Shown here: positions 1 through 64,000 of the stretch, piece after piece | How the letters are laid out: the number at the start of each line of letters is the position of its first letter | Position numbering within the stretch: position 1 is the stretch's first letter | Origin: Halopseudomonas laoshanensis | Lineage (GTDB): Bacteria; Pseudomonadota; Gammaproteobacteria; Pseudomonadales; Pseudomonadaceae | Direction of reading: 5' to 3' | NCBI RefSeq assembly: GCF_008365385.1 | Contig: NZ_QOVF01000001.1 | Span: 310,001 to 374,000 of the forward strand | Length of the DNA stretch: 64,000 nt | Notes under the pieces: generated by a model | The model's input: only the letters and a program-made list of their open reading frames with translations | Databases searched by the model: none | Told to the model about the DNA's origin: nothing | Made by a program: the position numbers and the translations under genes

Positions 1-65
1 GGAGGTCGGGCTCACTCCGATATCATTGCCAGCCATGAAGACTGCTGACCGGGAGAAGGCTCAGC

Positions 66-81
66 GGCTTGCGCGCAAGCC
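66..81. repeat. 16-bp perfect palindrome downstream of the GGDEF gene
   Basis: GGCTTGCGCGCAAGCC is its own reverse complement. It lies just past the stop codon of the minus-strand GGDEF gene and could help end its transcript, but no T-tract follows on that strand. No gene is supported in bases 1-165. Confidence 0.4.
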
Positions 82-165
82 TTCCATGCATCAGCCGCGT
101 GCGGTTCGGCGTACCAAGGTGCCGCACAAGTCGCGTTGAAACGCCTGTAGCTGCAGAGCTGGTCG

Positions 166-1101
166 TCAGCAGGCAATCCTGTTGCGACCAGCGCGCTTGG
201 CGACATACATCAGCTTGTCACCGCGCTCCAGTAGACCCTCGTTGTTCTCTTCCGCTTTCAATGTTGCAACCCCCAGGCTTGCCGTCATCGGGATGGGGTC
301 GCCATCAATTTCGAACTGCATCTGCGCAATGCTGCAACGAATCCGTTCAGCGACGAAGCGCGCGGCATGATTGTCGGTATTGCTCAGTACCACGACAAAC
401 TCCTCACCACCCATACGGAATAGCTCGTCTACATCGCGCAGGCAACTGCGTGCACAGTTGACCACGGCTTTAAGCGCCGCGTCACCGTAGGCGTGCCCGT
501 ACTTGTCGTTGATCTGCTTGAAATGGTCTATATCCAGCACCAGCAACGATAGAGGTGTGTGGTGGCGTGAGGAGAACTTCACTTCACGGGTCAGTGCCTG
601 ATCAAGACCCAGGCGATTGCCGATGCCCGTCAGACTATCGTTCAAGGCTGAGTGCAGGGCAGCCCGGTACATCAGCGCGTTGCGCAAGGGATACAGCAGA
701 TTGCCGAGCAATGTCTCCAGACTCTGTAGCTGTACTTCGCTGAAGCGTTTGTCACGAGTGAACTGAATCTCGCCCAGAAAGTCACCGGCATGCGTCATGC
801 GGTAGTTGCAGCGGTGCATGCTTGGCACGCCCTTGCTTACTTTCACGGCGTGGGCGTCGTGGTGAAACTCAAGGCTGTTGAGGCCCATGAATTCCTGCAC
901 GGCGGTGAAGAAAAGATCCAGTACCCGCTCAAGCTCCAGCGAGGTTTGCAGTTGCTGGGTGAGCCGCTGCTGCAGACCTAACACGGTCATGTGCTTGACT
1001 GCTTTTTCACGCTGGATAGCGACTGACGAAAGCTTTTTTTCACTGATGAGCTTCAGGCGCGCCGAGTCGAAGTCAATGGTGTTGCTGGTCGATAACGTCA
1101 T
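166..1101 (-). CDS. Diguanylate cyclase (GGDEF domain)
   Basis: Predicted to make cyclic di-GMP from two GTP. The C-terminal half (about residues 150-311) is a GGDEF domain: DxLTGxxNR entry motif, LDIDHFKxIND metal/substrate region, and a GGEEF active site near residue 232. An RDVD (RxxD) inhibitory site sits five residues upstream of GGEEF, so product feedback inhibition is expected. The N-terminal 150 residues have no membrane segment and look like a soluble sensory region, possibly GAF-like; the ligand is not evident. I chose the ATG at 1101; an in-frame TTG at 1131 would add ten residues. A terminator separates it from yciK upstream, so it is probably its own unit. In Pseudomonas a GGDEF gene sits near this ubiG-mupP-yciK block. 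Confidence 0.85.
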   Translation of the reverse strand: MTLSTSNTIDFDSARLKLISEKKLSSVAIQREKAVKHMTVLGLQQRLTQQLQTSLELERVLDLFFTAVQEFMGLNSLEFHHDAHAVKVSKGVPSMHRCNYRMTHAGDFLGEIQFTRDKRFSEVQLQSLETLLGNLLYPLRNALMYRAALHSALNDSLTGIGNRLGLDQALTREVKFSSRHHTPLSLLVLDIDHFKQINDKYGHAYGDAALKAVVNCARSCLRDVDELFRMGGEEFVVVLSNTDNHAARFVAERIRCSIAQMQFEIDGDPIPMTASLGVATLKAEENNEGLLERGDKLMYVAKRAGRNRIAC

Positions 1102-1209
1102 GGCTGCGCCTGCAGTAGAGTGTGATATCAATACACCATGCAGGGTTTGTGCCTATTATATTAAATTGTTATTAATCAAAGATTTGATTCGGATTGATCG
1201 GCAAAAAAA

Positions 1210-1241
1210 GGAAAAAGCGGCAAAAAGTTGCCGCTTTTTCC
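1210..1241 (-). terminator. Rho-independent terminator after yciK
   Basis: A perfect 14-bp stem (GGAAAAAGCGGCAA / TTGCCGCTTTTTCC) with a 4-nt loop is followed on the minus strand by a run of seven T. It ends the mtaD-ubiG-mupP-yciK transcript before the GGDEF gene. Confidence 0.85.
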
Positions 1242-1282
1242 AAAACGCGCGCGCTGGTCGAAAAGGGGTGACAAAAAACCGC

Positions 1283-2023
1283 CTACTGGGCGTCGAGGGC
1301 CTGGCCGTTGACGGTTTTGCTGTCGGGCCCCAGCAGATAGAGAAAGGCTGGCATTATTTGCGCAGGCTCTGGGTTCGTCTCGGGTGCCTCTCCTGGGTAG
1401 GCCGCAGCGCGCATGCTGGTCCGGGTGGCCCCGGGATTCAGGCTGTTGAAACGTATGGCGCTGGTACCTTCCTGTTCGTCGGCGAACACCTGCATCATGC
1501 CCTCCAGGGCAAACTTGCTCACCGCATAGGGTCCCCAGAAAGCCTTGCCTTTGCGGCCGACGCTGGAAGACACGCAGACCACGGATGCATCGGGAGCGGC
1601 GCGTAATAGCGGCATCATCGACTTGCTCAGCAGGAAAGGCGCGTTGACGTTGACCTGCATCAGTTGCAACCAGGCTTCAGCCTTGACGTTGTCGAGCATG
1701 GTGCGCGGGCCGAGCAGGGCGGCGTTGTGTACGAGGCCGTCGAGCTTGCCAAAGGTGTCGAACAGCTGATCAGCCAGATCCAGATAGTCTTTCTCCAGCG
1801 CAGTTTCCAGGTTTAGCGGGCAGAGCGCCGGCTGCGGAAAGCCGGAGGCTTCAATCTCATCGTAGACCGCTTCAAGTTTCGACGGCGTGCGGCCGATCAG
1901 TACCACGGTTGCCCCATGGCCAGCACAGCTCAGCGCGCAAGCACGGCCGATTCCGTCGCCGGCACCGGTGATCAATATCACACGATCCTTGAGCAGGTTC
2001 TGGGGTGCCTGATAATCAAACAT
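1283..2023 (-). CDS. yciK: YciK family SDR oxidoreductase
   Basis: A 246-residue classical short-chain dehydrogenase. It has the cofactor motif TGAGDGIG at residues 19-26, HNAA at about 99-102 in place of NNAG, the catalytic Ser near 153, and Tyr166-x3-Lys170 in GPYAVSK. The physiological substrate of YciK is not established. Its start overlaps the end of mupP by 8 bp, so the two are translationally coupled. It is last in the mtaD-ubiG-mupP-yciK operon and is followed by a strong terminator. Confidence 0.9.
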   Translation of the reverse strand: MFDYQAPQNLLKDRVILITGAGDGIGRACALSCAGHGATVVLIGRTPSKLEAVYDEIEASGFPQPALCPLNLETALEKDYLDLADQLFDTFGKLDGLVHNAALLGPRTMLDNVKAEAWLQLMQVNVNAPFLLSKSMMPLLRAAPDASVVCVSSSVGRKGKAFWGPYAVSKFALEGMMQVFADEQEGTSAIRFNSLNPGATRTSMRAAAYPGEAPETNPEPAQIMPAFLYLLGPDSKTVNGQALDAQ

Positions 2024-2696
2024 GGGGTGCCTCCTGAAGTTGCCTTTGCGCTAGCCATGGGCGCAGCTCGGCTGGGGATCGTACGCTGTGAGTCGCCTGC
2101 CATCCAGCCGGATCCTCGCCTGGGGGAATGTAGCCATACAGCGCGGCAATGGTCGGCATATCCGCTGCTTTCCCCGCGAGGATGTCGCGCAGGTGATCGC
2201 CTATATAAACTGAATGGTGCGGCTCTACACCCATTTGGACGCAGGCTTTGAGCAGGGGTTCCGGATGCGGTTTGCCGTGGCTGACCTGATCGGGGCAGAC
2301 CAGCGCATGACAACGGTCTTCCAGGCCCATGGCCGCCAGTAACGGAATGCTGAAGCGACTGAGCTTGTTGGTCACCACGCCCCAGGGCATTCCCTGGCCA
2401 TCGAGCCAATCAAGCAGTTCCGGAATGCCATCGAAAGGCCGAGTGTGTACCGCCAACGCCAGATCGTAGCGCTGCAGAAACTCTTCACGCAGTGCCTCGA
2501 AGCCCGGGTCGGTGGGCTGCATGTTGAAGGCGCTGCTGAGCATGCCAACCGAGCCGTCAGATACCCGGTCGCGGATACGTATGGCATCCACTGGGGGCAA
2601 GCCGCGTTCCTGGCGCATGGCCAAAATGATCGCCATAAAATCGTCGACGGTATCCAGCAAGGTGCCGTCAAGATCGAAGAGTACGCTGGTCAGCAT
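2016..2696 (-). CDS. mupP: N-acetylmuramic acid 6-phosphate phosphatase MupP
   Basis: A HAD-superfamily phosphatase of 226 residues. Motif I is DLDGT at residues 8-12, motif II is the VTNK segment, and the late GKPHPEP and YIGDHxxD stretches supply the Lys and metal-binding Asp. In Pseudomonas, MupP removes phosphate from MurNAc-6P in the anhydro-MurNAc recycling route that feeds UDP-MurNAc and underlies intrinsic fosfomycin tolerance. The assignment over generic phosphoglycolate phosphatase rests on its position between ubiG and yciK, the known Pseudomonas location. It starts 4 bp after ubiG stops. Confidence 0.87.
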   Translation of the reverse strand: MLTSVLFDLDGTLLDTVDDFMAIILAMRQERGLPPVDAIRIRDRVSDGSVGMLSSAFNMQPTDPGFEALREEFLQRYDLALAVHTRPFDGIPELLDWLDGQGMPWGVVTNKLSRFSIPLLAAMGLEDRCHALVCPDQVSHGKPHPEPLLKACVQMGVEPHHSVYIGDHLRDILAGKAADMPTIAALYGYIPPGEDPAGWQATHSVRSPAELRPWLAQRQLQEAPHV

Positions 2697-2700
2697 GCCG

Positions 2701-3402
2701 TCAGGCGCTGCGCCGAGTGTGGATCATGTAATTCACATCCACATCGGATTCCAGTTTATAGACCTTGGTCAGCGGGTTGTAAGTCAGGCCGATGATGTCC
2801 TGCATGTCCAGGCCGGCTTCGCGTGACCAGCGGCCCAGCTCGGCGGGTTTGATAAACTTGGCGAATTCATGGGTGCCCCGCGGCAGCAAACGCAGTACGT
2901 ATTCGGCGCCAACAATGGCAAACACAAAGGATTTCGGATTGCGGTTGATGGTCGAGAAGAAAATGTCGCCGCCGGGTTTGACCAGGGTGGCGCAGGCGCG
3001 GATGACGGACGCGGGATCGGGCACGTGTTCGAGCATTTCCAGGCAGGTAACCACGTCAAAGCGACCGGGATGCAGCTCCGCGAGTTGCTCGGCGGTGATC
3101 TGCTGATAGTCCACCTCTACGCCGGATTCGAGCTGATGCAGCCGGGCGACGGCCAGCGGCGCTTCACCCATATCAATGCCCATCACCTTGGCGCCACGCA
3201 GGGCCATGGCTTCGGCGAGAATACCCCCGCCGCAGCCAACATCCAGCACTTCTTTACCCGCCAGGCCAACACGTTCATCAATCCAGTTGGTGCGCAACGG
3301 GTTGATCTGGTGCAGTGGCTTGAACTCGCTATTGCGGTCCCACCAGCGGCTGGCCAGCGCCTCGAATTTGGCGATTTCTGCCTGGTCCACATTAAGCGTC
3401 AT
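2701..3402 (-). CDS. ubiG: Ubiquinone biosynthesis O-methyltransferase UbiG
   Basis: A SAM-dependent class I methyltransferase of 233 residues that carries out both O-methylations in ubiquinone synthesis. The SAM-binding motif I is [12 protein letters not shown] (about residues 53-64), followed by the acidic motif GIDMGE and the [10 protein letters not shown] segment typical of UbiG/Coq3. The ATG at 3402 lies inside the 3' end of the upstream deaminase gene (11-bp overlap), with an AGGGGA ribosome-binding site. Second gene of a four-gene operon. Confidence 0.95.
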
Positions 3403-4756
3403 GTTCTTCGTCCCCTGTCTGAATCTGTTGGGCCCACTCGTTCACCGCTTCGAGCAGGCCATCCTGGTCGGCCAACTGCAGCTGGCCAGATCTGACTTTT
3501 TGCCGGCCAGCCACCCACACATCTGACACATGCGAGGCGTTGCAGGTATAGAGTAATTGTGACACCGGATGGTAGACGGGTTGCAAGGGCAGGGCGGAAA
3601 GGTCCACCGCGACCATGTCCGCCAATTTGCCAGGCTCCAGCGATCCGGTTTGCTCCGCTATTCCCAGCGCCTGAGCACCGGCCAGCGTGGCCATGCGCAA
3701 GGCACTGTGCGCATCCAGCGCGGTGGGCTGCCCAGATACGCCTTTGGCCAGCAATGCTGCGGTGCGCAGCTCGGCAAACATATCCAGATCATTGTTGCTG
3801 GCAGCGCCATCAGTACCCAGCGCAACATTAATATTGTTGTCCAGCAGACGCTGGACCGGGCAGAAGCCGCTGGCAAGCTTCATGTTGGATTCGGGGCAAT
3901 GAATGATCTGTACGCCATAGTCCCCGAGAAGCTGCATATCCTGATCGTCGATCTGGGTCATATGCACCGCCTGCAGACGCGGGCTGAGCAAGCCGAGCTC
4001 ACGCAAGCGCTGCAGCGGGCGCATGCCCGTCTGGCGTATTGCTTCTTCCACCTCGAAAGCGGTTTCGTGAACGTGCATATGCACCGGCAGTTCCAGTTCA
4101 TCTGCCAGCGTGCGTACGCGGATAAGTGTATCGTCGCCCACGGTGTAGGGTGCGTGCGGGCCAAAGGCGACACTGATCAGCTCATTGTGTTTACTGTCGT
4201 CATGCAGGCGCAGGCCCTTGGATATGGCTTCGGCGCTGTTCTGCGCGCCGGGGATCGGGTTGTCGATAACCGGAAATGCCAGTTGCGCGCGGATTCCGGC
4301 GTCCATGGCTACCTGGGCCGCGATCTCGGGATAGAAATACATGTCGGCGAAAGAGGTGGTGCCCCCACGGAGCATCTCGGAAACGGCCAGTCGCGTGCCG
4401 ATACGAACAAAGTCCTCGCTTACCCAACGGCCTTCAGCCGGCCAGATGTGATCATTCAGCCAGCTCATCAATGGCAGGTCATCGGCGAGCCCGCGGAACA
4501 GACTCATGGCCGCATGGCCATGGGCATTGATCAGCCCTGGGATCAGCACATGATGAGGCAGTTCACGGCGTTCACGGGCCTGCAGGGTAGCAGCGCGCTG
4601 CTGGCTGACGATGCCGAGGATGCGGCTTTGGTGCACAATAACAACATGATTTTCCAGTACCTGGCCGGTGGGCACGACGGGCACAATCCAGCGCGCCGAG
4701 ATCAGCAGGTCGACGGAATCGGGCAGAGATAGCATGGGGAGTTCATCTTGGATCAT
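3392..4756 (-). CDS. mtaD: 5-methylthioadenosine/S-adenosylhomocysteine deaminase (TRZ/ATZ family)
   Basis: A metal-dependent amidohydrolase of about 454 residues. It has the HxH-type metal motif ([11 protein letters not shown]), the LPVHMHVHE stretch, a later His in VHMTQID and the catalytic Asp in [12 protein letters not shown]. Pseudomonas lacks the usual MTA nucleosidase route and uses MtaD to convert methylthioadenosine to methylthioinosine, which is then phosphorolysed; the product feeds MtnA, encoded divergently next door. The ATG at 4756 gives a family-like length. The reading frame stays open to 4897, but that would run past the mtnA start, so the longer form is unlikely; an ATG at 4735 is a shorter alternative. 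It overlaps ubiG by 11 bp. Confidence 0.88.
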
Positions 4757-4862
4757 GCGCAGCAGTATAACGGCTGCCTTCGATTGGGTGGAGTGACATT
4801 TCATTTCTGCGTTCGTCAGGCCACCCCGGGGATGGGTATACTGGCGGTTTAGGAGGGTCACC

Positions 4863-5942
4863 ATGCAGCCTGCTACACAATCAGCCACAGCGGACAAAGT
4901 GAAAGCCCTCGAATGGCGCGGCGGCGTATTACGCCTGCTCGATCAGCGCCAGTTGCCAGCGCGCGAAGAATATATCGATTGCGCTGATGCGGATCAGGTG
5001 GCAACGGCCATCCGCGACATGGTCGTGCGTGGTGCGCCAGCGATTGGTATCGCTGCGGCCTATGGTGTTGCGCTGGCCGCCCGCCGCGTCGGCCAGAGCG
5101 AGGACTGGGCGCAGGCGCTGAAGGCGGATCTTGAACTGCTGGAAAATGCACGGCCGACGGCGGTCAACCTGAGTTGGGCATTGAAGTTGATGCGCGACCG
5201 GCTGGCGCGTCTTTCCGCCCACGCCGATGTTCCCGCACGCCTGCTTGAGGCGGCTCAGTCGATTCATCAAAGCGATCATGAAGCCAATCTGACCATGGGC
5301 AAGCTGGGCATGGAGCTGATCCGCAAGCATCAGAAGACGCCGCAAAACCTGCTTACCCACTGCAACGCGGGCGCATTGGCCACTGGTGGCTATGGAACAG
5401 CGCTGGGCGTGATTCGCGCCGCGCATGCGGCCGGGCTGGTCGACAAAGTGTTTATTGACGAAACCCGACCCTGGCTGCAGGGCTCGCGGCTGACCGCATG
5501 GGAGCTTGAACGCGACGGTATCGAGGCGAGTATCAATGTTGATTCGGCCGCCGGCCATTTGATGAAGACCCAGACCATCACCTGGGTCATCGTTGGCGCG
5601 GACCGGATTGCTGCCAATGGCGATGTGGTGAACAAGATCGGAACCTATTCGCTGTCGATTCTGGCCATGCATCACGGCCTGCGGTTTATGGTTGTTGCGC
5701 CAAGCTCGACCATCGACATGGCGCTGGAACATGGTGATGAGGTGGTTATCGAGGAGCGGGGCGCCGCCGAGCTGCTGCAGCTCGGTGGCCAATCACTGGA
5801 TGTCGGTGTGCCGGTGTTCAATCCGGTGTTCGATGTGACGCCGGCGGATCTGATCGACGCCATTGTGACCGAAAAAGGCGTAATCGAGCGCCCGGACGCG
5901 CGCAAGTTGGCCGATCTGATGAGTCACCGGCATCTGCACTGA
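4863..5942 (+). CDS. mtnA: S-methyl-5-thioribose-1-phosphate isomerase
   Basis: A 359-residue aldose-ketose isomerase of the eIF2B-like fold that converts methylthioribose-1-P to methylthioribulose-1-P in methionine salvage. Family signatures are [13 protein letters not shown] near residue 55, the catalytic Cys in [10 protein letters not shown] and the catalytic Asp in [12 protein letters not shown] strong AGGAGG ribosome-binding site lies 6 bp before the ATG. It is divergent from mtaD, which makes the upstream substrate, so both steps of the salvage route flank one intergenic region of about 106 bp. Confidence 0.95.
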
Positions 5943-6188
5943 GCGGTGGCTTGATCCTTTCCAGGGACCCGTTCGTCCTTCTTGTTGGAATAGCAGGCTC
6001 AGACTTGCGTTTCGCCTCCCTCCCAGCCTCGCTCTGTGGTATCCTGTCGGGCTTTAACCGGGTGTCCTGCGGCCCCGCGCTGACTGATCGCTTTCTAGCG
6101 GAAACAGCAGCCCCGCAGAGCCCCTGAGTGCGCCGAATAACTGTTACAGGCATCGTCAGGTTGCCGACAATAAAAGGAATGCCGTTTC

Positions 6189-8834
6189 ATGGGTGAACTG
6201 GCCAAAGAAATCCTTCCAGTCAATATCGAAGATGAGCTGAAGCAGTCGTACCTGGATTACGCCATGAGCGTGATCGTGGGCCGGGCCTTGCCGGATGTTC
6301 GCGACGGTCTCAAGCCGGTGCATCGCCGCGTGCTGTTCGCGATGAGCGAGTTGAACAACGACTGGAACAAACCCTACAAGAAATCGGCCCGTGTGGTCGG
6401 TGACGTAATCGGTAAATATCACCCACACGGTGACTCTGCGGTCTACGACACCATCGTTCGTATGGCGCAGCCGTTCTCGCTGCGCTATCTGCTGGTTGAT
6501 GGTCAGGGCAACTTCGGTTCGGTGGATGGCGACAACGCCGCCGCCATGCGTTACACCGAAATCCGTATGACCAAGCTGGCACATGAGCTGCTGGCTGATC
6601 TGGAAAAGGAAACTGTCGACTGGGTGCCCAACTACGATGGCACCGAACAGATTCCTGCGGTATTGCCGACCAAGGTCCCGAACCTGCTGATCAACGGATC
6701 CAGCGGTATTGCCGTGGGCATGGCGACCAATATTCCGCCGCACAACCTGACGGAAGTGATCAACGCCTGTCTGGCACTGATCGAAAACCCGGATATGACC
6801 ATCGATGATCTGATGGAACACATTCCTGGTCCGGATTTCCCCACCGCGGGCATCATCAATGGCCGCGCGGGTATTGTTGAGGCCTACAACACTGGCCGCG
6901 GCCGAATCTATGTCCGGGCTCGTTGTACTATTGAAGATATCGACAAGGTTGGCGGTCGGCAGCAGATCATCATTCACGAGCTGCCTTATCAGTTGAACAA
7001 GGCACGCCTGATCGAGAAGATCGCCGAGCTGGTCAAAGAGAAAAAGATCGAAGGCATTACCGAGCTGCGTGATGAGTCCGACAAGGACGGCATGCGCGTG
7101 GTGATTGAGATACGCCGGGGCGAGGTCGCCGAGGTTATCCTCAATAACCTCTATACCCAGACGCAGATGCAGAACGTGTTCGGCATCAATATCGTCGGTC
7201 TGCTCGATGGCCAGCCGCGCATTCTGAATCTCAAGGAATTGCTCGATGCCTTTATTCGTCACCGCCGTGAAGTGGTGACCCGCCGTACCGTATTCGAGTT
7301 GCGCAAGGCGCGTGAGCGCGGGCATATCCTTGAAGGTCAGGCCGTTGCCTTGTCGAATATCGACCCGGTTATTGCCATGATCAAAGCCTCGCCGACCCCG
7401 GCTGAAGCCAAGGAGCGTCTGATCGCCAACGCCTGGGAGCCGGGCGCTGTGGTCGAGATGGTCGAGCGCGCCGGTGCGGAATCCTGCCGCCCCGATGGCC
7501 TGGACGAGCAATTCGGTCTGCGTGACGGCAAGTATTACCTGTCTCCCGAACAGGCACAGGCGATTCTGGAACTGCGCCTGCACCGTCTGACTGGCCTGGA
7601 GCACGAAAAGCTGCTGGCCGAGTACCAGGAAATTTTGCTTCAGATCGGTGAACTGCTGCGTATCCTCAACAGCCAGGAGCGCCTGATGGAAGTCATCGTC
7701 GAGGAGCTGGAGCTGATTCGCACCAACTTCGGCGACGCGCGCCGCACCGAGATTCTAGCTTCACGCCTGGATCTGAGCATTGCCGACCTGATTACCGAAG
7801 AAGAGCGGGTCGTAACCATCTCCCATGGTGGTTACGCCAAGAGCCAGCCGCTGGCCGATTACCAGGCCCAGCGCCGTGGTGGTCGCGGTAAAGCGGCGAC
7901 GGGCGTCAAGGATGAGGACTATGTCTCTCACCTGCTGGTTGCCAACAGCCACACCACGCTGCTGCTGTTCTCCAGCAAGGGCAAAGTGTACTGGTTGAAG
8001 ACTTATGAAATTCCAGAGGCTTCGCGCACCGCGCGGGGTCGTCCGCTGGTCAACCTGTTGCCGCTGGACGAAGGCGAGTTCATTAGCGCCATGTTGCCGG
8101 TCGACGAGTATACCGAAGGCTGGTTCATCTTTATGGCTACCGCCAACGGCACCGTGAAGAAGACGCCGCTTGAGCAGTTCAGCCGCCAGCGTACGGTCGG
8201 TCTGATTGCACTGGACCTGGATGAAGGCGATACGCTGATTTCCGCTGCTATCACCAATGGCGAGCGTGAGGTCATGTTGTTCTCCGACGGTGGCAAGGTG
8301 ACACGCTTCAAGGAAACTGACGTCCGGGCCATGGGTCGTACCGCGCGCGGTGTACGCGGTATGCGTTTGGCGGAAAAGCAGCGCCTTATTTCGATGATTA
8401 TTGTCGAAGAGGGCACGCAGATTCTGACCGCTTCGGCGCGCGGCTACGGCAAGCGCACGGCAGTTGAAGAGTTTCCGCAGTACAAGCGCGGCGGCCAGGG
8501 CGTCATTGCCATGGTCAGCAACGAACGTAACGGTCCGCTGGTCGGGGCTGTCCAGGTGGTCGATGGTGAGGAAATCATGCTGATCTCCGACCAGGGCACG
8601 CTGGTGCGTACCCGTGTCGCCGAGGTGTCCAGCTTGTCGCGTAACACCCAGGGTGTGACGCTGATCAAGGTCGCCAGCGACGAGAAACTGGTAGGTCTGG
8701 AGCGTATTCAGGAGCCGTCTGAAGAGGAGCTTGCTGATGGCGAGCTGGATGAGTCCGATACCGACGTGGAAGTGAATGCAGAGCTTGGTGCAGCGCAGGA
8801 CGAGTCTCCGGCTGCCGATACGGATCAGGAGTAA
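6189..8834 (+). CDS. gyrA: DNA gyrase subunit A
   Basis: An 881-residue type IIA topoisomerase subunit that breaks and rejoins DNA in the A2B2 gyrase holoenzyme. The active-site tyrosine is Tyr122 (AAAMRYTE). The quinolone-resistance region reads [10 protein letters not shown] with Ser83 and Asp87, the susceptible-type pair. The C-terminal third is the DNA-wrapping beta-pinwheel, with a GyrA-box-like QRRGGRGK at about residue 561 and repeated GxVxxxK blades. The tail after residue 845 is very acidic, as is usual in gammaproteobacteria. An AAGGA site lies upstream. serC starts 9 bp after the stop, so transcription may continue into it. Confidence 0.98.
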
Positions 8835-8843
8835 AACGCCGCC

Positions 8844-9929
8844 GTGAGTAATCGATTGTTCAATTTTTGTGCGGGTCCTGCAGCATTGCCTGAGGCGGTG
8901 CTGAAGCAGGCTCAGGCGGAACTGCTGGACTGGCAGGGCAAAGGCCTGTCGGTCATGGAAATGAGTCACCGCAGCGAGGAGTTTACCCAGGTTGCTGAAA
9001 CCGCCGAGCAGGATCTGCGTGATCTGCTTGGCGTGCCGGACAACTACAAGGTGCTGTTCCTGCAAGGCGGTGCCAGCCAGCAGTTTGCTCAGATTCCGCT
9101 GAACTTTATGGCCGAAGGTGGCAGTGCGGACTATATCGACACCGGCATCTGGTCCGCCAAGGCGATAGAAGAGGCTCAGCGTTTCGGCCATGTGAACGTG
9201 GCTGCCAGCGCCAAGGGCTACGATTATTTCGCCATCCCGGGTCAGAACGAATGGCAGTTGTCGGATGATGCCGCGTATGTGCACTACACCCCGAATGAGA
9301 CCATTGGGGGGCTGGAGTATGGCTGGATTCCCGAGGTAGGCGACAAGCCGCTGATTGCCGATGTGTCCTCGACCATTCTTTCCCGCCCGCTGGAGGTGTC
9401 GAAGTTCGGCATGCTTTACGCCGGCGCGCAGAAGAATATCGGCCCCAGCGGTCTGGTAGTGGTGATCGTGCGTGAAGACCTGCTCGGCAACGCTCGCGCC
9501 AGTTGCCCGACCATGCTTGATTACAGTGTCGCGGCGAAAAACGGCTCGATGTATAACACGCCGCCGACCTTTGGCTGGTACCTGGCAGGCTTGATCTTTA
9601 AGTGGGTCAAGGAGCAGGGCGGCCTGGAAGCGATGGAACGCCTCAATCAGACCAAACAGCGCACCTTGTACAAGGCGATAGACAGTAGCGAGCTGTACAG
9701 CAACCCGATCAATCCGGTGGATCGCTCCTGGATGAATATCCCCTTCCGCCTGGCAGATGATCGGCTGGACAAGCCTTTTTTAGCTGGCGCCGAAGAGCGG
9801 GGCCTGTTGAACCTCAAGGGCCATCGTTCAGTGGGCGGTATGCGCGCGTCTATTTATAACGCCGTCGGCCAGGATGCAGTGGATGCGCTGGTGGCCTATA
9901 TGGCCGAGTTCGAACGGCAGCGGGGTTGA
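8844..9929 (+). CDS. serC: Phosphoserine aminotransferase
   Basis: A class V PLP enzyme of 361 residues that transaminates 3-phosphohydroxypyruvate to phosphoserine, and also acts in pyridoxal synthesis. It opens with FNFCAGPAALP; the PLP lysine is in the AQKNIGPSG segment, and HRSVGGMRASIYN near the C-terminus matches SerC. The start is a GTG, directly giving the conserved MSNRLFNFCAGP. First of a serC-pheA-hisC-tyrA/aroA-cmk-rpsA series; its TGA overlaps the pheA ATG. Confidence 0.96.
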   Translation: MSNRLFNFCAGPAALPEAVLKQAQAELLDWQGKGLSVMEMSHRSEEFTQVAETAEQDLRDLLGVPDNYKVLFLQGGASQQFAQIPLNFMAEGGSADYIDTGIWSAKAIEEAQRFGHVNVAASAKGYDYFAIPGQNEWQLSDDAAYVHYTPNETIGGLEYGWIPEVGDKPLIADVSSTILSRPLEVSKFGMLYAGAQKNIGPSGLVVVIVREDLLGNARASCPTMLDYSVAAKNGSMYNTPPTFGWYLAGLIFKWVKEQGGLEAMERLNQTKQRTLYKAIDSSELYSNPINPVDRSWMNIPFRLADDRLDKPFLAGAEERGLLNLKGHRSVGGMRASIYNAVGQDAVDALVAYMAEFERQRG

Positions 9930-11032
9930 TGGCAATGTCTGATGAAGACCAACTCAAGGCACTACGTAAACGCATAGACAGTCTCGACGAGAAAATTCTC
10001 GAGTTGATCAGCGAGCGCGCCCAGTGCGCGCAAACCGTGGCCCATGTAAAACAGAAGTCCCTGCCGGAAGGTAGCAAGCCGCTGTTCTACCGGCCCGAGC
10101 GTGAAGCCTGGGTGCTCAAGCACATTATGGAGCTGAACAAAGGGCCGCTGGACAATGAAGAGATGGCTCGGTTGTTCCGCGAGATCATGTCCGCCTGCCT
10201 GGCGTTGGAAGAGCCACTGAAAGTGGCTTATCTGGGGCCAGAAGGTACCTTTACCCAGGCTGCCGCGATCAAGCATTTCGGCCATTCGGTGATCAGCGTA
10301 CCCATGGCGGCGATCGATGAGATCTTCCGTGAAGTGGCGGCGGGTGCCGTGCAGTTCGGTGTGGTGCCTGTGGAGAATTCCACCGAGGGCGCTATCAACC
10401 ACACGCTGGACAGCTTCCTCGAACACGACATGGTCATCTGTGGTGAGGTCGAGCTGCGCATTCACCATCATCTGCTTATTGGTGAAAACACCAAGACTGA
10501 CAAGATTTCCCGGGTTTATTCGCATGCCCAGTCGTTGGCCCAGTGCCGCAAATGGCTGGACGCGCATTATCCGAATGTCGAGCGGGTCGCAGTGGCCAGT
10601 AATGCCGAGGCGGCCAAGCGGGTCAAGGGCGAATGGAATTCTGCGGCGATTGCCGGGGATATGGCCTGCGAGCTGTATGGGCTGACGCGGATTGCCGATA
10701 AGATCGAAGATCGCCCGGATAACTCCACGCGTTTTTTGATCATCGGTAGCCAGATGGTGCCGCCCACTGGCGACGACAAGACTTCAGTCATCGTCTCCAT
10801 GCGCAACAAGCCGGGCGCCTTGCACCACTTGCTGCAGCCGTTCCACAACAACGGGATCGATCTGTCACGGATCGAAACCCGGCCATCGCGCAGCGGCAAA
10901 TGGACCTATGTATTCTTTATCGACTTCTTCGGCCACCAGCATGATCCGCTAATTAAAGATGCACTGGAGCAGATCAATGAAGAATCGGTAGCACTCAAGG
11001 TGCTGGGTTCGTATCCGAAAGCGGTACTCTAA
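9929..11032 (+). CDS. pheA: Bifunctional chorismate mutase / prephenate dehydratase
   Basis: A P-protein of about 367 residues making phenylpyruvate from chorismate. An AroQ-type chorismate mutase lies at residues 1-95 (LRKRIDSLDEKILELI). Prephenate dehydratase follows at about 100-280, with YLGPEGTFTQAA and the catalytic DNSTRF. An ACT regulatory domain covers about 290-367, with the PGALHHLL and IETRPSR segments of phenylalanine-binding P-proteins, so feedback inhibition by phenylalanine is expected. ATG 9929 overlaps the serC stop; an in-frame ATG at 9935 is also possible. Confidence 0.96.
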   Translation: MAMSDEDQLKALRKRIDSLDEKILELISERAQCAQTVAHVKQKSLPEGSKPLFYRPEREAWVLKHIMELNKGPLDNEEMARLFREIMSACLALEEPLKVAYLGPEGTFTQAAAIKHFGHSVISVPMAAIDEIFREVAAGAVQFGVVPVENSTEGAINHTLDSFLEHDMVICGEVELRIHHHLLIGENTKTDKISRVYSHAQSLAQCRKWLDAHYPNVERVAVASNAEAAKRVKGEWNSAAIAGDMACELYGLTRIADKIEDRPDNSTRFLIIGSQMVPPTGDDKTSVIVSMRNKPGALHHLLQPFHNNGIDLSRIETRPSRSGKWTYVFFIDFFGHQHDPLIKDALEQINEESVALKVLGSYPKAVL

Positions 11033-11035
11033 TTC

Positions 11036-11112
11036 GTTAGCGACAAGCCGCAAGCTGCAGGCTGCAAACAAAGGCAGACGGAGCGGCTTGAGGCTTGTAG
11101 CTTGAGGCTCGT
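11036..11112. repeat. REP-like inverted repeats between pheA and hisC
   Basis: The gap is filled with AAGCCGCAAGCTGCAGGCTGC followed by GGCTTGAGGCTTGTAGC and TTGAGGCTCG, imperfect inverted copies of a purine/pyrimidine-patterned unit. Such AAGCTGCAAGC-like intergenic palindromes are common in Pseudomonas genomes. It could also stabilise the pheA part of the transcript. Confidence 0.5.
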
Positions 11113-11115
11113 GTT

Positions 11116-12243
11116 ATGACCTGTGATTTTCTCAGCCTGGCATTGCCGGGTGTACAAAAACTGTCGCCCTATGTGCCAGGCAAGCCGGTTGAAGAGCTGG
11201 CCCGCGAATTTGGCCTGCGTGCCGAAGATATCGTCAAGCTGGCTAGCAATGAAAACCCGCTGGGCCCCAGTCCACTGGCGCTGGAGGCGCTAAAAAGTGC
11301 CTTCGCCGAATTGACGCGCTACCCTGATGGCAACGGCTTTCTGCTCAAGCAGGCGCTGGCCGAGCGCCTGGGTGTGAGCACGTCGATGATCACCCTGGGT
11401 AATGGCTCAAACGATATTCTCGAGCTGATTACCCGCGCCTTTGTCAGCCCGCAGCATGAAGTCGTCTTCAGTGAGCATGCGTTTGCGGTCTATCCGATTG
11501 TTACCCAGGCCGTGGGTGCTCGGCCTGTGGTCGTGCCCGCACGTGATTGGGGGCATGATCTGGATGCCATGGCAGCGGCGATCACCCCGGCGACCCGTTT
11601 GGTGTTTATTGCCAACCCGAACAACCCGACTGGCACCTGGATTGAGCGCCCGGCATTGGAGCGCTTTCTCGCCAAGGTGCCGGAAAACGTGATCGTGGTG
11701 CTGGATGAGGCTTATACCGAGTACGTCGAAACCGGTGATGTGCCCAACGGGCTGGATTACCTGACGCAATATCCGAATTTGCTGGTGTCTCGCACCTTCT
11801 CCAAGGCTTATGGTCTGGCTGCTCTGCGCGTGGGTTATGGCATTTGCCAGCCGGCGATTGCCGATGCGATGAATCGCGTGCGTCAGCCTTTCAACGTTAA
11901 CAGTCTGGCTCAGGCTGCAGCGCTGGCGACGCTGGAAGACGAGGCATACCTGGCGGAAAGCCGCAGAATCAACCGCGAAGGCATGGCGCAGCTGGAAGCG
12001 GGCTTTACCTCGCTGGGGCTGAGCTGGATTTTTTCGCGCGGCAACTTTGTTGCCGTGGACCTGGGGCGTGAAGCTGCACCGGTGTTTCAGGGCCTGCTGC
12101 GTCAGGGCGTGATCGTGCGGCCAGTTGCCAACTACGGGATGCCCAACCACTTGCGCGTATCCATCGGCTTGCCGGAAGAGAACCAGCGGTTCCTTGAGGT
12201 GCTGGGCCAGGTACTGGCTGATGCAGCAGGTGCTGGCGAGTGA
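11116..12243 (+). CDS. hisC: Histidinol-phosphate / aromatic aminotransferase
   Basis: A 375-residue fold-type I PLP aminotransferase. It has KLASNENPLGPSP at the N-terminus, NPNNPTGTW near residue 170, the DEAYTEYV segment, and the PLP lysine in SRTFSKAYGLAALRVGYG. HisC-like enzymes in the pheA-tyrA gene group are thought to act mainly on aromatic keto acids (the hisC2 type), while still able to use histidinol phosphate; the exact role here is inferred from context. It follows pheA after 83 bp, and its TGA overlaps the GTG of the next gene. Confidence 0.92.
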   Translation: MTCDFLSLALPGVQKLSPYVPGKPVEELAREFGLRAEDIVKLASNENPLGPSPLALEALKSAFAELTRYPDGNGFLLKQALAERLGVSTSMITLGNGSNDILELITRAFVSPQHEVVFSEHAFAVYPIVTQAVGARPVVVPARDWGHDLDAMAAAITPATRLVFIANPNNPTGTWIERPALERFLAKVPENVIVVLDEAYTEYVETGDVPNGLDYLTQYPNLLVSRTFSKAYGLAALRVGYGICQPAIADAMNRVRQPFNVNSLAQAAALATLEDEAYLAESRRINREGMAQLEAGFTSLGLSWIFSRGNFVAVDLGREAAPVFQGLLRQGVIVRPVANYGMPNHLRVSIGLPEENQRFLEVLGQVLADAAGAGE

Positions 12244-14483
12244 GCAATGTGAAAACGCTGTCTCCTGCGAGCGCGACCATCGGGCGCCTGGCGGTGGTCG
12301 GTCTGGGCTTGATTGGGGGTTCCTTCGCCAAAGGCATCCGCGAATCGGGTGTGTGCCGCGAGGTAGTCGGTTGTGATGCCAATCCAGTCACACGCGAGCA
12401 GGCGTTGCCCCTCGGCGTGGTGGATCGCGTGACGGACAGCCTGGCGGAGGCGGTGCAGGGCGCTGATGTTATTCTGTTAGCGGTGCCGGTGCTGGCGATG
12501 GAAGCGGTCCTGGCCGAATTGGCGGCGCTGGAGCTGGGCAACGCGGTTCTGACTGATGTCGGCAGCACCAAAGGTGCGGTGGTCAAAGCGGTTGAGCTGG
12601 CATTTGGCAGTGTGCCGAAGCGCTTCGTCCCGGGCCACCCGATTGCTGGTTCGGAAAAAAGCGGGATCGAAGCGGCAAGCGCTAAGCTATTCAAGCGCCA
12701 CAAGGTGATCCTCACGCCGCTGGATGAAACCAGCGCCGAGGCGCTGAAGCTGACTACCGCCCTGTGGCAGACGCTGGGCGCAGATGTTGAACATATGCCG
12801 CTAGCTGATCATGACGAAGTGCTCGCGGCAACCAGCCATCTCCCGCATTTGCTGGCTTTTTCACTGGTTGATACGCTGGCTGGCCGCAGCGAAAACCAGG
12901 ATATTTTTCGTTATGCCGCCGGTGGTTTCAGGGATTTCACCCGGATTGCCGCGAGCGATCCGGTGATGTGGCGGGATATTTTTCTTGCCAACAAGAACGC
13001 GGTTCTTCGGAGTCTGGATGCCTTCACTCATGATCTGGATCGCTTGCGTAACGCAATAGCGTCTGACGATGCGAACACCTTGCTCGGGGTATTTACCCGG
13101 GCTAAGGCGGCGCGCGAACACTTCAGTACTATTTTGGCCCGCAGGGCGTATATGGAACCTATGCAAACACAAGTCTGTAATTTTATTGCCAGCCCTGGTG
13201 GGCGCGTTCAGGGCAGCATCCGCGTACCCGGCGACAAATCCATTTCGCACCGCTCAATCATGCTTGGTTCGCTGGCGGAAGGAGTTACCGAGGTGGAAGG
13301 CTTTCTTGAGGGCGAAGACAGCCTGGCCACCTTGCAGGCATTCCGTGACATGGGCGTGGTGATTGATGGCCCCCATCAGGGGCGGGTGACCATAAATGGC
13401 GTAGGCCTGCACGGGTTGCAGGCGCCTCCTGGACCCCTTTATGTCGGTAATTCGGGCACCTCCATGCGCCTGCTATCCGGATTGCTCGCCGGGCAGATGT
13501 TCGACAGCGTGCTGATGGGCGATGCGTCTCTGACCAAACGGCCCATGGGCCGCGTAGCAAAACCCCTGCGGGAAATGGGCGCGCGAATCGACACCGCCGA
13601 CGAGGGCAGGCCGCCGCTGCGTATCATGGGCGACAGCCGTTTGATGGGCATGGACTACACTATGCCCATGGCCAGTGCCCAGGTGAAATCCTGCCTGTTG
13701 TTGGCCGGGCTTTATGCTGCGGGCAGCACCTCGGTGGTCGAGCCCGCGCCCACGCGCGACCATACCGAGAGAATGCTCAAGGGCTTCGGGTATCCGGTCA
13801 AGGTCGAAGGTGCCAAGGTCACTATTGAACCGGGCCACAAGCTCAGCGCCTGCAAGATCGACGTACCGGCGGATATTTCCTCGGCGGCGTTTTTCATGGT
13901 TGCGGCGAGCATCGCCGAAGGCTCTGACTTGCTGCTTGAGCATGTAGGCATCAATCCGACGCGGATCGGCGTAATCAATATTCTGCGTGCAATGGGTGGT
14001 GACCTGAGCCTGGAAAACGAGCGCGAGGTCGGTGGTGAGCCGGTGGCGGATATCCGGGTGCGCTACGCACCACTCAAAGGCATCGAGATCCCGATCGATC
14101 AGGTGCCGTTGGCCATCGACGAGTTTCCGGTGCTGTTCGTGGCTGCCGCTTGCGCGGAAGGCCGCACAGTTTTACGCGGCGCCGAGGAGTTGCGGGTCAA
14201 GGAATCCGACCGCATCCAGGTAATGGCTGACGGTCTGCAGGCGCTGGGGATCAAAGCAGAGCCCACCCACGACGGTATTATTATCGAAGGTGGTCAGATT
14301 CAGGGTGGTCAAGTCGACAGTCACGGCGACCATCGTATTGCCATGTCTTTCAGTGTCGCTTCCCTGCGTGCTGCAGGAGATATTCTTATCACTGATTGCG
14401 CCAACGTGGCGACGTCATTCCCGGGCTTTGTCTCGCTGGCCAGTTCGGTCGGCATACAGGTTCGGTCGGAGGAGAACGCGTGA
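12240..14483 (+). CDS. tyrA-aroA: Fused prephenate dehydrogenase / EPSP synthase (TyrA-AroA)
   Basis: One 747-residue chain with two enzymes of aromatic biosynthesis. Residues 1 to about 300 are an NAD-dependent (cyclohexadienyl/)prephenate dehydrogenase, with Rossmann motif [12 protein letters not shown] at 18-29, [11 protein letters not shown] and HxxLPHLLAF. Residues of about 310-747 are 3-phosphoshikimate 1-carboxyvinyltransferase (AroA), with [23 protein letters not shown], and the late RVKESDRI and DHRIAMSF signatures. The fusion is typical of Pseudomonas. The start is GTG, overlapping the hisC stop (GTGA). Confidence 0.96.
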
Positions 14484-15172
14484 CAGATCAAGTTATTCCG
14501 GTTATCACCATCGACGGACCCGGCGGGTCCGGCAAGGGCACTATCGCTGGTCTGTTGGCCAGCCGACTGGGCTGGAAATTGCTGGATTCGGGAGCTCTTT
14601 ACCGGCTGCTGGCCTATGCCGCGCAGAATCATGGTGTGGACCTGACTAACGAAGAAGGGCTCAAGGCTCTGGCAGCCTATCTGGATGTACAGTTTATCGC
14701 AGAAGACGGGCAGCGCGATCAGCGGATTATTCTTGAGGGTGAAGATGTCACTCGTGCGATCCGTACCGAAACCATGGGCACTGGCGCCTCGCAGGTAGCA
14801 GCGATTCCGGCGGTGCGTGAAGCGTTGCTCAACCGTCAACAGGCTTTCCGTGAAGCGCCGGGGCTGGTGGCGGACGGTCGCGACATGGGTACTGTGGTGT
14901 TTCCCGACGCGCAGTTAAAGGTGTTTTTGACTGCCAGCCCGCATGAAAGGGCTGAACGGCGCCACAAGCAGTTGCTCGGAAAGGGTGAAACTGCTAATCT
15001 GGCGAGTCTTCTCGATGAGATTATGGCTCGTGACGAGCGTGATATGAATCGCAGTGTGGCGCCTTTGCGCCCCGCAGACGATGCCATATTGCTTGATTCG
15101 ACTCACTTGTCGATTGAAGAAGTACTTGAATCAGTGCTGAAGGAAGCGCGCGAGCGCGACCTGCAGGGCTGA
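14480..15172 (+). CDS. cmk: Cytidylate kinase
   Basis: A 230-residue CMP/dCMP kinase. The P-loop is GPGGSGKGT at about residues 12-20, followed by LLDSGALYR, the [13 protein letters not shown] segment and the RxxxR lid region. The reading frame is open further upstream, but the GTG at 14480, with a GGAGGAG ribosome-binding site, gives the conserved [15 protein letters not shown] start and overlaps the aroA stop by 4 bp. It sits just before rpsA, the near-universal gammaproteobacterial order. Confidence 0.96.
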
Positions 15173-15220
15173 TCAGGCCATCCGCTGCCGGGAAACCAGC
15201 CTGGCCGGCAACGGGCATTT

Positions 15221-15251
15221 TATAATCAACCCACATCAGCTGGTGATGTGG
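15221..15251 (+). promoter_or_regulatory. rpsA leader: TATAAT box and hairpin
   Basis: In the 157-nt gap before rpsA a TATAAT (15221-15226) is followed by an 8-bp perfect stem CCACATCA/TGATGTGG with loop GCTGG (15231-15251). No good -35 box was seen. rpsA mRNA leaders in enterobacteria fold into hairpins that S1 binds for autoregulation; whether this stem does so is inference. Confidence 0.45.
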
Positions 15252-15329
15252 CGGGTATGTGGGCTGCAGGGCGCGCGATAACAAGCGGCCAGGCGGTTAC
15301 TGCCTAAATAACCATTTACAGGATTCCAA

Positions 15330-17012
15330 ATGAGCGAAAGCTTTGCCGAACTTTTTGAAGAAAGTCTAGTTACCCTCGACATGCAGCCGGGTTCCATCAT
15401 CACCGGTATCATCGTGGACATCGACTCCGATTGGGTCACCGTTCATGCTGGCTTGAAGTCTGAAGGTGTCATCCCGCGTGAGCAGTTCCTGAACGATCAG
15501 GGCGAGCTGACGATCAAGGTGGGTGATGAGGTTCACGTTGCACTGGAAGCCGTTGAAGACGGTTTCGGTGAGACCAAACTGTCCCGTGAGAAGGCCAAGC
15601 GCGCCGAATCCTGGAAAGTCCTCGAAGCAGCTTTCGCCGCAGAAGAAATCGTCAAGGGTGTTATCAACGGCAAGGTCAAAGGTGGCTTTACCGTCGACGT
15701 CAACACTATCCGCGCGTTCCTGCCTGGCTCCCTGGTCGATGTCCGCCCTGTGCGCGACACCACGCACCTGGAAGGCAAGGAACTGGAATTCAAGGTCATC
15801 AAGCTTGACCAGAAGCGCAACAACGTTGTCGTTTCCCGTCGTGCCGTCCTCGAAGCCGAGAACAGTGCCGAGCGCGAAGCCCTGCTGGAAACCCTGCAGG
15901 AAGGCCAGGTTGTCAAAGGTATCGTCAAGAACCTCACAGATTACGGCGCATTCGTCGATCTGGGCGGCGTAGACGGCCTGCTGCACATCACCGACATGGC
16001 GTGGAAGCGTATCAAGCATCCTTCCGAAATCGTCAATGTTGGCGACGAGATCGATGTCAAGGTGCTGAAGTTCGACCGCGAGCGCAACCGTGTTTCTTTG
16101 GGTCTGAAGCAACTGGGTGAAGATCCATGGGTCGCCATCACCGGTCGTTACCCTGAAGGTACTCGTGTTACCGCCAAGGTCACCAACCTTACCGATTACG
16201 GCTGCTTTGCCGAGTTGGAAGAAGGCGTTGAAGGTCTGGTACACGTATCCGAAATGGATTGGACCAACAAGAACATCCATCCTTCCAAAGTTGTCCAGGT
16301 GGGCGACGATGTAGAAGTTATGGTTCTGGATATCGACGAAGACCGTCGTCGTATCTCCCTGGGCATCAAGCAGTGCAAGATGAACCCATGGGAAGAGTTC
16401 TCCAGCAAGTTCAACAAGGGCGACAAGATCTCCGGCTCCATCAAGTCGATCACCGATTTCGGTATCTTCATTGGTCTGGACGGCGGCATCGACGGCCTGG
16501 TTCACTTGTCCGACATCTCCTGGAACGAAGCTGGCGAAGAAGCCGTGCGTCGTTTCAAGAAGGGCGACGAGATCGAAACCGTCATCCTGTCTGTTGATCC
16601 CGAGCGCGAGCGCATTTCTCTGGGCGTCAAGCAGCTGGAAGACGATCCGTTCTCCAACTTCGCTTCGCTGAACGAGAAAGGCACCATCCTCAACGGTATC
16701 GTCAAGGAAGTGGATGCCAAGGGTGCAGTAATTACCCTGGCGGAAGAAATCGAAGGCACTCTGAAAGCCTCCGAAATCAGCCGTGACCGTGTTGAAGATG
16801 CGCGTAACGTGTTGAATGTCGGCGACGAAATCGAAGCCAAGATCATCAGCATCGATCGCAAGAGCCGCGTGATCAGCCTGTCGATCAAGGCCAAGGATGT
16901 TGAAGACGAGAAAGAAGCCATCCAGGACCTGCGCAAGCAGGAAATGCAGGCTTCCGGTCCGACCACCATTGGTGATCTGATCAAGCAGCAGATGGAGAAC
17001 AAGGGCAACTAA
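15330..17012 (+). CDS. rpsA: 30S ribosomal protein S1
   Basis: A 560-residue protein with six S1 RNA-binding repeats, the usual six-domain form. The first two repeats (about residues 20-160) form the ribosome-binding part that contacts S2; the next four have the clear [10 protein letters not shown] / LVHVSEMDW / ISLGIKQ pattern. It recruits mRNA to the 30S subunit. The ATG follows an AGGATT ribosome-binding site. A strong terminator follows the gene. Confidence 0.98.
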
Positions 17013-17033
17013 GCCTTTGGGTTCCACCAGAAA

Positions 17034-17059
17034 AAGGGCGACTTCGGTCGCCCTTTTTT
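17034..17059 (+). terminator. Rho-independent terminator after rpsA
   Basis: AAGGGCGAC-TTCG-GTCGCCCTT stem with a UUCG tetraloop, followed by six T. It separates rpsA from ihfB. Confidence 0.95.
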
Positions 17060-17161
17060 GTGCCCGTCATTCCAGCGTCACGTCGTAAGCTTGCGGCTAA
17101 TGGCCAGGCATGGTAAAACCGAATGAAACGGATCTAGCCGCTTGATAAAAAAGGAAAAACC

Positions 17162-17455
17162 ATGACCAAGTCGGAGTTGATCGAGCGCATAGTGGAACAG
17201 CAGGGGCAGCTATCAGCCAAGGATGTGGAATTGGCGATCAAGACCATGCTGGAACATATGTCACAGGCACTGGCCACCGGTGAGCGCATAGAGATAAGAG
17301 GCTTTGGCAGCTTCTCTCTGCATTACCGTGCACCGCGTGTCGGCCGTAATCCTAAAACCGGCGACTCCGTGGAACTTGAAGGCAAATATGTGCCGCACTT
17401 CAAGCCTGGCAAGGAGCTGCGCGATAGAGTTAACGAGTCGCTGCAAATGGCCTGA
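17162..17455 (+). CDS. ihfB: Integration host factor subunit beta
   Basis: A 97-residue DNA-bending HU/IHF-family protein. The beta-arm motif [14 protein letters not shown] and the [12 protein letters not shown] tail identify IHF-beta. It pairs with IHF-alpha (ihfA, not in this window) to bend DNA at promoters, att sites and origins. An AAGGAAAAACC ribosome-binding site precedes the ATG. It follows rpsA as in other gammaproteobacteria. Confidence 0.97.
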
Positions 17456-17523
17456 AGCGGTATCAAGCCGCGTTTCCCTTGCGCTATACTGCGGGCTATA
17501 TGAATGGACTGGAGTCGAGTGGT

Positions 17524-17823
17524 ATGCAATGGCTAAAGCGCGCGGTACTGATTGTTATTCTTCTGCTTGTGGCCCTGGCGACCCTGGATTTCATGCTGGA
17601 AAACCAGCAAGGCATTCAACTTCAGTTTCTTGAGCTGCAATCCCCCGAATTACCCCTCTCGCTGTATATCGTTATCGCCTTTATTCTTGGCAGCCTGCTC
17701 GGCGTCTTTGTCGGCTGGTTGATTACTACCCGGCTACGTCTCAAGTTGATGGTTCAGAGCAACGAGCTCAATCGTTACCGCAAGGAAGTCGACAAGCTGC
17801 GTACTCAGCCCATCAAGGACTGA
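17524..17823 (+). CDS. lapA: LapA family inner-membrane protein
   Basis: A 99-residue protein with two hydrophobic segments (about residues 7-22 and 45-68) and a short basic, coiled C-terminus, the DUF1049/LapA layout. LapA works with LapB at the inner membrane in lipopolysaccharide assembly and LpxC turnover. The ATG at 17524 is preceded by GGAG; an open stretch upstream to 17479 is unlikely to be translated. The stop is 5 bp before lapB. Confidence 0.88.
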   Translation: MQWLKRAVLIVILLLVALATLDFMLENQQGIQLQFLELQSPELPLSLYIVIAFILGSLLGVFVGWLITTRLRLKLMVQSNELNRYRKEVDKLRTQPIKD

Positions 17824-17828
17824 TTCCC

Positions 17829-19007
17829 ATGCAGGAATTGCTGTTCCTTGGACTCTTTGTATTGGCCTTGGGAATTGGCTGGTTTCTGGGGCGGCGTGAA
17901 GCAATCAAGGTTGGCTTCATGCTTGAGCCGCATGGGAGCGCGCTGGATCGGCAGTATTTTATTGGCTTGAACTACCTTCTGAATGAACAGCCCGATGAGG
18001 CCATCGAAACCTTCATCCGCGCGCTTGAAGTCAATCCTGAAACCGTCGAAACGCACATCGCCATTGGCAAACTGTTTTGCCAGCGCGGTGACGTGGAGCG
18101 GGCGATCAAAGTCCATCAGAACCTGCTGGCTCGGCCCAATCTGAGCCGTCCGCAGGCCGATCGGGTGCAGTTGGAGCTCGCCAGGGACTACCTTGCGGTG
18201 GGTATGCTGAACCGCGCTGAACGCTTGCTTGAGGAGCTGGTGGAGGCTGCCTCGCCGCTGCGGGCTGAGGCTCTGATCGATCTGGTCAAGGTGCACGAGC
18301 GCGAACATGAGTGGGACAGTGCGATACTTGTCGGTACCAAACTGGTTCAGGAGCGCTCAGCGTTTGCTGTGACACTGGCACACTACCATTGCGAACGGGC
18401 TCTGGTTTTGCTTCAGGGTAACAACCAGTCCGCCGCGCGAAAGCATCTTGGCCAGGCGCTCGATACCGACAGCGGTTGCATCAGGGCAATGTTGATGCTG
18501 GCTGAACTGGATCTGGATCAAGGGCAGCCGCAAGCGGCACAACGCTGGCTGAACCGTCTGGCGGAGAAAGACGCTGATTTTGTGCCCCAAGCCTTGCCGC
18601 TGATACGTCGCTGCGCTGATAATGGCGCCCTTGACATGGTGCAGTATCTGGATCGGGTGATAGCCAGTAGCGCGCAACCGCAGGTTCAAAGCGTGTTGGC
18701 CCGAGCGGATCAGCTCAAGTCCCAGGCCAGCTTGCATGAGGTTAGTCATTTCGTGCTGGCCCATATTCAACAACAACCTTCCCTTCGGGGATTGCTCTAT
18801 CTGATTGACCTGCATCTGGATCATGTCGAGGCCAAAGGCCGTGACAATTTGTTGATCCTGCGGGGCATCGTCGAGGCGCTGGTCGTAGACAAGCTCCCGT
18901 ACCGTTGCGCTTCCTGTGGTTTTTTGGCCAAGAAGCTGCATTGGCAATGCCCCACCTGCCACGGTTGGTCAACCATCAGACCCCTCAAGGGGCGTGAGGC
19001 TGCGTAA
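17829..19007 (+). CDS. lapB: Lipopolysaccharide assembly protein LapB
   Basis: A 392-residue protein. One N-terminal membrane anchor (residues 3-20) is followed by repeated TPR motifs from about residue 45 to 340 and a C-terminal rubredoxin-type metal site CASCGF...CPTCHGW. LapB (YciM) tethers FtsH to LpxC and so tunes LPS synthesis. It is paired with lapA as in E. coli (389 residues there). Confidence 0.95.
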
Positions 19008-19044
19008 GACAGTCATCATGGACGTTCTTAAACAGGATAAATGC

Positions 19045-19752
19045 ATGCCCTGCCAAACCCCCGTTATTGTTGCTCTGGATTTTCCTGATATGTCTGCCGC
19101 CGTGGCTCTGGCTGAGCAGCTTGACCCGGCACAGTGCCGCGTCAAGGTTGGCAAGGAGCTGTTCACCAGCAGTGGCCCTGCGGTGATCGAGCGATTGCAC
19201 CAGTTGGGCTTTGAAGTCTTTCTCGACCTCAAATTCCATGACATCCCGAATACGACTGCTGGCGCGGTGTCAGCAGCGGCGGAATTGGGTGTGTGGATGG
19301 TCAATGTGCATGCTGGTGGCGGGCGGCGAATGATGGAAGCCTGCCGCGAGGCGCTGGATGGCCGTCGTGGTCACCGCCCTCTGCTGACTGCAGTCACCGT
19401 TCTAACCAGCCTGGAGCAGGAAGATCTGCTGGAAGTCGGGGTGGACATCGAACCCATGGTACAGGTGCAGCGGCTAGCGCGGCTGACTCAGGAATGTGGC
19501 TTGGATGGGGTGGTCTGTTCCGCCCGCGAAGCCAAGGCGCTGCGCAGTGCCCTGGGTAATGATCTGCTGTTGGTTACACCGGGAATCAGACCCGTTGACG
19601 CCGTTGCCGATGACCAGCGACGTATTGTGACGCCGCTGCAGGCCATCGAAAATGGCAGCAGTTACCTGGTTATCGGGCGCCCCATCACCAAGGCACCCGA
19701 TCCTGCACAGGCGCTGGCGGACATCGTCGCTGAACTGTCCGTTAGCGTCTGA
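19045..19752 (+). CDS. pyrF: Orotidine 5'-phosphate decarboxylase
   Basis: A 235-residue TIM-barrel enzyme converting OMP to UMP. It has the VALDFPD opening, KVGKELF, the catalytic [11 protein letters not shown] (Asp-x-Lys-x2-Asp) and the C-terminal VIGRPIT phosphate-binding stretch. The frame is open upstream into lapB; I chose ATG 19045 because it gives the family-like start [13 protein letters not shown] and has an AGGAT site. ATG 19018 is the alternative. Convergent with the next gene, 4 bp apart. Confidence 0.95.
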
Positions 19753-19756
19753 TCAG

Positions 19757-20812
19757 TCAGGGCGTGATGGCGACCTTGAGCACGCCATCACGCTGATGAC
19801 TGAACAGGTCATAGGCAGCGACGATGTCTGCCAGTTTGAACCTATGCGTGACCATGGCCGTCAGATCGACGCGGCCAGATGCAACCACTTCCATCAGCCG
19901 GCGCATCCGCTCCTTGCCGCCGGGACACAGGGTGGTGATGATCTTGTGGTCGCCCAGGCCGGCCGCTATCGCATCCAGCGGCATTGACAGCTTGCCCGAG
20001 TAAACCCCTAGACTCGACAGCGTGCCGCCTGGTTTCAGGGCCCGCAGGCAGGATTCGAAGGTCTGCTGAGTGCCCAGCGCCTCAATGGCCACATCCACGC
20101 CCTTGCCAGCAGTGATCGCCATGATCTGCTCCAACGGGTCCTGCGTCCTGTAGTTGATGGTTATGTCGGCGCCCAGGCGTTTGGCAATCTCCAGCCTTTC
20201 GCCGACGCCATCGACGACAATGATTCGCGTGGCGCCCATCAGTTTCGCGCCAGCGGTAGCGCACAGTCCGATCGGTCCCTGGGCAAAAATCACTACGGTA
20301 TCGCCAATCCGAATACCTCCACTTTCGGCGCCGCCAAATCCGGTGCTCATGATATCCGGGCACATCAATACCTGTTCGTCACTGAGACTGTCCGGTACTG
20401 GCGTCAAATTCGCCTGGGCGTTGGGGATCAATACGTACTCGGCCTGGCAACCGTCAATGGTGTTGCCGAGTTGCCAGCCGCCCATTGCCTTGCCACCGCA
20501 TTGGCTGGTTATGCCGTCGAGGCAGGGATGGCATTGGCCGCAGGGAGTGATGGCGCCGGCGATTACCCGCTGGCCAACCTGATAACCCTGCACCGCATTG
20601 CCGAGTTTTGCGATCACGCCGACCGGTTCATGGCCGATGATCAAACCGGGTTTGACCGGATATTCGCCCTTGAGGATATGCACGTCTGTACCACAGATGG
20701 TGGTAGTGGTGACGCGCAACACTGCATCTGTGGGCCCGGGCTCGGGTATTGGGCGCTGTTGAATCTCGATCCGGCCAGGTGACAGCCAGACGGCTGCCTG
20801 CATAGTGGACAT
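19757..20812 (-). CDS. Zinc-dependent alcohol dehydrogenase
   Basis: A medium-chain dehydrogenase of 351 residues. The catalytic zinc ligands are Cys in TICGTDVH (near residue 40) and His in GHEPVG (near 61). A structural zinc site of four cysteines, CGQCHPC followed seven residues later by Cys, lies near residues 91-105. The Rossmann stretch is VVIFAQGPIGLCA. The MPDIMSTGF-like segment and overall form resemble secondary-alcohol (isopropanol-type) dehydrogenases, but the substrate is not shown by the sequence. A GGAGG site is placed 6 bp before ATG 20812. It is a single-gene unit convergent with pyrF. Confidence 0.87.
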   Translation of the reverse strand: MSTMQAAVWLSPGRIEIQQRPIPEPGPTDAVLRVTTTTICGTDVHILKGEYPVKPGLIIGHEPVGVIAKLGNAVQGYQVGQRVIAGAITPCGQCHPCLDGITSQCGGKAMGGWQLGNTIDGCQAEYVLIPNAQANLTPVPDSLSDEQVLMCPDIMSTGFGGAESGGIRIGDTVVIFAQGPIGLCATAGAKLMGATRIIVVDGVGERLEIAKRLGADITINYRTQDPLEQIMAITAGKGVDVAIEALGTQQTFESCLRALKPGGTLSSLGVYSGKLSMPLDAIAAGLGDHKIITTLCPGGKERMRRLMEVVASGRVDLTAMVTHRFKLADIVAAYDLFSHQRDGVLKVAITP

Positions 20813-20888
20813 GGGGAGCCTCCAGAGTGCGGTAGAAGTTATGCCTCCACTACTCTAACGGCTTGCCCGGCGCAGCTATTGATCTGAA

Positions 20889-21764
20889 TCAAGCGGGAGT
20901 GGATGGCTCGCACTGCATCTGCTGCAGGTCCTGATCCAGTATGGCGAACTGCTCGCGCATTCGCGTCAGCTGCTTGTCACTGGCCAGGTTAATCACGTCG
21001 GCGAGCATGGCTGCACCTCTGCGGCTATTGATATCGGTCTGCTCCTTGAACTCTGTCGTCCAATAGCGCTCGCGTTCGATCAACAGATCAGTGATTTGCG
21101 TCGTAAAACCTGGATCCGAACGCGACCGAAGTGTCGCAAGCAGTTGTTGCTGCCAGTGCTGGCGGTTGTCCAGCCAGATACGGTTCTGGTCTTCCATATC
21201 CACCGACCAGCTCTCGATACGCTGGCGTTGACTCTCATTGATGCGGCCGAGCCATCGTCGCAAGCGCTTTTCAAGGCGCTCGCTGCGTTCCTCAGCTTGT
21301 GTCGCCGAGTCGGGAGCCACAAATTTGTCGTGCATTTCCTGATGCTGCTCAGCTAGGTTGGCTTCCAGTGCTGCGACCTGCGAATCGTCCAGTTGCTGGA
21401 ACAGTTCCGCCATTGTCCGGGCTATCTCGAGCAATACCCGGTCCACAGCCGGTTCAAACTGCGGGATTTGATCGATTAAAGAGCTGGCTTGAAGGTCATC
21501 AAGTGCCAGGGTGGTTTGCAAGTTGGTCAGCAAAGATCTGTAGTCGGGGATTTCAATGCTGCAATGCCAGTCCAGATGCTCATCAACGCGCGTAGAGAGC
21601 CAATTTTTTTGTGTGCTGGTCAAGGGGATGTAGTCGCCGGTCTTCCAACTTATAAGCCAGTTCAAATTGCTATAGGCCAGGCGGGTAGAGCTGCAGGAGG
21701 TCAGCGCGCAAAGGCACAAGAACAGAGCAAGGGGGCGTAAGCGAATCGATCGTAATAGGGGCAT
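20889..21764 (-). CDS. DUF6279-type lipoprotein
   Basis: A 291-residue predicted lipoprotein of unknown function. The signal peptide ends in the lipobox LTSC (about residues 21-24). The mature start has the YSNLNWLISWKTGDYIPLT pattern I associate with DUF6279, then a highly charged, mostly helical body with conserved WxxxxD and RxRxLxRW-like segments. No enzyme motif is visible. It is transcribed alone. Confidence 0.7.
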   Translation of the reverse strand: MPLLRSIRLRPLALFLCLCALTSCSSTRLAYSNLNWLISWKTGDYIPLTSTQKNWLSTRVDEHLDWHCSIEIPDYRSLLTNLQTTLALDDLQASSLIDQIPQFEPAVDRVLLEIARTMAELFQQLDDSQVAALEANLAEQHQEMHDKFVAPDSATQAEERSERLEKRLRRWLGRINESQRQRIESWSVDMEDQNRIWLDNRQHWQQQLLATLRSRSDPGFTTQITDLLIERERYWTTEFKEQTDINSRRGAAMLADVINLASDKQLTRMREQFAILDQDLQQMQCEPSTPA

Positions 21765-21906
21765 GCCGTCGAATCCGGTATTTTTAGTCGCGTGCGAAGA
21801 TGACTATTGTCGGAGAGTAATACTATTTGCGCTGAGTTTGCCGACAAAAACATGTCATGAGGTGTCGGAGCTGCCAGGCCATCTGGTAAAGCAGCTCCGT
21901 ACACGT

Positions 21907-22335
21907 TTAATTCAGCACATTGAGCAGAATGCTCTCGATAATGCCCGTTGCTGCTGATACCAAGACGGCATCGGTACCGACCTGGCGCCAGTTGTAACCG
22001 GGGTAATGCGGGAGGCGCGACTCCAGTCGGTCATCAAAGCGCTTGGCAATGCCGGGAGGCAGCGGCTTACCTCTAGCCAAATTCTTGCGGATGCCGGGTG
22101 GGAGTGGTTTGGCCGGTTCCAGGTAGCTGCGTTGGTCTCTGAAGATACTGCGAACGACAGCTTCCTCGATGGTTATCGAGTGTTTGTCCTGTTCATGGCT
22201 TGAATGGTGATGATCCTGCTTTTTGTCCTTTTTTCCCTTGTCATGGGGAGGCTGGGCGAGGGCGCTGGCAGAGGCAAGGGTCAGCGCTAACGTGATGGCA
22301 GAAAGGGGGATGAAGGTGATTTTAAACAGTGTCAT
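21907..22335 (-). CDS. CigR/RcnB-like exported protein
   Basis: A 142-residue protein with a signal peptide (cleavage after about SALA), a His/Lys-rich stretch (KGKKDKKQDHHHSSHEQDKH) and a double LPPGIxKxLARGKPLPPGIAKR motif, then LPHYPGYNWRQVGTDAVLV and a hydrophobic C-terminus. This layout fits the CigR anti-virulence-regulator family of RcnB-related periplasmic proteins. The His-rich part suggests metal contact, which is inference. ATG 22335 follows AGGAG; an in-frame start at 22356 lacks such a site. Confidence 0.7.
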   Translation of the reverse strand: MTLFKITFIPLSAITLALTLASASALAQPPHDKGKKDKKQDHHHSSHEQDKHSITIEEAVVRSIFRDQRSYLEPAKPLPPGIRKNLARGKPLPPGIAKRFDDRLESRLPHYPGYNWRQVGTDAVLVSAATGIIESILLNVLN

Positions 22336-22394
22336 TGGTGTTTCTCCTTTGCTCAATTAGAGCACAATCCAGCCAAGGAGGTTCACTGAGTGCA

Positions 22395-23594
22395 TTAATG
22401 ACGCAGATCCGCGACTTTCAGCATGCAGATAAAGCTGGCTAACAGGGCAGCAGCACCGAACCACAGGCTCGCCTGCAAGCTGATGCCGTAGTCGAAACCC
22501 TGCCTCACCAGCCAGGGACCAATCAGCTGGGTCCCACCGTACAGTGCTATCAGCGCTGCCGAGAGCCTGGGGCCCTGCGTAGGTTGGAGGCTGCGCGCCA
22601 GGCGCTGGGTCAGCAGCACTGCACCGAGAAAGCTGCCCCCAACCAGCAGACTGCAGAGCATGATGCCCCACTGCGCGGGCAGCAGTATTGCTGCGAGCAC
22701 GCCAAACAGTTGCAGCACATAGTTAACGATGAGCACATTGCGATCACCAAACTGACTGCCTAGCCGGTTCCATAACCAGGTCGAGGGCAGGGCGGCCAGG
22801 GCGACAATCAGCCAACTTTGGCTGACCATCGGCGAACTGGCGCCTAACTGCAAGCTCGCGAGCATGGGCAAAAAGGTCATCGGCAGGATGTAACCCAACC
22901 CAGCTCCCGCATACGCGTAGAACAGTGGCTGACTGTGCCGATCAAACAGGCTCTGCCGCCCGGCTGGTATGCCCTTAGGTGCTGTAAGCGACGGCGAGAT
23001 CGAAATTCTGCTCAACGTCAGCCAGCTCCACCAACCCAATGGGATACTGAGCAGGGCCGCAGGCCACCAGCGCGCCGCGCCGGCCAGCAGCTCATCACTG
23101 AGACTAACCAGCGCGCTGGAGAGCAGCAGCCCCAACCCGACGCCCAGATAAATCAGCCCGCTGGCCCGAATGCGTCCTTCGCCCGCCAGCCATTCAAGCA
23201 CCAGTGCTGGCACCAATACGAAGACGATGCCGTTACTGATACCGTTACCCAAACGCAGGGTACTGATCCAGAGCAGAGAGTCGGTCTGCGTCAGGCATAG
23301 CAAGGTGAGGCAGTGCAGCGCCAACGCCCAGGGGGTGACACGGCGAATACCGGACGGGGTTGCCCAGCGAATCGCCAGTAGGGCGCCGAGCAGATAGCCC
23401 AGATAATTCCAGCTGGCAATATCCGCAGCCTGACTGAGCAGAAGCTGGCCATCGGCGACTAGCCGCGGCATCAGCGGGGTGTATACGAAGCGCCCTAGCC
23501 CATGCACCACCAGTAACAGAAGGGCGCCTGCCGAAACGACTTTGGTGATGCTAAGAGGCTGAGATGGCAAATTCTGCTCCTGAATTGCCGCCAT
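22395..23594 (-). CDS. YbfB/YjiJ family MFS transporter
   Basis: A 399-residue protein with about twelve hydrophobic segments. The N-terminal GLGRFVYTPLMPRLVADG signature is typical of YbfB/YjiJ MFS proteins, with a basic loop RWATPSGIRR after TM2. Substrate unknown; inner-membrane exporter or permease. It is divergent from the next MFS gene. Confidence 0.85.
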   Translation of the reverse strand: MAAIQEQNLPSQPLSITKVVSAGALLLLVVHGLGRFVYTPLMPRLVADGQLLLSQAADIASWNYLGYLLGALLAIRWATPSGIRRVTPWALALHCLTLLCLTQTDSLLWISTLRLGNGISNGIVFVLVPALVLEWLAGEGRIRASGLIYLGVGLGLLLSSALVSLSDELLAGAARWWPAALLSIPLGWWSWLTLSRISISPSLTAPKGIPAGRQSLFDRHSQPLFYAYAGAGLGYILPMTFLPMLASLQLGASSPMVSQSWLIVALAALPSTWLWNRLGSQFGDRNVLIVNYVLQLFGVLAAILLPAQWGIMLCSLLVGGSFLGAVLLTQRLARSLQPTQGPRLSAALIALYGGTQLIGPWLVRQGFDYGISLQASLWFGAAALLASFICMLKVADLRH

Positions 23595-23935
23595 CTTACC
23601 GGGCTTGGCGGCGCGCTTCCATTGCTGCTGAAAGCACCATAAGGAAGCTGAATAAGTTTAATCCCTTCTGCAAATAACGTCCGCAAGCCTTGTGGTTCGT
23701 GCTTCTGCGAGCAGCGACGCGGTGCGTGGTGATCCATCTGCGCCGGGCGTTGCAACGGTGGCCCAAGCGCATGGTTGTAATGGTTGCAGGCTGGCATAGA
23801 ATCAGCTGAGCAAAACCCGCCAGTGTTGCGCAAACGCCACATAACTGCCGTTTGCTCGGTCACTGCGAGCGAGCCGATAAAAATAAAAGCGCCAGCTTCG
23901 GTTTCCGAACTGGGCGATTCTCTGCAGGGGTGAAT
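23595..23935. other. Intergenic region between two divergent MFS genes
   Basis: 341 bp without a supported gene. It must carry the promoters of both flanking transporters, but I see no convincing operator, repeat or RNA. A minus-strand open frame across it overlaps the YbfB gene and has no ribosome-binding site. Confidence 0.5.
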
Positions 23936-25372
23936 ATGAGCCAGTCCGGTATTCTCAAACGTTCCACCATCCTCATTCACGGCTCGGTCGGCATGCCGCT
24001 GGCGATCATCGGTTACCCGCTGGTGGTCTATCTGCCGCCATTCTATGCGCAGGAAGTCGGGCTGAACATGGCGCTGATGGCGCTAGTGCTGGTATTTGCC
24101 CGAATGACCGATGTCATTACTGACCCGCTAATCGGCACGCTGAGTGACCGCTGGCAGACCCGCATCGGCCGCCGTAAGCCCTGGCTGATCATGGGTGTGC
24201 CTTTGATGTTGATCGGTACCATCATGATCTTCATGCCGCCTGACGGTGTCGGGCTCGGTCATCTGTTGCTCTGGACCGTGATTATGTACCTTGGCTGGAC
24301 CATGGTGACCTTGCCCTACGGCGCCTGGGGCGCAGAACTTTCGCCGCTGTACCACCAACGCAGCCGTGTAACCGCCTCGCGCGAAGGCTTTGTATTGATT
24401 GGTCTGTTCCTCGCGGCATTGGCGCCAGCCATAGTGCAGTCCATGGGCGCGCGCTTCCAGGCTGGAGATACCGACGGCTTCTGGATGAATGCGGTGGTCT
24501 GGGCCGTTGGCACCGATGGTCAGCTGGGCACGGGTTACGGTCCGATCCTCGCAGGGATGGCGTGGCTGCTGCTGATCCTGCTGCCGCTGACGGTTCTGCT
24601 GGTCGTTACCAAGGTCAAGGAAGCTCCTCCGCAATCGGTACAGCGTACCGATTGGAAAAAGGGTATGCGGGTGCTGAAGAATAATGGCCCGTTCAAACGC
24701 ATGATGCTGATGCTGTTGATCGTGGTAATCGGCGAATCCTTCCGCAATGCACTCTCCGTGTTCTTTATGCAGCACATTATTCAGATCCAGGCGCAGATCG
24801 GTCTGATGTACCTGCTGTACTTTGGCGTGGGCATTCTCGGGATTCCGTTCTGGCTGATTCTCGGTAAGCGGATTGGCAAGCACCGGGCCTTCTGTGTTGC
24901 GGTGGGTGTATCCAGTGCCAGTATTCTTGGCATGTTCTTCCTGCAGGCCGGTCAGCTGCTGCCGTTTGCGATCATGTTCGCACTTAAGGGCTTCTGTTTT
25001 GCCGCCTTCCAGTTCCTGCCGCTGTCCATGCTCGCTGATATCGTCGATCTGGATACCGCACGCAGCAAGGAGCATCGCACCGGCCTGTTCTTCGCTATGT
25101 CCGGTATGGCGCAGAAATTCGCCATGGCGATCGGCCTGGGGTTGTCGCTCGGCCTGCTGGCGCTGGTCGGCTTTGACGCTACCGCGACCACGCATTCGGA
25201 CACCCAGTTGATGGCATTGCGACTGCTCTACATCATCGGCCCGGTCATCCTCTATATGGCTGCGTTTGCGGTGGCCTGGAAGTATCCGCTGACCGCAGAC
25301 CGTCAGGAGCGTATTCATCAATGGGTAGTGCGCCGTAACGCGCGATTGCAGCTTGAACCTCAGCAGCCTTGA
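23936..25372 (+). CDS. GPH-type (MelB-like) MFS sugar/cation symporter
   Basis: A 478-residue polytopic protein of the MFS_2 / glycoside-pentoside-hexuronide family. The hallmark between TM2 and TM3 is DVITDPLIGTLSDRWQTRIGRRKPW, with the cation-linked Asp pair in the first half; PYGAWGAELSP and DIVDLDTARSKEHRTGLFFA are further family stretches. Substrate unknown. ATG 23936 is preceded by AGGGGTG. Confidence 0.85.
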   Translation: MSQSGILKRSTILIHGSVGMPLAIIGYPLVVYLPPFYAQEVGLNMALMALVLVFARMTDVITDPLIGTLSDRWQTRIGRRKPWLIMGVPLMLIGTIMIFMPPDGVGLGHLLLWTVIMYLGWTMVTLPYGAWGAELSPLYHQRSRVTASREGFVLIGLFLAALAPAIVQSMGARFQAGDTDGFWMNAVVWAVGTDGQLGTGYGPILAGMAWLLLILLPLTVLLVVTKVKEAPPQSVQRTDWKKGMRVLKNNGPFKRMMLMLLIVVIGESFRNALSVFFMQHIIQIQAQIGLMYLLYFGVGILGIPFWLILGKRIGKHRAFCVAVGVSSASILGMFFLQAGQLLPFAIMFALKGFCFAAFQFLPLSMLADIVDLDTARSKEHRTGLFFAMSGMAQKFAMAIGLGLSLGLLALVGFDATATTHSDTQLMALRLLYIIGPVILYMAAFAVAWKYPLTADRQERIHQWVVRRNARLQLEPQQP

Positions 25373-25377
25373 AAACA

Positions 25378-25398
25378 GCCGCCCCGGCAAGGGGCGGC
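25378..25398. terminator. GC-rich hairpin after the GPH transporter
   Basis: GCCGCCCC-GGCAA-GGGGCGGC, an 8-bp perfect stem 6 bp past the stop codon. The plus strand lacks a T-tract, so it is a weak intrinsic terminator or a 3'-end stabiliser. Confidence 0.5.
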
Positions 25399-25492
25399 CA
25401 GCTGATTGAGAACCCGTCGCTATCTCCATGTGCCTTTGTACCGCTATGCTGTCATCTCAGCTAAATAGCCGTTTAAAAGGAATGACTGGCAC

Positions 25493-26464
25493 ATGTCATT
25501 GAGCTTGCAACAACGCGATCAGCTTCTGAGTTGGACTGAACGGGGTTATCTGAAAGGCCCGCAGCTTCAAGCCTGCGCTACACCGGCTCAGCTTGCTCCG
25601 CAGGCAGGTCAATGGCAGTGGCTTCTGGATCGGCTGCTGGCATGTGCCGGGGTGCTGTTGGTGGGTGTCGGTGTGGTGTTTTTCTTCGCCTGGAATTGGG
25701 ATGCATTTCCGCGCTTTGCCAAGTTTTCGGTGGCCGCTGGCGTGCTTAGCGGCTTTACCGCCATCGCGCTGTTCAGTCATTACCGCTCTGTACTGCAGCA
25801 AGCTGCTTTGCTGGGTTGTTGTATTGCCACAGGCGCGTTTTTGGCATTGATTGGGCAGACTTACCAGACCGGCGCCGATATCTGGCAGTTGTTTGCCGCA
25901 TGGGCGCTACTGATGTTGCCCTGGGTAGTGTTGTCACGCTCTACCGCCTGCTGGGCGCTGTGCTGGGCGGTGGCTAATCTCGCGCTGCTGCGCTTTTTCA
26001 GTGCCTCGATGTGGTTTGGCTTGTTCGCAGGCTTCAGTGGTCACGACGCACTGCTGATAATCGCGCTGGCGAACCTTGCCGCTTTGGCGCTATTCGAGAT
26101 ATTCGGCGCTAAGCTGCTTGGCCATAGGGGCAGGGCGCTGCACCGCATTTGCGCGCTGGCGGGGCTCAGCGCGTTGCTGGTCGGCGCGATGATTAGCTGG
26201 TGGCAGGAGGCTTTCCTACCGCTGTTGATCGGGTTCGCTGGCGCTAGCTTGCTGGGCGTGCCCTTGTACCGCTGGTGGCGGCTGGACTTGCCGATTCTTG
26301 CGCTCCTGTTGTTCGGGCTTATTGCCCTGGTCACAGGCGGGTTGTTCAAGCTACTAATGGAGCATGAGGGGTTCTTTGCCTTTAATGCGATCGGCTTGTT
26401 TGTCGTGGTGAGTAGCGCCCTGGCCTCGCTCTGGCTGCACCGCATCTACCGGGGGGGCCGCTGA
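25493..26464 (+). CDS. DUF2157 domain membrane protein
   Basis: A 323-residue inner-membrane protein. A short cytosolic N-terminus (about 50 residues) is followed by eight to ten hydrophobic segments. The opening pattern (LQQRDQLLSWTERGYL... then LLVGVGVVFFFAWNWD) matches DUF2157. Function unknown. First of three overlapping genes (DUF2157, DUF4401, GDYXXLXY) that occur together in many proteobacteria. Confidence 0.8.
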   Translation: MSLSLQQRDQLLSWTERGYLKGPQLQACATPAQLAPQAGQWQWLLDRLLACAGVLLVGVGVVFFFAWNWDAFPRFAKFSVAAGVLSGFTAIALFSHYRSVLQQAALLGCCIATGAFLALIGQTYQTGADIWQLFAAWALLMLPWVVLSRSTACWALCWAVANLALLRFFSASMWFGLFAGFSGHDALLIIALANLAALALFEIFGAKLLGHRGRALHRICALAGLSALLVGAMISWWQEAFLPLLIGFAGASLLGVPLYRWWRLDLPILALLLFGLIALVTGGLFKLLMEHEGFFAFNAIGLFVVVSSALASLWLHRIYRGGR

Positions 26465-27525
26465 TGAACAAGGTCGAAGTGCAAACCTTGCTGGACCAGA
26501 TCCAGCAGCCTGCCGGGCTAAGCCAGGAACAGCGTGAGCGCTTATCGGCAGGGGTGGATTCACCTTGGTGGCTATCGATCCTGCTTGGCCTGGCGGCCTG
26601 GGTTTCCTCCTTATTTCTGATCGGCTCGCTGGTTGGACCTTCGGTATTGCTGCTGGATGGCCCGGCGGGGATGGCGCTGGCCGGTGTGCTAATGCTGTGC
26701 GCCGGGTTGTGGCTGTTTGGTCGGCCTGGGGTGTTTCCTGAGCAGATGGGCTTGGCCTTTGCCCTTGGCGGTCAAGGACTGTTGGTGTATGTGCTGGCCG
26801 ACGCCATGGCTGCAAGCGACGAAATGCGTTCGGCGGCTATTGTTTGCCTGCCTTTGTCGGCCGGATTGCTGCTCGCGCCGGGATCGATACTGTTTCGGCG
26901 CCTTTGTGCACTGTTGGTCTTCGCCAGTATTGCGGTGCTGCTAGGCAGCGGCCCGGGTCTGACGCTTTACGGATTATTGCTGGCCTGCATGGCCATCGTC
27001 TCCTGGTTGCTGCGCTCATCCTGGGTGAGTGCCCGCTACGCATTGCATCTGCGGGCGCTAACCGACGCCGCCACGCTCATGGCGTTATTACTGGCGCTAT
27101 ATGGGCATCAAGGCCTGCTCGACGTCATGTCGCAGCATACGTCTGCGATTACGGCCCCAGCTGGGGTATGGCTGTTGATTCATCTCGGGCCAGGCTCATT
27201 ATTATTATTGACCCTGGGGTGGCTGCTGCGCAGCGAGTCGGTCAGAACGCGTATTGCCGTTTTGCTCGCCGCCGGGCTTTTGCTGATACTGACCTATCAG
27301 GCTCCGGGTCTGCTGATAAGTTGCGCGCTCGGGCTGGCGGTTTATCATGCCGGTAGCCGCAGTTGGAGTGTGCTGGTGCCGGCCTTTGCCTTGTTCTACC
27401 TGGCCGAGTTTTATTACAGCCTGCACATTTCGCTGCTGCACAAATCGCTGCTGCTCTGCGCTAGTGGTTTGTCGCTGCTGGCGATCAGGCAGGGGTTGAA
27501 AAGTCTGTTGTGGAGGCCGCTATGA
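26464..27525 (+). CDS. DUF4401 domain membrane protein
   Basis: A 353-residue protein with about ten transmembrane segments and a short cytosolic N-terminus. The SPWWLSILLGLAAWVSSLFLI and late FYLAEFYYSLHISLLHKSLLL stretches are typical of DUF4401. The ATG overlaps the DUF2157 stop (TGATG) and its own stop overlaps the next gene. Function unknown; probably a complex with its neighbours. Confidence 0.8.
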   Translation: MNKVEVQTLLDQIQQPAGLSQEQRERLSAGVDSPWWLSILLGLAAWVSSLFLIGSLVGPSVLLLDGPAGMALAGVLMLCAGLWLFGRPGVFPEQMGLAFALGGQGLLVYVLADAMAASDEMRSAAIVCLPLSAGLLLAPGSILFRRLCALLVFASIAVLLGSGPGLTLYGLLLACMAIVSWLLRSSWVSARYALHLRALTDAATLMALLLALYGHQGLLDVMSQHTSAITAPAGVWLLIHLGPGSLLLLTLGWLLRSESVRTRIAVLLAAGLLLILTYQAPGLLISCALGLAVYHAGSRSWSVLVPAFALFYLAEFYYSLHISLLHKSLLLCASGLSLLAIRQGLKSLLWRPL

Positions 27526-28040
27526 CGTTAACACGGTGGTGGCCCGCGATGGTGGCGGCCTGGCTGTTGGTCATGGCGGCGGCGTGCTTCGCGATCATGA
27601 GCCATGAGCGCACTCTGCGCGACGGTCAGTTGGTGTATTTGGAGCTGGCGCCGGTAGATCCACGTTCATTGATGCAGGGCGATTACATGGCGCTGGAGTT
27701 TGCCTTGAATCGCGAGCTGGAAGCGCAGATGGCTCTGCAACAAATGCAAAGTGGCGATCAGCCTGCCTACGCGCGGTTGGCTGTTGATGAGGCGGGTAGG
27801 ACGTCATTTTTGGCACTGGCGGATACTGTCGATAGCCACAAGGGCCAGGTCAGCATGCGCGTACGCCAGCAGGGTAGCCGCTTCAGCTTGGGACCTAACG
27901 CGTTTTTCTTTCAAGAGGGAACTGCGGCGGTTTACGAGCAGGCAGATTGGGGTGGCTTTCGCGTAGCGGAGGATGGCACGTCGCTACTGGTCAGCTTGCA
28001 TGATGAGAATTTGAATGTGTTGGGCTTCAGTCGGCGCTGA
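27522..28040 (+). CDS. GDYXXLXY domain protein
   Basis: A 172-residue protein. One N-terminal membrane helix (about residues 9-27) is followed by an extracytoplasmic domain with the naming motif in DPRSLMQGDYMALEF near residue 50. The fold is thought to process or bind something at the periplasmic face; no function is established. ATG 27522 has GGAGG 5 bp upstream and overlaps the DUF4401 stop (ATGA). Confidence 0.82.
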   Translation: MTLTRWWPAMVAAWLLVMAAACFAIMSHERTLRDGQLVYLELAPVDPRSLMQGDYMALEFALNRELEAQMALQQMQSGDQPAYARLAVDEAGRTSFLALADTVDSHKGQVSMRVRQQGSRFSLGPNAFFFQEGTAAVYEQADWGGFRVAEDGTSLLVSLHDENLNVLGFSRR

Positions 28041-28108
28041 ACGGTGGGCTGGACTCAATAAATTGCGGTCTAGCCCTTACCGTAACGCAGATTTGCAGTG
28101 CGTAATGC

Positions 28109-28285
28109 TTACTTGGCCGGACGGCCTGGACGAGGAGCACCGTAGACCTGACCACTCTTGCCATTGGGAATCTTTTGAATTTCACCGCCAGAGGCGATAA
28201 AAGCATCAATCTGATTATCAATGGATTGGCTGGTGGCGACGGCTGCGTCGGCCTTGCGTTTGCTTGGGGCGGTTTTTGCTGACAT
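28109..28285 (-). CDS. Small conserved basic protein
   Basis: A 58-residue protein beginning MSAKTAPSKRKAD. Its core is the IDAFIASGGEIQKIPNG segment, with a basic, proline-rich end (APRPGRPAK). I have seen similar short proteins in Pseudomonas genomes but know no function. ATG 28285 has a GCAGGTG site just upstream; a GTG six bases earlier is less likely. Confidence 0.65.
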   Translation of the reverse strand: MSAKTAPSKRKADAAVATSQSIDNQIDAFIASGGEIQKIPNGKSGQVYGAPRPGRPAK

Positions 28286-28361
28286 GTTCACCTGCCTGAG
28301 TAAAAGTAGGCGAGCATTCTACACTTTTTTGTTGCATTTTGCTAAACAATTGATTAGGCCG

Positions 28362-28393
28362 CCTGCAACGGGCCGATGGCCGGCCGTTGCAGG
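28362..28393 (-). terminator. Hairpin downstream of slyD
   Basis: CCTGCAACGG...CCGTTGCAGG, a 10-bp perfect stem with a GC-rich loop, lies 18 bp past the slyD stop. The T-tract is poor, so terminator function is likely but not certain. Confidence 0.55.
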
Positions 28394-28411
28394 AAGCCTA
28401 CTGAGACTGTT

Positions 28412-28891
28412 TTAGTGGTGATGCCCGCCTGCACCATGGGCATGGCCGTGAGCCAATTCTTCTTCGCTAGCCTCGCGTACATCCAGAATTTCTATAGCGA
28501 AGGTCAGATCCTTGCCAGCCAGCGGATGGTTGGAATCCACCTCGGCCTGGGAGAGTCCGACTTTGACGATGGTAACTTGGCGAGGTCCTTGATCCGTTTG
28601 AATAACGGCAACCATACCTGGCTTCCACTTCTTGGCGCCTTGCAGGCGTTTGACCTGCACTTTCTGGATCGCATCATCCAGCCGCGGGCCGTAGGCCTTA
28701 TCTGCGGTCAGGGTAACGCTGAAATTGTCCCCAGCTTGACGTCCTTCAAGAGCTTCCACCAGACCATCGATCAAACCGGGCTGGCCGTGCAAGTACAGGA
28801 TAGGATCGTGATTGTGGGAGCTTTCGATCTCGCCGGTGGCATCGGACAGGGTGTAATGGAACTGAACTACGCTGTTATTGCTGATCTGCAT
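28412..28891 (-). CDS. slyD: FKBP-type peptidyl-prolyl isomerase SlyD
   Basis: A 159-residue protein. An FKBP domain is split by the insert-in-flap chaperone domain (about residues 70-125), with YLHGQPGLIDGLVEALEG and NHPLAGKDLTFAIEI flanking. The C-terminus is His-rich (HGHAHGAGGHHH), the metal-binding tail used in nickel delivery to hydrogenase and other enzymes. It acts in the cytosol as prolyl isomerase, chaperone and metallochaperone. Confidence 0.93.
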   Translation of the reverse strand: MQISNNSVVQFHYTLSDATGEIESSHNHDPILYLHGQPGLIDGLVEALEGRQAGDNFSVTLTADKAYGPRLDDAIQKVQVKRLQGAKKWKPGMVAVIQTDQGPRQVTIVKVGLSQAEVDSNHPLAGKDLTFAIEILDVREASEEELAHGHAHGAGGHHH

Positions 28892-28992
28892 CGTGGTGAT
28901 TTCCGCTCAGGGCTGACTGGTGACTGATATGTGCCTAGTAAGTGAGGGCATTATCAGGCCCTGAGCGAGATTTTCCAACTCGGAGGCAATGC

Positions 28993-29601
28993 TTACTTCG
29001 CTCCCCATATATCTTCCAGCCGATCGTCCCGCCCGCAACGGCTCCGATAGAAATTGTAGCGAATGGGATTTTTCGTGTAGTAGTCCTGATGATAATCCTC
29101 GGCGGGATAGAAGGCTGTCTGCGGAAGGATTTCGGTCACTATGGGTTTTTCCAGCTTGCCCGAATCCGCCAGCGCCTGTTTGGACTGCTGCAGAATTTCT
29201 CGCTGCTGCTCGTCGGCATAGAACAATGCACTTCGATACTGCGGGCCGCGATCACAGAACTGCGCATTTGGCGTAACCGGGTCAATGGTCGGCCAGAAAG
29301 CTTCCACCAGCTTTGTATAGTTGGTTTCGCGCGGGTCGTAAAATACCGCTACCGCCTCGATGTGCTGGGTGCCACCCGCCGAGACTTGCGGGTAAGTGGC
29401 TGAGTCGGCGTCACCGCCAATATACCCGGAAATGGTATCTACAACACCGGGCACCTTGTCGAAATCCGCCTCAGTGCACCAGAAGCATCCTCCAGCGAAC
29501 ACCGCCATTTCTGAACCTTCGGGGCCTTGTTCAAGAGGTTGGTTGGCAAGCGCCTGAAGGCTCAGCAAACCCAATGCCAGGGCGGACAATAACTTGCTCA
29601 T
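28993..29601 (-). CDS. msrA: Exported peptide methionine sulfoxide reductase MsrA
   Basis: A 202-residue protein with a signal peptide (cleavage near ALA-N, residue 19) and the catalytic GGCFWC motif near residue 37. GYIGGDADSATYPQVSAGGTQHIEAV and the FxRSRC-type end match MsrA. It repairs methionine-S-sulfoxide, here outside the cytosol. Its ATG overlaps the msrB stop (ATGA), so the two are coupled. Confidence 0.93.
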   Translation of the reverse strand: MSKLLSALALGLLSLQALANQPLEQGPEGSEMAVFAGGCFWCTEADFDKVPGVVDTISGYIGGDADSATYPQVSAGGTQHIEAVAVFYDPRETNYTKLVEAFWPTIDPVTPNAQFCDRGPQYRSALFYADEQQREILQQSKQALADSGKLEKPIVTEILPQTAFYPAEDYHQDYYTKNPIRYNFYRSRCGRDDRLEDIWGAK

Positions 29602-30113
29602 GCTCTCAACTCCGGCAGGGTTTCATTTTCAGGTACGAAACGCAGCGCTACACCATTGTTGCACCAACGCTCGCCGGTCGGCGGAGGGCCGTCCTTGAAT
29701 ACATGACCTTGGTGACCACCGCAGCGGGCGCAGTGATACTCGGTGCGCGGCCAGATCAATTTGAAGTCCTGTTTGGTGCCCATGTGGCCTTTGATTGGCT
29801 GGGTGAAGCTGGGCCAGCCGGTGCCGCTGTCGAACTTGTCCTCGCTTCGGAACAGAGGTAGGTAACAGGCAGCACAAATGTAGGTACCTGCGTCATAAAC
29901 CTTATCAAGCGGGCTGCTGTCGGGCCGCTCGGTTGCCTCTTCAAACAGCACTTCAAAGGCCTCGGCAGACACTTTGTCTTTCCAGAAACTATGCGGTACG
30001 TCCAACGGTTCGAAGCTCATGCCAACCTCATGGGTATCTGCCAGACTCAGACGACTCATTACCGGGAGCGCCGGTAGGGCGAGAAAGCCTGCCAACAGTG
30101 TTCTGCGATTCAT
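29598..30113 (-). CDS. msrB: Tat-exported peptide methionine sulfoxide reductase MsrB
   Basis: A 171-residue protein. The N-terminus MNRRTLLAGFLALPALP is a Tat-like signal with a twin arginine. The MsrB domain has two zinc CxxC pairs (ICAACY and HCARCGGH) and the catalytic Cys in GERWCNNGVALRF, where many MsrBs have CINS. It reduces methionine-R-sulfoxide and complements MsrA. ATG 30113 follows AAGGAC; the frame open to 30143 would spoil the signal peptide. Confidence 0.92.
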   Translation of the reverse strand: MNRRTLLAGFLALPALPVMSRLSLADTHEVGMSFEPLDVPHSFWKDKVSAEAFEVLFEEATERPDSSPLDKVYDAGTYICAACYLPLFRSEDKFDSGTGWPSFTQPIKGHMGTKQDFKLIWPRTEYHCARCGGHQGHVFKDGPPPTGERWCNNGVALRFVPENETLPELRA

Positions 30114-30314
30114 ATCATGTCCTTCAGGAGTTGTTGCTTGCACAGGATAAGACTATGCCCATGGCAGAAAATTACACGGCCACATCGTTTCATAAGATGT
30201 ATAAAAATAGCTGGGCTGAAGGGATGTATTGTAGAGTTTGATCGAGTGGCGATGGTGTGGCGCAGGGGCAGCCGCATCAACATAACAATAAGCTGATTTA
30301 TCAGGGAGCAAGCA

Positions 30315-31568
30315 ATGAACTACAGAGTAGGCCGCAAGGCCAATTTGCGCTGGATATTGGCGCTGATGCTGGGGGTAAGCAGTCTGGCAGCACACGCCCA
30401 GGAAGCTGAGGCTTATCGTATTACCGAACCGCGTTTGCAGATGCTGACCCAGGCGATGCAAAAGCAGGTTACCGATGGCAAGTTGGCAGGGGTAGCGACG
30501 CTGGTATGGCAGGACGGTAAAACGGTACATCGTCAGCAGACCGGGTACCAGAATATCGAGGAAAACCAGCCGCTAAGCGAAGATACGATTTACAAGATTT
30601 TTTCCCTGACCAAACCGATTACCGGCACTGCCTTGCTGATGCTGTATGAAGAAGGCAAGTTCCAGCTCGATGATCCGGTTGAAGAGTATTTGCCTGAGCT
30701 CAAGGGTCTGCGCGTGGCGGTGAGTGAGGGCGCGGATGGCCAGCCAGAGACGGAAGCTGCAGATCACCCGATCACTATTCGCGAACTGATGACCCACACT
30801 GCCGGGTTTACCTACGGACGTTTCTCACAGTCCCAGGTGGATGAACTCTATGTGCGCGAGGACATTCAGAATATCGATACCACACTGGCGGATATGGTTG
30901 CCAAGCTAGGCAGGATTCCGCTCCGGCAGCAGCCGGGTACGCGGTGGCATTACAGCGTGGCAGTGGATGTGCAGGCGCGGCTGGTAGAGGTCATGTCAGG
31001 CATGGCTTTTGACGAATTTCTGCAGACCCGCATTTTTACGCCGCTAAAAATGGTTGATACCGGCTTCTATGTTCCGCAGGAAAAGCAGGACCGCTTTGCG
31101 GTGTCCTATACGCCTGACCCCGAGAAAGGCCTGCAACCTTATCCGAACAAGCCCTGGTTGACCAAGCCTAGGTTCCTTAATGGCGGTGGCGGGCTGGTAT
31201 CCACCATGGATGACTATCTGCGGTTTGCGCGGATGCTGTTGAATGAAGGGGAGCTCGACGGGGTGCGGCTACTCAAGCCGGAGACGGTGCAGATGATGCG
31301 CACCAATCAGTTGCCTGAGGGCGTAGCAGGTCCGGATTGGGCGCCGGGTAACCTTTTCGGGCTGAACGTGGCGGTGGTCAGCGAGCCCGAGCCGGCCGGT
31401 TACCTGCCGGAGAATACCTATTGGTGGTGGGGTATTCATGGGCCGTGGATGTGGGTGGATCCGAGCAATAAGATTATTGTGTTGGGCATGATGCAAAACA
31501 CCGATTACCGCCACTCCCGCGTGGTACATGGCACCGCAAGCCATATCCTCTATAGACCTGCACCCTGA
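30315..31568 (+). CDS. Beta-lactamase-fold serine hydrolase (class C family)
   Basis: A 417-residue exported protein. The signal peptide ends at about AHAQ. The nucleophile motif SxxK is SLTK (IFSLTKPITG, near residue 98), the YxN-like motif is the YSVAVD stretch, and a late HGPWMW segment takes the place of the KTG/HxG motif. This is the broad esterase/DD-peptidase-like beta-lactamase superfamily 144; the substrate is not evident and true beta-lactamase activity is not implied. GGGAG precedes the ATG. Confidence 0.85.
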   Translation: MNYRVGRKANLRWILALMLGVSSLAAHAQEAEAYRITEPRLQMLTQAMQKQVTDGKLAGVATLVWQDGKTVHRQQTGYQNIEENQPLSEDTIYKIFSLTKPITGTALLMLYEEGKFQLDDPVEEYLPELKGLRVAVSEGADGQPETEAADHPITIRELMTHTAGFTYGRFSQSQVDELYVREDIQNIDTTLADMVAKLGRIPLRQQPGTRWHYSVAVDVQARLVEVMSGMAFDEFLQTRIFTPLKMVDTGFYVPQEKQDRFAVSYTPDPEKGLQPYPNKPWLTKPRFLNGGGGLVSTMDDYLRFARMLLNEGELDGVRLLKPETVQMMRTNQLPEGVAGPDWAPGNLFGLNVAVVSEPEPAGYLPENTYWWWGIHGPWMWVDPSNKIIVLGMMQNTDYRHSRVVHGTASHILYRPAP

Positions 31569-31588
31569 ACGCTGCAGCGCGCTCACAT

Positions 31589-31624
31589 AACCCTGGTCGG
31601 CTGTTTCAGCCGATCGGGGTTTTG
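31589..31624 (+). terminator. Terminator after the serine hydrolase
   Basis: A long near-perfect stem (ACCCTGGTCGGCT / AGCCGATCGGGGT, loop GTTTC) followed by TTTT, 20 bp past the stop codon. Confidence 0.8.
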
Positions 31625-31655
31625 CACGTGAATCAAGGCAGGGTAGGGAGCTGAA

Positions 31656-32780
31656 CTAGCTGGAAACATTGCTGGGATCGGCGCCCAGTACCTGTTCCAG
31701 CGGCAATTGCGCGTGCAGGTTGACGCTGCCTTGCGCGGCAAACACCACCAGGTGGTCTGCGGCGATGCGTATGCCCAGGGACTTTCCTAATGAGTGATCG
31801 TCATGGCTGGGGAAAATCGACTCCAGAATGCTGCCGGTGGGCAGCTGCAGGCGGTATAGCGTGGTCGCGCCGAGAAAGGTTTTGCCGATAATGGTGGCGC
31901 GCAGGCTGCTGTGCTGTTCGCCGACTATGTCATCCGGACGCAGCAGCACGTCCACCGCGCTGCCGGCGGGCAATTGATAGGCACGGTTGCCGCGAATCAC
32001 GCCCAGTTCGGTTTGCACCGTATCCGGTGATATGAGCTGGCCGCGGATAAAATAGCCCTGACCAATAAAGCTGGCGACAAAGGGCGTCGCAGGCTCATGG
32101 TAGAGATTGTAGGGTGTGTCCCACTGTTGCAGATGACCGTCCTTGAGCACGCCGACATGATCGCTGACGGCAAAGGCTTCGTTCTGATCATGGGTGACCA
32201 GCATGGCACTGGTGCCGCGCAGTTTGAGAATATCGCGTACCTCACCCGAGAGTCGGCGGCGCAATTCCCCGTCCAGATTCGAGAAGGGTTCATCCAGCAA
32301 CAGTAGTTTGGGATCGGGCGCCAGCGCGCGGGCCAGGGCCACCCGTTGCTGCTGGCCGCCGGACAATTCATGCGGGTAGCGTTTGCTCAGCGGAGCGAGT
32401 TTAACCAGCTCCAGCAGCTCGGCGACCTTGGTCTTGCGGTCGGGGTGCTTGCTGATGCCAAAGGCGACATTTTCCTGCACTGTCAGGTGCGGGAACAATG
32501 CGTAATCCTGAAACACCATGCCGATACGGCGAGCTTCGGGTGATACGCGCCGGGTTGGGGTCGACAGGCTGCGGCCATCCAGGCGAATTTCGCCACCGGT
32601 AATGGGTTCAAAGCCAGCAATAGCCCGCAGACTGGTCGTTTTGCCGCAACCAGAGGGGCCGAGCAAACAGCCGATATCGCCGCTGCGTAGGTGGATGTTC
32701 AGATCCGTGACAACCGGATGGTCGGCATACCCACAGGCCAGTTGATTCAGTTCCAGCACAATGCCGTGGCTGTCAGGCAT
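31656..32780 (-). CDS. ABC transporter ATP-binding protein (FbpC/PotA-like)
   Basis: A 374-residue importer-type ATPase. Walker A GPSGCGKTT, Q-loop MVFQDYALFPHLTV, signature LSGGQQQRV, Walker B LLLLDEP and the VTHDQNEA switch are all present. The C-terminal 130 residues form a TOBE domain. The form is closest to FbpC-type iron(III) or PotA-type importers, but no permease or binding protein lies beside it, so the cargo is unknown. ATG 32780 has AGGAG 6 bp upstream. Located just after argF on the same strand, a pairing also seen in Pseudomonas. Confidence 0.85.
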   Translation of the reverse strand: MPDSHGIVLELNQLACGYADHPVVTDLNIHLRSGDIGCLLGPSGCGKTTSLRAIAGFEPITGGEIRLDGRSLSTPTRRVSPEARRIGMVFQDYALFPHLTVQENVAFGISKHPDRKTKVAELLELVKLAPLSKRYPHELSGGQQQRVALARALAPDPKLLLLDEPFSNLDGELRRRLSGEVRDILKLRGTSAMLVTHDQNEAFAVSDHVGVLKDGHLQQWDTPYNLYHEPATPFVASFIGQGYFIRGQLISPDTVQTELGVIRGNRAYQLPAGSAVDVLLRPDDIVGEQHSSLRATIIGKTFLGATTLYRLQLPTGSILESIFPSHDDHSLGKSLGIRIAADHLVVFAAQGSVNLHAQLPLEQVLGADPSNVSS

Positions 32781-32834
32781 ACCGTACTCCTGGTCCAACA
32801 ATGTGGTTCAACAAGGTGGTTCAGCTGCGCAGAG

Positions 32835-33740
32835 TTACTCGACCAGCAAGAACTCGACCAGGGCTTTTTGCGCATGCAGACGGTTCTCGGCCTGATCCCA
32901 GACCACGCTGCGCGGATCCTCCATCAATTCGCTGCTGACTTCCTCCCCCCGGTGGGCTGGCAGACAGTGCATAAACAGTACCTGCTCATCAGCCAGGTCA
33001 AGCAAGGCAGGGGTGACCTGGTAGGGCGCAAAGCGCTTCAGCCGGGCTTCGGCCTCATCTTCCTGACCCATGGACGCCCACACATCGGTGTTGATCAGAT
33101 GCGCGCCGCGCACCGCTTCCGTGGGATCGCGCATCACGCTAACCCGATCGCCAGCCTGGGCGAGGAATTGCGGGTCCGGGTCATAACCTTCCGGGCAAGC
33201 AATACGTAGCTGGAAATCAAACTGCATGGCAGCCTGAATAAAGGTGTTGCACATGTTATTGCCATCGCCGACCCAGGCCACGGTCTTGCCCTGAATGCTG
33301 CCGCGGTGTTCCAGATAGGTTTGCATGTCCGCCAGTAGCTGGCAGGGGTGCAGGTCGTCGCTCAGGCCATTGATCACCGGCACGCGGGAATACTGGGCGA
33401 AGGTTTCCAGATCAGCATGGTCGAAGGTGCGGATCATCACTGCGTCACACATGCTGGACAGCACCCGGGCGCTGTCTTCGATCGGTTCGCCGCGCCCCAG
33501 TTGGGTATCGCGCGGTGACAGAAAAATGGCCTGGCCACCGAGCTGGATCATGCCGGCTTCAAAGGACACGCGAGTACGGGTGGACGCTTTCTCGAAGATC
33601 ATTGCCAGAACACGGTTCTTCAGCGGCTCATAAATCACGCCCTGCGCGTGCAGAGATTTGAGCTCGATGCCGCGCTTGATCAGGCTGATCAGCTCTGCCT
33701 GAGTGCAATCCATCAACGAAAGAAAGTGCCGTACTGTCAT
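32835..33740 (-). CDS. argF: Ornithine carbamoyltransferase
   Basis: A 301-residue enzyme making citrulline from ornithine and carbamoyl phosphate. It has the carbamoyl-phosphate loop STRTR ([13 protein letters not shown]), the HPCQLLADM segment and [11 protein letters not shown] near the end. ATG 33740 gives the typical start [14 protein letters not shown]; the frame is open further upstream. Anabolic type by size. Citrulline is the usual substrate of argininosuccinate synthase; a divergent relative of that enzyme lies at 42,334. Confidence 0.95.
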
Positions 33741-34015
33741 GTTGACTACCTGGAAAATGGGGCGGCCAGTGACCGGAAACACAAAGGCCGATCGCGACCC
33801 GAAAGGCCCGATACAAGCCATACCCAAAAAAGTGAAGGGCCGATCTTATCGGTAAAATCCGCTGCAAGGCAAATAGCCACGCGGCGCTTGTGCACCAAGA
33901 TAATCAATTCAATCACTGAATGGCAGCGTATTTTGCCTCTTGCGAGCCCGGCTGACGGGGCCTAGAGTGCATGATTGACCAGACATTAATCATAAAAACC
34001 ATCAGAGTCACCACC

Positions 34016-36109
34016 ATGCCTGTAACCCATTATCGTGCCTGTCATTTGTGTGAAGCCATTTGCGGTCTGGCCATTGAGACCGAGGGTGAGCAGATCCTCT
34101 CAATCAAGGGCGATCACGAGGATCCGTTCAGTCGTGGGCATATCTGCCCCAAGGCCATCGCCCTGCAGGATATTCAGAACGATCCTCAGCGTTTGCGCAT
34201 GCCGGTCAAGCGGGTCGGCGAACAGTGGCAGCAGATCGGCTGGGAAGAGGCTTTCGAGTTGGTTGCCAGTCGCCTCGCAGCTATTCAGCAGGAGCACGGG
34301 CAGAACGCGGTGGCGGTGTATATGGGTAACCCCAATGTGCACAACTATGGTTCGATGACCCACAGCAACTATTTCCTCGGGCAGTTGCACACCAAGCAGC
34401 GTTATTCTGCGACCTCGGTAGACCAGTTGCCGCACCACCTGGTGTCGTTGTGGATGTACGGGCACATGCTGGCAATCCCGATTCCGGATATCGACCATAC
34501 CGATTTTTTCCTGATGCTCGGCGCCAACCCGATGGCGTCCAACGGCAGCATCATGACCGTGCCGGATGTGGGCAAGCGCATCAAAGCGTTGAAGGCGCGC
34601 GGTGGCAAACTGGTGGTGGTCGACCCGCGGCGCAGCGAGACGGCTGAGCAGGCTACTGAGCATCAATTTGTGCAGCCGGGTACTGACGCCTCCCTGTTGG
34701 TGGGTCTGCTGCATACCTTGTTTGATGAAAAACTGGTCAAGGACAGCCCAGCCCTTCAGGCGACCTTGGGGCTGGAGGATGTTAAAGCCGCCATTGCGCC
34801 GTTCAGTGCCGAGGCCATGGCCGAGCATTGCGCCATTCCGGCCGAGAAGATTCGCCAGCTTGCACGTGATTTCGCTGCGGCCGATAGCGCTGTCTGCTAC
34901 GGGCGCATGGGTGTGTCCGTCCAGCGCTATGGCACCCTCTGCCAGTGGCTGATCCAGATCATCAACCTGGTCACGGGTAACCTCGACCAGCCAGGCGGCG
35001 CACTCTGTACGGAGCCCGCCTTTGATGTGGTGGGTATGGGCAAAGGCGGTCATTTCGACAAATGGCGCAGTCGGGTATCCAACCTGCCGGAGTTCAATGG
35101 CGAGTTGCCCGTTGCAGCCTTGGCAGAAGAGATGCTTACCCCCGGCGAGGGGCAGATTCGTGCCTTGGTGACTTCAGCAGGCAATCCGGTGCTTTCCACG
35201 CCAAATGGTCGACAGCTGGATCGGGCGCTGGAAGGGCTGGAGTTTATGGTCAGCGTCGACCTGTACATCAATGAGACGACTCGGCATGCCGATGTGATCC
35301 TGCCGCCGACGGCGGCACTAGAGCACGATCATTACGACATTACCTTCAATAATTTTGCCGTACGCAATGTCACCCGCATCAACCTGCCGATTCTGCCCAA
35401 GCCAGAGGGCAGTCTGCATGACTGGGAAATTTTCGTTGGTCTGGGTCAAGCGTTCGCCAAGGTGCTCGGCCAAACACCCAGGCAGACCATGGCGCCGGAA
35501 ATGATGGTCGATGCCGCGTTGCGCAGCGGTCCTTATAAAGATCGCTTGAGCCTGGCAGTGCTCAAGGAGCATCCGCACGGTATTGATCTGGGCCCGCTTA
35601 AACCCAATCTGTTGCCGCGTCTGCAAACCCCCAGCAAGCAGATTGAGTGCGCACCTCAGGTCATTCTTGATGATCTGCAACGCTTCGCCACTGATATTCA
35701 GCAAATGCGCCCCAAGCTGGGCGAACTGCGTTTGATCGGCCGTCGGCATGTGCGCAGCAACAATTCCTGGATGCATAACTATCAGCGTCTGGTCAAAGGC
35801 AAGGCGCGTGATCAATTGCTTATGCACCCGGATGATCTGGCCAGCCGTGGCCTGAGTGATGGTCAGCAGGTGGTAGTGCGCTCACGGGTCGGCGAGGTGA
35901 CAGTGGCGGTGGTCGCCAGTGACGAGATGCTTGCAGGCGTGGTCAGCCTGCCTCACGGCTGGGGGCATAATCGTAAGGGCATCGAGCAGGACGTGGCCGC
36001 CGCGCATGCCGGCGTCAGCGCTAATGATCTGACCGATGAGCGCTTCCTTGATCCGGTCACCGGCAATGCTGCCCTCAATGGCGTCACCGTGGAGGTGGTT
36101 GCAGCCTGA
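34016..36109 (+). CDS. Molybdopterin-dependent oxidoreductase (DMSO reductase superfamily)
   Basis: A 697-residue protein. Cysteines in ACHLCEAICGL plus the Cys in GHICPKA make a [4Fe-4S] site (C-x2-C-x3-C-xn-C). Then come the molybdopterin-binding domains and a C-terminal dinucleotide-binding domain (about residues 580-697, starting LRLIGRRHVRSNNSWMHN). No Tat signal, so it is cytosolic. The substrate is unknown; it resembles formate dehydrogenase/nitrate reductase-like stand-alone enzymes. Mo-cofactor genes moeA, moaB and mobA lie 0.5-3 kb downstream. Confidence 0.87.
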   Translation: MPVTHYRACHLCEAICGLAIETEGEQILSIKGDHEDPFSRGHICPKAIALQDIQNDPQRLRMPVKRVGEQWQQIGWEEAFELVASRLAAIQQEHGQNAVAVYMGNPNVHNYGSMTHSNYFLGQLHTKQRYSATSVDQLPHHLVSLWMYGHMLAIPIPDIDHTDFFLMLGANPMASNGSIMTVPDVGKRIKALKARGGKLVVVDPRRSETAEQATEHQFVQPGTDASLLVGLLHTLFDEKLVKDSPALQATLGLEDVKAAIAPFSAEAMAEHCAIPAEKIRQLARDFAAADSAVCYGRMGVSVQRYGTLCQWLIQIINLVTGNLDQPGGALCTEPAFDVVGMGKGGHFDKWRSRVSNLPEFNGELPVAALAEEMLTPGEGQIRALVTSAGNPVLSTPNGRQLDRALEGLEFMVSVDLYINETTRHADVILPPTAALEHDHYDITFNNFAVRNVTRINLPILPKPEGSLHDWEIFVGLGQAFAKVLGQTPRQTMAPEMMVDAALRSGPYKDRLSLAVLKEHPHGIDLGPLKPNLLPRLQTPSKQIECAPQVILDDLQRFATDIQQMRPKLGELRLIGRRHVRSNNSWMHNYQRLVKGKARDQLLMHPDDLASRGLSDGQQVVVRSRVGEVTVAVVASDEMLAGVVSLPHGWGHNRKGIEQDVAAAHAGVSANDLTDERFLDPVTGNAALNGVTVEVVAA

Positions 36110-36199
36110 GGCGCGAGAAGCATTCTAGGGAGACCGGTATTGCCGCAGGGCTGAATGGGTTACACTAGGCCCATTCGGTACTGTTATAGAGGAAGCACC

Positions 36200-36517
36200 A
36201 TGGATACCATCGATACGATCAAAGAACAGATCGGCAATAACCCGGTCCTGATTTACATGAAGGGCGCGCCTAACGCGCCCCAGTGCGGTTTTTCCGCGCG
36301 CGCCGTGCAGGCACTGATGGCCTGCGGCGAGAAGTTCGCCTATGTGGATATTCTGCAGAACCCGGATATCCGCACTGAGCTGCCAAAGTACGCCAACTGG
36401 CCGACTTTTCCGCAACTGTGGATTGACGGCGAGCTGGTTGGCGGAAGCGACATCATCGCTGAACTGCATGAATCAGGTGAGCTGGCGACTATGATCAAGG
36501 CCGTGGCTAAAGCCTGA
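36200..36517 (+). CDS. grxD: Monothiol glutaredoxin Grx4
   Basis: A 105-residue CGFS-type glutaredoxin (PQCGFSARAVQAL at about residues 28-40; the GGSDII segment near the C-terminus binds glutathione). It carries and delivers [2Fe-2S] clusters, often with BolA. ATG 36200 follows GAGGAAG. Confidence 0.96.
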   Translation: MDTIDTIKEQIGNNPVLIYMKGAPNAPQCGFSARAVQALMACGEKFAYVDILQNPDIRTELPKYANWPTFPQLWIDGELVGGSDIIAELHESGELATMIKAVAKA

Positions 36518-36535
36518 TAGCTCCAGCGTTACCAG

Positions 36536-36568
36536 AACCCGCCCGGCGCAAGCCGGTGCGGGTTTTTT
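36536..36568 (+). terminator. Terminator after grxD
   Basis: AACCCGCCCGGC-GCAA-GCCGGTGCGGGTT-type stem followed by six T. It lies between the convergent grxD and moeA genes. Confidence 0.9.
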
Positions 36569-36569
36569 A

Positions 36570-37775
36570 TTACTGAAACAGTCCGTCAAAGGGAAAGAAC
36601 GCCAGCGGCTGGCCGAGCCTTACCACTGAACCGGCCGGTATCAATATCAGCCCGGTGGCCTCACTGGCGCTGCTCAATACCCCCGAACTCTGATTACCCG
36701 CTGGCACGACCTGACCGTTCTGCAGGCACGCACGCAGGTATTCATCGCGATTTCCCATCGTGCTCGATTCGAACCCCGCAGGCACCGGCAATTGCACTGG
36801 TTCGGTGTGCTCCACCCCAAGCCGGCGCAGTAGATAGGGGCGGACCAACAGTAGAAAAGTCACCAGCGTTGCCGCAGGGTTACCTGGCAGGCCGAGCACC
36901 GGCACATCGGCAAAACGCGCCAGCGTAAAAGGTTTGCCTGGTTTGATTGCCAGCTTCCACATGTCCAGTTGGCCGTGTGCCCTGAGCGCCATGCCCAGGT
37001 AGTCAGCTTCACCTACCGAAACACCGCCGGAGCTTATGATCAGATCCGCCTGCTCACCCAGTGCCTGCAAACGGCTGATAGTCAGGTCTGGGTCGTCCGG
37101 CAAAATGCCGCCATCAATGATCGTTTGCCCCATGCGCTGCAGACAGCCGATCAGGGTGTAGCGATTACTGTTGAATATCTGCCCCGGCCCTAACGTCTGG
37201 CCAGGCTCAACCAACTCATCCCCGGTTGACAGAATCGCCACGCGCAATGCACTACGTACAGGCACTTCGGCAATGCCGGCCGATGCAATTACGCCCAGAT
37301 CCTGCGCGCGAAGCCGCTGGCCAGCCTGCATGATCACGTCTCCCTGGCGTATATCCTGGCCGGCCGGTCGCACATTCTGGTCAGGGCTGACTGCCTGGCT
37401 GAACCGCGCCATATCACATTCAAGTAAAACGTTTTCTTGCATCTCAACACAGTCAGCGCCTGCCGGAATCGGTGCGCCGGTAAAAATCCGCGCGCAGGTA
37501 CCTGGCTCCAGCGGCGCAGGTGACATGCCGGCGGTAATGCGTTGGCTGACGCGTAGTCCACCGCCCAGCGCTTGAGCCAGATCACTTGAGGCTAATGCGT
37601 AGCCGTCCATGGCACTGTTATCCCAGGGCGGTACGTTATGGGCGCAGTGCAGAGGTTCTGCCAGAATACGGTTCAATGCGTTGGCGAGTGGCACGCGCTC
37701 AGCAGGTTGCGGCGCTTCCGCCGAGGCTGCCTGCAGCAATCGCTGCAGGGCGTCGGCAACCGGCAGCAAACTCAC
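36570..37775 (-). CDS. moeA: Molybdopterin molybdenumtransferase
   Basis: A 401-residue MoeA that inserts molybdate into adenylylated molybdopterin. DNSAMDGYAL, the catalytic-domain STGDELVEPG, GGVSVGEADY and GLPGNPAATLVTF are all present, with domain IV at the end. The start is GTG, overlapping the moaB stop (GTGA). Cotranscribed with moaB. Confidence 0.95.
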   Translation of the reverse strand: MSLLPVADALQRLLQAASAEAPQPAERVPLANALNRILAEPLHCAHNVPPWDNSAMDGYALASSDLAQALGGGLRVSQRITAGMSPAPLEPGTCARIFTGAPIPAGADCVEMQENVLLECDMARFSQAVSPDQNVRPAGQDIRQGDVIMQAGQRLRAQDLGVIASAGIAEVPVRSALRVAILSTGDELVEPGQTLGPGQIFNSNRYTLIGCLQRMGQTIIDGGILPDDPDLTISRLQALGEQADLIISSGGVSVGEADYLGMALRAHGQLDMWKLAIKPGKPFTLARFADVPVLGLPGNPAATLVTFLLLVRPYLLRRLGVEHTEPVQLPVPAGFESSTMGNRDEYLRACLQNGQVVPAGNQSSGVLSSASEATGLILIPAGSVVRLGQPLAFFPFDGLFQ

Positions 37776-38320
37776 GAGCGGCTGCCGCAGGTCGGGTCCA
37801 TGCTCGGATCAATGGCCAGATGCTGAACAAAGTTGCACGGACGTGTCCGACTATCGAGCTGCTCTTTGAGTATGCGGCCCCAGGCAGTTCGGCAGGCACC
37901 GGTCGAGCCGGGCATGCAAACCACCAGGGTACGATTAGCCAGCCCGGCCAGCGCGCGGGACTGCAAGGTAGAGGTACCAATCTCCTCCCAGGAAACGTGG
38001 CGAAACAGCTCGCCAAAACCATCGACCATCTTGTCCAACAGCGGCGTGATCGCCTCTGGCGTGCTGTCGCGCCCGGTAAAGCCAGTGCCGCCGGTGATCA
38101 ACACCACCTGTACTTCGGGACGTGCGATCCAGTCTGAGACTACCGCGCGGATGCGGTAAATATCGTCCGGTTGCAGCCGACGATCAGCGACGTGGTGGCC
38201 GGCCTCGGTAGCGCTGTCGACCAACACCTGGCCTGATGTATCGGTCTCCAGCGTGCGGGTATCGCTGACGGTCAGAATGGCGATATTCAAGGGCGAGAAG
38301 GTTGCTTCGTTATGGGCCAT
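37772..38320 (-). CDS. moaB: Molybdenum cofactor biosynthesis protein MoaB
   Basis: A 182-residue MogA/MoaB-fold protein that binds and adenylylates molybdopterin. [25 protein letters not shown] and [12 protein letters not shown] are the binding loops. ATG 38320 follows AAGGAA; the frame open to 38371 would reach toward the divergent mobA promoter. Confidence 0.93.
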
Positions 38321-38392
38321 GTGAGGCGTTCCTTTGGCAGACAATGCGGCCAGTGTTATAACACAGCGCATTAGGTAATCGGAGAACGACCG

Positions 38393-38971
38393 ATGAGCGT
38401 GATAAGCAACAAACAGCTTAGCTTATTGCTGCTGGCGGGCGGGCAGGGCAGCCGTCTGGGCGGACGTGACAAGGGCTTGATGCCATGGCAAGGACAGCCG
38501 ATTGCGGCGCACCTGGTTGCACTGGTCAGGCCGTTGGTGAGCGAGGTAATCATCAGCTGTAATCGCAATCATGCGCTTTATCAGCGTTGGGCCGATCAAT
38601 TGGTAAGCGATCAGGACGCCGACTATCCTGGCCCGCTGGCCGGCATTCTCAGCGGTCTGAAGGTATGCACAGGCAGTCACCTGCTCATTGTGCCCTGTGA
38701 TTTGCCGAATCTGGATCAGGCGCTGCTCGTGCAGTTGATAGAGCATGCGGCGAGTGAGCCGGCCATTCCCTGGGTAACAAGAACTGGCGAGACCTGGCAG
38801 CCATTGGTGTCGCTGATCCCGCAGTGTTCGCTGGCGGAGTTGCAACAGGCCTGGGAACAAGGTCAGCGCAGCCCACTGCGCTGGATGTTAGGTCAAGCCC
38901 ATGGCGTTTTTAGGCTACCCGCGGATGACCCGAGGCTGCGCAACGCCAACCGTATTGAAGACTGGCAATAA
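38393..38971 (+). CDS. mobA: Molybdenum cofactor guanylyltransferase
   Basis: A 192-residue nucleotidyltransferase that joins GMP to Mo-molybdopterin to make the bis-MGD cofactor. LAGGQGSRLGGRDKGL (GTP-binding) lies at about residues 14-29, with YPGPLAGILSGL and VPCDLPNL further on. It is divergent from moaB. The DMSO-reductase-type enzymes at 34,016 and 63,484 would need bis-MGD. Confidence 0.95.
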   Translation: MSVISNKQLSLLLLAGGQGSRLGGRDKGLMPWQGQPIAAHLVALVRPLVSEVIISCNRNHALYQRWADQLVSDQDADYPGPLAGILSGLKVCTGSHLLIVPCDLPNLDQALLVQLIEHAASEPAIPWVTRTGETWQPLVSLIPQCSLAELQQAWEQGQRSPLRWMLGQAHGVFRLPADDPRLRNANRIEDWQ

Positions 38972-39015
38972 CCTATAAGCCTCTGCTGGCGCTGAATATT
39001 TTTTAGCTCAGATAC

Positions 39016-39043
39016 TTGAGAAAATAATACCGCGCGGTAAAAT
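39016..39043 (+). promoter_or_regulatory. Promoter of tRNA-Pro
   Basis: TTGAGA (39016-39021) and TAAAAT (39038-39043) are 16 bp apart and end 13 bp before the tRNA, a good sigma-70 layout. Confidence 0.6.
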
Positions 39044-39056
39044 GCGACCACATGAT

Positions 39057-39133
39057 CGGGGTGTAGCGCAGCCTGGTAGCGCGTCTCGTTCGGGACGAGA
39101 AGGTCGCTGGTTCGATTCCAGTCTCCCCGACCA
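39057..39133 (+). tRNA. tRNA-Pro (anticodon CGG), likely integration site
   Basis: 77 nt with a clear cloverleaf. Acceptor CGGGGTG pairs with CTCCCCG apart from one T-T mismatch; the D arm is GCGCAGCCTGGTAGCGC; the anticodon loop TTCGGGA sits in stem TCTCG/CGAGA; the T arm is CTGG-TTCGATT-CCAG; CCA is encoded. A terminator and then an integrase gene follow immediately, the classic layout of a tRNA used as an attachment site. Confidence 0.93.
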
Positions 39134-39176
39134 ATACCCTGTTTCTGGTTGTATCCCTACGTATCCAGAAGCCCGC

Positions 39177-39201
39177 AAAAGCCCGCCAAGTGCGGGCTTT
39201 T
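39177..39201 (+). terminator. Terminator after tRNA-Pro
   Basis: AAAAGCCCGC-CAAGT-GCGGGCTTTT, a 10-bp perfect stem ending in TTTT. Confidence 0.85.
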
Positions 39202-39246
39202 GCGTATCTCGGCGTTTCCCATTGTTTCCTGAAGTAGCTATCCCCC

Positions 39247-39301
39247 GTGTATGCTGACGTGTATGCTGTAAATATCAATCATTCTTCAAGAGATAGCATA
39301 C
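39247..39301 (+). promoter_or_regulatory. Candidate arm-type repeats upstream of the integrase
   Basis: GTGTATGCTG occurs twice, at 39247-39256 and 39259-39268, 12 bp apart. An inverted partial copy, AGCATAC, lies directly before the integrase ATG. Repeats of this kind beside an int gene can be recombinase/Xis binding sites or an int operator. Confidence 0.4.
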
Positions 39302-40534
39302 ATGAGGCGACAGGATATAAAGCGCAGGCCCTTGTCTGACACGGTTCTCAGTAATCTTGAGCCAGAGCCAAAACTCTACCGCGAGCAGGACGGCAATAAT
39401 CTGTATTTCAAGGTCAAGCCTGATGGCAAGAAGGCCTGGGAGCTGCGTTACAAACGTGCCGACGGTAAATGGAGCTGGCTTGGCCTTGGCATTTATCCCA
39501 GCGTAAGCGGCAGCCGAGCTCGGGAGCTTGCGGAAAAATATCGAAAGCAGATATCTGACGGCCACGATCCTGTAGCGAAGAAAAACCAATTAAAAGCCGA
39601 TCTTAAGAACGTTGCTGAGTCGAGTTTTAAGATGCTCGCCCTGGACTGGTTCGAAGGGAGAAAGGATCGCTGGGGAGAAAGCTACCAAAAAAGAGTGATG
39701 GGAGCTTTTGAACTGCATGTGTTCCCGGTGATGGGTAAACGAGATTTCCGGGAAATAACACCGCTTGAATGGTTCCGTTTTTTTCAAAAAATGCAGAAGA
39801 AGGGCATCCTGGATCAGACAGAGAATGTGCGGCGGTCATGTAGAGGGGTCTACAATCTCGCCAAGGTGACCGGAAGGGTCACGAGCAATCCCGTCGACGG
39901 ACTTGAAGAAGAGCTTTACAAGCACACATCCGAAAACTATCCCCACGTGCCGCCAGCCGATCTGCCTGAATTGGTATACAAAATCAAAGAGATGTCTGAG
40001 GAGAGATTTAGCCCGGAGATCAGATATGGGCTGTCGATCTTAATGCAATTAGCTGTTCGGCCTACTGAATTGCGCGAAGCTCCTTGGTCGGAATTTGATT
40101 TAAAGAAGGCGCTTTGGGAAATTCCCGCAGAACGCAACAAGTCGGGCAGAGCGCTTCTGGTTCCCCTTTCAAAGGAGGTGATGGCTGATCTCCTAGAACT
40201 CAGGAAAATCAGTGGCGGCTATCAGCTTCTTTTCCCTGGTCGGCATGACCAGTCGAAACCATTGAGTAACATGGCTTTCAACATGGCCCTAAGACGGCTT
40301 GGATATGAAGGGCGTCAGGTAGGGCACGGTTTCAGACATGTCATGTCTACATGCCTTAATGAGAACGACTTTAACAAGCAGCATGTCGAAGCACAGCTGA
40401 ACCATTTTGAAAAAGGGGTGGCTGGTAATTACAACAAAGCTATATACATAAAGCAGCGTACAAAGATGATGCAGTGGTATTCGCAGCACCTGCATCAGCT
40501 AGCTGACGGTTATCGATTGACTTGTAATCAGTAG
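39302..40534 (+). CDS. P4-type tyrosine integrase
   Basis: A 410-residue site-specific recombinase. Residues 1-90 form the DUF4102-type arm-binding domain (NLYFKVKPDGKKAWELRYK). A core-binding domain follows, and the catalytic domain is at about 215-390: Arg in VRPTELREAPWSEFD, H-x2-R in GHGFRHVM, a later His in LNHFEKG and the nucleophile Tyr in the NYNKAIY region. It probably integrated the neighbouring accessory DNA at tRNA-Pro, 168 bp upstream. Unusually, its last five sense codons plus the stop are read from a tRNA-Thr fragment. GC is lower than in the upstream core genes. Confidence 0.9.
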   Translation: MRRQDIKRRPLSDTVLSNLEPEPKLYREQDGNNLYFKVKPDGKKAWELRYKRADGKWSWLGLGIYPSVSGSRARELAEKYRKQISDGHDPVAKKNQLKADLKNVAESSFKMLALDWFEGRKDRWGESYQKRVMGAFELHVFPVMGKRDFREITPLEWFRFFQKMQKKGILDQTENVRRSCRGVYNLAKVTGRVTSNPVDGLEEELYKHTSENYPHVPPADLPELVYKIKEMSEERFSPEIRYGLSILMQLAVRPTELREAPWSEFDLKKALWEIPAERNKSGRALLVPLSKEVMADLLELRKISGGYQLLFPGRHDQSKPLSNMAFNMALRRLGYEGRQVGHGFRHVMSTCLNENDFNKQHVEAQLNHFEKGVAGNYNKAIYIKQRTKMMQWYSQHLHQLADGYRLTCNQ

Positions 40535-40565
40535 TTCCCGAGTTCGACTCTTGGTGCCGGCACCA
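40518..40565 (+). pseudogene. 3' fragment of a tRNA-Thr(TGT) gene at the integrase 3' end
   Basis: From TGACTTGTAATCAGTAG to GTGCCGGCACCA the sequence reads as the anticodon loop (CTTGTAA, anticodon TGT), variable region, T arm (CCGAG-TTCGACT-CTTGG) and acceptor 3' strand with CCA of tRNA-Thr. The 5' half is missing. The integrase stop codon TAG lies inside it. It looks like the tRNA half of an att site, not a working tRNA. Confidence 0.7.
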
Positions 40566-40719
40566 GTAAAATCAAAGGCTTGCCTTGTATGGTAGGTCTT
40601 TTTTTTGCTCAAAAATTGGTTTGGGGTAGGAGTTTGACTGTAAGATTTTCAGGGTTAGATAATTTTGCTTACTACTTGCGCGCTCAAAATCTCTGCTTAT
40701 ATCCGAGGAAGCTGATGCC

Positions 40720-40878
40720 ATGATCCAACTGGATTTGAATACAAATGACGCAGAGGCGTTGCTTCGTCACGCAAAGAGCTTCGAGCCTGCCACCGGTGAT
40801 GCTCGGGAGGACAGCCGGCTTTCCGATGCACTTCGTGATTTGGCTGAAGCGATTGAGCAATCGTTGGGTGGGGGATAG
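40720..40878 (+). CDS. Small acidic protein, paralog of the one at 56,629
   Basis: A 52-residue ORF starting MIQLDLNTNDAEALLRHA and ending DALRDLAEAIEQSLGGG. GAGGAA lies about 9 bp before the ATG. It matches the protein at 56629-56790 at most positions (shared DLNTNDAEALLRHA, TGD-RED, DAL-DLAEAIE-SL), while the DNA differs at many third positions, which argues strongly that both are translated. Predicted mostly helical, no signal or metal motif. I do not recognise the family. Confidence 0.7.
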   Translation: MIQLDLNTNDAEALLRHAKSFEPATGDAREDSRLSDALRDLAEAIEQSLGGG

Positions 40879-41275
40879 TCGTCTGCTTCTTTTGCAATGT
40901 ATTAATTCTCTCGATCCGACCGCCTACGTCACTCACACGCTGCGGTAAACTTGGATGTCACAGAGCGAGGGGTTATAGGGCCGTGCAGCGCTAAAAGGCC
41001 ACACGACGCGGGAGATGCTCCCTCAGGTATCTAGAAAGCGGTCTGAACAGGAATTGCGACGGTTGAAGCTAGGCCGTCGCCATTTGGCAAGATAGCCGTC
41101 GGCTAAGGGCTGCTTCCGGCCAATACTGGCCATCAAGTGCTTACCACGGCAAGGGCGATTCAATTGGCCGGTTCCGACAGCCTTATAGCAGCAATCGGGA
41201 TCTCATTTGCTCGCATCGGCTTCTGGCGAGCCTACCCGACCGAGCACTTAAAAGCACTCTTGATTGAAGGGCAAT
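40879..41275. other. Gene-free stretch, 397 bp
   Basis: Between the small ORF and the end of the LysR gene. It contains GGCTGCTTCCGGCCAATACTGGCC-like dispersed repeat sequence near 41107-41130 and no convincing ORF. A 74-codon plus-strand frame at 41137 overlaps the LysR 3' end and has no family look. Confidence 0.4.
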
Positions 41276-42229
41276 TCAGTTCTGCCCATACGGAAGGGAA
41301 ACTGAATCCTCTGGCGAAGCAATCTGAGCGACGAGATAGTCGATTAGTACCCGGCACTTAGGCGAAAGGTATTTGTTCGGCTGGTAGAGTATCCAGGCCA
41401 TGCCAAAGTAGGAGGTCACGTAATGCCATTCTGGCAGAACCTGGACGATACGACTTTCGTTTAGCGCATCCTGGGCCATGAAAAGTGGCAAGCATCCGAT
41501 ACCCAAGTCTTCAAGAACCCCATCCAGCCGCGCCTCACTATGATTGGTCACAAAGCGCCCGGTCACCGTAACATTGACGCTATCGCTGGTCACCTTGTGA
41601 CGAAGCTGCCAGCGATTATCGCTTGGGATTTCTCCGAGATACAAACAGCTATGTCGAGCCAACTCACTGGGATGCTCCGGGACACCATTTGCGGCTAGGT
41701 ATTTCTCGGTTGCACAGAGTACATGGCTGACCTTTTTCAAAGGTCTTGCTGCCAAGCCAAGTGGTGGCATATCGGTGATCTTGATCATGAGATCCAGATC
41801 GTCACCGATCAGGTCCACAGGATTGTCCGTGAGCCTTAGCTGTACGTCGATATCCGGATACAATCTCAAAAAAGCGGGGATGTGAGGCCCCACCAGCTTT
41901 CTTCCGAACGCTTTTGGAACACTCAGCTTTACCAATCCCTGCGGTGTGCTGTTGAAACGAGTCGCTACCTCCATTACTGATTGGCAGGACTCAACCAGGT
42001 GACAGCACCTCACATAAGCCTCGACACCTGCCTCAGACAAGCGAAGCTTTCGTGTTGTGCGCTCGAGCAGCTTGACCGACAACGCCGCTTCCAAACTGGC
42101 CACCTGCCGGCTTACCGCTGAGGATGTGGTACCCAATCGTTCTGCAGCTGCTGAAAAGCTTCCACACTCCACTACCTTCACGAAAACAGCCATGTAGGGC
42201 ATCAGGCCCATATATTGATTCGTTCTCAT
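41276..42229 (-). CDS. LysR family transcriptional regulator
   Basis: About 317 residues. The N-terminal winged HTH (MAVFVKVVECGSFSAAAERLGTTSSAVSRQVASLEAAL) is followed by a LysR substrate-binding domain, with the IGCLPLFMA segment late. ATG 42229 or 42211 gives a LysR-typical N-terminus; a start at 42313 would leave only 20 bp to the divergent gene and lacks a ribosome-binding site. LysR regulators commonly control the gene they face, here the ArgG-like cassette, with the pathway compound or product as likely co-inducer. Confidence 0.88.
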   Translation of the reverse strand: MRTNQYMGLMPYMAVFVKVVECGSFSAAAERLGTTSSAVSRQVASLEAALSVKLLERTTRKLRLSEAGVEAYVRCCHLVESCQSVMEVATRFNSTPQGLVKLSVPKAFGRKLVGPHIPAFLRLYPDIDVQLRLTDNPVDLIGDDLDLMIKITDMPPLGLAARPLKKVSHVLCATEKYLAANGVPEHPSELARHSCLYLGEIPSDNRWQLRHKVTSDSVNVTVTGRFVTNHSEARLDGVLEDLGIGCLPLFMAQDALNESRIVQVLPEWHYVTSYFGMAWILYQPNKYLSPKCRVLIDYLVAQIASPEDSVSLPYGQN

Positions 42230-42333
42230 GGCGCAAAACTCTTGTGTAGGAAACCCGATTGTTCCTTCTTCGCTGCATCCTGACAATGCTTTCTCAGCAG
42301 CGATGGGCTGCATAACGAGCAGAGGGACGTAGC

Positions 42334-43557
42334 ATGGACCATTTCAAGGAAGTACGGAGTCTGGAAGATCTGGAGTATCTGACGGGAAGATGTGAACACG
42401 TTCTCACTTTATTCAGCGGTGGAGTCGATAGCAGCTACCTTCTTTACAAACTGGCGTCATGCTCCTTCAAGGTAACCGCCTTGGCCATTGATCTTGGCGA
42501 TGGGACCAACCTGGAGGATCTGCAGCAGATAGCCCAACATTTTGGGGCCGATTTGCGCGTTGTAGATGGGCGGCGGGCATTCGTTGACGATGCTGTGCTC
42601 CCGGCCATCCAAGCGGGCGCGCAATACATGGGCATTTACCCTATCAGCTCGTCGCTGTCGCGACCGATCATTGCGAAGCTCGCTGTTGACATGGCCGGAC
42701 GGCTTGGCTGCGACGCTATCCTGCACACCGCCAACCAATCTCAGAACAGCTTACGGCGGCTCAATGGCGCCTTAAGGCAACTCCGCTTCGCCGGATATAC
42801 CGGCTCCCCGTATGAGTATTCAGCTTTCAGCCGGGAAGAAAAGATTGCCGCTTTAAGTGCCGCCGGCTTGTACCGTTTTCAGGCCCGGGGGATTAGCGGG
42901 GATGCCAATCTTTGGGTCCGGGAATATGAATCAGGTTGCCTGGATAACCCAGAGAACTTCGTAGCGGCAGAGAGCATTTATAAATGGACGGCCGCGAACC
43001 AGGTCGCTGTTCACGATGAAGTGAAAATATCAATTTTGCAAGGCAGGCCGGTTGCTTTGAATGGGCTCGCCACACCTTTGATCGACATCATAGAGCAACT
43101 GAACCTTATCGCCGGCAGCTTCGGCATAGGTCGATATAGCGGTCTTGAACACCTGCAGGGAGGTGAGAAGGTTCTTGAGGTGCGGGAGGCGCCTGCAGCA
43201 ACGGTTCTGCTGGCAGCCTATCGGCACCTGGAGACAGCCACGCTGGATGCGGAGCTTATCCGTGAAAAGCTTTCAATCGAACAGCTATGGGTCCGAGAAG
43301 CGATCGAGGGTCGGTGGTTCGGAGATCTTCGCCGGGCAGCAAGCGGCTTCATCAGCGAAACCGCAAAACATGTGTCCGGAACGGTGAGCTTTCGTCTCCG
43401 GTCAGGAGCCGCGGACCTATCTTGTATTCGTGCAGAGCAGCCACTCTACCTTACGGATCGGGACCAGTGGGAAAAGGATGTGGCTCGCCAACGGGGATCG
43501 CGCGGCCTGTTTGATCTTCAACTCCCCGCCCCATCAATTTGCGTAGCGACCGCTTAG
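42334..43557 (+). CDS. Divergent argininosuccinate synthase-like ligase
   Basis: A 407-residue protein of the ArgG family. The N-terminal PP-loop ATP pyrophosphatase motif SGGVDSS is at 28-34. YPISSSLSRPIIAK aligns with the YALARPLIAK stretch of ArgG, and the C-terminal half (QGRPVALNG..., EGRWFGDLRRA...) aligns well with ArgG. The aspartate-binding loop, normally TGKGND, reads TANQSQNS at about 132-139, losing the Gly-Lys-Gly and the Asp. It may therefore join a different amine or amino acid to a ureido/carboxyl substrate by the same adenylation chemistry. It heads a three-gene unit with a 2OG dioxygenase and an exporter. GAGGGA precedes the ATG. Unlikely to be the housekeeping ArgG. Confidence 0.8.
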   Translation: MDHFKEVRSLEDLEYLTGRCEHVLTLFSGGVDSSYLLYKLASCSFKVTALAIDLGDGTNLEDLQQIAQHFGADLRVVDGRRAFVDDAVLPAIQAGAQYMGIYPISSSLSRPIIAKLAVDMAGRLGCDAILHTANQSQNSLRRLNGALRQLRFAGYTGSPYEYSAFSREEKIAALSAAGLYRFQARGISGDANLWVREYESGCLDNPENFVAAESIYKWTAANQVAVHDEVKISILQGRPVALNGLATPLIDIIEQLNLIAGSFGIGRYSGLEHLQGGEKVLEVREAPAATVLLAAYRHLETATLDAELIREKLSIEQLWVREAIEGRWFGDLRRAASGFISETAKHVSGTVSFRLRSGAADLSCIRAEQPLYLTDRDQWEKDVARQRGSRGLFDLQLPAPSICVATA

Positions 43558-43566
43558 GAAAACACC

Positions 43567-44328
43567 ATGGATACGGTTGAAATCGAGAAGTCCTCTATAA
43601 AGCTGGACTCGAAAGTAGCGCAAACCTGCGCTGCAGCACTCAAGGACAAAGGCTGGGTTTTCGTGCCTGGCCAACAGTGGAAAAACAGCTTCTCTCTTAG
43701 CCTTGAGCAGTGGTCTGGTTTCGCGGCGTATTGGAACAATCTGATGTTGGACAACCATATGGGGGATAACGGCAAGTACCGATATCGCCGCTATAGCTCG
43801 TTCCAGGTTACACCTAGTACGGGTCGAATTTTACTGAACCCACACGAGCCGTATATGCAGCCAAGATCGGTGAACCCCTTAAACGGCGATACCAAACGAT
43901 ACTATTCGCCTCTTGAGCAGGGGCTCGTCAATCATCCTTTCTTTGAGTCGCTGCTTCTGGGCCTTGGGCGGATCTACGATCAGGCATCGGGCGAAAACGA
44001 AGAATGGAACGTAAAGCTACACCCATACAGAATCCTCGCAGAGGAAAGCTCACCGGGTAAGCCGACACCGGAGGGCTTGCACCGCGACGGAGTGGATTTC
44101 ATTGCGATGATGTTGGTCGACCGGGTAGGGGTTGAGGGCGGGGTCACGACTATAACCGACAGCAACCGAACGTTTCTTTTCTCCAAGACGATGACTTCGC
44201 CAATGGACATCATTCTCGGGGACGATCACAGGGTCATGCATGAAGTGTCAGCGGTTAGCAGCCCTGACCTACCTGGCTATCGTGACGCTCTGGTTATCGC
44301 GTTTGCGCGAGCCATCGCAAATGAATAA
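43567..44328 (+). CDS. 2-oxoglutarate/Fe(II) dioxygenase, amino-acid hydroxylase type (PF10014-like)
   Basis: A 253-residue protein with an iron facial triad His172-x-Asp174 (GLHRDGVDF) and His225 (VMHEVSAV). Arg239 in GYRDALVIAF is positioned to bind 2-oxoglutarate. The pattern matches the 2OG-Fe dioxygenase family that includes free L-isoleucine 4-hydroxylase. It probably hydroxylates a free amino acid or the product of the adjacent ArgG-like ligase. It starts 9 bp after that gene and overlaps the exporter gene by 8 bp, so the three are one operon. Confidence 0.82.
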   Translation: MDTVEIEKSSIKLDSKVAQTCAAALKDKGWVFVPGQQWKNSFSLSLEQWSGFAAYWNNLMLDNHMGDNGKYRYRRYSSFQVTPSTGRILLNPHEPYMQPRSVNPLNGDTKRYYSPLEQGLVNHPFFESLLLGLGRIYDQASGENEEWNVKLHPYRILAEESSPGKPTPEGLHRDGVDFIAMMLVDRVGVEGGVTTITDSNRTFLFSKTMTSPMDIILGDDHRVMHEVSAVSSPDLPGYRDALVIAFARAIANE

Positions 44329-45247
44329 TCTGACCCGGTTATCAAAAATAGTGTTCGCTCGGCATGCGGAATTCATGTTGCTGGCAGTCGCCATTGTCTG
44401 GGGTACCAGCTACGGCGTAGCGAAGGGAGCTCTCGTCTTTTATCCGGTGCTCGGGTTTCTTGCGGTAAGGTTTCTGCTCACGTTTTTGCTGCTTTTACCC
44501 TCGCTCAAGGCCCAACGCCTAAGGGATCTTTTGCCGGGTATACCGCTGGGCCTGGTACTGCTCACGATATTTTTATGCGAAACCTTCGGAGTAGCTATCA
44601 CAACAGCCTCGAATGCTGCCTTCTTGATCAGTCTGTGCGTTGTCTTCACACCATTGGTTGAATGGTGGTTGTTCAGGGTACGCCCGCCTAGCAGCTCTCT
44701 CATTGCCGCAGGCATATCCTTAGCTGGAGCCCTACTGCTCACGCAGGCTGCAGATATCGAAATGAATCTGGGGGACTGTCTGATGATTGCTGCAGCAATA
44801 TGCAGGGCATTCATGGTGTGCCTGACCAAGAGATTCACTCAACACAGCGACGTGTCTGCTTTAGCGCTGACGGCAGTTCAGACCGGCGTAGTCGGGTTGG
44901 GGTGCCTGGTCGCCTTCGCATTGTCTCCGGGCCTGATGCCCGCAATGCCAACAGAGCCGTCGTTCTGGTTCGCAACGATCTACCTGGTGCTGTTCGGAAC
45001 GTTGTTCGCATTTTTTGCGCAAAACTATGCCGTGAAGCGCACAACGCCGACTCGCGCTTCCCTCTTGATGGGGTCTGAGCCGCTTTTTGGGGCCCTGTTT
45101 GCGGGGCTCTGGCTGAGCGAACAGTTGAGCGCTACAGCGTGGCTTGGAGGGATTATGATTGTGGCCGCTTCGGTCTGGGCAAGCTGGCCCCGCAATGAAA
45201 AAACAATACATTTAGAAGTGAAACGCAACAGCTTGGCTGAGCCATAA
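44321..45247 (+). CDS. EamA/DMT family transporter
   Basis: A 308-residue protein with ten predicted membrane helices in two EamA repeats (VWGTSYGVAKGAL in the first, SLLMGSEPLFGALFAGLWLSE in the second). Drug/metabolite transporters of this type often export amino acids and their analogues. As the last gene of the ArgG-like/dioxygenase operon it is a good candidate exporter of the pathway product. ATG 44321 overlaps the dioxygenase end; the open frame before it lies inside that gene. Confidence 0.85.
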   Translation: MNNLTRLSKIVFARHAEFMLLAVAIVWGTSYGVAKGALVFYPVLGFLAVRFLLTFLLLLPSLKAQRLRDLLPGIPLGLVLLTIFLCETFGVAITTASNAAFLISLCVVFTPLVEWWLFRVRPPSSSLIAAGISLAGALLLTQAADIEMNLGDCLMIAAAICRAFMVCLTKRFTQHSDVSALALTAVQTGVVGLGCLVAFALSPGLMPAMPTEPSFWFATIYLVLFGTLFAFFAQNYAVKRTTPTRASLLMGSEPLFGALFAGLWLSEQLSATAWLGGIMIVAASVWASWPRNEKTIHLEVKRNSLAEP

Positions 45248-45269
45248 AGGGCCTTGTTGCTGGGGCTTT

Positions 45270-45291
45270 CTACCCCGACATAAAGGGGTAG
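45270..45291 (+). terminator. Hairpin after the EamA gene
   Basis: CTACCCC-GACATAAA-GGGGTAG, a 7-bp perfect stem 22 bp past the stop. No T-run follows, so terminator function is uncertain. Confidence 0.4.
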
Positions 45292-45733
45292 ATACGCCCC
45301 GCTTCGGGCTGCATGAGTACTTATATTGGGTTATGGCATCAGAGCTTCTGCGGCGTGCGGATCGAATTGCCCGGCTTTGATAAACACACTTCTACGCCCC
45401 CTTCTGACCAAAGGCAGCTTGTTACGACGGGCTGATAACGGCCAGAAGCGGACGTTCAAGATATCTACGAAATCAGGGGCGATTCAGTTTTATGGAGGGT
45501 CACACAGCAATTTCGACTATTGAGACCATCAAAGCTCCAACCCCTAAGCTGGACTTGAGCCTCCATCATTATTTGCGGACCACAACTGTCAACCGTTCAT
45601 CAATAGCCGGCCCACGGCGGTATGTGTATTTCAGGATAAATTCATCAGATCGAATAGTATGCTCTGTGTTGTCCCAAAAAGTCTGCTGCACTTCGCTAGC
45701 TTTCCTAGGTGCGTACAATGAAGGATTGTGCGG
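45292..45733. other. Gene-free stretch, about 440 bp
   Basis: No supported gene between the exporter and the convergent minus-strand gene. It includes AACGGCCAGAAGCGGACGTTC (45439-45459), a sequence type that recurs at 47105-47132 and 54151-54174. Two short plus-strand frames here have no ribosome-binding site or family character. Confidence 0.45.
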
Positions 45734-47008
45734 TTAGAAGGTCTTCATTGGTTCGTCGATGGAGCGGATGCGAAAACAGTCGTCACAGAGCCTGATCGTC
45801 CCTGGTCCAGCCGCTGGGATACTCAAGAGGACATAATCGCGGACCGGTTCATCTGCACAGACAGTGCATACATCCAAACTTTCCGCTGTCCAAATGGCCG
45901 CTTCCGTCATAGCAGCCTGCTTCGGGTTCCATTCGCGCAAAGAAGCGAACCATTCCGGTGTGTGCGGACGGAGTAACGTGGGATGTTCGGGTTCGCGCCG
46001 CCCCCTACGCTCAAGCCAAGTAGTTGCCGTCCTAATACGCCGAGCATGTAGCTCCGTCAAAAGCTCGTACAACTCAATCTTCAGGGCAAAGTACTGACGA
46101 GGGTGCAACGAGTTAACGGTCACGTAGCCCGCGTGATTCTTTATAAAACGGTTTTGGTCCAACCTCTCGTCCGCTAGCAGCTCTTCGCAGTACCTCTGCT
46201 TGCTGTTCGACGAGCCATTGTAGCTCTCCATGACTCCAACGTCGTATTGCCAGGCATTTCTTTTAAACTCATCTTCCCACAGATCCAAATACTTCGAAGT
46301 TCGCAGAGCTTGCACTAAGTAAGCGTCTGCCTCCTGATGCTCCACAAGGTAGGCATCGATGTCATTGAGCGACTCTATCTCAGACGATAGCTTGCGGGCC
46401 TCACGAAGCAAGAGGTTGGTTGCGTCGCGCATAGCCTGGACGTTGTCAATATCCTCACGGCTGAAAGCCTCTTCTTCCGCACTGAGATACCTAAGCACAT
46501 TAGAGACTTCAAAAAGCGCCGAGCTCTTTAGCAACTCCCCGGGATGACAGAAGTCTGCATCCGATACTAGCTTCACTCCGGCTTGGCGATAGGCTTGGGC
46601 GACTAAACGTGAGCAGAACTGCCTCCGGCCGGACCCGAAACCAGCTAACACACTCTTGGCGGCACCGACTGATGTGTATCGAGTTCCAACCGCAGCCCTG
46701 GCGAACGATATGGCGGTGTCCAGTTGATCAGTGGTCAAATGCTTCACAGGCCGAAGCACATATCCAGCGCAGCCCGGTTCAAGAATAAGCCGCACGAGGT
46801 TGCGTGCGTGAACCCCGTCGCCGGTTGAATCGATCACACTCGACCTACCCACACAAATCATCGCGTGAGAGATATCCGCACCGATGACCTTACGAATCGT
46901 TTGGCTCATTGGGTCGGGCGTGGTTGTCAGTACTATATCGCCGAGCTGAATGAGTTCAGAGACGAAAACTCGAGGCCGCAGTTCCGATTCATTTATATCA
47001 GCTTCCAT
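45734..47008 (-). CDS. Papain-like (YiiX/NlpC-type) hydrolase with C-terminal Zn finger
   Basis: A 424-residue protein. The first 150 residues show the circularly permuted papain-fold layout of YiiX/C92-type enzymes: GDIVLTT near residue 23, the His of ISHAMICVG near 48, and the Cys of RRQFCSRLVAQAYRQAG near 135. A helical, charged middle part (170-330) follows, and the C-terminus has CTVC...LCDDC, a four-cysteine zinc site. It could be a peptidase or amidase. It lies 189 bp downstream of the STAND NTPase gene on the same strand and may be its partner or effector. GGAGA precedes the ATG. I do not know this domain combination as a named family. Confidence 0.62.
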   Translation of the reverse strand: MEADINESELRPRVFVSELIQLGDIVLTTTPDPMSQTIRKVIGADISHAMICVGRSSVIDSTGDGVHARNLVRLILEPGCAGYVLRPVKHLTTDQLDTAISFARAAVGTRYTSVGAAKSVLAGFGSGRRQFCSRLVAQAYRQAGVKLVSDADFCHPGELLKSSALFEVSNVLRYLSAEEEAFSREDIDNVQAMRDATNLLLREARKLSSEIESLNDIDAYLVEHQEADAYLVQALRTSKYLDLWEDEFKRNAWQYDVGVMESYNGSSNSKQRYCEELLADERLDQNRFIKNHAGYVTVNSLHPRQYFALKIELYELLTELHARRIRTATTWLERRGRREPEHPTLLRPHTPEWFASLREWNPKQAAMTEAAIWTAESLDVCTVCADEPVRDYVLLSIPAAGPGTIRLCDDCFRIRSIDEPMKTF

Positions 47009-47197
47009 AATGGTTACTTCTCCGCTTCGGCTTCAGAACGACGAGTTCGATTGTTATCTGCCCTAAACGCATGCCTTCGGCGGATAGCTAACATTACCCA
47101 GCGCCTGCTTTCGGCCAGAAGTAAACGCTCGGAGATATGAATAAACTAGAAACTATCTAGGCTCTTCTTGCACATAAATCTTGGCCCTTTATATAAA

Positions 47198-49996
47198 TCA
47201 GCCACCATGGCATTTTTTATATTTTAGACCAGAACCACATGGGCATTGCTCATTTCTGCCCACCGCACCAAACAACTGATTGATAGCGGACTTCGACGCT
47301 GTATAGGCGAGTTGAGCAATGTAGTTTGATTGGTTTTCAAGCTCCTGACGCTGCACGCCAGTTAGCCCGTCAACATACGGATCTAAACGTCGCATCTCTG
47401 CAGAGGCATCACCGTGTTGCCCGCATAATGCGAGTATGACCGCATACTGGCTTCGGGTTTGAATCAGCCTGTGTACCAGTCCAGTTTCATTTACAACGCG
47501 TAAAACGTGCTGCTCCATGACCTCCCGGGCACCCTCATAGTCTTTCATTGCGACAAACTCATCAGCTAGGTCCTGCCCAAGTCGCACCATTGACTCCGGA
47601 GCGCCAGCCATATTGTAGAATTTCATCGAATGGATACGGAGAAATGGCGTTGGCTTCCCCAGCGCTTCGCGGACTCTGGCGAGCAACTCCAGTGCGTCAG
47701 CGAGATGTTTGAGATCTTCCTGAACATTCTTTGGACGGTTGATAATTGTCCACAACACATCCGGGTTTTTACCTATTACATCTTGCGGACGGATACCGAG
47801 CAGCTCGTAATAGCCTTCAATAACTTTCCAGCACAACGCTTCCGCTTCTTTGTTCTTTTTTAGCTTCCACAGCGCGATAGCATGGTTATAGTCAAAAATG
47901 CGCTCATGCTCAGAATCCGGTAGTTTGGGCCGGGCTTGATCTACAAGCACCTGAACCTTGCGTGCATCGCGCTCTTCTGTTGCGCACAGTATTCTTTTCA
48001 TCGCATAAGCGATTTCTTCGCGGTGGGTGAATTTGTGCTCGGCGAGGAGCTCACCCATAGCCTCTACCCGCTGAGTAATTTTTTCAGAATGGCCATCTCT
48101 AAGTTCAGAGAAAACAAGCCCATCCAGCGCCCAGAATTTATGAACAGGTTCAAGCGTGTCTGAAATCGATGCGCGCTCCAGGTTTGCTAGTATGTCGACG
48201 GTGATACCCATTTCATAAAACAGCTCTTCGCCGGAAAGTGCGATGAGGGTCATAACGTCGTTGAGCTTGATATAAATCTGGGTTAACAGCGAGAATCTAG
48301 AAGTGTCGCGGGTTTGGTGAAGGCTCTCAACCAAAAGCTCTTTCAAAGCCATCAGTGCGTTATTTGCAACCGCCGGGTCCATAAGCTCTAGGTGCTGCAG
48401 CCCTAGTGCCCTGACGGCGTCATGTACTTTTAGCGTCTGGTACCCAAGCATCTCGACGGTTCCGGTAGCCCGCATCTTTTTGAGCATGGTGGCTGCACCA
48501 CTTTTGGACAAGTCCAGTGAGCTGGCTAGAAGCACTAAAACTTCATCAAGACGCAACCCCACGTCAGCCAGGCTGAACAATGCGAGCGAATCCTGAACTA
48601 ACTTCTCGAATCCCTGATAAACACGGGCTAGGATGATCTCCTGAGCGGTCTCTACGCTATTTTCTTGCTGCTGAAGCTGAGCGCACAGCGCATCAACATC
48701 GCCTTCGTATTCTGAAACCGCAATCTTCGCGGCGCTTTCAACATAGAGCGGCAGACCACCGGTATAAGTCTGCAGTTGCTTGTAGCTTTGGGCGGTGGCA
48801 AAACCTCCCAGATCGTCCACTGCTGCGGCCACCGTATCAATATCCCAGCCCAGAAGTGCCTCGCGCTGTAGGCCCGTAACAGCTTCAAGTTCGCGCACGT
48901 TGTCGTGTGGCTGACACAGCAGGATGAAACGCATGCATTTGGTAGCATTCAGAACATCGCGCAGATTTTCCATAGGAACCCGATGCGCATTATCTAAGAC
49001 AAGCAGCAGGGTGGTCCCTTGCTGATTTAGGAATGTGTCAAACGTTCTAAGGGCCTCGTAGCCGCTGGCACCCGGGAGCAGGATTTTCCGCAGGCCATCC
49101 TGACCCGGGGTTGCAAATTTCGCTGCCAGCTCACGAACTAGTGTGCTGGCCAGTGCAGTGCCTGGGAGGTCACCGATGTCATAGTAGGCGCACAGCTCGG
49201 TGTAGTGCAGAGCAGAATGCGCTGCCCACGCCGTCTTGCCTGCGCCGGATAAACCGCAAATGATGCGTACACGCTTGTCGGACTCAAGAGATGGCTCCAG
49301 TTTCTGTGGTCTGTAGAATGCTGGGGGCGCGGGAAAATCTTGTAACTGAACGATCAACTGTTCAAATAGCGCAGGAAGGTCTTTGGCGTGAAACGCATGC
49401 TGTTTATTTGGGATGCTTCCTGTGGCAGCAAGCTGCGCCAGTCCGGCCAGCTTCCAGATCAGTGAGTCCGGGCGCAGCAATGAAAAGCTCAGCTTCTCCG
49501 CTTCAGCTGTACACCATATCACTGCGTCAGGTATTGACTCCCACGCGGGCGGGAGTGCCGGATGGCGTTCAGAGGTAGACAGGGGCCAAATGAAAAGAAC
49601 ATCAGAGGGCAGTTTCTTAGCATCGATAGTCTGCTGGAGCTGCGCGCTTGGTGACTCGTTCGCAACGATAACAAAGGAAGCCTGGCCGTTACGCTTCCCC
49701 TCAGCATGCTCTTTTCTCAACGCATCAAAGCGATCTAGAGCGCCCGCAATATCGCTGGGTATGATTGGCTTAGAACGAGTTTTAACCTGCACATAGATTC
49801 TCTCCTGCTCGGTAGAAAGCTCAATATCCTCATCAAGTTCAACCATCACCACATCAATGCCGGCCGTCTGCGCCAATAGCAAACAACCGACCGCATAGAG
49901 ATGCTGATATAAAAAGCCTCTGTGTACCGCTTCAATGCGTACTAGCTGAGCGGCATCCAAGACATATGTGGTGTTTCTTTCATCACTTCCCTGCAC
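47198..49996 (-). CDS. STAND NTPase with Cap4-like nuclease domain and SEC-C tail
   Basis: A 932-residue protein. Residues 20-170 look like a DUF4297/Cap4-type PD-(D/E)xK DNA endonuclease: HRGFLYQ at 25-31, acidic ELDEDIE at 53-59, and the QVK catalytic motif at 70-72. A P-loop STAND ATPase follows, with Walker A GLSGAGKT at 248-255 and Walker B LLLVLDNAH at 330-338. The rest is helical and TPR-like, ending in a SEC-C zinc motif (NEQCPCGSGLKYKKC, about 915-930). Nuclease-STAND-repeat proteins of this kind (Avs/NLR-like) sense phage products and then cut DNA; that role here is inference. The start is GTG with AGGGG upstream. It is shorter than typical Avs2-4. Confidence 0.78.
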   Translation of the reverse strand: MQGSDERNTTYVLDAAQLVRIEAVHRGFLYQHLYAVGCLLLAQTAGIDVVMVELDEDIELSTEQERIYVQVKTRSKPIIPSDIAGALDRFDALRKEHAEGKRNGQASFVIVANESPSAQLQQTIDAKKLPSDVLFIWPLSTSERHPALPPAWESIPDAVIWCTAEAEKLSFSLLRPDSLIWKLAGLAQLAATGSIPNKQHAFHAKDLPALFEQLIVQLQDFPAPPAFYRPQKLEPSLESDKRVRIICGLSGAGKTAWAAHSALHYTELCAYYDIGDLPGTALASTLVRELAAKFATPGQDGLRKILLPGASGYEALRTFDTFLNQQGTTLLLVLDNAHRVPMENLRDVLNATKCMRFILLCQPHDNVRELEAVTGLQREALLGWDIDTVAAAVDDLGGFATAQSYKQLQTYTGGLPLYVESAAKIAVSEYEGDVDALCAQLQQQENSVETAQEIILARVYQGFEKLVQDSLALFSLADVGLRLDEVLVLLASSLDLSKSGAATMLKKMRATGTVEMLGYQTLKVHDAVRALGLQHLELMDPAVANNALMALKELLVESLHQTRDTSRFSLLTQIYIKLNDVMTLIALSGEELFYEMGITVDILANLERASISDTLEPVHKFWALDGLVFSELRDGHSEKITQRVEAMGELLAEHKFTHREEIAYAMKRILCATEERDARKVQVLVDQARPKLPDSEHERIFDYNHAIALWKLKKNKEAEALCWKVIEGYYELLGIRPQDVIGKNPDVLWTIINRPKNVQEDLKHLADALELLARVREALGKPTPFLRIHSMKFYNMAGAPESMVRLGQDLADEFVAMKDYEGAREVMEQHVLRVVNETGLVHRLIQTRSQYAVILALCGQHGDASAEMRRLDPYVDGLTGVQRQELENQSNYIAQLAYTASKSAINQLFGAVGRNEQCPCGSGLKYKKCHGG

Positions 49997-50239
49997 TTTG
50001 AACTACCCCTGGCTCTGTCGACACTTCTGGGCACTGACCGTTGGCTAATACTGCCAAAAGCTGCTGCCTGAATTTTGTCCGCGCTGTCTGGCAGCTATTT
50101 GATCGATAACACTCTTACACGGCCGGCATATATCGGCCGATACTGCTAGTTAATAACGACAAAAGTTGATGTGTCAGCAGCCGATCAGTCGCATCTATCT
50201 ACCCCTCCACATACATCTAGTCGTATGGCAGCCGATAGA

Positions 50240-52195
50240 TCATTTCGCCGATTCTGAAGGCCAGTCTTCTGGAACTAGCGCGGGTGGCTTGGTCCACGGA
50301 TCTTCAACCAAAGCTTCTTGGAACCACTGCTCGCGCAAGTTTGCATGTTCAGTAATGATTAGTTGAAAACCTGGAACCTCTTCTTGAGTGAACTTCAGCA
50401 ACAACTCGAATAGCCGGCGAACCGCATTGAGGTCGGCGTCGGCTTCCGTCTTCTGCACCGAACCGTCAGCATCCTGGTAAACTTGCTCAGAAGGAAAGTA
50501 AACCTGGGTTGGTTGGTCAATCAGCAGGAAACGTGGGATTGGTCGATTGTTCTGCACCGCGAATAGGTGAAGGGCGAGTAGTGCAGACAGATGGTACGCC
50601 AGATGGTTTTCGCCGCCGCCGGTCCTGCCCATAGGTACTGGGCGCTCGGGCCGATCAAAAATAATCGTCAGTTGAGGCAGACTTAGCCGCGCGGGGTAAG
50701 GACCGAATTCGGCGTGAAACTTCTGGATGTATCGTGACATCTGCGCGGAGATGTTGTTGAGGATCGACGTTAGGCGTTCGTTACTGTCATCCGTCCCGAT
50801 TTGCTCCTCAAGTTGCTTGACCTTGTTGTTAAGGCGGCGACCCTCAGCTTCTAGATTAGCAATATCCTCATTTGGAAGAAGCGTTTCCAGGAACAGGCTG
50901 ATACGGCCGACTACGCGTGCTGCAGCATTATTGCGCGAGCCCATCTTGGCGAGAAGTTCGTTGGCTGAGATCGCCGAGGACAACTCCACTTCCTTCTGCT
51001 TGATTTCATCTTTGATTGCGTCCACGGTGCCGGCCAGTTCCGTCAAGTAGGCTTCGAGCTTAGGACGTTGGCCAGTGGCGACGCGCAACTCCTTGTCGAG
51101 CGATGCCAGTTCGTTGAGAAGGACAACGGCAACTGGGGATCCTAACCCCAGGTTCTTCTCGCTGAACGGCCATTGCCATTCCCCGCTGTCTGGATTCTTC
51201 GGCAGGGCTTTGATCGACGCCAACCGGTCTATCTGTTCGGCGGCCTCATTTTCGTAGCCGCCCGAGCGTTCGGCAAACTGTCGCGCCGCATCAATCCTGG
51301 CCTGGGCGTCCCGGCGATTGCGGCGCAACTGGACAAGTTCCTCTTCCAGAATCGAAATCCGGCTGCCATCGTCGTCAGGTACCGTTTCGGGCTTCCAAGA
51401 CAGCGCAGACCTCAATAGCTCTATGATCCCGCCTGCATTGAGATTCTCGTCGGTGGTGCCAATGACCCCGACTGTCTTTGCTTCCGAATAGAGGCCGATC
51501 GCCTGCACATGCGATGTATCAACGGCGCCGCGTGCCAGTTCCAGTTTCTTCTGGTTAACCTTTAGATCCCGCTGCGCCAAGCGCAACTTGGACTCTAGTT
51601 CGTAGCGGTCGCTGGACGAGACGCCGAGTAGGATCGGTAACGTGTCACGGATCGCCTGCGGTTGGAACTGCTCGTTCTGCCGGTAGAAAAGTTGGTCTTT
51701 GTTGGCGACCAACCCTTGTTTCTGGAACAGGTAGTAGAACGTGTGCTTAACGTTGGCGTCGTAGCTGTTGCGACTATGCCCCAGCGCGACTTCGGTGCGG
51801 TTCTCGGGAATGCCGAGCAGGCGCGACAACAGTTCGACGACGCTTTCATCGTCAGTGTTAATTGCCAAGTCCTTAAACTCGGGGGCTTGCAATTGGGCGC
51901 CTCTGCGTAGCATTGCCGTACTGCAACTAGCGCCGCTACCAGAAGGGGTTGGTTTTGCAACCAGCACCTGCTCCTTCTCGAACTGGTAGATAACTGCGAA
52001 CCAGGCCACCTTGTCACGAATGATGCCCTCGGGGACGTTGAACGAAGATCGCCCCATGCAGTATTCGATGATTTCTGAAAGTGCAGATTTGCCGGTGGAG
52101 GAACGACCGGTGATGACGTTGAGTCCGTCTACCTTGAATATGAGGTCACGACGCTGGCCATCATGGCTGTAAATATGGATGGATCTGATCTTCAT
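50240..52195 (-). CDS. ABC-3C system ATPase (DUF3732, SMC/Rad50-like)
   Basis: A 651-residue ABC-class ATPase. Walker A is GRSSTGKSAL at 30-39. Two coiled-coil stretches (about 205-330 and 360-480) separate it from the signature-like GGGENHLAYHLSALLAL and Walker B RFLLIDQP near 555, then the ITEH switch. This split-head, coiled-coil layout with DUF3732 is the ATPase of ABC-three-component systems. Its ATG overlaps the stop of the middle-component gene by 4 bp. Third gene of the operon 53900-50240. Proposed to sense or process DNA and trigger the nuclease-bearing partner. Confidence 0.85.
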   Translation of the reverse strand: MKIRSIHIYSHDGQRRDLIFKVDGLNVITGRSSTGKSALSEIIEYCMGRSSFNVPEGIIRDKVAWFAVIYQFEKEQVLVAKPTPSGSGASCSTAMLRRGAQLQAPEFKDLAINTDDESVVELLSRLLGIPENRTEVALGHSRNSYDANVKHTFYYLFQKQGLVANKDQLFYRQNEQFQPQAIRDTLPILLGVSSSDRYELESKLRLAQRDLKVNQKKLELARGAVDTSHVQAIGLYSEAKTVGVIGTTDENLNAGGIIELLRSALSWKPETVPDDDGSRISILEEELVQLRRNRRDAQARIDAARQFAERSGGYENEAAEQIDRLASIKALPKNPDSGEWQWPFSEKNLGLGSPVAVVLLNELASLDKELRVATGQRPKLEAYLTELAGTVDAIKDEIKQKEVELSSAISANELLAKMGSRNNAAARVVGRISLFLETLLPNEDIANLEAEGRRLNNKVKQLEEQIGTDDSNERLTSILNNISAQMSRYIQKFHAEFGPYPARLSLPQLTIIFDRPERPVPMGRTGGGENHLAYHLSALLALHLFAVQNNRPIPRFLLIDQPTQVYFPSEQVYQDADGSVQKTEADADLNAVRRLFELLLKFTQEEVPGFQLIITEHANLREQWFQEALVEDPWTKPPALVPEDWPSESAK

Positions 52196-52680
52196 GGGCG
52201 AATCCCGAAAGTCGTGTAAACGGTCGCCCGGTCGGCGATACGTGCGAATTCCCTTCCTACGACGCGCGCCACTTTCTGGCAGGCGACGGTTTCGGCAGTT
52301 CCATCGACGGACTTACGTACTTTCTTGGGCACGGTTCGAATGCGTCCATCATCCGCGACGGCGATGCAGCCCCTTTCCATCAGAAGACCGAACCCCTCGA
52401 AGGCATAGGGGAGCATTTCCGTGACCCGGTCGGGGAAGCCCATCATGATTTGTTGGTTCTTCTCGACGGTCTTGAGTAGATAGCTGCGTGGGCTGCTGGC
52501 GATCACCTCTCGTGAGTCCTTGTGCAGGCTTAAGGGCAGCACGAGAAGCGACATCGAGAAGGGCATGCCGCGGTCGTCTTCTTCTTCGTAGCCGGCAAGG
52601 GCGCGAAATATGACTAAGCCACAGAACGCCGGGTTGAATAGGTTTCGAACCTCGAATGGGCGATGATCCCATCGCTTCAC
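52192..52680 (-). CDS. ABC-3C system middle component
   Basis: A 162-residue small helical protein of the three-component ABC system middle-component type. It begins WDHRPFEVRNLFNPAFCGLVIFRALAGY, with MPFSMSLLVLPLSLHKDSRE after it. The family is thought to link the ATPase to the third component. The start is GTG, overlapping the upstream gene's stop (GTGA); its own stop overlaps the ATPase ATG. No catalytic motif is visible. Confidence 0.8.
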   Translation of the reverse strand: MKRWDHRPFEVRNLFNPAFCGLVIFRALAGYEEEDDRGMPFSMSLLVLPLSLHKDSREVIASSPRSYLLKTVEKNQQIMMGFPDRVTEMLPYAFEGFGLLMERGCIAVADDGRIRTVPKKVRKSVDGTAETVACQKVARVVGREFARIADRATVYTTFGIRP

Positions 52681-53900
52681 GATGCCACCTCCAGTACGTT
52701 GTCAAGACGGTCAAGGAATCTGGGATGCCAGTACACTCTGGGCTGGGGAGTACTGTCGGCCAATATGTGGAAGCTTCCACGAAGGACGTAGGGCTCCGTC
52801 ACCCGCGCACGAATTCGCAGGGACTCTATCTTCCCGGTTTCAAATTCCGCCCAATTGTAAAGTTCAGCGCCGGCTTGGCGAAGCGCATCTTCCGCGCTGT
52901 CGTCCCCCAGTCTCTCGAAAATGACATCCTTATAGCGGTCCCACTCATCGGCCAAGCGATTCTCGTAATCCTCGACCTCTCCCAGCACAAGAAGGCTTTC
53001 GCGAGCCCAGGCCGACCGTTGTTCGAACGCCCGGTAATAGTCCAAGATCGCATTCCTGATTCGGTTAGCTGAAATGCCGATCTCGCGCAGCTGCGCCACG
53101 AACAGGCGCGGATCCGCAGAGATGTCGATGTTGTCGGAGGGAAGTTTTCCGCGGAAGGTGATAGGCAGGTTGTCCGCCTTATACTCCTCGGCGAAGTTCG
53201 AGAGCTTGTCCGATACTTCGTAGCCAAAAATTCCTTCCGGCCTAGTGCCCGTCAGCTGCTTGATCACGACATCCGTCCACCAGCCTTCCAGCCGCTCGAA
53301 AACGAACTCTCGGTGCTCACGCCGGATGCTTCGCATGTGCTTGTCCCTTATGAGCACAGGAATGTCACCGATGCGCGGGCTGCTATCGAAGATCAGGATA
53401 CGCTCGAGGAAATCCTGCTTTTCGGTATCATTCAGTTCCTCGAACGCCGCAGAAATCGGAGCGATGAGTTTCGATGTCGATGCCGAAAGTGCCTTTTTGG
53501 CCAATTCAGTCAGAGTTTCTTCATCGTCGGAGGGGGTGGGCTGATTGGAAAGAAGACGGGATAGGAACGAGTCGGCCGACACCTTGCCGGTTGTGAATAG
53601 GAAGAACCGCAGGTTCGATGCAGCGCGGCCATCACATTTGTACCGCACCAACCAGATATTGACGGACTTCCAGAAGTCGGTCGACAGATCAGTCAGCCTG
53701 TCACCGATTGCCTTGTGCTTGAGTGAGCCCAAAGACTTGACGCCTTTGCGGTCGATAAAATCGAGGTCGTCATCCTTTTCTAGGAAAATGGACGTGTCCT
53801 CCGGCAGCTGGAGCAAATGGAGTAGAGCGAGACGCGCCTGATAGATGTATCCCAGGCCTTGCTCGCCGGCTGAGAACTTGTCGGTAGATGTCCCGGCCAT
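52677..53900 (-). CDS. ABC-3C system component with nuclease-like N-terminus
   Basis: A 407-residue first gene of the operon. Residues 12-70 read GEQGLGYIYQARLALLHLL, then EKDDDLDF and SLKHKA: the pattern of Cap4/DUF4297-like restriction-endonuclease-fold domains (an acidic cluster near 41-47, then Lys at 61). The C-terminal part (from about 230) is the ABC-3C C-terminal domain. It is probably the effector of the system. AAGGAC lies 7 bp before the ATG. The three genes overlap by 4 bp each, so they are expected in fixed ratio. Confidence 0.75.
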   Translation of the reverse strand: MAGTSTDKFSAGEQGLGYIYQARLALLHLLQLPEDTSIFLEKDDDLDFIDRKGVKSLGSLKHKAIGDRLTDLSTDFWKSVNIWLVRYKCDGRAASNLRFFLFTTGKVSADSFLSRLLSNQPTPSDDEETLTELAKKALSASTSKLIAPISAAFEELNDTEKQDFLERILIFDSSPRIGDIPVLIRDKHMRSIRREHREFVFERLEGWWTDVVIKQLTGTRPEGIFGYEVSDKLSNFAEEYKADNLPITFRGKLPSDNIDISADPRLFVAQLREIGISANRIRNAILDYYRAFEQRSAWARESLLVLGEVEDYENRLADEWDRYKDVIFERLGDDSAEDALRQAGAELYNWAEFETGKIESLRIRARVTEPYVLRGSFHILADSTPQPRVYWHPRFLDRLDNVLEVAS

Positions 53901-54517
53901 TCAAAAGTCCTTTTTTAGATTTTCGAGAGCGTAGCTGAGGTTGCGTCGGGCCATGGCATATTTTCCTATTACGCCATGTCTTCTATGTTCCGCCCTCGAG
54001 TGATTAAAGCCGCAGGCCCGTTCTCCAGTGCCTATCTTTACCCAGATAGTAGCAAAATGCGCCGGCAAGTCCTCTAAAAGGTGACATCTTAATTATCTTG
54101 CAGCTTTCACGAATGCGATTGGCCGGTAGAGGACACAATGTCGAAGAGTCAGCTTCTGGCCGGAAGCGGACGCTGGTACAGGGAGCAATCGACCAGGGCC
54201 GGACCAGAAAACCCGGTGAATCTCAAAATTACATGGCGGGTATCTACGATGATGCAGTTATTCTCCTAGAGCTCCAATCGCGTAGGCTAGGTCTACGGTC
54301 TACGCTGAAGTTGCCAGATTTGTGAATAGGTAGGAGAGGCCTGAAGCGAGCCGCCGCGCCTGCAGTAAATGGACAAGCGCCCAGGCAAATCGCTTGATTC
54401 ACGAGTCACGAGCAACTCAAGTAACCTCTTAAGCTAAAAAATTCAACACTGAGACCCTTTACACGAAATTATATGGGAGTAGAATCGCGTTTAACGAAAC
54501 CATAATGAGCGTTTACT
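53901..54517. other. Gene-free stretch, 617 bp
   Basis: Upstream region of both the ABC-3C operon (minus) and the ImmA/IrrE pair (plus). It contains the dispersed element AGCTTCTGGCCGGAAGCGGACGCT (54151-54174). A plus-strand frame of 75 codons at 54098 runs through that repeat and is not credible. No tRNA, terminator or operator was recognised. Confidence 0.45.
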
Positions 54518-55165
54518 ATGCCGCAGTCTAGTCGTAAGGCCATTGCTGAATTGATCATGCAAAATATTCCTCGTGATCTCCTGCTGGGCATCGATGAAGG
54601 CCTGAATGTGGGAGCCGCTCGTGCTTTTACTGCGGCCAAAGCCATGCACAGTGGCCATGTCAAACATGCAGTTGGCCAAATGCGTAGTTTCCATATGAAC
54701 GAGACGTTCAACGAGGCACTGATCGCCAGTGGAGCGGACTCCACTCCGATCAAGGGTAACAGCCTTGTTATCGGGCGTTCCGGTATGCTGACTTTGGCTC
54801 GTTTCAACGTATCCGCTCGTACTTGGAATAACGGCCGTCGTAGCGCAATGCGACGCCAGCTTGCCCAGGCAAACCAAGCCATTGAACAACTGGTTCAGCC
54901 TGGCCTTTTCTCACCGACGCCGATTACCGGAGCGAGCGTTTTCTTTGTGGCATCGTTTAGTGGTTCTATGTCGTTTGAGCCCGAGTCTCCGCAAACGATC
55001 TACATTGCCGTGCCTGACAAAGACATGAAATCCTGGATTTTCCAAGAGCCGCTCGCCAGCTTCTGCTCTCGCTACTTTGAGGTCGAGAATCCTGTTCAAC
55101 AAGACATGGCTCAACCTAAACTCAAGCCGGGCGTGGCAGCGGAAACTCGGAAAAATCAATCATGA
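54518..55165 (+). CDS. Unknown protein paired with an ImmA/IrrE regulator
   Basis: A 215-residue soluble protein I do not recognise. It has no signal peptide or membrane segment. A helical first half (DLLLGIDEGLNVGAARAFT...) is followed by GNSLVIGRSGMLTLARFNVS and a basic stretch RRSAMRRQLAQANQAIEQL. It overlaps the next gene by 4 bp (ATGA), so the two are coupled. The pair resembles toxin/antitoxin-peptidase modules in layout, which would make this the toxin or the peptidase target; that is inference only. Confidence 0.7.
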   Translation: MPQSSRKAIAELIMQNIPRDLLLGIDEGLNVGAARAFTAAKAMHSGHVKHAVGQMRSFHMNETFNEALIASGADSTPIKGNSLVIGRSGMLTLARFNVSARTWNNGRRSAMRRQLAQANQAIEQLVQPGLFSPTPITGASVFFVASFSGSMSFEPESPQTIYIAVPDKDMKSWIFQEPLASFCSRYFEVENPVQQDMAQPKLKPGVAAETRKNQS

Positions 55166-56364
55166 GTCGAGGAGTCAATGGCTTCCAGTCGGGCCGCCTG
55201 AGTCAAGCTCTCGCGGCCCGACGTCTTCCTCAAGTTCAGCTCGCTGCGATGATTGGCGTTTCGCCAGCGACTGTCAGTAAATGGCGCGCAGGGCATCAGG
55301 ATCCGGAAGCTGACGCGCTCGAGCGCCTTGCTACCGTTATCAACGTAAGTCCTGAGTGGTTTACCCGACCACTGCCGGCTAAGGCATCTCTTCCTCTATT
55401 CCGAAGCAACGCTTCGGCGCATGTCGCTGCCCGGCAGATGTTGGAGGCACGACTGGAGTGGGCCCAAGACATCTCAATCGCCCTGGAAGAGTTCGTTGAC
55501 TTCCCTGAGGTCAAGCTGCCGGTGAGGAGGTTCGAGTCGCCTGAACAGATCAGCGCTTCTGATATAGAAGAGGCCGCTTCTGATTGCCGAGATCTTTGGG
55601 GCCTGGGTAGGCGAGCCATCCCTGACCTTGCGCTAGCGGTTGAAGGTGCCGGGGTAATCGTCGTCCGCGAAGAGACAGGCATCGCCCCTATAGAAGGGCT
55701 ATCAGCCTGGAGTGAAGCGCTGAAGAGACCGATGGTTCTGCTATCTGCAGACAAGGCAAATGGATTCCGCAGCCGGTTCGACCTGGCTCATGAGCTCGGA
55801 CACTTGGTACTGCATAAAGGCATAGAGCGGTCCACCGATCCAGTTCGTCACAAGCAGATGGAAGATCAGGCGCATAGCTTTGCTGGGGCTTTCCTGCTGC
55901 CTGCTGAGACCTTTGCTGCTGAGGTGAAAACACCTGTCACCTTGGATAGCTTGCTGCTGCTCAAACAGCGCTGGGGGGTCTCGGTCGCTGCAATCGTGAT
56001 GCGCCTTTATGCTTTGGGAGTCATTGATCAGGAAGAGAAGTCTCTTCTCTTCAAGCGCCGCTCTGCACGTTGGGGAGTGAAGTCTGAACCAGGTGACGAG
56101 GGTCGTGTTCCTGAGCAACCTCGTCTTCTCAAGAGAACCTTCGAACTACTCGCTTCGTCAGGTGTTCTGCCTATCGAATCAGTCCCGAGCTACATCGGCT
56201 TGGCTGCATCTGATATCGAGAGTTTGACTGGCCTCCCTGAAGGTTACCTGTCTCAAAGCGGTGTGGTGTTGTCGCTCACTAAGCTGAAGGCCAGCGTTGC
56301 CCGCGATCCATCCCCTGTTGCGAACGACTTCGGCGCGACCGTTTTGCCTTTCTATCGACTCTGA
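55162..56364 (+). CDS. XRE-HTH / ImmA-IrrE metallo-endopeptidase
   Basis: A 400-residue protein. An N-terminal XRE helix-turn-helix lies at residues 12-62 (QVQLAAMIGVSPATVSKWRAG). The ImmA/IrrE zinc peptidase domain covers about 140-300, with HELGH at 210-214 as zinc motif and EDQAHSFAGAFLLP supplying the usual downstream acidic/Asn segment. The C-terminal 100 residues are of unknown fold. Such proteins repress an operon and relieve repression by proteolysis after stress or phage cues. Coupled to the gene before it; a terminator follows. Confidence 0.85.
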   Translation: MSRGVNGFQSGRLSQALAARRLPQVQLAAMIGVSPATVSKWRAGHQDPEADALERLATVINVSPEWFTRPLPAKASLPLFRSNASAHVAARQMLEARLEWAQDISIALEEFVDFPEVKLPVRRFESPEQISASDIEEAASDCRDLWGLGRRAIPDLALAVEGAGVIVVREETGIAPIEGLSAWSEALKRPMVLLSADKANGFRSRFDLAHELGHLVLHKGIERSTDPVRHKQMEDQAHSFAGAFLLPAETFAAEVKTPVTLDSLLLLKQRWGVSVAAIVMRLYALGVIDQEEKSLLFKRRSARWGVKSEPGDEGRVPEQPRLLKRTFELLASSGVLPIESVPSYIGLAASDIESLTGLPEGYLSQSGVVLSLTKLKASVARDPSPVANDFGATVLPFYRL

Positions 56365-56374
56365 TGCATAGATA

Positions 56375-56402
56375 GGCATCCAACCTTGCTTGGATGCCTT
56401 TT
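56375..56402 (+). terminator. Terminator after the ImmA/IrrE gene
   Basis: GGCATCCAA-CCTTGC-TTGGATGCC, a 9-bp perfect stem followed by TTTT, 10 bp past the stop. Confidence 0.85.
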
Positions 56403-56628
56403 GCCATGCAGCAATATTCTGGCTTTCCTGTTCAGCCAAGACCGGCTTCTAAGTTAAGTTCGTGTCGTCGAGTCTGGCCAAAAGCCTTAGCGTGGGGCGT
56501 TCGGACAAGTGCCTGTTGAGCTTGGCAATGGCTTATCCTTTTTCATGCACCGGAAAAACGAATGAGCCTCCTAGGGAAAGCTAGGGCAGGGTGCTTCCAA
56601 AGGTGAATTTACATGCGGGGATACTGTG

Positions 56629-56790
56629 ATGATTGAGTTCGATCTAAATACTAACGACGCGGAAGCCCTTCTCAGGCACGCCAGAAGCTATATCCCGAAG
56701 ACAGGTGATATTCGGGAAGATGCTCGTTTAGCTGATGCACTGGAAGATCTGGCTGAGGCGATTGAGCGTTCTCTCACTCCAGAGGACTGA
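56629..56790 (+). CDS. Small acidic protein, paralog of the one at 40,720
   Basis: A 53-residue ORF starting MIEFDLNTNDAEALLRHAR and ending LAEAIERSLTPED. See the 52-residue paralog at 40720: about two thirds of the residues are identical and differences are conservative. Start ATG 56629 (a GTG lies one codon earlier); the ribosome-binding site is weak (GGGGATAC). Helical, acidic, no known motif. It stands alone between a terminator and the minus-strand XRE gene. Confidence 0.7.
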   Translation: MIEFDLNTNDAEALLRHARSYIPKTGDIREDARLADALEDLAEAIERSLTPED

Positions 56791-56852
56791 TCGAGTCGTA
56801 GCGTACTGGTTGGAATAATAGTCCGGAAGGATTGCAGCCGGACTGGCTGATG

Positions 56853-57107
56853 TCATTGCTTCTGAGACTCAGCAATCTTGTTTTCTAAGCGCATCACAAA
56901 CTCAATAAGAGTCAGTCCAAAAACCTGACATACATCCCGTAGTTGGATCACATCAAGCCGGCGTGATCCGCGTTCGATGTCGCTGACAAACGATTGGGGC
57001 CGGTCTAGCGCCTTTGCGAAATCCGCCTGAGTCAATCCCGCTTCTGTGCGGCACTCCTTGATCAGCATAAGAAGGATAGTGGTTTCTGGGCGATATAGAG
57101 ATTTAGA
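56853..57107 (-). CDS. XRE family repressor
   Basis: An 84-residue HTH protein (TQADFAKALDRPQSFVSDIERGSRRLDVIQLRDVCQVFGL, helix-turn-helix at about residues 22-50). The GTG start at 57107 has GGAG 6 bp upstream; the longer frame to 57158 lacks a site and would run into the operator. The 27-bp inverted repeat at 57157-57183 lies in its promoter, and an equal one at 57745-57771 precedes the gene at 57786, so it probably represses both itself and that gene. Confidence 0.85.
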   Translation of the reverse strand, partial: SKSLYRPETTILLMLIKECRTEAGLTQADFAKALDRPQSFVSDIERGSRRLDVIQLRDVCQVFGLTLIEFVMRLENKIAESQKQ

Positions 57108-57156
57108 CACTGGCGACTCCGTATGGACAGAGCGCAAAGGTATTATGTATATTGAC

Positions 57157-57183
57157 ATATCTGATATCCAGATAACCAGATAT
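57157..57183. promoter_or_regulatory. Operator 1, ATATCTG-N13-CAGATAT
   Basis: A perfect 7-bp inverted repeat with a 13-bp spacer (core ATATCCAGATAAC) in the promoter region of the XRE gene; TACATAAT on the minus strand, nearer the gene, could be the -10. Same half-sites and spacing as operator 2. Confidence 0.7.
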
Positions 57184-57314
57184 TCAAAGAAATGGCAGAT
57201 GAAGATTCATTGCGTTGACGCACATTTTTTAGTGGTTCGGTTCCTGAAACGCAGAATCTTTACCGCACCGGTTCTGGCGAGTCACCTTACATGCCTGATC
57301 AAGAAGGCCACCTG

Positions 57315-57650
57315 ATGAGCGATGGTTTGTGCACAGCAGAGCGACTTCTTTTGCAGAAAGCTGAAGATTTTTGCTTTCCTTTTTCAGTTACGGGTTTTTT
57401 GTTTGACGCTGTGCTGTTGGGCAACGTGTGTTTCGGTAAGGTTTATCGCCACGCCAACGCTGATCCGGTCTCAGGACGATTCGTGGATGGCCATTTAATA
57501 CACACTTCCACAATTGCGGGCTTTACTGATCATGGTGGGTTCATAGCGATCACAACGCTGAACAGTATCTACGTATGCGTTACGACCGTCGCTGAGAGGT
57601 CGGCGTTTATAGCAGAGATCAGATCGTTACCTAAACCAACCTATCACTAG
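57315..57650 (+). CDS. Unknown 111-residue protein
   Basis: No family recognised. Hydrophobic patches (GFLFDAVLLGNVCFGKVY, GGFIAITTLNSIYVCVTT) alternate with polar segments, suggesting a small soluble beta-rich fold; no signal or metal site. ATG 57315 follows AAGAAGG; ATG 57291 is a possible longer start. Plus strand, between the two XRE operators. Confidence 0.6.
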   Translation: MSDGLCTAERLLLQKAEDFCFPFSVTGFLFDAVLLGNVCFGKVYRHANADPVSGRFVDGHLIHTSTIAGFTDHGGFIAITTLNSIYVCVTTVAERSAFIAEIRSLPKPTYH

Positions 57651-57744
57651 TCAAGCTTTGCTCTCCTGGCTGGATCTACGCAGCGTTCCAAGCTGAGGTT
57701 GATATTTTCGCGATGCCCATTGACGAGCCCTAAAAGGTTCGTTA

Positions 57745-57771
57745 ATATCTGAATACCGGATAAGCAGATAT
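57745..57771. promoter_or_regulatory. Operator 2, ATATCTG-N13-CAGATAT
   Basis: Same half-sites and spacing as operator 1, with a related spacer (AATACCGGATAAG; ACC/TCC-GATAA kept). It ends 14 bp before the ATG of the next gene, a repressing position. Confidence 0.7.
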
Positions 57772-57785
57772 ATAGGGCGGCGTTT

Positions 57786-58166
57786 ATGACTGACGAGAAC
57801 AGCACAGTAATCGAAATTGATGTGGTTCAGGGCAAACACGGTGTGGCTTATTTTGACGCTATGGACGTTTGCCAAGCATACAAAGTGAGCGTCGCGGAGC
57901 ATCTCTCCGCATTGGAGTCTTGGAAAACTAAGTTGGGTGCTCTCAAGATCCATCCTGAGCTGGACGCTGGAGGAGACACGGTGTGGATTCCGGTTGTACT
58001 GCTTGCTGCCTTTCTCATCTCAGTTGGAGCTGAAGAGCACACCGAGACGAAGCACTCCATCTCAAGCAAGACATTGATGGCAGATTTGGCAGAAATGCCT
58101 GAGGAATTCGTTGGCTTCATCAGAAGCCAATTTCTAAGCATCGGTGAAGCGATGCCCAAGCTTTAA
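57786..58166 (+). CDS. Unknown 126-residue protein under XRE operator 2
   Basis: No family recognised. Acidic, soluble, with an N-terminal segment IEIDVVQGKHGVAYFDAMDVCQ and a hydrophobic patch VWIPVVLLAAFLISVG that may be a core helix and not a membrane span. AGGGCGG is its likely ribosome-binding site. The operator directly upstream makes it a probable target of the XRE repressor. The next gene starts 74 bp later on the same strand. Confidence 0.65.
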   Translation: MTDENSTVIEIDVVQGKHGVAYFDAMDVCQAYKVSVAEHLSALESWKTKLGALKIHPELDAGGDTVWIPVVLLAAFLISVGAEEHTETKHSISSKTLMADLAEMPEEFVGFIRSQFLSIGEAMPKL

Positions 58167-58240
58167 CCATGAGTGAGTACGCTCGCAGTGAAAGGTACTA
58201 GCTCTGAGCAAAACCGCTCGCTGTCCAGCAGGATATTTGA

Positions 58241-59407
58241 ATGGCAGTACGTCTCGAATTTTTGACTCAGGACACGGCTGAAGTTGAACTGGCCAGACGT
58301 TACTGGGCGATGGATGCGGAAGGCCTTTTTTTAGAGAAGGTGAAAGATCTGGTACCTTTTCGTGACCTAACCCAGTCGAGTTTTCTGAGCATGCGAGTTC
58401 GTAAATACTGCATAGCTTACGATGAAAACCAATTTTGCAGACAGTGTGGCGGCATGGTTCTGGTGACCAAACGCACTGAGCCGAAAAAAGTTCTCCAGAT
58501 GTCGGATCGCCCTTGTAGTGAGTGTGAGAAGCGCACTAATGAAAGGGAACTGCAAGAAAGGCAGACCGTTCGGGAAAAACTGCAACGCCGTGTAGATACG
58601 TACAGTTATCAGGTGAGATTCGAAACGATTTCATATGAGCGGCTGTCCGACGACGTGTGCCTACTGTTGTTAGCCATCGACGCGCTGATCACGCCGAAGC
58701 TGGCAAATGGCACGTTCAAAGAACGCGAGTGTGAGGCGCTCTCACCCATAGGATGCGAAACCTATCTAAGAAGTCTTTATGAGCAAAAAATCATAAGGGA
58801 TGACCCAGCGGCAGCGTGTAAGGAAGCATATTTCTTCGAAGATGGACAGTTAAGGATGCGGTGGGATAAGGCAGATTTCTTTTTGCTGCCTGATGAGATG
58901 AGCGGGCGGGGACCTGTTGCTTTAGAGAAAGTTACCGAACGTATATTTACTGACAGCGAAGCATTGTCCAATCTTTGGCTGGATTTTGCTGTAAGCGACG
59001 TGATCCGATATCTGGTAGACCAGTGTCAAACCTATAATCTTCCTTTGCAATCTGACAGCATTGTAAAAATTAAGGGCATAGTTAGACAAGGGTTACGTAT
59101 TTATAGCGTGTCGCAACTTTGGTCCGTAGTCTGGAAAATTGTAAAAGACGCAGCGAGTCTTGCGAGCCGTGAGTATTACAACCGCACCAAAGCTGCGGCG
59201 ACGATACCGAATAAGATCATAAGACAGCTTGAGAAAGCTGAGCAAAATGGCGGCATTAACTACAGCTGGCATCGGCCTGAAAAGCATATTGCTGGGTCAC
59301 TTGGGATGATGTTTTTCAAGCATTTTGAGCTGAATGAATACACACCAGGATCGGAAGCGTTAAATAGGTTGTCCTCATTGGGGCATCAATCAACTAAGCA
59401 CGGATGA
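58241..59407 (+). CDS. Unknown zinc-ribbon protein
   Basis: A 388-residue protein. A four-cysteine zinc ribbon, FCRQCGG...CSEC, lies at about residues 66-96, followed by a charged coiled stretch (KRTNERELQERQTVREKLQRR). The remainder is a helical domain with a basic C-terminus and the motif MMFFKHFELNEY near the end. DNA- or RNA-binding is plausible from the ribbon. AGGAT lies 7 bp before the ATG. It is probably co-expressed with the gene at 57786. I do not recognise a family. Confidence 0.65.
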   Translation: MAVRLEFLTQDTAEVELARRYWAMDAEGLFLEKVKDLVPFRDLTQSSFLSMRVRKYCIAYDENQFCRQCGGMVLVTKRTEPKKVLQMSDRPCSECEKRTNERELQERQTVREKLQRRVDTYSYQVRFETISYERLSDDVCLLLLAIDALITPKLANGTFKERECEALSPIGCETYLRSLYEQKIIRDDPAAACKEAYFFEDGQLRMRWDKADFFLLPDEMSGRGPVALEKVTERIFTDSEALSNLWLDFAVSDVIRYLVDQCQTYNLPLQSDSIVKIKGIVRQGLRIYSVSQLWSVVWKIVKDAASLASREYYNRTKAAATIPNKIIRQLEKAEQNGGINYSWHRPEKHIAGSLGMMFFKHFELNEYTPGSEALNRLSSLGHQSTKHG

Positions 59408-60014
59408 GAAACCGCAGGCTTCCGCATCGATATTTACTCAAAAAGCGATAGGACCTGACGCATTTTAGCTGCGCTGGGCCAGTTTTCAGACCTGATTCGG
59501 GCGGGGAATTGGGCAAAACTGACTTGAAAAAGGCTATAAAGCGAGCCCGCTCAGGATGAGATCGCCTCTTCGCTGAGAGCGAAGCGACGGAGTCGCTAGC
59601 CGAAGCGGCTAGATTTGATGTCAAACATAAGCCGTACTCGATACATATCGAGTACGGCCGTCGCCCCCATACTCGGTCATCGAGTATGGGGGCGTTGTGG
59701 ACATTCGCGCAAAACGAGCAAGTTGCCGAACGTAGGTGAGGCGACTTCAGATTTGTGTGATATTGCCAAAAAAGCGAGCGTGAAACGGTCGATTTTGACA
59801 ACGCCTATTCGCGAAGCGGCTTATCATTTGACATCAAAAAATGGGTTGGTGTGATGGTGAGGATAAAGCAGGGTTGAAGTCATTCTTCCATGCTATGCAT
59901 GGCTGATATTTGTATAACCAACTTTGCCTCGGCTGTATACTTGTTTTTGCTAAGTTAGCGTCTCATTATAAGAGCTTCGGCTTATCGCCATAACAATAAT
60001 AAGAACGGTAACCT
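59408..60014. other. 607-bp non-coding region rich in hairpins
   Basis: Between the zinc-ribbon gene and the recombinase. Besides the hairpin chain listed separately it has a 7-bp inverted repeat CAGTTTT/AAAACTG (59480-59486 and 59515-59521). The last 170 bp before the recombinase are AT-rich and likely hold its promoter. A 79-codon plus-strand frame crosses the hairpins and is not credible. Confidence 0.55.
59568..59694. repeat. Chain of five perfect hairpins
   Basis: A: CTTCGCT-GAG-AGCGAAG (59568-59584). B: GCGAC-GGA-GTCGC (59584-59596). C: CTAGCCG-AAG-CGGCTAG (59596-59612). D: GCCGTACTCGAT-ACAT-ATCGAGTACGGC (59631-59658). E: CGCCCCCATACTCG-GTCAT-CGAGTATGGGGGCG (59662-59694). A-B and B-C share a base at each junction; D and E are 3 bp apart and share the ACTCG/CGAGT core, so their arms could swap partners. 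No T-run follows E. Function unknown: structured RNA, single-strand DNA recombination site or regulatory leader. Confidence 0.75.
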
Positions 60015-60890
60015 ATGAACGAGCAAACCAAGAAAAGATATAGCAGCCTTGCTAGGCATTTTTATAAGCATCACATGAATCACGCGCCACTGAGTCTTGG
60101 CAGTATTGCAAAAGAGTTGATTAAAAGCGCAGCAAAATTCAGGCCTGACTATTTTAGAATATTGAAGAATGCATTGTCTTTCGATTTACAAAGCAGGGGA
60201 TATTCAGAAGCAGCGATAAAGATCAAAGCGATTGTAAATCCTGTTACAGTGAAAGGTAGCACATTAACTAAAAAGCCAAAGCTTGCGCGCGCAAGATCAT
60301 GCTCGAACGTAGACTTGTTGCAGTTGGCGAATCACCTGTTCAACGCTGGATATTATGAGGAGTTTGCAGCAATTTCGCTGATCAGTTATACCGGCGCCAG
60401 ACCGGCTGAGCTCCATGCCATGCAGATAGATGATAATGTGCTATTTATTGAAGGCGCAAAAAAGACCGAAGATAATGTGCGAGGAGCTGACCGCGTTTTA
60501 AAAATAAGTAACTCTAGTGCCCAAATGGTTATTACGGACTGCATTCGCATTCTGAAAACATCCGAACGCTCTATAGATGCCATCAGGCATCGACTGCGTA
60601 TAGAGGCTGGGAAGGTATGGCCACGCAGGAAGGTGCTTCCGAGTATGTACTCTATAAGACATCAAGTTGGGGCTGATTTGAAAGCATCCAATCTAGCCCC
60701 GAAGGTGGTCGCTTATATCATGGGGCATCAGTCAACTAACTCAATTATGCGATATGGGGACAGGCGTCAAGGCGTCGCTGGGAGATTGGAAGTTGAGCCG
60801 GCACAAGAGTCGGATTTGAGCAATGTGAGAGATAAAATCAAATCTAAAAGTGGAGAGCTGGTTGTGAACATGCTGCTCAAGGATAGCTAG
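60015..60890 (+). CDS. Short divergent tyrosine recombinase
   Basis: A 291-residue protein. Catalytic parts: Arg129 in SYTGARPAELHAM, Arg215 in YSIRHQVGADL (here the usual His of HxxR is Tyr212), His238 in YIMGHQSTNS and nucleophile Tyr247 in IMRYGDR. The N-terminal 100 residues are a basic SAM-like DNA-binding domain. It lacks an arm-binding domain, so it is smaller than the P4-type integrase at 39,302. AT-rich, with codon use unlike the core genes. The hairpin chain about 320 bp upstream may be its DNA target or control element. Confidence 0.8.
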   Translation: MNEQTKKRYSSLARHFYKHHMNHAPLSLGSIAKELIKSAAKFRPDYFRILKNALSFDLQSRGYSEAAIKIKAIVNPVTVKGSTLTKKPKLARARSCSNVDLLQLANHLFNAGYYEEFAAISLISYTGARPAELHAMQIDDNVLFIEGAKKTEDNVRGADRVLKISNSSAQMVITDCIRILKTSERSIDAIRHRLRIEAGKVWPRRKVLPSMYSIRHQVGADLKASNLAPKVVAYIMGHQSTNSIMRYGDRRQGVAGRLEVEPAQESDLSNVRDKIKSKSGELVVNMLLKDS

Positions 60891-60967
60891 CAGCAGGGTG
60901 CGAGTGTCAGATGTCACCGCTACTTTGTTTGCATTGGGCTACATTGAGTTCAAGAAAGGGTTAGGGC

Positions 60968-61312
60968 ATGACGGATGACGCTTATTCGGACCATGTGTTA
61001 AATAAAGCCGTAACCAGGATCTGCATAGCCCTTGAGCTTGAACAGTGGGAAAACGAGATCCTGGTGGCCAAAGGCGCATCGCAGTCCGGTGTTCTAGGCG
61101 GAGATCAAATGCAGTTCCCAAGGACAGCCGCGATGATCACGCTAGTACAAATTTATCAGCTGTTGCTAGCGATAACGGGCGCTGACGCAGCCGCTCGGTG
61201 CTGGTTGCGTACGATGAACGACGTGTTGGGAGGCGCTCCGCTGGATTTGATGAAAACCCATGAGGGGCTCGAAATTGTTCTGCATTATTTGGAAAGTATT
61301 TCGCTTCGGTAA
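60968..61312 (+). CDS. Orphan antitoxin-like protein (Xre/MbcA/ParS toxin-binding domain)
   Basis: A 114-residue protein. The C-terminal half, AARCWLRTMNDVLGGAPLDLMKTHEGLEIVLHYL, matches the DUF2384 toxin-binding domain of Xre/MbcA/ParS antitoxins. The usual N-terminal HTH is short or degraded. These partner with RES-domain toxins encoded directly downstream; here that place holds a transposase remnant, so the toxin has been lost. AGGG lies before ATG 60968. Confidence 0.75.
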   Translation: MTDDAYSDHVLNKAVTRICIALELEQWENEILVAKGASQSGVLGGDQMQFPRTAAMITLVQIYQLLLAITGADAAARCWLRTMNDVLGGAPLDLMKTHEGLEIVLHYLESISLR

Positions 61313-61320
61313 TTAAACCG

Positions 61321-61536
61321 TTGCTAGCCCGAAAGCTCGCGCTGAAAGCCGTTGTATGCATCTCGGGTGTGCTTCTAGGCTTCATCCAGCCCGGCAGTCC
61401 TACCCAGAACTCATTTGTAGAGGGTTTGAATGGCAAATTCCGTAACGAGTGCCTGAATCGATCCTGGTTCAGAACGATGGATGAGGCCCAGGTGGAGATT
61501 GATTTATGGTGGGAGCATTGTAGAGTTAGTGAGTAG
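61321..61536 (+). pseudogene. IS3-family transposase remnant
   Basis: The frame carries the C-terminal integrase-core motif PTQNSFVEGLNGKFRNECLN with the DDE glutamate, then WFRTMDEAQVEIDLWWEH, and stops at VSE* before the NxxRPHSSL end. The catalytic Asp residues and orfA are absent, so only the last quarter of an IS3-type orfB is left. It joins directly to the antitoxin 3' end (8 bp) and abuts the TetR gene. No inverted repeats were found by eye. Confidence 0.8.
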
Positions 61537-62170
61537 CTTGGCTGGACTCTATATGACCTTTTTCTATAGCTGATAAATACGCTACCAGAGCTCTTGGTAC
61601 TTCGATAAGCAGGAGGTCTTGAGCGAAGCTCTGGTTTTCATAAGCTTTATGGAGTATGCCGACAGGCAAGCCTACCAACGTTAGCGTGTATCGTCGCTGA
61701 TCATATGCACTGGCTTTGGGTAATCTTAATTTGAGGACATGATTAAACGCATCCTCTATCACCATATTCATGGCTGTTGAATATGGTCCGAGTTTCTCAA
61801 ATGCAGGGTGGGCCATTACCAGATAGTCTGGATGGGCGTGTATGTACTTTAATAATGGCATTGCTAATATCTCAATGACCTCTTCTACCGTGAAGCTGAC
61901 CCATTGGGACTCTTGGACCTCTTGTGCTTTACAGACTATTGTTTCCAGCGACTGCATGTGCCTTGAGGCGAGGGCTTGCAATATCGCGGTTTTATCTGGG
62001 AAAAAATGGTAAAGGGATCCTATTGACGTCTCGGCTTCTAACGCTATGCCGTGAGTAGTCAGATTAGCGGGGCCATCTTTTATCAGGAGCCGAGCGCAGC
62101 CATCGAGAATGAGTTCAGTACGGAGGTGACCACGAGACTGTTGCGCGACGCGCTGGCTTTTCTTATTCAT
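61526..62170 (-). CDS. TetR family transcriptional regulator
   Basis: A 214-residue protein with an N-terminal HTH (ILDGCARLLIKDGPANLTTHGIALEAETSIGSLYHFFPDK, about residues 20-60) and a helical ligand domain. It lies downstream of the MDR oxidoreductase gene on the same strand, separated by a terminator, and may regulate it. Its 3' end overlaps the IS3 remnant by 11 bp. Confidence 0.87.
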   Translation of the reverse strand: MNKKSQRVAQQSRGHLRTELILDGCARLLIKDGPANLTTHGIALEAETSIGSLYHFFPDKTAILQALASRHMQSLETIVCKAQEVQESQWVSFTVEEVIEILAMPLLKYIHAHPDYLVMAHPAFEKLGPYSTAMNMVIEDAFNHVLKLRLPKASAYDQRRYTLTLVGLPVGILHKAYENQSFAQDLLLIEVPRALVAYLSAIEKGHIESSQATH

Positions 62171-62307
62171 GTATAGTTGTTTTTTATTTAAACGCTATAG
62201 GGCAGGCTTTGAAATCTGCCCTCAGGTCTACTGAGTATCCTATATCGAATAGCAGTCCTCTGTTCCTTCATGACTTTCGTTTGAGACTTACTTAAGGTCC
62301 AAAAGAA

Positions 62308-62329
62308 GGATGTGCTTTTTCGCACATCC
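62308..62329 (-). terminator. Terminator after the MDR gene
   Basis: GGATGTGC-TTTTTC-GCACATCC, an 8-bp perfect stem followed on the minus strand by TTCTTTT. Confidence 0.75.
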
Positions 62330-62371
62330 CCTCCTAGCTTTACAGTAAAGGCATCAATTTTAATCTGGAAA

Positions 62372-63298
62372 TTAACTGATTTTCGCATAGATCTTCGCGT
62401 GCGGCCCGTTCACCTGTGACTCCCACGCCTTGGTCGTCTCTGCGAAGTCGAATTCCGCATAGTCCACAGTAATATTTTCTGTTGCAGATATATCAAGCAA
62501 GCGTTCCCATATCTTGCGACGATCTGCCGGGGGGCGTTGGCCGGTGCCGATGCATGACAGGGTTCGGAACAGCAGGTCAGCGATGTCCAGGTTGAGTTGC
62601 CGTCCCGCTCCGGTGCCGACGGTAACAATGCGCGCACCCCATCGCGTTGCCTTCAGTGCATTGAGCATTGGTTGGCCGCAGACCAGATCAAGCACCACAT
62701 CATAGCCTTCACCTGCTTCAGCTTTGAGCGCGTTTACATCTGTATCGTCGCCTTTAAGGCATACAGTAGCGTCGGCAATGCCACGTTCTTTCAGTCGCGC
62801 CAGAGCTGCTTCGCTTCTACCGGCCGCTACGACCTTGCCTGCTCCCAGATAGCGCGCCAGTTGCAGGGCAATCTGCCCCAGTGTGCCGGTACCACCGAGA
62901 ATTAACACGGTCTCGCCAGTCTGTATTTTTGCCGTTTCCAAAGGAATAAGCGCGCCGGTTGCGGCGATACCCATAGTAATAGCGGTGCGGTCATCGATAT
63001 GGTCTGGCACTTCCCACACCTCCTCGATGGGAACAAGCGTGCGTTCTGCCCAGGCGCCATATGGCAATACCGAGCGTTCGCCAAAATACACGCGCTTGCC
63101 CTCTGCTGTGCGGCCTACACCTTCGCCGCGGATGACGCAGGGATAGGCGATGCCAAGCCGATAGGCGCCTAGTACATCCCAGCCGCCGAGGCCGGCGGTA
63201 TCAACGTTGATCAACACTGCTCCGTCCTGAGCTTCTGGTTCCTTAAACTCTTGCATAACCGGCAGGGCGCCGCGCTCGGTAATGACAGCTGCTTGCAT
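62372..63298 (-). CDS. Zinc-free MDR oxidoreductase (quinone reductase-like)
   Basis: A 308-residue medium-chain dehydrogenase/reductase. The GroES-like N-terminal domain lacks the CGxxxH and structural-zinc cysteines, so it is of the zinc-independent quinone/enone reductase class. The NAD(P)H site is VLILGGTGTLGQIALQLARYLGA (about residues 130-152), followed by AAGRSEAALARLKERG. Substrate unknown. AGGAG lies 7 bp before ATG 63298. Divergent from the FdhF/YdeP-type gene; ATTCT-GTCAAA-AGAAT (63400-63415) between them is a possible operator. Confidence 0.85.
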   Translation of the reverse strand: MQAAVITERGALPVMQEFKEPEAQDGAVLINVDTAGLGGWDVLGAYRLGIAYPCVIRGEGVGRTAEGKRVYFGERSVLPYGAWAERTLVPIEEVWEVPDHIDDRTAITMGIAATGALIPLETAKIQTGETVLILGGTGTLGQIALQLARYLGAGKVVAAGRSEAALARLKERGIADATVCLKGDDTDVNALKAEAGEGYDVVLDLVCGQPMLNALKATRWGARIVTVGTGAGRQLNLDIADLLFRTLSCIGTGQRPPADRRKIWERLLDISATENITVDYAEFDFAETTKAWESQVNGPHAKIYAKIS

Positions 63299-63483
63299 TG
63301 TTATCTCCTGTTGCAGTGCCTGGTCACGAACAAACTCTTGCCCAGGCGCTGGCCTCTATTGTGAGCTGTAGTCAAATAATATTCTGTAGTAAGATTGGGA
63401 TTCTGTCAAAAGAATAGAATGGTTGGCGTGATGACGGTCGATCACATCCCGCCCTGACCCTCGCGCCTAGACTATGGACAACT

Positions 63484-64000
63484 GATGAGTTGGTTACATA
63501 ACAGCAAAGTGCAGTTCAAAATTTACAAAGGTCCAGCGGCTGGCTGGGGCGCACTACTGAGTGTTACTCATGCGTGGCTTACCAGCGAGCAACCGATAAA
63601 GAATATCAGGGCGCTGCTTCGGACGAATCAGCAGGGTGGCTTTGATTGTCCCGGTTGTGCTTGGGGAGACTCCCCAGAGTCCGGTACGGTTAAATTCTGT
63701 GAAAATGGGGCCAAGGCAGTTAACTGGGAGGCGACCAGCCGGAAGGTAGACGCGGCATTTTTTGCCCGGCACAGCGTTGCTCAGTTGCGCGAGCAGAGTG
63801 ACTATTGGCTGGAGTATCAGGGGCGCCTGACTGAGCCGATGCGCTATGACGCAGAGACTGATCGCTATGTCCCTATTGATTGGGACGCCGCCTTTGCGCT
63901 CATTGCCGGTCATCTCCAGCATCTTGAGTCTCCGGATCAAGCTGAATTTTACACTTCGGGGCGAGCCAGCAATGAGGCAGCTTTTCTTTATCAGTTATTT
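63484..64000 (+). CDS. FdhF/YdeP family molybdopterin oxidoreductase (5' part)
   Basis: The reading frame opens at ATG 63484 and is still open at the window end (172 codons seen). GPAAGWGALLSV, then FDCPGCAWGDSPE, KFCENGAKAVNWE, LTEPMRYD and EFYTSGRASNEAAFLYQL follow the N-terminus of E. coli YdeP closely. These are Mo-bis-MGD enzymes linked to acid resistance in E. coli; the reaction is unknown. Only a Cys-x2-Cys is visible at the N-terminal site. Truncated by the window, not by mutation. Confidence 0.9.

Follow-up and report, generated by a model that had tools for sequence, protein, structure and literature searches.

In the 64,000-nucleotide stretch of the Halopseudomonas laoshanensis genome that we analysed (hereafter the window), a LysR-type regulator gene stands divergently to three tightly packed genes, with a tRNA gene and an integrase gene nearby. 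The features are:

39057..39133, plus strand: tRNA-Pro(CGG), probable integration site of a genomic island (ARAGORN)
39302..40534, plus strand: tyrosine integrase of the island (Pfam Arm-DNA-bind_3/Phage_integrase)
41192..45342, no strand: exchanged block of about 4.15 kb, 89% identical in the congener G410, inverted relative to the integrase (blastn, edge comparison)
41276..42229, minus strand: LysR-type regulator, 317 aa from an MRTNQ start, the longest ORF reaching to 42313 (Pfam HTH_1 and LysR_substrate)
42231..42245, no strand: GCGCAA-N5-TTGT, candidate box of the regulator, immediately upstream of where LysR translation starts
42334..43557, plus strand: ArgG-like protein of 407 aa, putative ArtA-type ATP-dependent nitrile synthetase (NF038212, structure matches, residue mapping, tree), here called the ligase
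42727..42750, plus strand: TANQSQNS loop replacing the aspartate-binding TGKGND loop (ligase residues 132–139; Q137 corresponds to ArtA Q146)
43567..44328, plus strand: PF10014 Fe(II)/2-oxoglutarate (2OG) oxygenase, 253 aa (Pfam 2OG-Fe_Oxy_2, 200.6 bits)
44321..45247, plus strand: putative exporter of the EamA/DMT family, 308 aa (Pfam EamA, 119 bits)

On re-checking, all sequence statements of a preliminary description of this locus proved true, including the divergent LysR gene opposite three packed genes, the 9-bp gap between the ligase stop (43557) and the oxygenase start (43567), and the 8-bp overlap between the oxygenase stop (44328) and the EamA start codon (ATG at 44321). The interval it gave, 42229–45247, omits the body of the LysR gene (41276–42229, minus strand). 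The congener G410 carries a LysR ORF of 317 aa with the same MRTNQ start. The cassette is a horizontally exchanged, mobile unit, and it is under purifying selection, with dN/dS values of 0.06–0.10 in all four genes (window versus G410). The stretch 39285–41121 is 97% identical in G410 (blastn). To find the far end of the island, the genome was searched for a repeat of the tRNA-Pro 3' end (25-mer, up to 2 mismatches), and none was found.

The regulator box was noticed on visual inspection of 12 upstream regions, in which a search for T-N11-A LysR boxes gave just two weak ones. Of the 17 homologous loci that have a divergent LysR gene, 7 besides the window match the pattern. Within the 64 kb, two matches were found versus 0.27 expected, a count reached by 2 of 100 shuffles; the other match, at 15815, is unrelated. 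Since the pattern was derived from these same loci, it is descriptive and no proof of binding.

The preliminary description had held that the ligase is not ArgG, and this was borne out. Both the N- and the C-terminal ArgG domains were called by Pfam and the PP-loop (SGGVDSS) is intact, as described earlier. The protein passed the NCBIfam model NF038212 (argG_rel) with 587 bits (cut-off 425) and stayed under both ArgG equivalog cut-offs (220.8 versus 334 and 209.8 versus 268.2 bits). The reading of TANQSQNS in place of TGKGND was confirmed at residues 132–139; the alteration is real, but it is no peculiarity of this copy, since the loop is a conserved signature of the ligase family. For the citrulline- and aspartate-binding positions of ArgG we used those that we take to be annotated in UniProt/HAMAP. 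By these, T116 and D121, which bind aspartate in Thermus ArgG, are replaced in the ligase by N134 and S139, and the loss of the aspartate pocket holds throughout the aligned members of its family. Six of the eight citrulline-pocket positions are kept, the two changes being S182 to E197 and Y270 to R284.

An ordinary ArgG is encoded elsewhere in the genome (contig C1, 834012–835226); it reached 643 bits with PRK00509 (cut-off 334) and lies over both equivalog cut-offs. NCBI labels the homologues of the ligase merely 'argininosuccinate synthase-related', a name that, like the Pfam ArgG domains, would fit a diverged or spare argininosuccinate synthase in arginine metabolism. With the aspartate pocket lost here and across the family, scores below the equivalog cut-offs, an intact ArgG in the same genome and cassette partners that have no tie to arginine synthesis, we find such a role hardly credible. 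The ligase shares with ArgG its fold, PP-loop and six of eight citrulline-pocket positions, but judged from its sequence it is not an argininosuccinate synthase, and ArgG was dropped as its identity on account of the lost pocket and the low scores.

The closest characterised relative turned out to be ArtA, which is presented as an argininosuccinate synthetase-like nitrile synthetase, with NitB mentioned beside it, in PMC13060819. ArtA was the best sequence match among solved structures (9lei/9leh, E 2e-92, versus 1.7e-45 for the best ArgG) and ranked first in a fold search with the ligase model (E 1e-42 and 44% identity, versus 2.6e-32 and 29% for ArgG). In a phylogenetic tree from which six Collimonas rows were omitted, ArtA was nested in the bacterial argG_rel clade, where it joined three members of alphaproteobacterial type (100/100), whereas 12 ArgG sequences formed a separate clade (100/100). 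The key amide-contact residues of ArtA, given as Q146, S197 and D199 in PMC13060819, correspond to Q137, S188 and D190 of the window protein at one consistent alignment offset; S188 and D190 are identical in 32 of 32 aligned family members and Q137 in 31. Within the interior of the ligase model, confidence is lowest at residues 181–190 (mean pLDDT 63), and because S188 and D190 fall within them, the geometry there rests on the alignment. ArtA, too, lacks the aspartate loop and carries the E and R replacements in the citrulline pocket. For the window gene, the setting is a tight cassette that also encodes the PF10014 oxygenase and the EamA exporter. At 44% identity, the amide used by the ligase may differ from that of ArtA. 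QueC/ToyM, PesC and CalN likewise activate an amide with ATP and convert it to a nitrile, but they belong to other enzyme families and act on a nucleoside base, a peptide C terminus and a polyketide (PMC13060819).

This kinship bears on the product. The preliminary description had expected an amidine or guanidine, formed with a co-substrate other than aspartate. The loss of the aspartate site stands, but a co-substrate of any kind does not follow from it: ArtA is described in PMC13060819 as performing the amide-to-nitrile step and nothing more, so that a related ligase would not need a second amino acid. We nevertheless considered a ligase that activates a ureido or amide group by adenylation and couples it to a non-aspartate amine. 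In favour, the protein retains the fold of ArgG and six of eight citrulline-pocket positions, and amines can capture activated amides. Moreover, the auranomides, which come from the fungus that also yields auranthine, bear a pyrrolidin-2-iminium ring according to an abstract, so that cyclisation of a nitrile or an activated amide might give an amidine. On the other side, ArtA belongs to the ligase's own clade and shares its amide-contact residues, and no gene for the synthesis of a co-substrate is conserved in the cassette among the 25 homologous loci. The amidine or guanidine product, formerly the first choice, was therefore demoted, and we regard it as improbable.

We then looked at the distribution of the cassette, and found the ligase accompanied by its partners in other genomes too. 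Among 25 homologous loci, not all of them independent since 7 are from Collimonas, PF10014 adjoins the ligase in 22, EamA is kept in 21 and a divergent LysR gene in 17. PF10014 is missing in two Burkholderia loci and one of Actinomadura, where the gene looks split (kept in the denominators); a distant Streptomyces relative was not counted as a cassette member. The cassette also occurs on rhizobial and Agrobacterium plasmids, and all five plasmid loci examined have PF10014 (three of the five with an EamA match). In a search across the phylum, with flanks of some 1.5 kb to either side inspected, all 5 argG_rel genes that exceeded the cut-off, one of them the window's own, adjoin both PF10014 and EamA, as did none of the 25 retrieved loci with sub-cut-off ArgG-type matches. 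Ligase and oxygenase distances were correlated (Mantel r 0.45 across 23 loci; no permutation out of 10,000 reached this value). The gene grouping clearly exceeds what chance would give, and the presence of a coherent operon for biosynthesis and export, as first proposed, is supported. Our literature search found neither a description of the bacterial cassette nor an assay of any of its members; most subscription papers lay outside it, so this is no proof of absence.

One of the 25 loci (L022) and one plasmid locus (L061) adjoin NRPS-like genes, so the product may differ among loci. Beside NRPS versions of the cassette we observed a SerRS gene (Salmonella diarizonae locus) and an SHMT gene (Burkholderia cenocepacia locus). 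From specificity codes picked out by visual inspection, the first B. cenocepacia adenylation domain looked threonine-like and the Salmonella domains serine- and glycine-like, which is too weak to use as a substrate clue.

The iron triad and final arginine reported for the oxygenase are present (H172-x-D174, H225, R239) and invariant in 26 aligned relatives, an alignment from which the Collimonas near-duplicates L006, L008, L010 and L012, which have PF10014, were left out; for the Mantel test, L004, L007 and L014 were removed as well, giving the 23 loci above. A fold search with the model (pLDDT 93.7) placed the protein in the double-stranded beta-helix fold with the HxD...H triad and 2OG-binding arginine, with 3pl0, 8w8h, HrmJ, BelL and IDO as best matches and at most 31% identity to any solved PF10014 member. 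In a phmmer search against the PDB the scores were 140 bits for 3pl0, 103 and 87 for HrmJ (9dqp and 9dq0), 87 for BelL (8jms) and 25 for IDO; rows for the SARS-CoV-2 spike (E 0.002 to 0.9) were discarded as chance matches. The HilB model gave 34.5 bits, below its cut-off of 350.

With HrmJ and BelL (nitrocyclopropane formation) and IDO and HilB (isoleucine hydroxylation) the window oxygenase shares the fold, the iron triad and the 2OG arginine; these enzymes act on free amino acids, as is predicted here. It differs from HrmJ and BelL in its partner, a predicted nitrile synthetase rather than a nitro-forming enzyme. The earlier suggestion that the product is perhaps hydroxylated holds in so far as the enzyme may hydroxylate, but its closest named PDB relatives by score are ring-forming, so that hydroxylation was set aside as a certain outcome. 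The oxygenase scores nearer to the cyclopropanases than to the isoleucine hydroxylase, so a nitrile synthetase might instead be paired with an oxygenase that, rather than hydroxylating the nitrile amino acid, forms a cyclopropane (or aziridine) ring on it. HrmJ and BelL do outscore IDO and HilB, and free amino acids bearing an electron-withdrawing group, in their case a nitro group, are their substrates (PMC10764440). 3pl0, the nearest relative, is itself uncharacterised. For BelL a nitronate route has been proposed, which requires a C-H much more acidic than one beside a nitrile, and hydroxylation is the default in the 2OG-oxygenase superfamily. We consider ring closure rather unlikely; the oxygenase likely hydroxylates its amino acid, as far as sequence can tell.

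The EamA protein carries the EamA domain itself but stayed far below the cut-off for TIGR00950 (carboxylate/amino acid/amine transporter; 85.9 versus 230.2 bits); its assignment as an amino-acid exporter by model score was dropped, and its cargo is thus a guess. The Hil/IDO operons, for which an antimicrobial role was proposed, resemble the cassette in pairing a LysR regulator with a PF10014 enzyme on a free amino acid, in some with an RhtA-type exporter (PMC3684760). However, no ArgG-like gene is mentioned there (no occurrence of 'argininosuccinate' in that text), and the window cassette has no HilA, HilC or HilP.

Taken together, we put at roughly 70% the probability that this LysR-linked, horizontally exchanged cassette makes and exports a nitrile-bearing amino acid. 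The kinship with ArtA, the contact residues, the citrulline pocket, the genome's own ArgG, the conservation, the dN/dS values, the Mantel correlation and the electron-withdrawing groups on substrates of PF10014 relatives all point to this reading. By homology, the site that in ArgG takes up the ureido group of citrulline would here hold the side-chain amide of another amino acid; glutamine is the simplest candidate, with asparagine or a hydroxylated form as alternatives. ATP would serve to adenylate the amide oxygen, as it does for citrulline in ArgG. With the aspartate site gone, AMP would leave and a nitrile would form with no second amino acid joined. The oxygenase, acting after or possibly before this step, would hydroxylate the amino acid or close a ring, and EamA would export the product. 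Free glutamine would yield L-2-amino-4-cyanobutanoate (L-cyanohomoalanine), a methionine analogue that is weakly accepted by E. coli MetRS, poorly incorporated and reported as non-toxic to E. coli in the abstract of PMC13320846. An antimetabolite role for the plain compound was therefore withdrawn, and any use of the cassette in competition would have to depend on the oxygenase step.

A bolder version is doubtful, in our estimate unlikely: a portable two-enzyme pathway to an as yet undescribed class of exported nitrile amino acids, derived directly from free glutamine or asparagine, in which PF10014 acts at the carbon beside the nitrile to give a small ring, as with HrmJ and BelL, or a cyanohydrin. 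If true, the cyano amino acid would be harmless until the PF10014 step made it active, a cyanohydrin amino acid would break down to an aldehyde and cyanide and so represent a new bacterial cyanogenesis from amide nitrogen, and the SerRS and SHMT genes beside the NRPS versions would be clues to serine-like product targets.

The cassette ranges over beta-, gamma- and alphaproteobacteria and a myxobacterium, residing on a genomic island here and on predicted conjugative plasmids elsewhere. If the nitrile reading is correct, one of the few types of ATP-dependent nitrile-forming enzyme would prove to be no rarity but a component of a compact cassette, which would account for proteins that databases name just 'argininosuccinate synthase-related'. 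A ligase may then turn into a dehydratase through the loss of its second substrate site, and exported nitrile amino acids would form a testable class. Our analysis suggests a widespread, so far uncharacterised family of nitrile-bearing amino-acid metabolites.

In the window, reading frames, gap and overlap sizes and Pfam matches upheld the four-gene operon layout proposed in the preliminary description, with the expected domains confirmed in all four products. A tyrosine integrase gene and a tRNA gene lie on the LysR side:

39057-39133: tRNA-Pro(CGG) gene, preceding the integrase gene
39302-40534: tyrosine integrase gene, 741 bp from the LysR gene end
41276-42229, minus strand: LysR regulator
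42334-43557, plus strand: ArgG-like ligase
43567-44328, plus strand: PF10014 oxygenase, 9-bp gap after the ligase
44321-45247, plus strand: EamA exporter, 8-bp overlap with the oxygenase

G+C content was 0.505 at 40001-42000 and 0.543 at 42001-44000, below most of the upstream chromosome (of the 19 two-kb windows ahead of 38000, 15 fall at 0.55-0.60). A candidate box (GCGCAA-N5-TTGT) is located just upstream of the LysR start and recurs in seven other loci.

With 220.8 and 209.8 bits, the ligase fell below the cut-offs of two ArgG equivalog models (334 and 268.2), but it exceeded that of NF038212, 'argininosuccinate synthase-related protein' (argG_rel; 586.7 bits, cut-off 425). Judged by its sequence, the ligase is not ArgG. 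A normal ArgG with HGATGKGND is encoded elsewhere in the same genome (643 bits, cut-off 334), so the refutation by an only argG copy, named in the preliminary description, does not apply.

A phmmer search of the PDB ranked the nitrile synthetase ArtA (9lei, 9leh; 2e-92) ahead of every ArgG (best 1.7e-45). A fold search with an AlphaFold2 model of the ligase (27 sequences, mean pLDDT 89.4) likewise returned ArtA first (E 1e-42, TM 0.88, 44% identity), followed by ArgG (E 2.6e-32, 29% identity); the model is weak at residues 181-190, S188 and D190 among them (mean pLDDT only 63). A maximum-likelihood tree (40 rows) placed the 12 ArgG sequences in one clade (support 100/100). ArtA fell inside the argG_rel clade, where it grouped with plasmid genes of Rhizobium and Agrobacterium vitis and one further genome (100/100), and this characterised enzyme is therefore bracketed by cassette genes; several internal forks of the clade were weak or without resolution. 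By sequence, fold and tree, ArtA is the closest characterised protein to the ligase, and an ArtA-type nitrile synthetase replaces the earlier reading of an altered ArgG making an amidine. We put the probability that the ligase is a nitrile synthetase at roughly 85%. The enzyme kind has been in print since 2025, as cited in PMC13060819, where an 'argininosuccinate synthetase-like enzyme' is credited to Zeng et al. 2025. In the literature searched, we found no description of the cassette, its spread or its probable nitrile amino-acid product.

The key amide-contact residues of ArtA (Q146, S197 and D199) match ligase residues Q137, S188 and D190 in the alignment; a script tested numbering offsets of 20-39 on the PDB alignments, and only 29 gives Q/S/D at 146/197/199. 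For ArgG, we assumed the ligand positions of UniProt/HAMAP in Thermus numbering (citrulline: Y84, S89, N120, R124, S173, S182, E258 and Y270; aspartate: T116 and D121). At these positions, Y84, S89, N120, R124, S173 and E258 are kept in the ligase (Y102, S107, N138, R142, S188 and E272), while S182 is changed to E197 and Y270 to R284, as in ArtA too, and the aspartate positions T116 and D121 read N134 and S139. Among 32 aligned family members, N134, S136, N138, R142, S188, D190, E197 and R284 are identical throughout, Q137 is found in 31 (one H) and Q at position 135 in 28; position 139 holds S in 25 members and T in the other 7, and E272 is replaced by D in two. These counts yield the family loop signature HTAN-x-S-[QH]-N-[ST].

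In ArgG catalysis, the ureido oxygen of citrulline is adenylated before aspartate attacks. In the ligase, an amide would occupy the ureido site and, with the aspartate site gone, the activated amide would lose AMP to give a nitrile. The longer side chains of E197 and R284 would be compatible with a shorter substrate than citrulline, for example glutamine, from which the first-step product would be L-cyanohomoalanine; glutamine itself is a tentative candidate, at slightly less than even odds. The cassette product is probably an exported free amino acid, and the ligase and oxygenase steps could run in either order.

The iron triad and 2OG arginine described previously for the oxygenase were recovered and are invariant in 26 aligned members. 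Its model (pLDDT 93.7) matched the folds of 3pl0, 8w8h, HrmJ, BelL and IDO, with TqaL more distant, and in phmmer searches the oxygenase scores higher against the ring-forming HrmJ (103 and 87 bits) and BelL (87 bits) than against the hydroxylase IDO (25 bits). According to the respective papers, BelL and HrmJ make a cyclopropane ring on 6-nitronorleucine, TqaL forms an aziridine from valine (PMC10764440), and hydroxylation at C4 is known for other PF10014 enzymes, which act on Leu, Ile and Thr (PMC3684760). Since its relatives include both ring-formers and C4 hydroxylases, the proposed hydroxylation is likely, but not certain.

Neighbours of 25 ligase loci from GTDB species genomes, seven of them Collimonas, were analysed by tblastn. 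PF10014 adjoined the ligase in 22, EamA did so in 21, and 17 had a LysR gene in divergent orientation; the PF10014-bearing loci include Collimonas, Pseudomonas, Prodigiosinella, Franconibacter, Azohydromonas, Pseudothauera, a Colwellia bin and Sorangium. Within the window's own phylum, 5 of 398 genomes exceeded the argG_rel cut-off (its own included), and in the about 1.5 kb viewed per side PF10014 and EamA adjoined the gene in all five loci, versus none of the 25 fetched ArgG-type loci below the cut-off. The suggested co-occurrence of ligase and PF10014 was thus found. Sixteen plasmid records matched, eight of them argG_rel-like (45-64% identity), and all five examined of these eight had a PF10014 match. 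Rhizobium sp. NXC24 and Agrobacterium vitis, whose plasmids are predicted to be conjugative, share the order exporter-ligase-oxygenase; the Vibrio halioticoli locus has PF10014 with LysR and EamA, the Bradyrhizobium locus a PF10014 match and no exporter match, and the fifth is the Burkholderia cenocepacia locus L061, described below. A sixth record, from a Streptomyces plasmid (L062, 35% identity) and not one of the eight, carries a different cluster. The cassette is conserved and widely spread.

Two of the 37 genomes of the genus, the window's own included, carry the ligase gene at E 1e-60 or better. In the other, G410, the integrase stretch is 97% identical, and the cassette (window 41192-45342) is 89% identical, inverted and behind four ORFs resembling transposase genes by eye. 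Between the two copies, dN/dS was 0.057 for LysR, 0.071 for the ligase, 0.102 for the oxygenase and 0.071 for EamA. The distance matrix of the ligase correlates with that of the oxygenase (r 0.45, n=23, 0 of 10,000 permutations as high), and this only moderate value allows some reshuffling. By these comparisons, the cassette is exchanged as one block and evolves under selection. The operon is real, and is best read as encoding a probable ArtA-type nitrile synthetase within a mobile export cassette.

The same region holds further genes. On the minus strand downstream of the cassette, a 424-aa protein (45734-47008) has a Peptidase_C92 (permuted papain-like amidase) domain (41 bits). A 932-aa protein (47198-49996, minus) matches Cap4-nuclease (27.9 bits), AAA_22 and SEC-C weakly and, near its N-terminus, the PADLOC LmuA model (23 bits); its gene may be a further defence gene. 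PADLOC also matched LmuB (439 bits), LmuC (47 bits) and LmuA (240 bits) at 50240-53900 (minus), which we take to be a Lamassu-type defence system, and a RmrT/RmrA-like pair (54518-56364, plus; 73 and 425 bits), a candidate defence system whose RmrA-like protein shows, by eye, an HTH part along with a HELGH motif like that of proteases. At 58241-60890 (plus), a gene without Pfam match and a short phage-integrase-family gene have counterparts in the G410 island, in reversed order (67-70% nucleotide identity in pieces).

Some loci deviate from the cassette. The Salmonella enterica subsp. diarizonae locus (L022) has the ligase, together with a PF10014 gene diverged to 36% identity, between an NRPS-like gene, called from adenylation motifs, and a seryl-tRNA synthetase gene (7998-9386; 476 bits, cut-off 302), which is possibly a self-protection copy or a biosynthetic enzyme; a gene resembling PPTase by eye comes next. 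In a Burkholderia cenocepacia plasmid locus (L061), a TauD gene separates ligase and PF10014, followed by NRPS-like genes, and an acyl-AMP-ligase gene is present; SHMT (457 bits, cut-off 335), penicillin amidase and a protein without Pfam match are encoded at 2365-6950, divergent from the ligase. The last resembles, by eye, the FAA-hydrolase-like gene adjoining the ligase in two other Burkholderia (L016, L021). In these two, tblastn gave no PF10014 match near the ligase; neighbours, for which family scans covered L016, are MFS (by eye), FAA-hydrolase, aldehyde dehydrogenase, sulfopyruvate-decarboxylase-like (below cut-off) and PhyH genes. Judging from these variant loci, the nitrile amino acid may serve as a peptide building block as well.

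Two further records stand apart. In Actinomadura sp. CNU-125 (L027, 6001-7145), the ligase homologue is in two pieces in different frames, with an argC-like gene upstream by eye, and may be a disrupted gene or contain a sequencing error. The Streptomyces sp. BB1-1-1 plasmid (L062, 9986-11269) carries a more remote ArgG-like gene (35% identity), whose product may have yet another activity distinct from that of ArgG. This gene overlaps one for a TauD dioxygenase, and the surrounding cluster also encodes ACP, carbamoyltransferase and condensation-domain proteins.

According to PMC13320846, L-cyanohomoalanine is native to Chromobacteria, accepted only weakly by E. coli MetRS and non-toxic to E. 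coli. This gives no support to an antimetabolite role of the compound itself. Any such role would depend on the oxygenase step or another target, and a signalling or building-block role of the product is equally possible.
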